In this document: piece by piece, positions 1-30,536 of the stretch
Layout of the letters: every line of letters starts with the position of its first letter
Numbering within the stretch: position 1 is the stretch's first letter
Source of the DNA: a virus
Virus record (IMG/VR): IMGVR_UViG_3300042565_001261
Coordinates: 1 to 30,536 of that record
DNA length: 30,536 bases
Direction: 5' to 3' (one strand)
The notes under the pieces: generated by a model
Database searches by the model: none
Seen by the model: the letters and a program-made list of their open reading frames with translations, nothing else
Told to the model about the DNA's origin: nothing
Position numbers and translations under genes: made by a program

Positions 1-60
1 CCTGCCAAGGCTGGTCTGACTCTGTCACCATTCGTTGTCCTGTCCAAGACGACTGCATAG
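1..60 (+). CDS. 3' end of a virion gene, probably major capsid protein (partial)
   Basis: An open frame enters from the left edge and ends with TAG at 58-60, giving the last 19 residues of a protein (ending LSKTTA). The stop is followed at once by a strong hairpin and then by a small head-type protein and the head-tail connector. In siphoviruses the major capsid gene usually sits in this place, so the capsid assignment is inference from gene order; the fragment is too short to show homology. It could equally be another head protein. The frame is supported by its fit to the hairpin directly after the stop and by the absence of any better frame. Confidence 0.5.
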   Translation, partial: PAKAGLTLSPFVVLSKTTA

Positions 61-73
61 TTCATGCAGGTTT

Positions 74-112
74 GAGGGGCATGTAGTAAGGTTCACCTGA
101 ACCATGCCCCTC
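74..112 (+). terminator. Strong nested hairpin after the capsid-end gene
   Basis: GAGGGGCATG (74-83) pairs perfectly with CATGCCCCTC (103-112). A second stem, GGTTC (90-94) with GAACC (99-103 region), sits inside the loop. What follows is C/T-rich (tctcccttcc), not a clean U-run, so it may be a leaky terminator or an mRNA 3' stabilising and processing structure rather than a full stop. Confidence 0.6.
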
Positions 113-156
113 TCCCTTCCGTGTTTCGATTCTTCTCCTGTACAGGAACAAATACT

Positions 157-594
157 ATGGCTACTCAGAAGTTCACTCACTTGTCCTCTAAGAGCCTTAT
201 CAAGGCTTTGGGGACGCTCACCATGAACGGGAGCATCGGTAATGCTCACGTCATCGACATCCTGTTCGACAAAGCCATGCTGGTCATCAACGATGCTGAC
301 CTGACTGGTGCCTTGACCGTTACTGTCGCTGGCTCAACCGCTGCTGACGGCTTGAGCGGTTACACGACCATCAAGACCTGCACCTTCTCTGCTGCTCTGG
401 CCAACATGGACATGGCAGTGGAAGTTGACAGTGAAGAAGTCAGCTACGCTCAGGATGCTGCTGGCGTTGTCTTCCTGTCAGTCGTATTCCGATTGACTGG
501 TACCAACACCAACACGCTGGATGCTGCTGTTCAGGTTACAACCCTGCACCAGTACAGCGACCTGACTCCAACCGGAACAGGCGTCACAGCCTAA
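157..594 (+). CDS. Putative head decoration / small virion protein (145 aa)
   Basis: The protein begins MATQKFTHLS and is rich in Ala, Thr and Val with alternating beta-like segments, no cysteine-rich or enzymatic motif and no membrane segment. I chose ATG 157 over the in-frame GTG at 121 because the GTG would add a Phe/Cys-rich leader unlike the rest and lies right behind the hairpin, whereas 157 is preceded by an AGGA-like site (acaggaac). Lying between a probable capsid gene and the head-tail connector, and bracketed by strong hairpins, it is likely an abundant head protein such as a capsid decoration protein. I do not recognise the family, so the role is inferred from position only. Confidence 0.65.
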   Translation: MATQKFTHLSSKSLIKALGTLTMNGSIGNAHVIDILFDKAMLVINDADLTGALTVTVAGSTAADGLSGYTTIKTCTFSAALANMDMAVEVDSEEVSYAQDAAGVVFLSVVFRLTGTNTNTLDAAVQVTTLHQYSDLTPTGTGVTA

Positions 595-611
595 TGACAC
601 TTGTTGCCGAA

Positions 612-652
612 GGCTTAGTGTGTCTGTGTGGCACACGACTTTACACTAAGCC
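612..652 (+). terminator. Long interrupted hairpin in the 595-773 intergenic region
   Basis: GGCTTAGTGT (612-621) pairs perfectly with ACACTAAGCC (643-652). Inside it, GTC and GTGT pair with ACAC and GAC around a GGC loop, with a T bulge and a TTT bulge, so the whole segment can fold as one long stem. No U-run follows. It is the first of three hairpins between the head protein gene and the connector gene. Confidence 0.5.
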
Positions 653-698
653 CCGTCCCTGACGCCAGAGCCATAAGCGGGGTAGCAACAATAACTCA

Positions 699-712
699 CC
701 ATCTTCGGATGG
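699..712 (+). other. UUCG tetraloop hairpin
   Basis: CCATC (699-703), loop TTCG, GATGG (708-712): a perfect five-pair stem capped by a C(UUCG)G tetraloop, one of the most stable RNA loops known. It lies between the long hairpin at 612-652 and the terminator at 719-762. It may protect or define the 3' end of the upstream mRNA; that role is inference. Confidence 0.5.
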
Positions 713-718
713 AAACAG

Positions 719-762
719 CCGCAGTACAGTTCAGGGGGTGGCTGTACTGCGGTTTGTCTTTT
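719..762 (+). terminator. Rho-independent terminator before the connector gene
   Basis: CCGCAGTACAG (719-729) and CTGTACTGCGG (742-752) form a perfect 11-bp stem with a 12-nt loop, followed directly by the T-rich tract tttgtctttt (753-762). This is a textbook intrinsic terminator. The ribosome binding site of the next gene begins right behind the T-tract, so downstream expression must come from read-through. This would set a step down from head proteins to low-copy connector proteins. Confidence 0.8.
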
Positions 763-773
763 GGAGATCATTC

Positions 774-1436
774 ATGCCGATGTACGTTGATCTTGCCAGT
801 GAAGCTGCACTCAGTACGATTGTAGGCACCACACTGCTGAATGCCACCAAACGTAATATTGGCTTCGATCCAGAAACACCTACGGAACTATTGCCAGTCG
901 ATCTGGAAGACTTACTCCACGAGTGCATCTCGATCTGCGAGAAGGAACAGTGGAGATTCATTCTCCGTAAACCTGTTACTCTCACTCTACCGTACGAAGC
1001 CTTCTGTAATCCTGATGGTCTATTCTTTCTGCCATTCGGACGTGTTACTGAGATCACAACCTTCACGTACATTAAAGACGATCTGACCACCGGAACCGTA
1101 TCATCCTCCGACTATACTCTCTACACTTCAGAACCATCCAAGCTGTGGGCTGAGGATTGGGATGAAGTCTTTGAAGAGATCAACGATGAGCAACCCTACC
1201 CAATCACTATTACATACACAACTGGCTACGCATCATACGACGCCGTACCTAAGTCAACCATCCGAGCCATCAAGATCCTCGCTTACCACTTGTTTGAGTA
1301 CCGCGATGCGATCTCTGATGGTTCTGTCTCAGAACTTCCTCAAGGCTATTGTCAGCTTCGCGATCTCAACCTTCTGAATGACCACCGTGCAATCCGTTAC
1401 ATTACGGAAGACTGGTCGAAAGTGAGTCGTGGATGA
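774..1436 (+). CDS. Head-tail connector / adaptor protein (gp6-like)
   Basis: This 220-aa protein begins MPMYVDLASE. It looks like the phage head-tail connector group (HK97 gp6 / phiE125 gp8-like): an N-terminal helical part, a central beta region (about 75-155) and a C-terminal helix pair, with the characteristic YPITITYTTGYASYDAVP followed by a helix of the AIKILAYHLFEYRDA type (about 160-190). Such proteins form a ring under the portal, joining the filled head to the tail. ATG 774 is chosen because GGAG at 763-766 lies 7 nt upstream; the in-frame GTG at 738 falls inside the terminator hairpin. The stop overlaps the next start (ATGA). Assignment rests on motif resemblance and gene order. 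Confidence 0.8.
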   Translation: MPMYVDLASEAALSTIVGTTLLNATKRNIGFDPETPTELLPVDLEDLLHECISICEKEQWRFILRKPVTLTLPYEAFCNPDGLFFLPFGRVTEITTFTYIKDDLTTGTVSSSDYTLYTSEPSKLWAEDWDEVFEEINDEQPYPITITYTTGYASYDAVPKSTIRAIKILAYHLFEYRDAISDGSVSELPQGYCQLRDLNLLNDHRAIRYITEDWSKVSRG

Positions 1437-1828
1437 ACAAGTACAATCGTCGATCTCGTCCTAATCTACGAACCATCTGCGAGTTCTGGACACCCTCCAC
1501 AGTCGTCAACACATCGGGTGAACTCACACAGGAATTCACTCTTCACTACAAAGGTCCGTTCTCTCTGGAAGCTCCTCGCAAGCCAACAGAGATTACGGAC
1601 GCCGGTCGTGTGGCTTCTGAGCAGTCCTTCATGCTCATCGGCCAATGGTGTAAGCCTGCTGAAGAAATCACTGCAGGTATGTTCTGTGTCATTCCTTCTC
1701 GTCAGAAAGTATTCGCGGTTCAAGGACCAGCGACTGACCCATGGGGTGACAGGAAGAAAGTCAACATTACAATCATCGACAACGTCTCACAGCCAATCAC
1801 CATCCAGCTTATCCCCACGATGTACTAA
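1433..1828 (+). CDS. Head closure / head-tail joining protein
   Basis: This 131-aa protein has a basic N-terminus and a compact beta-rich body, in the size range of the Phage_H_T_join family (SPP1 gp16 / HK97 gp7-like head-closure proteins). Those proteins close the portal channel after packaging and offer the surface on which the tail docks. The family call comes from length, beta-strand pattern and its place between the connector and the gp10-like gene; no diagnostic motif is visible. It starts within the stop codon of the connector gene and its own stop overlaps the next start, so the three genes are probably translationally coupled. Confidence 0.7.
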   Translation: MNKYNRRSRPNLRTICEFWTPSTVVNTSGELTQEFTLHYKGPFSLEAPRKPTEITDAGRVASEQSFMLIGQWCKPAEEITAGMFCVIPSRQKVFAVQGPATDPWGDRKKVNITIIDNVSQPITIQLIPTMY

Positions 1829-2478
1829 TGGCTAAACCGTTCTTCTCAATCAAGTTCGACATGCCTACAGAGGTACTCAACGGCTTCCCCAAGTTTGTTG
1901 GCACGCTTCGTAGGCACATCGTACGTCAAGCATTGAGAGCAGCACTAGCCCCCTCTCGAACAGTGCTGAAGTCCAAGCTGATGGCTCTCCCCCGTCAGTC
2001 TAAGCAATCCTCTGGTGCCACCTATCGTGCTCTTGTCGCCAAGTACAAGAACGCTCGCAACAACCCTGATCGGTTCTACGGTATCATTGGAGTCAACAAC
2101 AAGTACATCGAAGCAACCACGCTGGAGAAGTCTCCAGAATACTCCAAAGCGATCCAGCGACAGGTCTCATTTGGTATTCGTCAGAAACGTACTGCCGATG
2201 ATGGATCAGTAATCTACAGCAAGCGTTACCCTCGTGGTGACGTTCGCAGCAGGCTTCGTAAGAAAGTGTTCGGTCCTAAGAGTGTTGGTGGTCTGAAGAA
2301 GCGTTGGCCTGCTCGCTACCTGCACCTGTGGGAAGCTGGCTTCACTCACGCAAGTAAGAAGTCCGTATTCCCCGGCCATCAGTTCTTCGCCAAGACTAAA
2401 GAAGAGACACAAGCTAAGGCTAAGGAAATCTTCCGCACCAAAGTACTGGAACACTTCCGTAAGGCATTCGGCAAATGA
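1828..2478 (+). CDS. HK97 gp10-like neck / tail-completion protein
   Basis: 216 aa, strongly basic (many Lys and Arg, notably 45-75 and 125-160). It begins MAKPFFSIKF, then has a long helix with a string of Ala, Arg and Leu (about 28-55) and the region RYLHLWEAGFTHAS, which matches the HK97_gp10 theme where a Y..L.E.G(T) segment precedes a C-terminal proximal helix. Its C-terminal AFRKAFGK-like helix is also typical. The family acts at the neck in the head-tail joining complex. The order connector, closure, gp10, terminator, tail tube is the standard siphovirus order. The stop overlaps the next start by 4 nt. Confidence 0.75.
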   Translation: MAKPFFSIKFDMPTEVLNGFPKFVGTLRRHIVRQALRAALAPSRTVLKSKLMALPRQSKQSSGATYRALVAKYKNARNNPDRFYGIIGVNNKYIEATTLEKSPEYSKAIQRQVSFGIRQKRTADDGSVIYSKRYPRGDVRSRLRKKVFGPKSVGGLKKRWPARYLHLWEAGFTHASKKSVFPGHQFFAKTKEETQAKAKEIFRTKVLEHFRKAFGK

Positions 2479-2939
2479 GTCCATACACTTTAGATGTCGG
2501 ATTACAGTCATTGATCAGCGGTGCTGTCGGAACTACAATTCCGTGCAGCAAGTCTTCGTTCCTGCCCTCACACGATCTGAAGACTGCACCAGACGGTTAC
2601 GTGTTCTACGACATCTCCGAGATCACACCATTTCATTCCTCAGAAGGTCTTGCAGAGGCTGATGACTCAGAGAAGTGTAGCTTTACACTTGACGTAGCCT
2701 GTGTAGCCCATTCTAATACTCAACGTAAGGCTCTTGTTACCTCCGTGCTTGCCGTCCTGCAACCCATCGTCGCTGGTCGTCGAACACAACTCACCTCCTA
2801 TTCGGTAACCGGAACCAACGTGTACATCAACTACCTGAGATTTGACTCTCAGGATGAAACGTATGTGTTGAAAACAGGACAGTCGAATCCTGATCTGACG
2901 ATGATCGTCCTGTCTTTTTCTGGTAAGGCTACCTGTTAG
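2475..2939 (+). CDS. Putative tail terminator / tail completion protein
   Basis: A 154-aa protein placed exactly where siphoviruses encode the tail terminator (DUF3168 / gpU-like), between the gp10-like gene and the tail tube gene. It begins with a short helix and continues as alternating strands and helices; the segment around 45-60 and a central AHSNTQRKALVTSVLAVL helix would fit the ring-forming alpha/beta fold of terminators. No catalytic or metal motif is visible. The terminator caps the tail tube when it reaches its final length. The role is inferred from context; sequence similarity is not obvious by eye. Confidence 0.6.
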   Translation: MSPYTLDVGLQSLISGAVGTTIPCSKSSFLPSHDLKTAPDGYVFYDISEITPFHSSEGLAEADDSEKCSFTLDVACVAHSNTQRKALVTSVLAVLQPIVAGRRTQLTSYSVTGTNVYINYLRFDSQDETYVLKTGQSNPDLTMIVLSFSGKATC

Positions 2940-2948
2940 GAGGTTTTC

Positions 2949-3458
2949 ATGGCTAATAGAGATACATCACGAATCAAGATCAAGTGGTTCGAGCAAACCA
3001 CAGTACCAACTGGCAGTGGAGCGGCACCAGATGCTGTTGACGCAGCCAGTGACGTTTACGCCTGTGTAACTGACGGTCCTACATGGTCCGGCTTTACCCG
3101 TGGTGACGTTGAAACAACTTGCTCGAATACCTCACTGGACGGTTGGGGGAACTTGATCCGCACCTTCAAAGCCGGTAAGATGGTCGATCTCGGAACTGTT
3201 ACTTTCACTGTTGACTGGGACCCAGATGACACCTATGGTGGTCGCGAATACGCAGCATTCTTTGACGGTCGCTCAGGTGACCTGCTCGTTGAGTTCCCTG
3301 CTGAAGGAGCCGAAACCACTGGTCCAATTCTGGTCCTGACCGGATACTGCAACAAGTTCACTCCAATGGGTACTGTGCTCTCTGATGATCAGGGATCACG
3401 CTCACTGGCAGAACTTGTCTTCCGTATCTCCAACATCGACGTAACTGCTCCAGTCTAA
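2949..3458 (+). CDS. Major tail protein (tail tube)
   Basis: 169 aa, beta-rich and without hydrophobic segments, preceded by a very strong ribosome binding site (AGGAGG at 2938-2943, 5 nt before ATG). The best Shine-Dalgarno in the morphogenesis region is expected for the most abundant tail protein. The central block contains VTFTVDWDPDD followed by GRSGDLLVEFP, and the end has a RSLAELVFRISNIDV-like strand. Such features are common in tube proteins, in which hexameric rings stack to form the tube. It lies immediately before the frameshifting chaperone gene, as in lambda-type tails. The assignment is by position, RBS strength and beta pattern. Confidence 0.75.
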   Translation: MANRDTSRIKIKWFEQTTVPTGSGAAPDAVDAASDVYACVTDGPTWSGFTRGDVETTCSNTSLDGWGNLIRTFKAGKMVDLGTVTFTVDWDPDDTYGGREYAAFFDGRSGDLLVEFPAEGAETTGPILVLTGYCNKFTPMGTVLSDDQGSRSLAELVFRISNIDVTAPV

Positions 3459-3507
3459 GACTGATGGTACAACACCTCCCTTCACCCCTTTCTTTTAGGA
3501 AACCTGT

Positions 3508-3930
3508 ATGTTGCTCAAACCTCTCAAGCGTGCCCCACTCCCTTCTTCTTCTTCCTCAGAAATTGTTGAGCCGTCAGCAGGACTCGCAACGGCATTCATT
3601 GCCAAGCTCCGTGAGTTCCCGGGAGCAACTGAGACTGAAGTACAGCCTCATTACTTCTCCGGTCTTCGTGTCCTGATCTGCCTGTACGAAGACAACAAGC
3701 CATTCCTTCCTCAATTGGTCAACCATCTGGCTCAGGAAGACGCTGAGAAGTGGACCATCACTGTTCAGGAAGGTGTCTCAGTTCGTCAGACACTCGACGA
3801 TCTGGATGCTCCGTACTTGGCTCGTGTTGTGGATTACTTCCTCGACGCAATCAGCACAGAACAGATGACTGAGATCAACACGATTCTGCGTGAAAAGGTC
3901 TGGACTCAGGCGGACTCCGCAAAAAACTAA
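3508..3930 (+). CDS. Tail assembly chaperone, unshifted product (gpG-like)
   Basis: 140 aa with a Pro/Ser-rich N-terminus (about 5-25) then a mainly helical body. It sits between the tail tube and the tape measure gene and ends with the slippery heptamer A AAA AAC (3921-3927) directly followed by the TAA stop. This layout is that of the lambda gpG/gpGT pair: the short form and the longer frameshifted form coat the tape measure and recruit tube subunits, and are absent from the finished virion. ATG 3508 has AGGA at 3497-3500, 7 nt upstream. The role is well supported by the frameshift signal and the gene order, although the primary sequence alone is not diagnostic. Confidence 0.85.
   Translation: MLLKPLKRAPLPSSSSSEIVEPSAGLATAFIAKLREFPGATETEVQPHYFSGLRVLICLYEDNKPFLPQLVNHLAQEDAEKWTITVQEGVSVRQTLDDLDAPYLARVVDYFLDAISTEQMTEINTILREKVWTQADSAKN
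3921..3927 (+). promoter_or_regulatory. Programmed -1 frameshift slippery site A AAA AAC
   Basis: In the frame of the chaperone gene the codons read GCA AAA AAC TAA, so the heptamer A AAA AAC sits exactly in the X XXY YYZ register. After slippage by -1, reading continues CTA ATT ACT CCC and stays open to the TGA-type stop region ending at 4283 (TAA). A short SD-like CAGG at 3907-3910 lies about 10 nt upstream and might stimulate slippage; no strong downstream hairpin was found by eye. Confidence 0.85.
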
Positions 3931-4283
3931 TTACTCCCGACGATCCACGCTGGTTCATCTTGTTCCTGTGTAGTCGTTGGGGGAAGACCAAGTCAGAGAT
4001 CGAGTCTATTCCTTACTCAGAATTTTGTGAGCATCTGAACTTTTGGCGAGAGTACAGATGGGGAATGACTGACGACCTTCAGGCGATGTCCATAGCACAT
4101 CAAATGAAGGTTGCCAACCCTAAGTCGTCAGCGGTTCCATGGATGATTAAGTCGTGGACCGTGCAAAAGGATTACACCTACCGTCTTAGCAGGTTAGTCA
4201 CCAAACCCGTTGCTGCCATCAGGAGCGGGTTTTTTGCTATCCTCTCAGCAGTTAAGGGAATGAGAAAAGATGGAAAGCATTAA
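3927..4283 (+). CDS. Frameshift extension of the tail assembly chaperone (gpGT-like)
   Basis: This is the T-domain reached only by -1 frameshifting at 3921-3927; the fused protein would be about 258 aa (140 from the first frame plus 118). The extension begins LITPDDPRWF and contains the theme typical of such C-terminal parts: a short helix with SRWGKTKSEIESIPYSEF, then FWREYRWG and a MKVANPKSS-like segment. It has no credible independent start: the first possible initiators are TTG around 3960 without a Shine-Dalgarno. Its last 14 bases overlap the tape measure start, which fits the known role of gpGT in binding the tape measure during tail assembly. Confidence 0.8.
   Translation, partial: LITPDDPRWFILFLCSRWGKTKSEIESIPYSEFCEHLNFWREYRWGMTDDLQAMSIAHQMKVANPKSSAVPWMIKSWTVQKDYTYRLSRLVTKPVAAIRSGFFAILSAVKGMRKDGKH
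4203..4235 (+). terminator. Terminator-like hairpin inside the frameshift extension
   Basis: AAACCCG (4203-4209) pairs perfectly with CGGGTTT (4226-4232) across a 16-nt loop, and the second arm runs into six consecutive T (4230-4235). The signal lies inside coding sequence, 35 bases before the tape measure start. It could lower transcription into the tape measure gene. The loop is rather long and translation would disrupt it, so strength is uncertain. Confidence 0.45.
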
Positions 4284-6513
4284 CGACATTGCTATCAAGC
4301 TGTCCGTCGATGCCGAAGGTGTATCCCGTGGCTTCCGTACTGCTGCTGAAGAGACTCGTGCTTACCAGAAAGAACTGGAGCGATTGGTCTATGCGGTCGG
4401 CAAGAACGATCCAGTTGATTACAACGCTCACGTTACTCAGTACACACAGGCTACCGAAGCTCGACTGGCTAAGGAAAAGAAAGCTCAGGAAGAGTTCAAT
4501 GCCTGGTACCGTGCTGAAGCAGATAAAGAGTTTCAGGCATGGTACGCTGTAGAACTGAAGAAAGAGAATGTACGCCAGCAGCAACTGGCTCAAGAGCGTC
4601 AGTCCGCTATCAATACTGTTAACGCTCAGAACTTTCAAGCGGTACCTGAAGCAGAAACGTTGGGACGAGCTATCACTAACGATAAGCTCGAAGAAGCTAT
4701 CAAGGCTCGTTACGCTTTACTGGATCAGGAAGAACGTGCCCTTAGAGAGAATGCAGCTAACAACGCTGCGACTATCCAACGTGCCAATGCTGAAGTACAG
4801 CGGTTACACCAGCAGGATCTGGATAACCTTCGTGAGTACATCACTCAGAAGTATGCGATCCTGAATCGTGAAGAAGCCATTGAGCGTATGAACGCTTCCA
4901 ATGCTGCTGAGATTGCACGTATGCGTACTTTGCAGTCGCAACAAGCTGCTGCTCGTGCTAACGCACAACGTGACTCTGACTTTGCTGCGTACAAGGCTGA
5001 TCTTGCTCGTCAAGAAGCTGCTGGAATGGTCAATGCTCAGCGTACGGCACGTATCGAACGTGCTCGTCAACTCGATGCTAAACGTGCTGCTGACGATGAC
5101 CGTGTACGCCAACTTAACGACTGGCGTATGCAGCAGGCAATGATGCAACGTGCAGCCGTTGATACGCAGTTGACTGTCGCTCGCATGGGTGGCGGATTTG
5201 GTGGTGCTGCCATGGCTATGGGACAGCTGTCTTACGCTGCTGAAGACTTCATCCAAGTACTGTCAATGGGTGGCGGACTGAACATGGCTCTCATGTCAGC
5301 ATCCAACAACCTGTCCATGGTCGCTCGTGCATTACTTGGGACATCGGGTATGATGTCTGCAGTTGCTGGTTTTGCTATTCCAGCACTTCTTATCGGTACT
5401 GGTATTCTAATCCAATACCTACTGCGAGAAGAAGATCAGATTGACGCTGTTACCAGAGCGTACAAACGTCTGCATGACGAGCTTGAACATACCCAAGACC
5501 TGTTAAATCGGCAAATGCAGCACCGATTTAACATGCAAGATATTGACGATCTAACTACGTACGCTGCGGCATTGGCAAAGCTGCGTCAAGAGATTCGTGA
5601 TCTTGCTGAGGCTGAGGCAGAAGCCGCTGCTCTTGAGGAGAAGATTGCTGCAACTCGTAAAGAGATACGAGACACAGTTGCTGGCGGAACGATCATTGCT
5701 GACGCCCAAAAAGTTGTAGACATGATGATGCAGATGCAGGGCGTGCATGATGCGGCACAGATTGCTGCCGCAAAGAATGATGTACGCCAGTTGACAGAAG
5801 CATATGCCGAATTAGCCGACGCCATGGCCACTGGCACACCAGACGAAATTGTCCGTGCTGCGGAAGAGATGAAGCGTGTCATCGACGGAACCAGCGAGGT
5901 ATTCAAACTCGAATTTCTTAATGGAGATCAAGCAGCTAAACTAGCTGCTATTCTCGGCACAGAAGATGAAATAACCAAACTGGAAGCCCTGCGAGAACTG
6001 ATGCAAGAACTTGCACTGATGAATGGTGACATGGCTAATGGGGCAGACGCTGTCAACAAGGCACAAGAAGCAACAAACCGATTACTTCGCCAAGAGAACC
6101 AGCTTCGTCAGGACAACATTCGCTTCCAACTTGAAGCTACTGACGCTCAGAAAGAAGCAGCGGACATTCAGAACCAACTAGCTCAATTCCTGGGTGTCGA
6201 TAATCCAAACCCAATGCAAGGTCTGGACCCGAACGACATGTCAGCAGAACAAGCTAGACAGTCTGCTGAGTTCCTCGAACTGATGTGGCGTAATCTTGAC
6301 CGCCAGAAGAAAGAGATACTGGAAGAGAAACAACGTGTTACTCCCGTTGGTGGTCTGGAACAGAACACGTTCCAAGCTCAAGCTGACGCATTCAAACAGG
6401 TACTGGAAGCTACTAACAGACAAGAAGATCCTCAGCTTGCACGTTTGATTCGCCTGCAAGAGGCAGCCAACGATCTGCTTGAAGGCACAACCGGAATACG
6501 TATTGAACAATAG
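4270..6513 (+). CDS. Tape measure protein
   Basis: At 747 aa this is the longest tail gene and follows the frameshifting chaperone. The N-terminal 300 residues are Ala/Glu/Gln/Arg-rich and strongly predicted coiled coil, with visible internal repeats (EEFNAWY / EFQAWY at about 74-92; a 32-residue repeat at 146-177 and 193-224). A Gly/Met-rich hydrophobic centre follows (about 306-385, including GGGFGGAAMAMG and a membrane-like helix at 361-385), then more coiled coil to the end. Tape measures set tail length, fill the tube and enter the host envelope during DNA ejection. By the usual rule of about 0.15 nm per residue the tail would be about 110 nm. ATG 4270 is preceded by AGGGAA. Confidence 0.92.
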   Translation: MESINDIAIKLSVDAEGVSRGFRTAAEETRAYQKELERLVYAVGKNDPVDYNAHVTQYTQATEARLAKEKKAQEEFNAWYRAEADKEFQAWYAVELKKENVRQQQLAQERQSAINTVNAQNFQAVPEAETLGRAITNDKLEEAIKARYALLDQEERALRENAANNAATIQRANAEVQRLHQQDLDNLREYITQKYAILNREEAIERMNASNAAEIARMRTLQSQQAAARANAQRDSDFAAYKADLARQEAAGMVNAQRTARIERARQLDAKRAADDDRVRQLNDWRMQQAMMQRAAVDTQLTVARMGGGFGGAAMAMGQLSYAAEDFIQVLSMGGGLNMALMSASNNLSMVARALLGTSGMMSAVAGFAIPALLIGTGILIQYLLREEDQIDAVTRAYKRLHDELEHTQDLLNRQMQHRFNMQDIDDLTTYAAALAKLRQEIRDLAEAEAEAAALEEKIAATRKEIRDTVAGGTIIADAQKVVDMMMQMQGVHDAAQIAAAKNDVRQLTEAYAELADAMATGTPDEIVRAAEEMKRVIDGTSEVFKLEFLNGDQAAKLAAILGTEDEITKLEALRELMQELALMNGDMANGADAVNKAQEATNRLLRQENQLRQDNIRFQLEATDAQKEAADIQNQLAQFLGVDNPNPMQGLDPNDMSAEQARQSAEFLELMWRNLDRQKKEILEEKQRVTPVGGLEQNTFQAQADAFKQVLEATNRQEDPQLARLIRLQEAANDLLEGTTGIRIEQ

Positions 6514-6522
6514 AGGTAACCC

Positions 6523-7614
6523 ATGGGTCTCAGACAGATTATAGGATTCCTTCACGAAGCTCAGGATCTCTCAGCTACGTGGGGAATCAACGTAATTAGG
6601 GAACAGTGCCTGATCGAGATGGATTCTCCGTTGGAGGATGTCGTCGATGTTCAGGCTGCTCTACCTGCGTACGACTTCGGTGTTACTCCCGAGCCTACAT
6701 TCACGCTGGGTCTGTCGTACCATCCAGAACGTGCTGACCTGATCCTGAAACAGGCCAATAGCGTCAGAGTCCATCAGTCAGGTAGACCATTCTGGATCGT
6801 AGACCTGACCTACGAGACTGCTCAGTTCCTTAACACGTCCAACGGCTTTAGTACCGCTCCCACCAGAGTTGAAGACGTAGGTGGTACGGGTTCTACGCCC
6901 AAGCTGATCACCGTTGCCCCTTGGAATGAACCAGTCATTTGGAACTCGTCTACACGTTCCGTACAGGCTACAAGGTTCAGAAGTTCTACAGGGGTCATGC
7001 TCCGCCACTCGAACTTCCTGCCACTGACAGAAGGGATTGATATCCCGATCAATCTCCAAGTTCATCAGTTCACATGGAACGTACAGGCAACTGGATTCAA
7101 CTTCAGTACTGACATCGCTCCGTACATCGGGAAGATCAACGATGCTCAAATAGACGATTTCTACGACGCACCGGCAAGGCACGTACTGTTGGAATCAATT
7201 ACTTGTTCAGAACAGTACAAGACAGTAAACTATGGTGTGCCAACAGGACAGGCAAGTGCAGAGACTGAGCCTTACCATTACATCGCTCTGAGTGCAACCT
7301 TCGTAATCGACGAACGTACGGCTGAAGTGTCTCCAGAAGGACACTTCCGCGAATCCAATCGTCGTGTGTCCATGCACACTCAGGAACTGATCAACGGAGG
7401 CGTAGCTAACATGGCGTACGCTCCTATCCCGATCAACGACAAAGGTGACTTTGCTCAGTCACCATGGCCGCTGAGAGATGACGGTTCTGCCTATCCGTAC
7501 GCAACTATGGACACTGCAGACCCCGACACAGACTTCTACATCATCGACCCACTGTACCCTATCGAAGCAGACTTGAGCGGTTTCGTTAACACCCATAGCT
7601 TGGCAATACCATGA
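6523..7614 (+). CDS. Tail protein downstream of tape measure (tail-tip candidate)
   Basis: 363 aa, no transmembrane segments, rich in aromatic and beta-forming residues. The first 80 residues include a segment on a conserved tail-like theme (TPEPTFTLGLSYHPE); the middle has a repeated W-N-V/S pattern (PVIWNSSTRSVQATRF and FTWNVQATGF). The gene has an AGAGG site 6 nt before ATG and follows the tape measure, where siphoviruses encode the distal tail and baseplate hub proteins. It is longer than a minimal Dit and shorter than most Tal proteins. I cannot assign a family; a distal-tail or hub role is inference from position. The stop overlaps the next start (ATGA). Confidence 0.65.
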   Translation: MGLRQIIGFLHEAQDLSATWGINVIREQCLIEMDSPLEDVVDVQAALPAYDFGVTPEPTFTLGLSYHPERADLILKQANSVRVHQSGRPFWIVDLTYETAQFLNTSNGFSTAPTRVEDVGGTGSTPKLITVAPWNEPVIWNSSTRSVQATRFRSSTGVMLRHSNFLPLTEGIDIPINLQVHQFTWNVQATGFNFSTDIAPYIGKINDAQIDDFYDAPARHVLLESITCSEQYKTVNYGVPTGQASAETEPYHYIALSATFVIDERTAEVSPEGHFRESNRRVSMHTQELINGGVANMAYAPIPINDKGDFAQSPWPLRDDGSAYPYATMDTADPDTDFYIIDPLYPIEADLSGFVNTHSLAIP

Positions 7615-8249
7615 CAGGTCCATTAGGACTCTACAACTACGACGATGCACGGGAGATCCATCGCCGTGTGCTTGGTACCCGCCAATCACAGGCAGTGATG
7701 GATAACACTCGTGACAAGACGATCCACAACCTGCTGTACTATGTTCTCCTCACAGAAGACCTTGCGGCGGCAAGTAATCCTCTCACGGGTTACACTACAG
7801 CAGTTGGTCGTATTATTCGTTACGTTCAACCCACCAGTGCCACCAGCCTTGACATGGAAGCCTCTACTTCCGCTCAAGGTCTTATCAACGTAACCAATCG
7901 GTACGAGACCTTCTCGGCGTCCGAAGGCGACCTATTGTTGATCGTTCGCAATGGTGCTGAGTGGTCACCAGTTACCAGCGGTGGTGGAAAACTTCAGGTT
8001 ATTCTCACAACAGACCTACTAGCAGCGGTTAACACTAAGCGAGACCCAAGCACAGCTACCGCCCGAATCCTTCGCAAAAAATCAAACGGCGACCTCACGC
8101 TGTCCACCGACTCAATCACGATCGTGAATCGCTTTACACAGATTAGTGTTGATGCTGGGACTTATGCGAAGGCCGAATACATTGACGGCGAATGGCAGCT
8201 ATACGCGGCCGATTGTCCGGGGGGTTCAGCATCGTCGGGGAGCGTCTAA
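7611..8249 (+). CDS. Tail-region structural protein, composition changes mid-gene
   Basis: 212 aa, soluble. An N-terminal helical part (about 1-55) is followed by beta-rich sequence. The end, with YAKAEYIDGEWQLYAADC and a Gly/Ser tail, looks like a small beta domain. It overlaps the previous gene (ATGA) and the next (TAATG). The base composition changes within this gene: GTAC tetranucleotides occur up to about 7905 and then disappear, and GC-ending codons become more frequent towards the 3' end. This could mark a recombination joint between a phage-backbone N-terminus and a swapped C-terminal domain, as often seen in receptor-binding proteins. No family is recognised. Confidence 0.6.
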   Translation: MTGPLGLYNYDDAREIHRRVLGTRQSQAVMDNTRDKTIHNLLYYVLLTEDLAAASNPLTGYTTAVGRIIRYVQPTSATSLDMEASTSAQGLINVTNRYETFSASEGDLLLIVRNGAEWSPVTSGGGKLQVILTTDLLAAVNTKRDPSTATARILRKKSNGDLTLSTDSITIVNRFTQISVDAGTYAKAEYIDGEWQLYAADCPGGSASSGSV

Positions 8250-8872
8250 TGTTGCTGGGATGCTGTCATTGTGGCGAAACGCCGAGCGAATCTCGGAGTG
8301 CATCACAAAGTGTATCTCAGAGTGCATCGCAGAGCGGATCGGCACCTGATTACACATACGGAATTTGTAATTGTGCAGCCGTGCCAAAAACATGGCAGGT
8401 TGTGTGGCCTGCAATGAACGCTAATGCTCCATGCCCGATTGCGGCGGGGACATATGATCTTGCGTATGCTGGGGTAAAAACTTTTCCGGGTGCTGCATAT
8501 GAGGGGTGCACATGGGAATCGGCTGGACTTGGACCACGCATGAGAGTTACTGGCGGTGCGTGGAATTGCCAGACGTGGACGACAGCACCCCCGGCGTTTC
8601 GTGTTTTTGTTATTCCTAGCCAGTTTATAGACCACTTGGAACTGGTAGTTAGTTATTCCGTGTGGACTGACGCCGGATTCGGTGGTAGTTATCTTGACCA
8701 TAACGTTCGATACGCAAACACATCGCCGACATCATCTCCGTGTCTTCACAATGGTGCACTGACTGTCGGAGGCAGCCCGGATACGTGGCCTAACAAAACC
8801 GATACGGTATTCCCTTTTACATTCATTAACCTTCCGGTTCCCTCAACGATTACGCTGAGGCCAAAAATATGA
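8249..8872 (+). CDS. Cys/Ser-rich tail-region protein with SASQ linker
   Basis: 207 aa from the ATG at 8249, which overlaps the preceding stop as TAATG; upstream in-frame starts lie within the previous gene and are less likely. The N-terminus MLLGCCHCGE has three cysteines in the first eight residues, followed by a hydrophilic linker made of four RSAS/QSVS/QSAS/QSGS units, then a beta-rich domain (about 40-207) rich in Trp, Tyr, Pro and Thr with spaced cysteines. It looks like a receptor-binding or fibre-tip protein: a short anchor, a flexible linker and a globular head. Being next to glycosyltransferase genes, the Ser-rich linker is a candidate glycan acceptor; that is inference. The family is unknown to me. 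Confidence 0.65.
   Translation: MLLGCCHCGETPSESRSASQSVSQSASQSGSAPDYTYGICNCAAVPKTWQVVWPAMNANAPCPIAAGTYDLAYAGVKTFPGAAYEGCTWESAGLGPRMRVTGGAWNCQTWTTAPPAFRVFVIPSQFIDHLELVVSYSVWTDAGFGGSYLDHNVRYANTSPTSSPCLHNGALTVGGSPDTWPNKTDTVFPFTFINLPVPSTITLRPKI
8294..8341 (+). repeat. Four 12-bp imperfect tandem repeats (SASQ linker)
   Basis: Units cggagtgcatca, caaagtgtatct, cagagtgcatcg and cagagcggatcg (8294-8305, 8306-8317, 8318-8329, 8330-8341) are in frame and encode RSAS, QSVS, QSAS and QSGS. They form the flexible linker of the 8249-8872 protein. Confidence 0.8.
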
Positions 8873-9963
8873 AGGATTGTCGGTTCAGGTTCTCACATCC
8901 GGACGGCCTCGCCACATGCACAAGCGACGCACTGATTTTCGGCGTGTCGATGCCTGCCGATCCAATTGATATGTGCCGCTCGTGTCCGATTCCTGATATG
9001 CTGGCACAAACTGAACGTCCAAAAGATTTTTACAAACAGACGGCAGACCTGCTCGTGCACAAGCAGCGTGCTGGCGAGTATGTTGCCAATCCTAAGTCCT
9101 GCGGCGGATGCGGCGAAACAAAGCACAGAGTACCTGAACCAGAAACCATGCAATTCGTCTGGCCGTATTGGGACGGCGGGGCACAAGCCGACGAACTTCG
9201 CTGGTCTATCAGATCAGTTGAAACCTTTTTTAAAGGTAAAGCAAAAATCACAATCATCGGTGACAAGCCGGACTGGTATCACGGGCATGTCATCATAAAA
9301 AAGAGAGTTCCCGCAACAAGGCCAAACCGAGCGTTCCGCGACATGCTTGGCAAGGTGTTCTACATCGCGACACATGCCGAGATTGACTCCGAGTGCGTCT
9401 GGATGATGGACGATATTTATTTTCTAAAGCCGTTCACCCTAGACGACATCAAGACCCCTCGTGCGGAGCCGTGGCGACCTGACGCCAGCAACAGTTGGCA
9501 GAAGCGGAAAACACTGTCGATGGAGACTCTGGCGGCTCGTGGATTAACGCAGCACGATTACGCAACGCATCTGCCGCACTGGCTGGAAAAAGACAAACTG
9601 CGGGCGATGTTCGACGACTTCAATCTGCACGAGCACACCATGTTGTGGGAGGTATTGTACGGCAATGTTTATCGAGGCACTCCGCAACGCACGCGGCCAT
9701 TCTTTGCGAGGTTCCAGCATCAAGCAGACAAAGAAACGTTCCAGCGTTTAACCGCAAACGCGACCGTGATCAACAATACTGAGTCTGCGTGGTGCGATGG
9801 TCTGCACGACTTTCTTGCCGAACGGTTGCCGACTCCTTCAAGCGTTGAGGCTGAACACGAGGCGTCGAATCCGGTTTACATCATCACGAAGAAGGGGCCA
9901 CGAACCGTAAAGCGTCGGCCACTGGAAACACACAGAGACTACGTCGAGAAGCAAGTTCAATGA
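8869..9963 (+). CDS. Stealth-like glycosyltransferase/sugar-phosphotransferase with Cys-rich N-terminus
   Basis: 364 aa. Residues 1-90 carry cysteines at 4, 17, 36, 39, 78 and 81 (CRSC, CGGC), suggesting a small metal-binding domain. From about 95 on, VWPYWDGGAQADELRWSIRS followed by ITIIGDKPDW, then RDMLGKVFYIATH and WMMDDIYFLKPF (DD at 181-182), matches the order of blocks in Stealth-type capsule sugar-phosphotransferases and related GT-A enzymes: an ELR-S-RS helix, a strand ending in GD.P.W, and an acidic DD pair for metal-sugar-nucleotide binding. The reaction is likely transfer of a sugar or sugar phosphate, substrate unknown. It overlaps both neighbours by 4 nt and belongs to the composition-distinct segment. 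Confidence 0.7.
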   Translation: MKDCRFRFSHPDGLATCTSDALIFGVSMPADPIDMCRSCPIPDMLAQTERPKDFYKQTADLLVHKQRAGEYVANPKSCGGCGETKHRVPEPETMQFVWPYWDGGAQADELRWSIRSVETFFKGKAKITIIGDKPDWYHGHVIIKKRVPATRPNRAFRDMLGKVFYIATHAEIDSECVWMMDDIYFLKPFTLDDIKTPRAEPWRPDASNSWQKRKTLSMETLAARGLTQHDYATHLPHWLEKDKLRAMFDDFNLHEHTMLWEVLYGNVYRGTPQRTRPFFARFQHQADKETFQRLTANATVINNTESAWCDGLHDFLAERLPTPSSVEAEHEASNPVYIITKKGPRTVKRRPLETHRDYVEKQVQ

Positions 9964-11366
9964 CTCCTCACATCATGATCATCCAGTCTGCCTACACTGA
10001 CCGCAGGCTATCAGAGCGACGGCTGGAGATTTCTCGCCACACTGCGATACCATCGCTCGCATACCAGACCGTCAAGCCTGTTATTCACATCGCTGTCAAT
10101 CCCGACGATCCGTTTCTGGCCGAACGACTTGAGGCATTCCGGGCAACAGGTTGCGAAGTAAAAGCACTTTACCGACCCAACTGGAAACTCTATCGCGAGA
10201 ACTGGGAGCTTCCAGAGGGGCGAAAGATCGTCAGCCGTATGGACGATGATGACGTGATCTGTAAAGAGTATTGCGAACTGACAAGGGCACAAGCTCCAGA
10301 GTCGGGCGAATGGAATCTGATCTGGCCAAACGGTTACGTCTTCTGGCGTGAGACGTGCTATCTGTTGCACCATCCGGGCATTCAGTTTGTTACGCTGGTG
10401 ACAGATCACGACAAAGATCCGCATCAGGAGCAACACTGGGGATACCATAAGCGATGGCAAACAAAGGTCGTTTCCGATGCAGTCGGCTGGATATGGGTTC
10501 GTCATGGTGACGCGGCTTCATCAACGCTGCCGAGATACCGCAAAGTTAAGCGAAGCGGCATTGATGCGAAGCGGATTCCAATCAACCTGAGAGCGATCCT
10601 AAGAGCCATTGCGGACTCTGGCACAGCGAGCGGAAACTATACGGAACACCGCAATCCGGCACTGTTGGCCCATGTGCTACAGCAAAACAAACGGCACGAA
10701 CCGGCAACACCAGCGGGGCCGCGTTTTCTGGTCGTAGTCCCAACACATCGACTGGCAGTAGCCCAGGCGACAATCGACGAACTGCAAATGTCATTCACCT
10801 ACCCGACAGAGTTTCACGTTTTGGACGGCACTCCATCGAAATGTCACGCACTAAACAAAGCTCTGGCTGAATTGCTTGATCCGGCAAAGCATGACATTTA
10901 CGTGACGATCGACGATGACATTCTTCCGGGCGAAAACTGGCAGCATTTCATCGCGTGTGCGTTCGACCGCATTCCAAAGCTGGGAGCGTGCGGAGTCGAT
11001 TACAGCGGGACTGAAGAAGGGCGGACGCTGATGGCCAACGCGATGCAAGCTCCAGTTACGCAGGTCCGAGACATCCAGTTTCGTAACGCGACGGGCTTGC
11101 AGAATCTTGCAGGCGGCTGTTTCGCAATCAGGTCCGCACTAGCCAAGGAAATTGGCCCGTATCCATTCGCGGACGATGGCAGACAATACCACGCAGACGA
11201 AGACGGCTGGAGATCGCATCAGGTCACGCGACGGGGCTGGCAAGTCGGTTACGTCACGAATCCCAATGAGCCGGTCAGGATGATTGCTCACAGAAACACA
11301 GAGCAGTATGAAGCGAAAAAGGCAATTGACATCGAGGCGTGGCAAGCAAGGCCCGTGTGGGAATAA
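9960..11366 (+). CDS. Two-domain glycosyltransferase (two GT-A units)
   Basis: 468 aa with two acidic GT-A cores. The first half (about 1-205) has VSRMDDDDVI (Asp 95-98) in a setting like the putative rhamnosyltransferase group (PF11316-like). The second half (about 253-468) begins FLVVVPTHR and has YVTIDDDILPG (Asp 318-320), NLAGGCFAIRS and HADEDGW (Glu 414, Asp 415), a normal GT2 arrangement. Tandem GT modules usually add two sugars in sequence or alternate linkages, as in polysaccharide polymerising enzymes. No membrane segment is present, so it acts in the cytoplasm, probably on a lipid-linked or protein acceptor. In its 1407 bases I find no GTAC, unlike the neighbours to the right. Confidence 0.8.
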   Translation: MTPHIMIIQSAYTDRRLSERRLEISRHTAIPSLAYQTVKPVIHIAVNPDDPFLAERLEAFRATGCEVKALYRPNWKLYRENWELPEGRKIVSRMDDDDVICKEYCELTRAQAPESGEWNLIWPNGYVFWRETCYLLHHPGIQFVTLVTDHDKDPHQEQHWGYHKRWQTKVVSDAVGWIWVRHGDAASSTLPRYRKVKRSGIDAKRIPINLRAILRAIADSGTASGNYTEHRNPALLAHVLQQNKRHEPATPAGPRFLVVVPTHRLAVAQATIDELQMSFTYPTEFHVLDGTPSKCHALNKALAELLDPAKHDIYVTIDDDILPGENWQHFIACAFDRIPKLGACGVDYSGTEEGRTLMANAMQAPVTQVRDIQFRNATGLQNLAGGCFAIRSALAKEIGPYPFADDGRQYHADEDGWRSHQVTRRGWQVGYVTNPNEPVRMIAHRNTEQYEAKKAIDIEAWQARPVWE

Positions 11367-11420
11367 AGTGACTGCTGTGACTTCCATACCGTGTATCACA
11401 TGAATGCTTGAAGTGAAAAT

Positions 11421-12374
11421 ATGCCTCATATCGTTCTGCCCAAGGAAACACTGTGCGGTTGTATCCACGACTCGCAGGTAGTTGCGTTTCGAGACTACAT
11501 TACACCCATCGTACCGGGAGTCAGATTCGTGACTCCGCTTCCGTCCTTCACCAGCCATCGCCGTGTACTTGATACTCAAGGTCACGCTGAACTTCTTCGC
11601 TCAGAAGTTATGAAGTGGAACGGTGGGCTGGAACGACCAGCAGAAGACCTGCCTTACATCCGTGGTACTTGGGAGTACGCAGTCACTACTGTACCGACTC
11701 GCGTAGATGATCTGCTTCCCAGAACGCTGGAGAGCCTCGCTGACGCTGGCTTCGACAAACCCATCATCTCAGTCGACGGACCCTGCGATAGTCGCTTGAT
11801 GGACGTGCTGGAGCCTCACGAGGTGATCTGCCGTGGAAAGAACATCCGAACCTTCGCTCACTGGCACATGACACTCCTTGAACTCTACTCCAGAAACCCA
11901 TGGTCCCAGTTCTACGCAATCTTTCAGGACGACTTCATCTGCGTCAAGAACCTCAAGCAGTACCTGACTGAGTGTACACTACCAGAGAAAAGTTACCTCA
12001 ACCTCTTTACATTCATGGAAAACGATGCTATCGTTCCCGGGAAGACACATGGTTGGCACGAAGCTGCTCGTGCTGCAAAAGGTCACCAACTCGGTAGAGG
12101 TGCCGTAGCATTGGTGTTTGATCACGCAGCAGTTGAGACGTTACTTGCACAACCGCACATGGTTACTCGTCGTAGAGATTCTATGCGAGGGCACAAGTCA
12201 TTGGACGGTGCAATCGTTGAATCCATGAATGCTGCTGGATGGACTGAGTATGTCCACTACCCTTCACTGGTACAGCACATTGGCGAAGAGTCATCCATGG
12301 GTAACAAGAAGCACCCAATCAGTAAGTGTTACATCGAAGAGTTTGACCCCCTAAGTCTCTTACCCCCCAAGTGA
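11421..12374 (+). CDS. GT-A glycosyltransferase with QDDF motif
   Basis: 317 aa. Residues 1-80 have no recognised fold. From 84 on, WEYAVTTVPTRVDDLLPRTL starts a Rossmann-like nucleotide-binding half; YAIFQDDFICVKNL (Asp 170-171) supplies the metal-binding DxD-type site; GRGAVALVFDHAAVETLL and SLDGAIVESMNAAGW with YPSLVQHIGEESSMGN complete the acceptor half. This block order is one I associate with uncharacterised glycosyltransferases in planctomycete and phage genomes; the donor sugar is unknown. An in-frame Met at 64 is a possible alternative start. GTAC reappears in this gene, so it lies beyond the foreign-looking segment. It is separated from the previous gene by 54 nt with no clear promoter. 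Confidence 0.75.
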   Translation: MPHIVLPKETLCGCIHDSQVVAFRDYITPIVPGVRFVTPLPSFTSHRRVLDTQGHAELLRSEVMKWNGGLERPAEDLPYIRGTWEYAVTTVPTRVDDLLPRTLESLADAGFDKPIISVDGPCDSRLMDVLEPHEVICRGKNIRTFAHWHMTLLELYSRNPWSQFYAIFQDDFICVKNLKQYLTECTLPEKSYLNLFTFMENDAIVPGKTHGWHEAARAAKGHQLGRGAVALVFDHAAVETLLAQPHMVTRRRDSMRGHKSLDGAIVESMNAAGWTEYVHYPSLVQHIGEESSMGNKKHPISKCYIEEFDPLSLLPPK

Positions 12375-12378
12375 GAAC

Positions 12379-13611
12379 ATGTCCTACACCACCCGCACGA
12401 CGTGCCGCATCTGCGGTCACGATCAACTCACGCCTTTGTATAACTTTGGCGATCAATACATCAGCAACTTTGTAGACCCCGGACACGCCTACGATGGTGA
12501 GAAATGTCCGCTTGAGTTAGTCTACTGCTATGAATGTACTCTGGTCCAGAACCCGCACACAGCACCACAAGAGTTGCTGTACTCCGGCCACTATTGGTAC
12601 CGCTCTGGTGTTACAGCCACGATGCGTACAGCCTTGGCCGATGTTGTGCGAGATGCAATGTCTCAAGTAGAGTTACACACGGGGGACGTAGTACTCGACA
12701 TTGGCTCCAACGACGGCACACTACTTGGCTTCTATCCTGACGAACTGATTCGCGTTGGTGTAGAACCCGCTAAGAATCTTGCCTCAGAGCCACAAGAGAA
12801 AGTAGACATCCTGATCAACGATTTCTGGTCAGCCGATGCCTACACGAATGCCGTTACAGGCAAAGCCAAAATCATTACTGCTTGCGGTATGTTCTACGAT
12901 CTTGAAGATCCTAATCAGTTCATTGCAGATATCGCTGCTGTGCTTCACCCAAAAGGTGTGTTCGTAGCTCAGTTGATGTGCCTCAAGAACATGATCAACT
13001 GCAATGACATCGGCAACATGGCTCACGAGCATCTGGAGTTCTACACGCTCCACAGCCTTGCTGTGCTACTTGAGCGTCATGGCCTAATGATCTACGATAT
13101 CTCCACCAATGCTGTTAACGGGCAATCTTACCGCCTGATCATCGCAAACGCTATGTTGCTCACTGGTCGCACTCCAGAAGCAGCAAAGCGTGTCGTTGAT
13201 GCGTTCATTGCCGAAGAAAACATACTCAAGGACTTCGATGACTTCATTACACGCATGGAGGCCAACCGAGACGAAGTTCAGGACATCATCAACGAAGCCA
13301 ACGAAGACGGCAAGATGGTCTGTGTGTACGGAGCATCAACCAAAGGTAACTTCCTTCTTCAGTGGTACGGGATAGACTACGACGATGTGCTGTACGCTGC
13401 TGAACGCTCACCCGAGAAGTGGGGTAAAGTCACAGCCGGTACTGATATCAAAATCTACTCCGAAGCAATCGTACGTCAACAGCGACCAGACTACATGTTG
13501 GTCCTGCCCTATGCTTTCATCTCAGAATTCCTTGAACGGGAAAAGGATGAAGCATGGCGTAAAGCTGGTGGCAAGTTCATCGTCCCCCTCCCTGAACTAA
13601 GGATTCTCTAA
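12379..13611 (+). CDS. NDP-sugar C-methyltransferase (TylCIII/NovU-like)
   Basis: 410 aa with the three-part layout of sugar C-methyltransferases. An N-terminal zinc site is made by C9-x2-C12 and C50-x2-C53. The SAM domain has VVLDIGSNDGTLL (about 104-116) and the family hallmark AHEHLEFYTLHSL (216-228), whose His/Glu/Tyr set carries out deprotonation next to the keto group. The C-terminal domain has VYGASTKGNFLLQ. Known members add a methyl to a carbon beside the 4-keto group of NDP-deoxysugars, making branched sugars such as mycarose. Here the likely substrate is an NDP-4-keto-6-deoxyhexose made by neighbouring enzymes, a substrate inference. The stop overlaps the next ATG by one base. Confidence 0.85.
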   Translation: MSYTTRTTCRICGHDQLTPLYNFGDQYISNFVDPGHAYDGEKCPLELVYCYECTLVQNPHTAPQELLYSGHYWYRSGVTATMRTALADVVRDAMSQVELHTGDVVLDIGSNDGTLLGFYPDELIRVGVEPAKNLASEPQEKVDILINDFWSADAYTNAVTGKAKIITACGMFYDLEDPNQFIADIAAVLHPKGVFVAQLMCLKNMINCNDIGNMAHEHLEFYTLHSLAVLLERHGLMIYDISTNAVNGQSYRLIIANAMLLTGRTPEAAKRVVDAFIAEENILKDFDDFITRMEANRDEVQDIINEANEDGKMVCVYGASTKGNFLLQWYGIDYDDVLYAAERSPEKWGKVTAGTDIKIYSEAIVRQQRPDYMLVLPYAFISEFLEREKDEAWRKAGGKFIVPLPELRIL

Positions 13612-14546
13612 TGCGTGCTCTCATAACTGGATGTTGCGGCCAGGACGGTTCTTATCTTGCTGACATCCTGCTGGAGAAAGGCTACGAAGTCTACGGCGTC
13701 TATCGGCATTCGTCTAAAGATCCGTTTGACAACGTACGCCACAACATCGGCAACCCTAACTTCCACCTGATCCAAGGTGATGTTACGGATGCTCTGTGTC
13801 TGGACGAGATCATTCGTAAGGTAGATCCTCACCAGATTTACCATGAAGCTGATCAGGACAACGTAGACTGGTCCTTCCTGCACCCAGCGTATCAGGTAGA
13901 CGTTACGGTTAAAGCTGTCAGCAATCTGCTGGCATCTGTACGCCGTCATTGCCCATCTGCTCGTGTATTCATTCCATGTTCATCAACGATGTTCGGTGAC
14001 GCACCAGCCCCACAGACCGAAGAGACTCCGTTCAACCCACGTAGTCCTTACGCCTGTGCCAAGGTCGCTGCCTATCACCTTGCCAGAATGTACCGACAGA
14101 ACCATGGGATGTTCGTCTGCACTGGAATCCTTTACAACCACGACTCACCAAGGCGTAATGGTAACTACCTGTTGCATAAGATATGTAAGGCTGCTGCGAC
14201 TGGCGTACCTGTAGCAATGTTCGATGTGGGACAGGACGTGACGATCGGTTACGCCAAGGATTACATGGAACACGTCTACGACCTGATGCAGTTGAGCACA
14301 CCCAATGATTACGTCGTCTGTAATGCGTACACGACATCCGTTCGCCAGTTAATACGCAATGCTTGTTTCCTTGTCAACGTAGCACCCGATACCTGCTTTA
14401 CTGCCACAGAATCTACTATGCCGTACAGAAGTGCTACGGTCTACGGTAGCTCACGTCGGTTGTTCGATGCCATCGGCCCTAAAGCCAAGCTATGTATCGT
14501 CAGCCTGCTGGAAATGCTGATTAAGAAATATAGGAGCAACTCATGA
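13611..14546 (+). CDS. GDP-mannose 4,6-dehydratase-like SDR enzyme with altered active site
   Basis: 311 aa, shorter than typical Gmd (about 345-370). Clear Gmd-family marks: ITGCCGQDGSYLADILLEKG (NAD(P)-binding, 5-24), the FNPRSPYACAK segment with Tyr147 and Lys151, and GILYNHDSPRRNG. In true Gmd enzymes the active-site block reads STSE(L/M)(F/Y)G, where Glu acts in the dehydration. Here the equal-length block is CSSTMFG (123-129), so the Glu position is Thr126. The protein may therefore be an epimerase or a reductase, or a dehydratase with another general base. It would still handle a GDP-hexose by family logic. It overlaps neighbours on both sides, fitting one operon with the aminotransferase at 17743. 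Confidence 0.75.
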   Translation: MRALITGCCGQDGSYLADILLEKGYEVYGVYRHSSKDPFDNVRHNIGNPNFHLIQGDVTDALCLDEIIRKVDPHQIYHEADQDNVDWSFLHPAYQVDVTVKAVSNLLASVRRHCPSARVFIPCSSTMFGDAPAPQTEETPFNPRSPYACAKVAAYHLARMYRQNHGMFVCTGILYNHDSPRRNGNYLLHKICKAAATGVPVAMFDVGQDVTIGYAKDYMEHVYDLMQLSTPNDYVVCNAYTTSVRQLIRNACFLVNVAPDTCFTATESTMPYRSATVYGSSRRLFDAIGPKAKLCIVSLLEMLIKKYRSNS

Positions 14547-15562
14547 GAGTAGGATGTGTATGCTACGCGACTTCACAGGGGTTAGGTCATCTAGCCAAGT
14601 CCTTCTACGATGCTGGCGTTATCACCGACGTTATGGTCTATCGTCACCCTCATGGTACTCCTTCACACATGGAGTGGTACCCAGAAGGAACTATGGAGAT
14701 CACCAGCAGAACCATTGCTGGACCTGACGTAGAACGGTTCCTAGACGACATCGACGTGATGCTGTTCTTCGAAACTCCATTCGATTGGAACTTTCCTAAC
14801 CGCTGTCATGAGCGTGGAGTCAAGACCGTTATCATTCCGATGTACGAATGGTTTCTCGAACATCCACGGCACAAGTTCGATCTGTTCATCAATCCTTCGT
14901 TACTGGACCAGCAGTACTTCCCTGATGGTATCCATATTCCTATTCCTGTCGAGCCTCATATCCAGTGGACTCGCAGGACCAAGGCACGTAGGTTCCTACA
15001 CAATGCTGGCAACATTGGTTCTCGAAACCACAAGGGCACGCTCGAACTGATCAGAGCATTAGGGTACGTTCAGTCGGACATCGACCTGACTATTCGTTGT
15101 CAGAAACCTGAAGGGATCTACAAGCTGCTAAAGGAAGCTGACCTGCCCAAGACTGCAGTAGTCCCAACAATTATTGCTGGTGAAGTCCCTCGGCACCAAC
15201 TATTCGATCCTGTGTACGATGTCTATGTCGCACCAGAAAAGTACAATGGGCTTAGCCTTCCACTGCAGGAAGCATTTGCTTCAGGCATGATGGTGATGAC
15301 AACCAACAGGTTCCCCACCAACCAGTGGTTACCGGAAGAACCTCTGATCCCTGTTGCCTCACGACGCATCACTCAGGTTATGTCAGGTCATCTGAAGATT
15401 GAGGAGTCAGTAGTCGATCCTGTCGCTATTGCTGCCTGCATTGACCAGTGGGCAGATCAGGACATTGAGAAGTTCTCATTGGAAGGTGAGAACTACCGTA
15501 CTACCAACTCATGGGAAATGCTGAAGCACCGTTACATCGAAGCACTGGAGTCTGTACTATGA
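14543..15562 (+). CDS. GT-B (GT4-like) glycosyltransferase
   Basis: 339 aa. The N-terminal Rossmann half begins VGCVCYATSQGLGHLAKSFY (Gly-rich loop for acceptor binding) and includes FFETPFDWNFP and VKTVIIPMYEW. The C-terminal half has HNAGNIGSRNHKGTLELIRA (a G..G..KG..~.I.A pattern) and NGLSLPLQEAFASGMMVMTT (about 233-252), the nucleotide-sugar site typical of GT4 enzymes, though the usual first Glu of the E-x7-E pair is not evident. Such enzymes transfer sugars with retention from NDP donors. It has no membrane span. The start ATG overlaps the previous stop (ATGA) and its stop overlaps the next start, so it is coupled in the sugar operon. Confidence 0.8.
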   Translation: MRVGCVCYATSQGLGHLAKSFYDAGVITDVMVYRHPHGTPSHMEWYPEGTMEITSRTIAGPDVERFLDDIDVMLFFETPFDWNFPNRCHERGVKTVIIPMYEWFLEHPRHKFDLFINPSLLDQQYFPDGIHIPIPVEPHIQWTRRTKARRFLHNAGNIGSRNHKGTLELIRALGYVQSDIDLTIRCQKPEGIYKLLKEADLPKTAVVPTIIAGEVPRHQLFDPVYDVYVAPEKYNGLSLPLQEAFASGMMVMTTNRFPTNQWLPEEPLIPVASRRITQVMSGHLKIEESVVDPVAIAACIDQWADQDIEKFSLEGENYRTTNSWEMLKHRYIEALESVL

Positions 15563-16500
15563 AACTCGCACTCTGTACTCTGGTGCTCAACGAAATGGAA
15601 TGGCTTCCTAAACTCTATGAGCAGCACAAGAACTGGCCGGGAGTAGAGAAGTGGATATTCGTAGAATCTGCTGATCGTATCTACGCAGAAACCAATCCTG
15701 ACATGGTCTCACCAGAAGGTCTGAGCGTCGACGGCACCACAGAGTTCCTGTCAGAACTTGCTCTGGCTGATTCTCGTGTTACTCACATCAAGCACGGATT
15801 CTGCTCAGCCAAGGATAAGGCTCAGGGCAAGTGCGAAGCTCGTGATCAGTACTTGCGAGCAATAACCGACATGGACTTCCATCCAAACTACTTCATCGTA
15901 CTGGATGCTGATGAGTTCTACCCATTCGAGTGTCAGACAGATATCAACTACCTGCTGCCGAAGACACTAGGTAACGGCTTTGCTTTTCGGCATCGAGAGA
16001 TATGGTATCCACAGTACCTGCAGGATCGACAGGCACCAATGTTCGATTTCGAAGTCTCTGGAGGCTTCTGGGATATTCCTTACTGTCGTGTATGGCGATG
16101 GTACCGAGGGTTGCACTACGGTAACCACAACACACCGTTCATCGGTAAGACTTCTCTGGACCTGCGTCTAAATCGTATGACACAGGACGGACTACCGTAC
16201 ATGGTCCACATGGGCTTTGCGTCACAGCTAAAGACCAGAGCAGCCAAGAACCGTTACTATGAAGCTCGTGGAGAAGCAGTGGATCGTAAGCGGTCATGGT
16301 ACTGCGAGAGCCGTCAATGCTTCGAGACATGGGAGCCAAAGATGGACTTACCACGAGGAGCTAAAGTTAGCTTCTACACAGGACTTATCCCGGAGTGTTT
16401 TGATGCCACTGCGAGTTACAACTCAGGAATTCTGGAGGACACGAATATGGGAAGTAGTCGCCAGTGGATTGGAATTACACCAGATCATCTTCAGAACTGA
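15559..16500 (+). CDS. GT2/GT92-like glycosyltransferase
   Basis: 313 aa from the ATG at 15559, which overlaps the preceding TGA (ATGA); an upstream in-frame ATG at 15511 lies deep inside the previous gene and is unlikely. The protein starts LALCTLVLNEMEWLP, a classic GT-A opening with a NE.EWL acceptor-side motif, and has YFIVLDADEFYPF (DAD at 116-118), the metal-binding DxD. The centre has WYPQYLQDRQAPMFDF and several Trp residues. These features point to a GT2 or GT92-type inverting transferase. The next gene begins inside its 3' end in another frame, overlapping by nearly 100 bases. Confidence 0.75.
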   Translation: MKLALCTLVLNEMEWLPKLYEQHKNWPGVEKWIFVESADRIYAETNPDMVSPEGLSVDGTTEFLSELALADSRVTHIKHGFCSAKDKAQGKCEARDQYLRAITDMDFHPNYFIVLDADEFYPFECQTDINYLLPKTLGNGFAFRHREIWYPQYLQDRQAPMFDFEVSGGFWDIPYCRVWRWYRGLHYGNHNTPFIGKTSLDLRLNRMTQDGLPYMVHMGFASQLKTRAAKNRYYEARGEAVDRKRSWYCESRQCFETWEPKMDLPRGAKVSFYTGLIPECFDATASYNSGILEDTNMGSSRQWIGITPDHLQN

Positions 16501-16948
16501 CATACGCAACTGGAACAATATCCAGCAACACACAGCCAAACTACTACGCGATATCTTACCTGCGTCGTGCCGACTGCTAGACGCTGGCTGTGGTTATGGG
16601 GCACTGTACGAAATACTTCACGCAGTACCACACTTCGCTGGAGTTCAGTACACAGGACTTGATCTCTCAGAAGATTTAATCGGCATCGCAAAGTTGCGTT
16701 ACCCAAACGCTGTCTTCAAGCAGTGCCGACTGGAAGACGCAGACTACCCTGCAGACCATTTTGACTATACTGTGTTCCGGTCAGTGGAGGGAATGCTTCA
16801 CGACAACGGTCACAGCACATCATGGACTATCGCATTCGACAACGTCAGGCGAATGTCTAAGAACATAATCCTTATCGAGTATGGAGCAGTAAACAAACCC
16901 ACCATCCTTACCAAAAACAGCAACGGTGAATGGAATGCTAGATCCTGA
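16403..16948 (+). CDS. Class I SAM-dependent methyltransferase
   Basis: 181 aa if the ATG at 16403 is used; it has GGAG 16392-16395 about 7 nt upstream. A still longer in-frame start at 16259 lies far within the previous gene. The SAM motif LLDAGCGYGALYEIL (58-72), YTGLDLSEDLIGIA (83-96, acidic Asp87 for the ribose) and the LEDADYPADHFDYTVF stretch place it with class I methyltransferases of the Methyltransf_25/11 type. In a sugar cassette it likely O- or N-methylates a sugar or the terminal residue, capping chain growth. The 98-base overlap with the preceding gene is unusual and makes the exact start uncertain. Confidence 0.75.
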   Translation: MPLRVTTQEFWRTRIWEVVASGLELHQIIFRTDIRNWNNIQQHTAKLLRDILPASCRLLDAGCGYGALYEILHAVPHFAGVQYTGLDLSEDLIGIAKLRYPNAVFKQCRLEDADYPADHFDYTVFRSVEGMLHDNGHSTSWTIAFDNVRRMSKNIILIEYGAVNKPTILTKNSNGEWNARS

Positions 16949-17297
16949 CGAACATGTAGTTCCGTACAGCACACTCCACGTCATCGAAGACTACAGAGGC
17001 TATCTTGTATGGCGTTACAGTACAGGCAACACCGTAGAGCTTCTGCACCTCGATACATTGGAACGACGTAAAGGTTACGGATCATCTCTGATCTATGACA
17101 TGCTGCTCGCTGTTGACCGAGAGAAAGCCTGTGTCATATACGGATTCACAAGAGCCAACAAGATCGAAGCTCAAGTGTTCTACGCAGCACTAGGCTTCAA
17201 ACTGAAGTTACTCCCAGACCTGTACTACCCACAGGATGGAGTACTGTTTACTCAAACTCACCATACCCTGATGGAGAAGTTTCATGCTCGTCGATAA
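16935..17297 (+). CDS. GNAT-family N-acetyltransferase
   Basis: 120 aa from ATG 16935 (a GTG at 16926 is an alternative); it overlaps the methyltransferase end by 14 nt. The acetyl-CoA binding signature is clear: LDTLERRKGYGSSLIYDML, with R44-x-x-G47-x-G49, and the closing motif NKIEAQVFYAALGFK (75-89). GNAT enzymes pass an acetyl group from acetyl-CoA to an amine. Next to a sugar aminotransferase the natural guess is N-acetylation of the amino sugar, as in 4-acetamido-4,6-dideoxyhexoses; this is inference, since GNATs also modify proteins and antibiotics. Its short size means little more than the catalytic fold. Confidence 0.8.
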   Translation: MLDPDEHVVPYSTLHVIEDYRGYLVWRYSTGNTVELLHLDTLERRKGYGSSLIYDMLLAVDREKACVIYGFTRANKIEAQVFYAALGFKLKLLPDLYYPQDGVLFTQTHHTLMEKFHARR

Positions 17298-17733
17298 CAT
17301 CTACGTACCCAACTCACTGACACTACTGGCAACTCACCTCCACAGTCTCTACACCGGCAACGAGAAGGTGAAGACTGAGTTTGTCACAGACGATGCCCAG
17401 TCCATTCAGGTTGGCGTGTTACATCGTCAGGCTGGCACAGTCGTCCAAGCTCATCAACATCTTCCTGTTCAGAAACAAGTGACGGGGACACAGGAAGTAC
17501 TGATTGTCCGTTCAGGTCACATCGTGGTAGATATCTTTGACACAAATGGTAATTTTGTAGCAGCAAAGCCTTTACGCACCGGAGATATTTACATACAGTA
17601 CTCTGGTGGTCACGCATTTCACTTCATCACTGATGTCCAGTTTGTTGAGATCAAACAAGGACCGTACACGCCTGCTGACAAAGTTTACTTCAATCCTGAC
17701 TTCAATCCATGTGCTCATGAACAAATGAAATAG
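17284..17733 (+). CDS. Cupin-fold protein (WbuC-like end motif)
   Basis: 149 aa with a single cupin barrel. The metal site is readable: QAHQHLP gives H57 and H59, TQEVLIVRSG gives E71, and GGHAFHF gives H110. The C-terminal VEIKQGPYTPADK resembles the E-K-x-GPY-x-P ending of WbuC proteins from O-antigen clusters. Cupins in sugar clusters act as isomerases, epimerases or binding proteins; the strong signature of FdtA-type 3,4-ketoisomerases is not seen. The ATG at 17284 has GGAG at 17273-17276, 7 nt upstream, and overlaps the GNAT gene by 14 nt, so it belongs to the same operon. The precise reaction is unknown. Confidence 0.7.
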   Translation: MLVDNIYVPNSLTLLATHLHSLYTGNEKVKTEFVTDDAQSIQVGVLHRQAGTVVQAHQHLPVQKQVTGTQEVLIVRSGHIVVDIFDTNGNFVAAKPLRTGDIYIQYSGGHAFHFITDVQFVEIKQGPYTPADKVYFNPDFNPCAHEQMK

Positions 17734-17742
17734 GAGACAGCA

Positions 17743-18750
17743 ATGCAAGCCTTCGAGCAACTTGAACTTGAATTTGGACAGTTCATCGGAAACCCCAATA
17801 CTGTCGCCGTAGCCAGTGGTACAGCAGCTTTGCACATTGCTTGTGAAGTTGCTCGCACGTACATAACCGATGACGTAACTGGCGAAGTGAAACCCAGTAT
17901 TGCCATTCCAGAATACACGATGGTGGCTTGTGCTCGTGCTGCTGCGATGGCTGATCTGGATATTCACTTTGTAGACTGCAATGACAACCTGCAGATGAAC
18001 ATGGACTTGATTCCGGATCAAATGCACATCGTCATGCCAGTTCACATCTACGGCAACCTGTGTGACGTTGCTACGATACACCGTAAACCGTACAAGCCAT
18101 TGGTCATCGAAGACATGGCTGAAGTTCATGGTGCAAAACCTCATCCAAACTCATTCGCAGCCTGCTGGTCGTTCTACAAGAACAAGACGATCCATGGCGA
18201 AGAAGGCGGCATGATTGCTTTCAAGAATGCTCACGACGCACGACTGGCTAAGCGGTTGCGTACTCTTGGCTTTGATGACAATCACGATTACTTTCACGTT
18301 CCTCGTGGAGTCAATGCTCGTATGAGCAACGCTCACGCTGAACTCATACTTCCTTCACTCAGAAACTATTCAACCAGCTACTTCAATAAGTTGTACCGTT
18401 CTACTGATTACGATTGTTGCGTACCTCTGGAATGGTTGATGCCGCTGTGTCTCTATCCGTGGATCTACCCACTTCGCATTGAAGGAATGAATCGCTTTCA
18501 GCAACGAGAACTCGTACTGAGGCTGAATGAGAAAGGTATCGCTGCTCGTCAAGGTTTTAAGTCGATGAAACTGCAAGCGGAATTCGACAACGGAACTGCC
18601 GACTGCATTACCAACGCAATGAGACTTCAGCACGAGATCATCTATCTTCCTCTCTCAGAAACAATGACCCGCGATGATGTAACTCGAATCTGTGACGAAC
18701 TCATGAATGTTGCAAAAATTGTTATTCCACTGTTGACACCAACCGTCTAA
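17743..18750 (+). CDS. DegT/DnrJ/EryC1-family sugar aminotransferase (perosamine synthase-like)
   Basis: 335 aa PLP enzyme of the sugar aminotransferase family. Motifs in order: VAVASGTAALHIA (21-33), VIEDMAEVHGA (121-131; Asp124 and the AE-H set hold the PLP pyridine), WSFYKNKTIHGEEGGM (142-157) with the Schiff-base Lys148, and GVNARMSNAHAELIL (189-203). The family converts a keto group of an NDP-4-keto-6-deoxysugar to an amine, using glutamate. Perosamine synthase (GDP-4-keto-6-deoxymannose to GDP-perosamine) is the natural fit given the Gmd-like neighbour, but other 4-amino sugars are possible. AGGAG lies 6 nt before ATG. It is the last gene of the sugar cassette. Confidence 0.87.
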   Translation: MQAFEQLELEFGQFIGNPNTVAVASGTAALHIACEVARTYITDDVTGEVKPSIAIPEYTMVACARAAAMADLDIHFVDCNDNLQMNMDLIPDQMHIVMPVHIYGNLCDVATIHRKPYKPLVIEDMAEVHGAKPHPNSFAACWSFYKNKTIHGEEGGMIAFKNAHDARLAKRLRTLGFDDNHDYFHVPRGVNARMSNAHAELILPSLRNYSTSYFNKLYRSTDYDCCVPLEWLMPLCLYPWIYPLRIEGMNRFQQRELVLRLNEKGIAARQGFKSMKLQAEFDNGTADCITNAMRLQHEIIYLPLSETMTRDDVTRICDELMNVAKIVIPLLTPTV

Positions 18751-18760
18751 CGGCTAAACT
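18733..18760 (+). promoter_or_regulatory. Candidate sigma70-like promoter before the replication genes
   Basis: TTGACA (18733-18738) is a perfect -35 box and TAAACT (18755-18760) a 4/6 match to TATAAT, with a 16-bp spacer. It overlaps the end of the aminotransferase gene and would start RNA near 18767, about 35 nt before the ParB-like gene. Position at the border of the late sugar genes and replication genes makes it plausible. Confidence 0.45.
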
Positions 18761-18801
18761 TCACCCGAACAGTTCATAACCCTCATTAAGAAAGTACCCC
18801 T

Positions 18802-20049
18802 ATGAAACTCGAAACTCTGTTTTCCAAAGCTGAAAAGACTCTGACTCCGATCAAGACCAAAGTGCTGTGCATTACACCCGCATTTGCTCATGCCTGCTTG
18901 AAGGATCTGAACAACAGCAACCGTCCGATGTCCCGCAGTGTTGCCAACCTCTACGCCAACGAAATGCTTCGTGGTCAGTGGAAGTGCAACGGCGAGCCTA
19001 TCATCTTCTCAGTTGATGCTGACGGCAACGAGCACCTGATCTCAGGTCAGCATCGTCTGCAGGGTCTGGTACTCGCTCAGCAAGCTATTGAGAAGGGCGA
19101 AGTATGGCTCTCTGCTCAAACTGAGTGGGACGCAGTCATCATTTACGGTGTTCCTCACGACACTGCCGACACTGTAGATACGGGTAAGACTCGTACCCAC
19201 AGCGATGTCCTGTTCCGTGATCCTTGGGTAGACTCTGTCATTCCAGAAGCATGGAACGCTACAGTCAGCAAGCGTAAGACTTGGACCAAGACTCTGGCTG
19301 GTGCTGCACGTCTGGTATGGCTGATCGAAGGTGGTGCTACAGTCTCGTCAGCACCTAAGTTCCTCATCTCAGAAATGATGTCGTTCATTCAGACTCGTCA
19401 TGCTGGACTTGCCAACTTCGTTACAATGGTGCTGGACGCCAACGATGCTGACGGTGGCAACAAAGGACTGAAGATGAGCTTGGCTTATCTGGCTGCTCTG
19501 ACGTACGTTGCTTGCGTCGAGGAGCATGATTGCTTTGATGACGATGGCAACACTGTCGTCGAAGTTTCCATCGCTGACGACACACAGGACGCTATGGACA
19601 TCTTCCTGAACCAACTGGCTGTCGGATCAGGTTACGACAAAGGTGACCCAGCATGGGCACTTGCAGGTTACTGGAACAAGCTGACAGCAGAGAAGGGCAG
19701 CAAGGACCGCGATCGTGACTGGGTAGGTCCATTCGTTAAGGCTGCTAAGGCAGTCCTCGAAGGTCGTACTGGTCTGAAGGTCTCCGACATCTCCCTGAAT
19801 AAGAAAGAGCGTGATGGTTATACTGACTTCCCTGTTATGTTTGACGGTTACCATACTCTCTGTTTCGAACGTGCTGCTGCTGCGAAAGCTGCGTCAAGCC
19901 AACCAGTGGAAACCAGTGTATCTTCGGTCAGCGAAGAACTCGATTCCACTGAACCCGATGGAGAGTCAGCTAGTGAAGAGATGGTTACAGAGCCAACAAG
20001 ACGACCAAGACCAAAACGTAAAGCTAAGCCAGCAACAGTCTCAGCTTAG
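18802..20049 (+). CDS. ParB/Srx-like domain protein
   Basis: 415 aa. Residues about 23-115 contain NNSNRPMSRSVANLYANEML then GQWKCNGEPIIF and LISGQHRLQGLV (80-91, GQHR at 82-85), the arrangement of the ParB/sulfiredoxin-like domain common in phages, where the G-x-HR box forms the nucleotide site (CTPase or ATP-binding in relatives). The body is helical. The tail has an acidic Ser/Glu stretch (about 375-397) then a basic patch RRPRPKRKAK, likely binding nucleic acid. Its role may be in DNA binding, transcription switching or replication; unknown. It is the first gene of the replication module, behind a candidate promoter, so it is probably expressed early. Confidence 0.75.
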   Translation: MKLETLFSKAEKTLTPIKTKVLCITPAFAHACLKDLNNSNRPMSRSVANLYANEMLRGQWKCNGEPIIFSVDADGNEHLISGQHRLQGLVLAQQAIEKGEVWLSAQTEWDAVIIYGVPHDTADTVDTGKTRTHSDVLFRDPWVDSVIPEAWNATVSKRKTWTKTLAGAARLVWLIEGGATVSSAPKFLISEMMSFIQTRHAGLANFVTMVLDANDADGGNKGLKMSLAYLAALTYVACVEEHDCFDDDGNTVVEVSIADDTQDAMDIFLNQLAVGSGYDKGDPAWALAGYWNKLTAEKGSKDRDRDWVGPFVKAAKAVLEGRTGLKVSDISLNKKERDGYTDFPVMFDGYHTLCFERAAAAKAASSQPVETSVSSVSEELDSTEPDGESASEEMVTEPTRRPRPKRKAKPATVSA

Positions 20050-20103
20050 TTGATCTTCCCGGCAGTCCTGCAATGATGAAGTTTCTGTGTCGCAGGTTGA
20101 CGG

Positions 20104-20128
20104 CCTTACTGTAGCCAATGCAGTAGGG
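20104..20128 (+). terminator. Weak hairpin in the 20050-20206 intergenic region
   Basis: CCTTACTG (20104-20111) pairs with CAGTAGGG (20121-20128) with one G-U pair and a 9-nt loop. It is followed by ggcattttg with only four T, so it would be at best a weak terminator or attenuator of read-through from the ParB-like gene. Confidence 0.35.
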
Positions 20129-20160
20129 GCATTTTGCTCGCAGGTAACGCTAACAGAAAT

Positions 20161-20172
20161 GTCGTTAACGAC
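20161..20172. promoter_or_regulatory. 12-bp perfect palindrome, possible operator
   Basis: GTCGTTAACGAC is a perfect two-fold symmetric sequence, located 35 bases before the start at 20207 and inside the only sizeable gene-free stretch of the replication module. Such sites often bind dimeric regulators, but no repressor gene is seen in the window. Confidence 0.35.
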
Positions 20173-20206
20173 GTATTCCTGCTCCTATTACTTTAAGGAT
20201 GATGTT

Positions 20207-20578
20207 ATGGCTAAAGCCCTTTGGAAAAACTTCGAAAGATACGTTGCTGCCATCTTCGGTACAGAACGTACTGCACTTTCAGGAGGAAACGGTAAGGTAA
20301 CTAGGTCAGACTCTCATCATCCGTTGTTATTCTTGAGTTGCAAATACTCACAGGCAAATAATAAAGGACTACGTGACCTGTTAACCGAAGAAAGAGATAA
20401 GGCAAAAGTTGAAAACAAGACAGCAGTATGCGTCATCGGTGAAGCTGGCGATCGTGCTAATTCGTTAGTCGTATTCGCATTGAAGGATATACACAAAGTA
20501 GTTGAGGCATTAAATGCACACCCCCTGTCGAATGATCTGGTCCCCAGCAGTCAACGGCCTAAGCCTGTCAGCACTTGA
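20207..20578 (+). CDS. PD-(D/E)XK nuclease-fold protein (Holliday-junction resolvase-like)
   Basis: 123 aa. The ATG at 20207 is chosen over an upstream 20087 start because AAGGA (20195-20199) lies 7 nt before it and the region upstream is hairpin-rich. The layout WKNFERYVAAIFGTER (E10), SGGNGKVTRSDSHHP (D35) and LFLSCKYSQ (K46) matches the E...D...(E)xK active site of small PD-(D/E)XK enzymes, close to phage Holliday-junction resolvase-like nucleases, with the middle ExK residue changed to SCK. It continues with alternating strands and a helix. It probably resolves branched DNA. The first part of the next gene overlaps its end by 65 bases in another frame. Confidence 0.65.
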   Translation: MAKALWKNFERYVAAIFGTERTALSGGNGKVTRSDSHHPLLFLSCKYSQANNKGLRDLLTEERDKAKVENKTAVCVIGEAGDRANSLVVFALKDIHKVVEALNAHPLSNDLVPSSQRPKPVST

Positions 20579-21482
20579 GATGTGGCTGGTAGACCGAGTA
20601 GCCTTTGAAGTCTCTTATCTCAGAGACCTTGAAGCGGTAGAACCTTGGAACAAGAACATGAACTACGGTAGCCTGATCCAAGCAGGCATTGAGGGATACA
20701 TCAAGACCCGTCAACCTCGTGGTGCTGCTAAGTTCATTCAAACTGAATTTGAGAAGCAGACTGCAAAGTACGACGATCACGATGAAATTAGTTGGTGGGC
20801 TGGTCTTGCCCAACATCAGGTTACGACATGGATCTCACTGTATGGTGCTGACTTGGATCTGTTCCACGTAGACAAGTCAGAATGCCAGCACAAGATCCAA
20901 CTCACGTTACCTTCAGGTCGATCACTCCTGCTCAATGGGTTTATCGACGGTGAAGGTGACGCAGTCATCATGGAAAACAAATGCCGTGGAGAATGGAGTG
21001 AAGATGACATTGCTCGCGAAATTGATCGTAATCTTCAAGTCAACATGTATCAACTTCTCTACAAGGCTTCGTACGGTTATCTTCCAGAAAGGATCTGGTA
21101 CCAGCACATCAGGCGTCCCGGTGGCTTCGGCTACAGGGGACCGAGACAGAAGTCCAAGGAAACACGAGAAGAGTTCAGGTTGCGACTTGCAGAAGCAATT
21201 GACACGGATCGTGATTACCACTTCTTCAGATATTGGATCAGACCTGACGAAGAACGATACGAAAGATTCATGCACGGGTGCCTGTACCCGATGCTCGAAG
21301 CGTTCCTAGACTGGTACACCTACATGACACACCCTAACCGAAAGGATGAGATCAACCGCTTTCATTGGGCAACACCTTACGGACTCTACAACCCCTTTAT
21401 GGAAGGTACTCAGGAACGCTTCCGCAACTTCCGTCTTACTGGATCAACCCTCGGCCTTAGACCAAAAGTATCATACCGATGA
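20514..21482 (+). CDS. RecB/Cas4-like PD-(D/E)XK exonuclease
   Basis: 322 aa from ATG 20514 (GAGG at 20504-20507, 6 nt before); ATG 20532 is an alternative. The N-terminal LSLSALEMWLVDRVAFEVSY is the usual opening helix of RecB-family nucleases. The active site is NGFIDGEGDAVIMENKCRGEW, with D145, E154 and K156, and the NLQVNMYQLLYKA segment (about 172-184) is the Q-x3-Y helix of this family. These enzymes degrade or trim DNA ends, often together with a recombinase. Being next to the Sak4-like ATPase and a ssDNA-binding protein, it likely prepares ends for recombination-based repair or replication. The stop overlaps the next start (ATGA). Confidence 0.8.
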   Translation: MHTPCRMIWSPAVNGLSLSALEMWLVDRVAFEVSYLRDLEAVEPWNKNMNYGSLIQAGIEGYIKTRQPRGAAKFIQTEFEKQTAKYDDHDEISWWAGLAQHQVTTWISLYGADLDLFHVDKSECQHKIQLTLPSGRSLLLNGFIDGEGDAVIMENKCRGEWSEDDIAREIDRNLQVNMYQLLYKASYGYLPERIWYQHIRRPGGFGYRGPRQKSKETREEFRLRLAEAIDTDRDYHFFRYWIRPDEERYERFMHGCLYPMLEAFLDWYTYMTHPNRKDEINRFHWATPYGLYNPFMEGTQERFRNFRLTGSTLGLRPKVSYR

Positions 21483-22384
21483 ACACACCCCAACGTCCGA
21501 TCAAACGACAACCCGTACCACCAACCAACCGACCTGCTATTACTGCTTCTTCTCAGAACATCTTTGAAGACCTGATTGAAGCCAAGCCTCAGCATGGTCG
21601 ATTCCTGATGCTCTACAGTCCTCCCGGAATGGGCAAGACAACACTGGCTGCTCAGTTCCCAGCACCAATGTTTATTACCACCAGTGGAGAACAAGGCATC
21701 TATCTGTACAAGGAACGAAACCTTGTGCCGTCCGATATTCCTATCATCCAGTTGGAGCCACTGGCACCTCACGATGAGATCCCTGCTGGTGGTCATCCCG
21801 GATATCTGCGTTGCATGACAGCGATGCAGCGATTCCGTGATGGCAAGCATGATCGTCAGACACTGGTCATCGACAGCACCTCTGGTCTGCAGGACATCTG
21901 CTACCAGCACTGTGCGTCAATGCTGTTTGACAGCGATATGGATAGCAAGGACTTCACAGCTTACTACGCTGGCTACACGAAAGCTGCTGAAGCATTCTGG
22001 TCTTCAGAACTTCTCAAGACCATGCTGGAGATCGTAGCCAAGGGTTACAACGTCGTACTGATTGCTCACTCGACGTTCAAGCCTGTCAACAATCCGAATG
22101 GTCCTGACTACGATCAGTATCGTCCAGAGCTTGATAAGAACATCTGGAAATACACGTCCAAGGATCTTCACGGTGTCTTCTTCATGGGTCAGGAGATCCT
22201 TGTCTCTATCGACCAGAAAACCAAGAAGAAGAACACAGTCGGTGAGCGTAGATTCATCGGATTGTCACCCACGACTTATTATACAGCTAAGTCATGGTGT
22301 ACCCCGGAAGGGATGACCGAGATCGACTGTGGAGAATCAGCCAAGGAAACATGGAGTAAACTCAAAGAAGCGTTAGGTATGTAA
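21479..22384 (+). CDS. Sak4-like RecA-fold ATPase (recombinase candidate)
   Basis: 301 aa with one P-loop ATPase core. Walker A is YSPPGMGKTTLA (46-57, K53 and T54) and Walker B is TLVIDST (128-134). VVLIAHSTFK closes the core as a sensor-like strand. The Pro-rich first 20 residues are probably disordered. This is the AAA_24 / Sak4 type, which binds ssDNA and promotes strand annealing or exchange in phages. The gene sits between a RecB-like nuclease and an OB-fold-type protein, the classical partner set. It overlaps the nuclease gene by 4 nt and is probably co-translated with it. Strand-exchange function is inferred from family. Confidence 0.8.
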   Translation: MNTPQRPIKRQPVPPTNRPAITASSQNIFEDLIEAKPQHGRFLMLYSPPGMGKTTLAAQFPAPMFITTSGEQGIYLYKERNLVPSDIPIIQLEPLAPHDEIPAGGHPGYLRCMTAMQRFRDGKHDRQTLVIDSTSGLQDICYQHCASMLFDSDMDSKDFTAYYAGYTKAAEAFWSSELLKTMLEIVAKGYNVVLIAHSTFKPVNNPNGPDYDQYRPELDKNIWKYTSKDLHGVFFMGQEILVSIDQKTKKKNTVGERRFIGLSPTTYYTAKSWCTPEGMTEIDCGESAKETWSKLKEALGM

Positions 22385-22430
22385 AGTCAGTGTCAATTTG
22401 TTCCATCTCCATTACAAGAAAGAACCTCAA

Positions 22431-23207
22431 ATGGCCCAAGAAGTAACCTCCCTCGCAGCACTCATGAAGTCCAATGCTCGATTGAAGAAGCATGTGGAAG
22501 TCGCTAAGAAGACTACACCTCAGCAGGACTACGCTGGTCCTCCGGGTGAAGTCATCACCAAGTTCAGTCGCAACAACATTATCACCAAAGACGGCAACAC
22601 ATACTTCATCCTTGACTTCAAGGTGGATGGCACTGTTGCTGGTCAGGAGCAGTACAACGGTCACCGCATTGGTATCTTGCACGGACTGAATGACAGCCAG
22701 TACCGTACTGCTGAGCAGGGACTGGACAACCTGATGTGCGATCTCCAGTTGATGGGCATCGACACGAAGGACTTGTCCCTCGACCAGATCGACGCTGCTA
22801 TCAAGTCCACAGTTGGTAAGGATGTCATGATCCGAGTCGTCAAACGTAAGGACGGCAAGGGCAACAACTTCTACATCGCAGGACTGGCTGCTGAAGCAGA
22901 CGATCAGGACTTCTCTTCACCAGAAGATACGGAAGGCGACTCAGCAGACGTAGACGACACCACAGATGAATGGTCAGAAGAACTCGACGAAGCTGCAGCC
23001 GAAGAAGCAGACGATACTGCAGACGCTGTTGAAGCAGAATTCAATCCGTCTGACTGGATTGGCTTTGATGTCGATTACAAACCAGCGAAGTCCCCCAAAG
23101 CCCTGACCTTCAAAGTCATCGCTGCAGACGACGATGCTGGTACTGTGACCCTCGAACGTGATGGCAAGAAGGTCAAAGCCAACTACGCTGACCTGATCCT
23201 TCCGTAA
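22431..23207 (+). CDS. DUF669-like ssDNA-binding protein with internal acidic linker
   Basis: 258 aa from ATG 22431; an upstream in-frame start at 22398 adds a His/Lys-rich leader without a good RBS. An N-terminal domain (about 40-150) with strands ITKDGNTYFILDFKVDG and DVMIRVVKRKDGKGNNFYIAG is consistent with the DUF669 OB-type fold that accompanies phage recombinases. Residues 155-203 are almost entirely acidic and Ser/Thr/Ala; then a short beta domain (208-258) ends IL-P. Most bacterial SSBs put the acidic part at the C-terminus; here it is internal. It follows the Sak4-like gene, so it probably coats ssDNA during recombination or replication. Confidence 0.7.
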   Translation: MAQEVTSLAALMKSNARLKKHVEVAKKTTPQQDYAGPPGEVITKFSRNNIITKDGNTYFILDFKVDGTVAGQEQYNGHRIGILHGLNDSQYRTAEQGLDNLMCDLQLMGIDTKDLSLDQIDAAIKSTVGKDVMIRVVKRKDGKGNNFYIAGLAAEADDQDFSSPEDTEGDSADVDDTTDEWSEELDEAAAEEADDTADAVEAEFNPSDWIGFDVDYKPAKSPKALTFKVIAADDDAGTVTLERDGKKVKANYADLILP

Positions 23208-23232
23208 CTGTTACTCCCATAGTCTTCCTCAC

Positions 23233-23262
23233 AGCCCACTCTAACCCAGTGGGCTTCTTTTT
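23233..23262 (+). terminator. Rho-independent terminator before DNA polymerase
   Basis: AGCCCACT (23233-23240) and AGTGGGCT (23248-23255) form a perfect 8-bp stem with a 7-nt loop, followed by tctttttc. It ends the recombination gene block and separates it from the polymerase gene. Confidence 0.85.
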
Positions 23263-23273
23263 CGGATACGAGT

Positions 23274-25274
23274 ATGCTGGCATGTGATACAGAAACGACC
23301 GGCCTATTTCTGCAAAATGGTTCAACCTGCTTTTCAATTGGAGTTTATGATGGAGCCGTATTCAAACACTCAACTACTGACATTGATCCAAGAACTCGTT
23401 ACCGAACTAAAGAGCATCCGAAGTCTCTTAGAAGCACTTTCGACCAAGCTGAACTTCTCGTCTTCCACAACGCTGGATTTGATCTCAAAGCCCTCTGCGA
23501 ATCAGGAATCTACGACTGGAACGAACCAGCAGAAGAGTCGTTCTGGAAAAAGATAGTCGATACCACCACACTCGCTCACCTCTACTGTTCAACGGACGAA
23601 CTTAGTTTAGACTTCCTCACTCAGAAATACTTGCAGCGAGGCTACCCTGAAGATAAGGAGTTGATTAGTGTCGTCGACAAATGCCGTAGACTCACAAGGA
23701 CCAAACGCTTCAAAGCAGTCTATGGAGACTGGCTCATCGCATCGGCTGAGGGATCTCATCCATCCTTCCTTCCTTGTGGAAAGAATAACAAATGGAACCG
23801 AATGGACTTCTGGTTGCCAGCAGCCATACGAAAACACATCCCTGCAGCTTTCCGACCCACTCTTAGTGATTCAGTCCTTAGCTCAGTCATGCTGCGATAC
23901 CTGAAGGCTGACTGTGTCAACACGTACGAATTGGCTGAGTTCTACTTCCACCAACTCCTCGAACGTCATGGAGATCAAGTCACTGAACTACTCAACATCA
24001 ATCGTCAGGTTGAGCATATCGTATGGAAGATGGAGACTCATGGACTGTGGGTACGACCAACGGAACTGAAGGACGCACAGGAAGCCTGCCACAAGTACAT
24101 TGGTATTCTCTCTCAGAAAGTCACCGAGCTTTCAGGCATCGAAGACATCACTGACACCAAGCTGCGTAAGCTGTTCTTTCAGGATTGGGGCTTTGAGCCT
24201 GTTACACTCACCAAGACTGGCAACAACTCAGTAGACGCCAAGTGTATCCTCAAGCTGCACGAACTGGCACAACCCGGAACCAAACAACACCAGTTCCTTA
24301 GCTGCTATCTGAGCCTAAAAAAGTATGAGAAGAAGTTAACCTCGTTACAGTCGTACGAACGATCAAGGAGCACCAGTGGATACGTTCATCCATCCTTTAA
24401 CATCACGGGGACAAAGACCACCCGATTCAGCAGTAAGAATCCTAATGCTCAGAACATCACCAAGGCAGGTAATCCTTACGAAGACGACGCACCTGATATC
24501 GCTCGTTGGCTACGTGCCTCACCCTCCATGCGTTCCTGTTTTGGTCCACCTCCCGATAAATGTTGGATCGCAATAGATTATTCGCAGCTTCAGCTTCGTA
24601 TCTTTGCATACATTACTCAGGAACCAAAACTGATTGAAGCCCTTGAAGCAGGCTACGACTTTCATGATACAGTTGCCAGAGAATTGTTCAGCGTAGAAAG
24701 GCCAGATAGTCCGACAAAGGCTCAACGTAGGATTGCGAAGAACTGTGTGTTCGGTGTATTATTCGGTGCCTCGGAAAAGAAGATCGACGCAACAGCAGGC
24801 CAACCCGGAATGTACAAGCTGTTACTGTCGTTGTTTCCTTCTGCTCATGCCTTCATCGAAGAGACAAAACAGATCGTCGATGAAGTAGGCTATATCGAGA
24901 CGTACGGTGGATACCCATTAGAACTGAAGTCACACGTCAACAAGTGGACTGGACGTGAAGAGAAGGCTGCTCATGCTGCCGTTAACTACATTGTTCAGGG
25001 AGCAGAAGGAGTCATCGTCAAGCGTGCCATGGCTCTCTGTGATGCTTATCTCACTTCAGAATATCCTGAAGGGCGAATAGCTTTGCAGGTCCATGACGAG
25101 ATCGTGTTTGAATTCCCTATGAAACCACCAAAGAAGCACATATTTGCTATTACAAGACTCATGGAACAGGCAGCAGAGCACTATGGAGTGATCGCTCCAG
25201 TAGAAGCTGAAATCTGCTTTGACGCATGGGATAAACCTGTGAAGGTAAGAAAGAACACAAATGCGGTTGTTTGA
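23274..25274 (+). CDS. Family A DNA polymerase with 3'-5' exonuclease domain
   Basis: 666 aa. The proofreading exonuclease has Exo I LACDTETTGL (D5, E7), Exo II FHNAGFDL (N66, D70) and Exo III YLKADCVNTY (Y209, D213). The polymerase has motif A WIAIDYSQLQLR (D435), motif B RRIAKNCVFGVLFGAS (R485-R486, K489, F493, F497) and motif C LQVHDEIVFE (H607-E609). Aligned with E. coli Pol I, F493 equals Phe762 and F497 replaces Tyr766. The Met at 23274 directly precedes the Exo I motif, supporting this start. It is the replicative phage polymerase, working with the primase and ATPase downstream. The gene ends 14 bases inside the next gene. Phe at position 762 has been linked in marine phage surveys to lytic lifestyles. 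Confidence 0.95.
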   Translation: MLACDTETTGLFLQNGSTCFSIGVYDGAVFKHSTTDIDPRTRYRTKEHPKSLRSTFDQAELLVFHNAGFDLKALCESGIYDWNEPAEESFWKKIVDTTTLAHLYCSTDELSLDFLTQKYLQRGYPEDKELISVVDKCRRLTRTKRFKAVYGDWLIASAEGSHPSFLPCGKNNKWNRMDFWLPAAIRKHIPAAFRPTLSDSVLSSVMLRYLKADCVNTYELAEFYFHQLLERHGDQVTELLNINRQVEHIVWKMETHGLWVRPTELKDAQEACHKYIGILSQKVTELSGIEDITDTKLRKLFFQDWGFEPVTLTKTGNNSVDAKCILKLHELAQPGTKQHQFLSCYLSLKKYEKKLTSLQSYERSRSTSGYVHPSFNITGTKTTRFSSKNPNAQNITKAGNPYEDDAPDIARWLRASPSMRSCFGPPPDKCWIAIDYSQLQLRIFAYITQEPKLIEALEAGYDFHDTVARELFSVERPDSPTKAQRRIAKNCVFGVLFGASEKKIDATAGQPGMYKLLLSLFPSAHAFIEETKQIVDEVGYIETYGGYPLELKSHVNKWTGREEKAAHAAVNYIVQGAEGVIVKRAMALCDAYLTSEYPEGRIALQVHDEIVFEFPMKPPKKHIFAITRLMEQAAEHYGVIAPVEAEICFDAWDKPVKVRKNTNAVV

Positions 25275-26016
25275 CCACCTAGAAGTCCCATACGAAGAGA
25301 CTGACAAAGATGTCATGACTGCGTGCCTCTGGTGCGGGTCAGATAAACTCTCAGTCTCCAAAGACGAAGGACACGTCTTTTCCTGCTGGAAGTGTAAGCA
25401 GACCGGCAACGGTGTGTCCTACATGCGTGAATGGTTCTCGCAGTTACCTGACCTCACCATGCCACAAGCCAAACAGTTCTGTGGTATGAAGAAAGGAGTA
25501 TCACCATCTGCACTCAGACTGGAAGGAATACGCTGCGACGGTCATTACTATTGGTTCCCTGTCAGAAACATGAAAGGGGACATCATCGCACTCCACAAGT
25601 ATTGTCCAAGCACGAATATTACATACTCATCTCCGAAACCATGGTCATGTTCGGTATTAGGTATGTCCGCATTGACAGGCTCTGAAGAGATATGGGTTGC
25701 TGAAGGACATTGGGACTATCTGGTCATGCGTCAGTTACTCTCACGCTTACCTGATGGTCCTGATCTACTCGGTACCTGTGGCTCCAGCTTCAGCACCAAC
25801 TACCTGCACCTGCTGGAAGACAAGAACGTAGTACTGCTGTTCGATAACGATGACGCAGGACGATCTGGTGTCCAATCGGTAGCTCGCAGAATCAAGTCAT
25901 CAGGTCATTCGATCAAGACCCTGCAGTATCTGGACTGGAGTCAGATCACCATCCCTCAGTTCTCTGAGATCCCAAACAAATATGACCTGCGTGATCTTCA
26001 CAATGCGATGAGCTAG
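25261..26016 (+). CDS. DnaG/T7 gp4-type primase (Zn-finger plus TOPRIM)
   Basis: 251 aa. The zinc ribbon is CLWCGSDKLS with C22 and C25 and SCWKCK with C42 and C45. The TOPRIM domain shows EEIWVAEGHWDYLVM (E148) and VVLLFDNDDAGRSG (D195, D197, D198), the E and DxD residues that hold Mg2+. Between them is a YYWFPVRNMKGDIIALHKY block, as in the N-terminal half of T7 gp4-like primases. There is no RecA-fold helicase part, so the helicase is probably encoded separately; the next gene is the candidate. It overlaps the polymerase gene by 14 bases. It makes RNA primers for lagging-strand synthesis. Confidence 0.88.
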   Translation: MRLFDHLEVPYEETDKDVMTACLWCGSDKLSVSKDEGHVFSCWKCKQTGNGVSYMREWFSQLPDLTMPQAKQFCGMKKGVSPSALRLEGIRCDGHYYWFPVRNMKGDIIALHKYCPSTNITYSSPKPWSCSVLGMSALTGSEEIWVAEGHWDYLVMRQLLSRLPDGPDLLGTCGSSFSTNYLHLLEDKNVVLLFDNDDAGRSGVQSVARRIKSSGHSIKTLQYLDWSQITIPQFSEIPNKYDLRDLHNAMS

Positions 26017-26023
26017 GAACCCC

Positions 26024-27427
26024 ATGAACATTATTGATCTTATCAAAGCCTCCCTTGTCGAAGTCAAACTCGACGAGGTTGTTTCTATCCAACCTCAGCA
26101 GTGCGATTCATTCGACAGATTGATGGACATCTACAATCAGGACATGGTGATCACCGAGTCGCTGAAGGACTGCTTGGCCATCTGCATGTCTATCCATATC
26201 GCTGTGGCACTGGACGGAGACCCTCTCTGGTTATACTTGGTTTCCCCTCCATCAGGTGGCAAATCCACTGTATGCGATCTGATATGCTCAGATGAGATTC
26301 ACTCAACACCACTGGATTCGCTGACTGGTATCATCTCAGGAGATCGTAACGGCAAGCACCTTGTACCATTGATGCAAGGTAAGTGTGTAGTGATCAAAGA
26401 CGGAACACTCTTATTGGAGTCCAATCCTCTGCAGCTTGCCAACGTATTCGGAGAGTTACGCTCCATCTACGACGGGTCACTGGTCAAGCATTTCCGCAAC
26501 GGTGTATCCGCCAACTTCTCCAATATCTCTTTCGGCATGGTAATTGGCATAACCGAAAAGGTGTACAGCCTGAATATGGCAGCACTCGGTGAACGCTTCC
26601 TTCACTGTCGTCTGGAAACAACCAGAGAGATGGAGAAGGTACGCAACGCTAATGCTGTCAAAGGTGTATTCGAACATACGGCTAAAACCAGCTTCGAAGG
26701 TAATGACGCTGGCGACAGTCGATCATTCCCCAAACAGCGAGCCTTCACAGCAGGCTTCCTGTCCCACCTTCATTCCACACTCAGAAACAACGATATCCTG
26801 CGTCCGGGCTACACTGACCATGACGTAGCCCTGATCCAATCCCTTGCTGACATGATCGCCTGTAGCCGTGCTCAAGCACCTCGCAGCAAGGAGTTCGGCT
26901 CCAGTGAACTACTCTACGATGCTCGACCAGAAGCCTCTACCCGTGTTGTGAAACAGCTTAGCCGACTAGCCTTATGCCTGTGCTACGTACTCGGTACTAC
27001 CGAGATTACTCAACGGATTCGTGTACTGCTGACCAAGGTTGCACTGGACACTGCCTTCAGTCGGCAGCATAATATCATTCGTACTGTAGCTCTGGCTGAG
27101 AGTGGTCTTACACGGCAATCCATCGCTGTACTAACCTCTATTCCACTAGAAACTATTACGAGGCGTATCGACGATCTGATCTCATTGGGCATCCTCATCC
27201 CCAACGATACAGATCATCGCCCTGTTCGTGGTCGCACAGTACCGACCCTCAAGTGTGCTCGCTGGATTCAGGATGCCTTCAGATTGGTAGAACAACATGT
27301 CGAAGCCGGTCTATCCGACAGTGAAAGTCCCATCACTTCGTCCTCAGAATCCAATAGCGGACAAAGCCGTCCTGCACAAAAGAAGAGGCCGATCCCCAGC
27401 AAGGTTAAGAATCCTGCAAAGAGATAA
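26024..27427 (+). CDS. P-loop ATPase, probable replicative helicase/initiator
   Basis: 467 aa. Walker A is LVSPPSGGKSTVCD (72-85, K80 S81). A hydrophobic strand GKCVVIKDGT (119-128) stands where Walker B is expected but ends in KD rather than DE. FSNISFGMVIGITEKV (about 165-180) looks like sensor 1 and GERFL (189-193) supplies a possible arginine finger. The last 100 residues include a winged-helix-like ARTVALAESGLTRQSIA to TIDTRRIDDLISLGIL region and a basic, Pro/Ser-rich tail. This resembles phage AAA+ helicase or initiator proteins rather than DnaB-type. Following the primase, it probably unwinds DNA at the fork. AGGAA lies 6 nt before the start. Confidence 0.65.
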   Translation: MNIIDLIKASLVEVKLDEVVSIQPQQCDSFDRLMDIYNQDMVITESLKDCLAICMSIHIAVALDGDPLWLYLVSPPSGGKSTVCDLICSDEIHSTPLDSLTGIISGDRNGKHLVPLMQGKCVVIKDGTLLLESNPLQLANVFGELRSIYDGSLVKHFRNGVSANFSNISFGMVIGITEKVYSLNMAALGERFLHCRLETTREMEKVRNANAVKGVFEHTAKTSFEGNDAGDSRSFPKQRAFTAGFLSHLHSTLRNNDILRPGYTDHDVALIQSLADMIACSRAQAPRSKEFGSSELLYDARPEASTRVVKQLSRLALCLCYVLGTTEITQRIRVLLTKVALDTAFSRQHNIIRTVALAESGLTRQSIAVLTSIPLETITRRIDDLISLGILIPNDTDHRPVRGRTVPTLKCARWIQDAFRLVEQHVEAGLSDSESPITSSSESNSGQSRPAQKKRPIPSKVKNPAKR

Positions 27428-27599
27428 CTTCACCTGCAACAAGTGTGATGAGTCCTACCCCGAATCGTACCTCGAAGTTGATCACTGTCTCCCCATCAGC
27501 CAAGGCGGTCCTGACACTGATGCCAACAAACAAACGCTCTGTATTCCCTGTCACCGTGCTAAGTCCGATAACGAGAAAGAAGGAAGGAAGTTACTATGA
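27297..27599 (+). CDS. HNH endonuclease overprinted on the ATPase gene end
   Basis: Up to 100 aa from ATG 27297 (GTG 27321 is an alternative); the first 130 bases share DNA with the end of the ATPase gene in another frame. The HNH core is unmistakable: FTCNKCDESY (C47, C50), LEVDHCLPISQGG with DH, and NKQTLCIPCHRAKS with CxxC and the final His. The basic leader RRGRSPARLRILQRD fits the usual N-terminal helix. HNH enzymes nick or cut DNA; phage versions work in packaging, recombination or as homing endonucleases. Its stop overlaps the holin-like gene start (ATGA). The start is uncertain but the domain is sure. Confidence 0.8.
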   Translation: MSKPVYPTVKVPSLRPQNPIADKAVLHKRRGRSPARLRILQRDNFTCNKCDESYPESYLEVDHCLPISQGGPDTDANKQTLCIPCHRAKSDNEKEGRKLL

Positions 27600-27760
27600 C
27601 ACAAGAACAATTCTCCGGCATTGCTCGCCATATCCTCACCATTGCTGCTGGCATCGCCGTCAGTCAAGGGTACATGGATGATTCAACAGCAACCACCATC
27701 GTTGCCGGTATCGTGGCAGCACTTACAGTCTTCTGGTCCATTCGTTCAAAAGGAAAGTAG
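27596..27760 (+). CDS. Holin-like small membrane protein (Pam3 gp28 type)
   Basis: 54 aa, too short for many gene callers: MTQEQFSGIA to SIRSKGK. ATGA overlaps the HNH stop. Two hydrophobic segments, about 10-23 (ARHILTIAAGIAVS) and 33-48 (TIVAGIVAALTVFWSI), are joined by an acidic turn containing GYMDDS and end in a basic tail with WSIRSKGK. This is the pattern of small phage holins of the Pam3 gp28 group, which form membrane pores at the end of infection. It is the first gene of the probable lysis block, upstream of a membrane protein and the papain-like protein. Family recognition is by pattern; no biochemical evidence. Confidence 0.7.
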   Translation: MTQEQFSGIARHILTIAAGIAVSQGYMDDSTATTIVAGIVAALTVFWSIRSKGK

Positions 27761-27766
27761 TCAACC

Positions 27767-28243
27767 ATGCTTCAGTTAGATTTCCAGACAAAGCTATACA
27801 TCCTCGGAGCAATCGTCGCTCTCACCCAGTTGCCTAAGATTCTTCCTTCACCAGAAACTATCAAGGGGCTACTCGCCAAGATAGACCTGAAGAAAATCTT
27901 CACCAGCAACAACATTGTACTCGCTGCTGTTGCTGCCATGATCCTGATGCCGCATCAACCAGCAGTGACACCAGTCAATCCTGACCCAGTACCAATCGTC
28001 ATCAAAGACAAGCTGGATGCAGCCAACGATGCCTATCGTGAGCTACTGTCTGAGGAGTGGGCACAGTTCGCTGTTAAGCGAGACACGTTCAAGACACCAG
28101 CAGACGCACTCAAGTACATCAACGACCGTCAGGTAGCTGTCTACAAAGCAGCCTACCAACCAATCAATGATCTTGCTGCCAAAGCTGCTGATGGTGGTGA
28201 TCCAACCAAGTTCGCATTTGACCTGAAGAACAGGAGCCTCTGA
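27767..28243 (+). CDS. Membrane-associated lysis-region protein
   Basis: 158 aa. Hydrophobic segments at about 8-25 (KLYILGAIVALTQLPKIL) and 48-62 (NNIVLAAVAAMILMP) are followed by a Pro-rich hinge (63-77) and a long helical soluble tail (78-158). The topology suggests a membrane anchor with a large tail, as in some holin/antiholin or spanin-like proteins. The start has AAGGAAAG upstream. It lies between the holin-like gene and the papain-like enzyme. Function is not recognised; an envelope role in lysis is inference. Confidence 0.6.
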   Translation: MLQLDFQTKLYILGAIVALTQLPKILPSPETIKGLLAKIDLKKIFTSNNIVLAAVAAMILMPHQPAVTPVNPDPVPIVIKDKLDAANDAYRELLSEEWAQFAVKRDTFKTPADALKYINDRQVAVYKAAYQPINDLAAKAADGGDPTKFAFDLKNRSL

Positions 28244-28244
28244 C

Positions 28245-29114
28245 ATGACATGGCACTTTACTGGTTACGATCCACGACGTGAGAACCGAGCAGCCCTCTC
28301 TGCTCAGTGTATCAAGTTCGATATCATGTCCCTCATGTGTACTGGAGACATTCCTGATACACGAGGGATCAAGGACTTGATGCGACGAGACGATCAGGCA
28401 CAGATGAACTCATGTGCTGGCTTTGGTCTCACCAACACTGCTGAAGTCTGCCATTACAACCAGACTCACGTATGGCGACAGTTTAATCCTCTGTGGTCTT
28501 ATCGCCGTGGTCAGGAAGTTTCCAACATCCGAGGAGACAATGGGGCAACCATCGACGGTGTAGTATCAGCAGGCAAGAAGGTAGGCTGTCTACCAGAAGA
28601 CATCGACAACGACGGTAAGGCTGAGTACCCATACAAAGTCGATTACAACTTTCCTTTCCCCAGAGACTGCTACGGCATCGCTGCCAATTGGACTATTGGC
28701 TACTCAATTGAACTACGAGGCTTCGACCAGATCCTACGCTTCCTGCAGACAGGACAAGGAGCAGTTATCGTCGGAGGTGCTTGGGGTAACTGGAAACCTA
28801 ACTCAGCAGGCATCGCTACACGCTTTGTCTCAGGTGGCGGTGGACACGCTCGTGCCTACGTTGACTGGATTACCATTAACGGTGTCGTCCATCTCGTAGA
28901 AGCCAACAGTCATTACAAGACCTATGGCGACAACGGTTTTGCCTACCACACCAAGCAGTTCGTAGACAGTCAGGCACAGGACAAATGGACTGTCACCATC
29001 GGCTGCTCAGACCTCAAGACTCCAGAACCTCGTATCGTGGACTGGAAGAATGAACTACAGTGGATTCCAGACAATCCACTCTTTGGTAACAACCCAGCAG
29101 GAGAACTTGCATGA
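28245..29114 (+). CDS. Papain-like (C1A-fold) cysteine protease, endolysin candidate
   Basis: 289 aa. The papain catalytic set can be read: RDDQAQMNSCAGFGLTN places Q51 and C57 with the classical Q-x5-C spacing, GGGGHARAYVDW gives H201, and HLVEANSHYKTYGDNGF gives N221. In papain the order Gln, Cys, His, Asn is identical. No signal peptide is present, consistent with holin-dependent release. Its place directly after holin-like and membrane genes suggests it cleaves a cross-wall peptide or cell-envelope protein for lysis; papain-type endolysins are uncommon. It could alternatively act on virion or host proteins. AGGAG lies 8 nt upstream of ATG, and its stop overlaps the next start. Confidence 0.75.
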   Translation: MTWHFTGYDPRRENRAALSAQCIKFDIMSLMCTGDIPDTRGIKDLMRRDDQAQMNSCAGFGLTNTAEVCHYNQTHVWRQFNPLWSYRRGQEVSNIRGDNGATIDGVVSAGKKVGCLPEDIDNDGKAEYPYKVDYNFPFPRDCYGIAANWTIGYSIELRGFDQILRFLQTGQGAVIVGGAWGNWKPNSAGIATRFVSGGGGHARAYVDWITINGVVHLVEANSHYKTYGDNGFAYHTKQFVDSQAQDKWTVTIGCSDLKTPEPRIVDWKNELQWIPDNPLFGNNPAGELA

Positions 29115-29935
29115 GAGCCATATACCTTTTCTTACTACTGACACCATCCCTGATCGCACAGGATGCCCTCCAGCAGGCCAGAGACCGACTGAAGAGTATT
29201 CCTGTCCCAGAAACAGTTGTCGAGCCTCCTGAGCAGCCTGAGACCCCTCCAGCACCAGAGCCTGACAAACCCAGTGTTACCTTCAGCCTGTTAGCCTCAG
29301 CGGCACCAGCACCTGAACGCTACCTGGCTATTGGTCCCAACTGTCCAGCTTGCCCACGAGGTAAGGCCAACTTCCTTGCATCTGGTGGCAAGCCTGAACA
29401 CGTCATCGACTACACCGTAGCCAACAGTCAGTACGGGCAGAACATCAAGTACATCCCACAGGAATTCACCATCCAACTGGCTGCACCATCACAGGTAATC
29501 GCTACAACTGAAGGCGTAGACGCTACACCAGCAACAGTCATCTCAGTGCTGGCAGCATACCTCGAACAGCAAGCTGCTGCTGAGCACAGCAAGTCCAAGC
29601 CATTCATCACACCAGACCAGCCTCTCTACGGTGGATGGTTCGAGTACGATGTCAACGTGCCTGACTCTGTACCATCTATCCTTCAGAAACTCATGAAGGA
29701 CAAGCAGTACAAGAGTGAAGCATTGGGTCTGCTGCTCATCTGGCCGGGAAACCAGACAATCAAGCTGGAAACCACATCCATCAAGATAGACCCGCCAATT
29801 CAGGCATCAGTCCGTAAGTTCGGCATCACAGCATCAGCTTCCATCTCAGAAGTACGCTTCACAGCCGATTACAAATCCGTTACAGTGGTCACTTTCGAAG
29901 CCATGATTCCAGATTTAACCATCAACTTTAAGTGA
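29111..29935 (+). CDS. Exported protein with CPAC thioredoxin-like motif
   Basis: 274 aa. Residues 1-17 are a hydrophobic signal peptide (MRAIYLFLLLTPSLIAQ) without a lipobox Cys, so it is probably exported and cut. A Pro/Glu-rich spacer (31-55) follows, then a short thioredoxin/glutaredoxin-like part: YLAIGPNCPACPRGK (C78, C81) and KYIPQEFTI with a candidate cis-Pro116. The rest is beta-rich and novel to me. A CPxC motif fits thiol redox chemistry, possibly on envelope disulfides at lysis or on tail proteins. AGGAG lies 7 nt before the ATG and the start overlaps the protease stop. Confidence 0.6.
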   Translation: MRAIYLFLLLTPSLIAQDALQQARDRLKSIPVPETVVEPPEQPETPPAPEPDKPSVTFSLLASAAPAPERYLAIGPNCPACPRGKANFLASGGKPEHVIDYTVANSQYGQNIKYIPQEFTIQLAAPSQVIATTEGVDATPATVISVLAAYLEQQAAAEHSKSKPFITPDQPLYGGWFEYDVNVPDSVPSILQKLMKDKQYKSEALGLLLIWPGNQTIKLETTSIKIDPPIQASVRKFGITASASISEVRFTADYKSVTVVTFEAMIPDLTINFK

Positions 29936-29942
29936 GGCAACA

Positions 29943-30107
29943 ATGGTACAGTACACCTCCTTCGTTTTAATACCATGGTCCGGGGAAATAGTACAAGCGA
30001 CAGTGCTGACTTATCTGCAAATGGACTACCGTGGTGTATACAGTGTTCTAACCGATGGCAAGATGTTTATTTCTCTAGACCTGCACGAACTCTTTGGAGC
30101 CGAATGA
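29943..30107 (+). CDS. Small hypothetical protein (54 aa)
   Basis: A 54-aa frame starting MVQYTSFVLIPW and ending ELFGAE, with GAGG 5 nt before the ATG. It lies in the 171 bases between the exported protein and the next gene, and its stop overlaps the next start (TGATG). These spacings make it a likely real gene. It is acidic at the end and shows no recognised domain or membrane span. Function unknown. Confidence 0.55.
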   Translation: MVQYTSFVLIPWSGEIVQATVLTYLQMDYRGVYSVLTDGKMFISLDLHELFGAE

Positions 30108-30448
30108 TGAGATTCATCCCCATGTCTGTATCAGAACAATGCAACCTTGAACGCGAGATGCTGGACCACTTCGAACTGCTCGATGGTCACTGGAAGAACA
30201 CACCAAGAAACGTACATCTCTCTCAGGTAAGGAACACCAAGCAGCTACCTAAACGTGCCGTACAAGCACTTACCATCAGTCAGGCATTCTTTCGTATCGC
30301 AGAACTACCTGACGGACCAGTCGATGCTCGTGAGATGGAACTAGCTATCCGTTACGAGATGGGTTATGGCTGGCTAGCATGGTTCTTCTTCAGAAACTTT
30401 GCATGGCCCATCATCAAGTGGTTGTGGAACGAATACCACAAGAAGTAG
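30107..30448 (+). CDS. Hypothetical protein with hydrophobic aromatic C-terminus
   Basis: 113 aa from ATG 30107, with GGAG at 30096-30099 seven bases before; longer in-frame starts lie inside the preceding gene. Most of the protein is helical and charged. The C-terminus has WLAWFFFRNFAWPIIKWLWN, rich in Trp and Phe, which looks like a membrane-contacting helix. Coming after the lysis genes, an envelope role is possible but not shown. No family recognised. Confidence 0.6.
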   Translation: MRFIPMSVSEQCNLEREMLDHFELLDGHWKNTPRNVHLSQVRNTKQLPKRAVQALTISQAFFRIAELPDGPVDAREMELAIRYEMGYGWLAWFFFRNFAWPIIKWLWNEYHKK

Positions 30449-30482
30449 CAGCGGTATTCCGTTCCTCTGTTGGAGATGACTG

Positions 30483-30536
30483 GTGAAAATCTGGCACGAT
30501 GATTTGGGATTGCAGGACGATCAGCACGAAATGAAA
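30483..30536 (+). CDS. 5' end of a further gene (partial)
   Basis: GTG 30483 opens a frame (MKIWHDDLGL...) that is open to the window edge (18 codons). GGAG at 30472-30475 lies 7 nt upstream. The nearby ATG at 30476 hits a stop after eight codons. Too short to identify. Confidence 0.45.
   Translation, partial: MKIWHDDLGLQDDQHEMK

Follow-up and report, generated by a model that had tools for sequence, protein, structure and literature searches.

Glycosylation of phage virions is known from few cases, and a genetic link between acceptor and enzymes is usually missing. In mycobacteriophages, glycans have been found on capsid and tail-tube C-termini (Freeman et al. 2023, cited in PMC12619734). 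Judged by that citation, the locus analysed here resembles the mycobacteriophage system in that phage-encoded transferases would modify structural proteins. It differs in the presumed acceptor, which is not a capsid or tail tube protein but a Ser-rich, hypervariable tail protein that travels with the enzymes. Reference phages contained no relatives of g11, g14 or g15 (Table 1), and matches to g13 were weak; a weak tblastn match of g13 was found in Mycobacterium phage Boilgate (E 1e-5).

The analysed stretch of DNA, here called the window, is a linear IMG/VR virus record of 30,536 bases. Head-tail connectors (PHROG matches) and tail genes lie to the left of the sugar island, while a PD-(D/E)XK nuclease, an AAA protein, DNA polymerase A and a Toprim/primase protein are encoded to the right. 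Since a near relative (G003, 45.5 kb) encodes a large terminase, a portal and an HK97-type capsid protein upstream, the window represents an uncultured tailed phage, siphovirus-like by gene order. Terminase homologues were detected in 17 of 294 Planctomycetota and 3 of 289 Verrucomicrobiota genomes. No other phage gene matched on these short loci, and with no second gene matching this was too weak to name a host.

Between positions 8869 and 18750 we found 11 consecutive plus-strand ORFs whose overlaps or gaps never exceed 54 nt, which bears out the run of adjoining genes described in the initial annotation. Their proteins are mostly 84-99% identical in close relatives, at the same site between tail and replication genes, and the position is kept in relatives down to 58% polymerase identity. 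Thus, this is not a chance run of ORFs. No hydrophobic segment was detected in any protein from g11 to g23, and no flippase, polymerase or membrane glycosyltransferase was found in the island. Promoter and terminator scans performed no better than shuffles.

Table 1. Predicted genes of the tail-proximal region and sugar island in the window.
Gene	Coordinates	Strand	Predicted product	Family match
g11	7611..8249	+	tail protein, two tandem beta domains (internal repeat)	
g12	8249..8872	+	tail protein, presumed acceptor	
g13	8869..9963	+	divergent Stealth-type transferase, variable Cys-rich N-terminus	
g14	9960..11366	+	two glycosyltransferase domains: Rhamno_transf-like N half, GT2 C half	
g15	11421..12374	+	probable glycosyltransferase, invariant QDDF motif	none
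g16	12379..13611	+	sugar C-methyltransferase, TylCIII/TcaB9 type	
g17	13611..14546	+	Gmd-derived SDR without catalytic Glu	
g18	14543..15562	+	GT4-like glycosyltransferase, lineage-conserved	PF13692 2.7e-4, below cut-off
g19	15511..16500	+	GT2-like glycosyltransferase	PF13704 0.0016, below cut-off
g20	16397..16948	+	class I SAM methyltransferase (decoration)	PF13489 4e-10
g21	16926..17297	+	GNAT acyltransferase (decoration)	PF13508 3.5e-5
g22	17284..17733	+	WbuC-like cupin	
g23	17743..18750	+	DegT/DnrJ/EryC1/StrS aminotransferase, short N-terminus	

What had been described as one island consists of two units. Unit A (7.98-11.37 kb), a portable module, comprises the C-terminal domain of g11 (about 7985-8246), g12, g13 and g14, while unit B (11.42-18.75 kb, g15-g23) is lineage-specific. 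Scanning viral contigs yielded 37 loci for g13 and 33 for g14, so these two genes are common there and not rare, as had been supposed. The second domain of g11 was located upstream of g13, 0.8-1.1 kb before it, in all 38 loci with enough sequence, and g14 followed g13 in 31 of 31. The flanking genes were mostly unshared (g10 in 5 of 38 loci, g15 in 2 of 24). Because the co-occurrence holds while the flanks are mostly unshared, g13 and g14 are linked to the tail protein. At the DNA level, the upstream flanks form 12 groups including the window, that is, 11 other backbones, though such groups may still be related at the protein level. Complete contigs, for example G012 and G013, have other tail genes and lack the amino-sugar genes. 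Acquisition of the eleven genes together as one operon is ruled out by this distribution, and the functional unit begins upstream of the proposed boundary, in g11/g12.

The exchange is visible within the lineage itself. Close relatives (G003, G002, G004) lack g12-g14; their g11 is long and contains TGTGTG tracts, their g12-like proteins are different Cys-rich ones, and their g15 is longer. The more distant G008, in contrast, has the block. There, g13 (77%) and the C half of g14 (89%) resemble the window, and the second half of g11 is also common to both, but the flanks are far less alike (g10 52%, g15 54%). We therefore conclude that a block has been exchanged that begins midway through g11 and extends through g14. 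Outside the block, the unannotated g33 (window 28245-29114) has homologues of 26-28% identity in the otherwise unrelated module-A phages G012, G013 and G015.

The internal repeat of g11 (E=4e-7) was modelled as two beta domains (pLDDT 68), the first of which is common to lineage relatives and the second to unrelated phages. Foldseek searches with g11 gave SSB/OB-like matches with a TM of about 0.25, which are not interpretable. Long TGTGTGTG (Thr-Gly) tracts occur in the g11 homologues of G003, G002, G004, L025, L027, L044, G005 and G009; in relatives without module A these are possibly another low-complexity glycan acceptor.

The g12 protein, whose start is likely at 8249 (TAATG with the g11 stop) and not at 8192, consists of a conserved MLLGCCHCGETP N-terminus, a Ser/Pro-rich linker (SESRSASQSVSQSASQSGS) and a hypervariable C-terminus. 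Nearly all homologues share this layout of a conserved start (MLLGCCHCGETP in most), a Ser-rich linker and an outer domain that is unrelated; in this comparison, the parsing of one locus (L176) was unreliable. In nearly all of them, the linker after MLLGCCHCG measures 24-60 residues and contains 20-38% Ser, versus 6-13% in the rest of the protein. Among loci whose g13 is at least 80% identical, the outer domains of g12 have a median identity of 23%, compared to 100% for the first 12 residues. Since start and linker are kept while the outer domains are unrelated, the enzymes follow the attachment and stalk part, and the tip is exchanged.

Six glycosyltransferase domains had been counted in the island, a number that is borne out only in part. 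Two of them are in g14, which matches PF13641 (second half) above and PF11316 below the cut-off; g18 and g19 remain below the cut-offs, g15 matches nothing, and g13 is Stealth-type instead of a classical glycosyltransferase. In G028, the halves of g14 are two separate genes, and in G008 (L208) the N half is split or frameshifted.

A profile of g13 aligned with 11 bacterial Stealth proteins (hhalign) over residues 108-335 (prob 94.4, E 8.8e-8), and four control profile comparisons gave at most 1.3. Stealth_CR2 was the only recurring Pfam family (4 of 14 members, best single-sequence E 0.009), and the sole sequence matches in the PDB were GNPTAB constructs, at a weak E of 0.22. Structural prediction, proposed earlier as a check on the enzymes, led to the same family, as the top Foldseek PDB matches of the AlphaFold model were GNPTAB (3.6e-5) and CpsY (1.4e-3); at a pLDDT of 47, these matches only support the profile result. 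Comparison with published Stealth motifs (PMC10668966) revealed that g13, like GNPTAB, CpsY and capsule hexose-1-phosphate transferases, keeps the CR2 core with the metal-binding Asp182 (invariant in 14 of 14) and Asp158 at the Glu/Asp position, together with a CR3-like H-x-P helix and the C-terminal layout. Unlike in Stealth proteins, CR1 is degenerate (IDVVYTF to QFVWPYW), the CR2 Asn is Met, and the C[LI]ND of CR4 is replaced by (V/I)(I/F)N(N/H), for example VINN. The CR3 Arg (R419 of CpsY) has no unambiguous equivalent in the profile alignment. By sequence, g13 is thus Stealth-like and not, as first annotated, an ordinary glycosyltransferase, and is predicted to be a probable sugar-1-phosphate or sugar transferase. 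A search of 10 cellular genomes, run without a positive control, did not find g13.

In unit B, g15-g18, g22 and g23 are genes of the lineage (g18 96% and g23 84% in G003), and the decorating genes g19-g21 vary between strains. g15 has lost an N-terminal domain of about 128 aa found in the TG-type relatives. The C-methyltransferase, class I methyltransferase and DegT assignments of the initial annotation hold above Pfam cut-offs. g16 has the Methyltransf_13 plus Methyltransf_14 architecture (PF08421; PF08484 6e-31) and matches 4rv9 (E 5e-47) and 4e2w in the PDB. Its full-length match, zinc-binding domain and invariant Glu-His active-site pair are as in TylCIII/TcaB9, but, unlike in those systems, no 2-deoxygenation genes are found alongside it. 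In g23 (PF01041 1e-36), the PLP lysine K148 (NK148) is invariant. The GNAT and cupin assignments matched as well, both just under the cut-off (g21 24.5 versus 27 bits; g22 39.7 versus 42 bits for WbuC, TIGR04366). The predicted metal ligands of g22 (H57, H59, E71 and H110) are invariant, and a PDB search with this cupin gave no match.

Gmd and DegT enzymes together had been taken to indicate GDP-perosamine. Indeed, among solved structures g23 is nearest to a perosamine synthase (best match 3bn1), but the SDR lacks the dehydratase Glu, and the unit also includes a C-methyltransferase and a cupin. Although g17 matches the GDP_Man_Dehyd family above the cut-off (PF16363 3e-68), it scores 209.9 bits against Gmd (TIGR01472), about half of the curated cut-off of 415. 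The T/S-x-E position reads S-S-T in g17 and S-S/A-T in all seven phage orthologues, so that Thr takes the place of the catalytic Glu. Y147/K151 (YxxxK) and the GxxGxxG glycine motif are kept, and the substrate loop is rewritten (LAAQSHV to EADQDNV, in YHEADQDNVDW). Of 80 cellular SDR homologues, 75 have the Glu, while the other five have Asn and the same loop as the phage. In a tree, the phage SDR and these five split from all Gmds with a branch support of 100/100. Catalytic residue, curated cut-off and tree rule out g17 as a plain Gmd, and the perosamine assignment does not follow. It could conceivably be that the new acidic loop restores dehydration. Since the route would be without its own dehydratase, the input is likely, judging from the genes, a host NDP-4-keto-6-deoxyhexose.

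The Asn-type SDRs come from unrelated prokaryotic loci (Omnitrophota, a deltaproteobacterium, Diapherotrites, Bacteroidota and Peribacteria), and only these five of the 80 loci have an adjoining C-methyltransferase (50-53%), cupin and DegT; the gene order of L066 is that of the phage. We infer that the core of unit B is one bacterial-type pathway common to the phage and five cellular loci. By inspection, L064 contains an additional ordinary-looking Gmd at 3777-4832, which fits the reading of the cassette as lacking its own dehydratase. In three cellular loci (L064:9526-9969, L065:9520-9966, L067:8867-9298), the C-methyltransferase and the SDR are separated by a Nudix gene that by eye resembles GDP-mannose mannosyl hydrolase, a hint at a GDP-linked sugar. 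A C-methylated, aminated and acylated product, as proposed initially, is probable. Kansosamine- and cereose-type sugars, which we take to have the groups predicted here (C-methyl, acylated amino, O-methyl, 6-deoxy), provide a lead only.

With moderate confidence, we interpret the locus as a composite virion-glycosylation locus, in which both units would modify tail proteins in the cytosol. g12 would be a tail-tip protein anchored by g11 and by its own conserved N-terminus, and would carry an exchangeable outer domain on a Ser/Pro-rich stalk. On this stalk, g13 and g14 would build a glycan from host nucleotide sugars, and unit B would make and add a further sugar. In the latter, g16 would C-methylate the host NDP-4-keto-6-deoxyhexose, the non-dehydratase SDR g17 with the cupin g22 would alter it, g23 would aminate and g21 N-acylate it, and g20 might O-methylate it before g15, g18 and g19 transfer the finished sugar. 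We infer the order of reactions, donor, acceptor and benefit, which may lie in protecting or tuning the adsorption apparatus. The lack of hydrophobic segments, flippase and membrane glycosyltransferase fits a cytosolic virion-protein target, unlike gtr-type seroconversion, since neither membrane glycosyltransferase nor flippase genes occur in g11-g23. Sugar-modifying enzymes do adjoin tail genes, as annotated initially, and of the targets then considered, linkage favours the phage's own tail protein. The disrupted g14 of G008, the low confidence of the g13 model and the lack of g16-g23 in G009, a member of the same family, weigh against tail glycosylation. In addition, the Ser-rich repeats may just be a flexible stalk, and glycosyltransferases encoded next to tail genes might have host glycans as substrates, in which case host range would drive the exchange.

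The latter argument belongs to the main rival reading, which we consider rather unlikely, namely that LPS, O-antigen or capsule is altered in infection and superinfection or re-adsorption is thereby blocked. If the outer domain of g12 were the matching receptor binder, the linkage of enzymes and tail would be explained. Bacterial relatives of the cassette reside in surface-polysaccharide-type clusters (by inspection, that of L067 adjoins an ABC exporter pair), WbuC cupins take their name from an O-antigen gene, and g19-g21 differ between strains like serotype genes. However, membrane glycosyltransferase, flippase, polymerase and hydrophobic segments are all missing, and the enzymes remain linked to the Ser-rich protein even where g12 has acquired a different outer domain. 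The transferase pair thus follows the stalk and not receptor specificity. Cytosolic fit and linkage together lead us to favour tail glycosylation over modification of the host surface.

Since the amino-sugar genes go with the backbone and not with module A, the acceptor of unit B may differ. Module A would then glycosylate the tail, and island B would act on a different target, either a glycan of the host or a further virion protein. In line with such a split, B is retained in the lineage regardless of tail form, and A travels without B. However, B immediately follows the tail genes in every relative, and both units are present in the window and in G008; we consider the split improbable. DNA hypermodification with the sugar is very improbable: phage glycosyltransferases can glycosylate modified bases, according to literature cited in PMC12619734, but the glycosyltransferases here are co-inherited with tail genes. 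Reading or scanning of ORFs of G003 revealed only ThyX and a dATP/dGTP hydrolase, and among the ORFs so covered there was no recognisable base hydroxymethylase or comparable partner. These two genes (L048:2147-2968 and 1183-1893) lie at the left end of that genome, on the opposite strand. Least probable of all are decaying or cargo bacterial genes without function, as the broken g14 of G008 and the altered g19 stop of the window might suggest, given that protein identity is high and active-site residues are conserved in the relatives.

Within tail glycosylation, g13 might join a sugar via a phosphodiester directly to stalk serines of g12, with g14 extending it (protein phosphoglycosylation), which we regard as unlikely. 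If true, acceptor, outer domain and transferases would form a self-contained, horizontally traded system, of a type that to our knowledge has not been described for virions. As far as we could check, a mobile module that couples the presumed acceptor to its transferases, one of them Stealth-like, represents a new variant. It points to an exchange among phages of complete kits for glycosylating the host-facing part of the tail. Found on 12 DNA-level backbones, the four-part unit names its own candidate acceptor, which makes it testable by co-expression without a cultured phage, and would offer a portable protein-glycosylation tool. In addition, the locus would provide a Gmd-like SDR that lacks the dehydratase Glu.

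Several changes were observed within unit B. g19 (297 aa in relatives) runs 32 codons longer in the window (16370-16520), where the usual stop is lost, and overlaps g20 by about 100 nt; by comparison of sequences, g20 probably starts near 16397, where relatives begin. G009, of the same family (about 60% polymerase identity), lacks g16-g23. On its reverse strand (18249-22097), other genes replace the sugar genes, by eye including radical-SAM-like, PAPS-reductase-like and glycosyltransferase-like proteins. HNH (homing-type) endonuclease genes interrupt the island at different points in two relatives (L049:6952-7455, that is G003 26952-27455, and G001 reverse-strand 3272-3820), and it is possible that they drive its shuffling.
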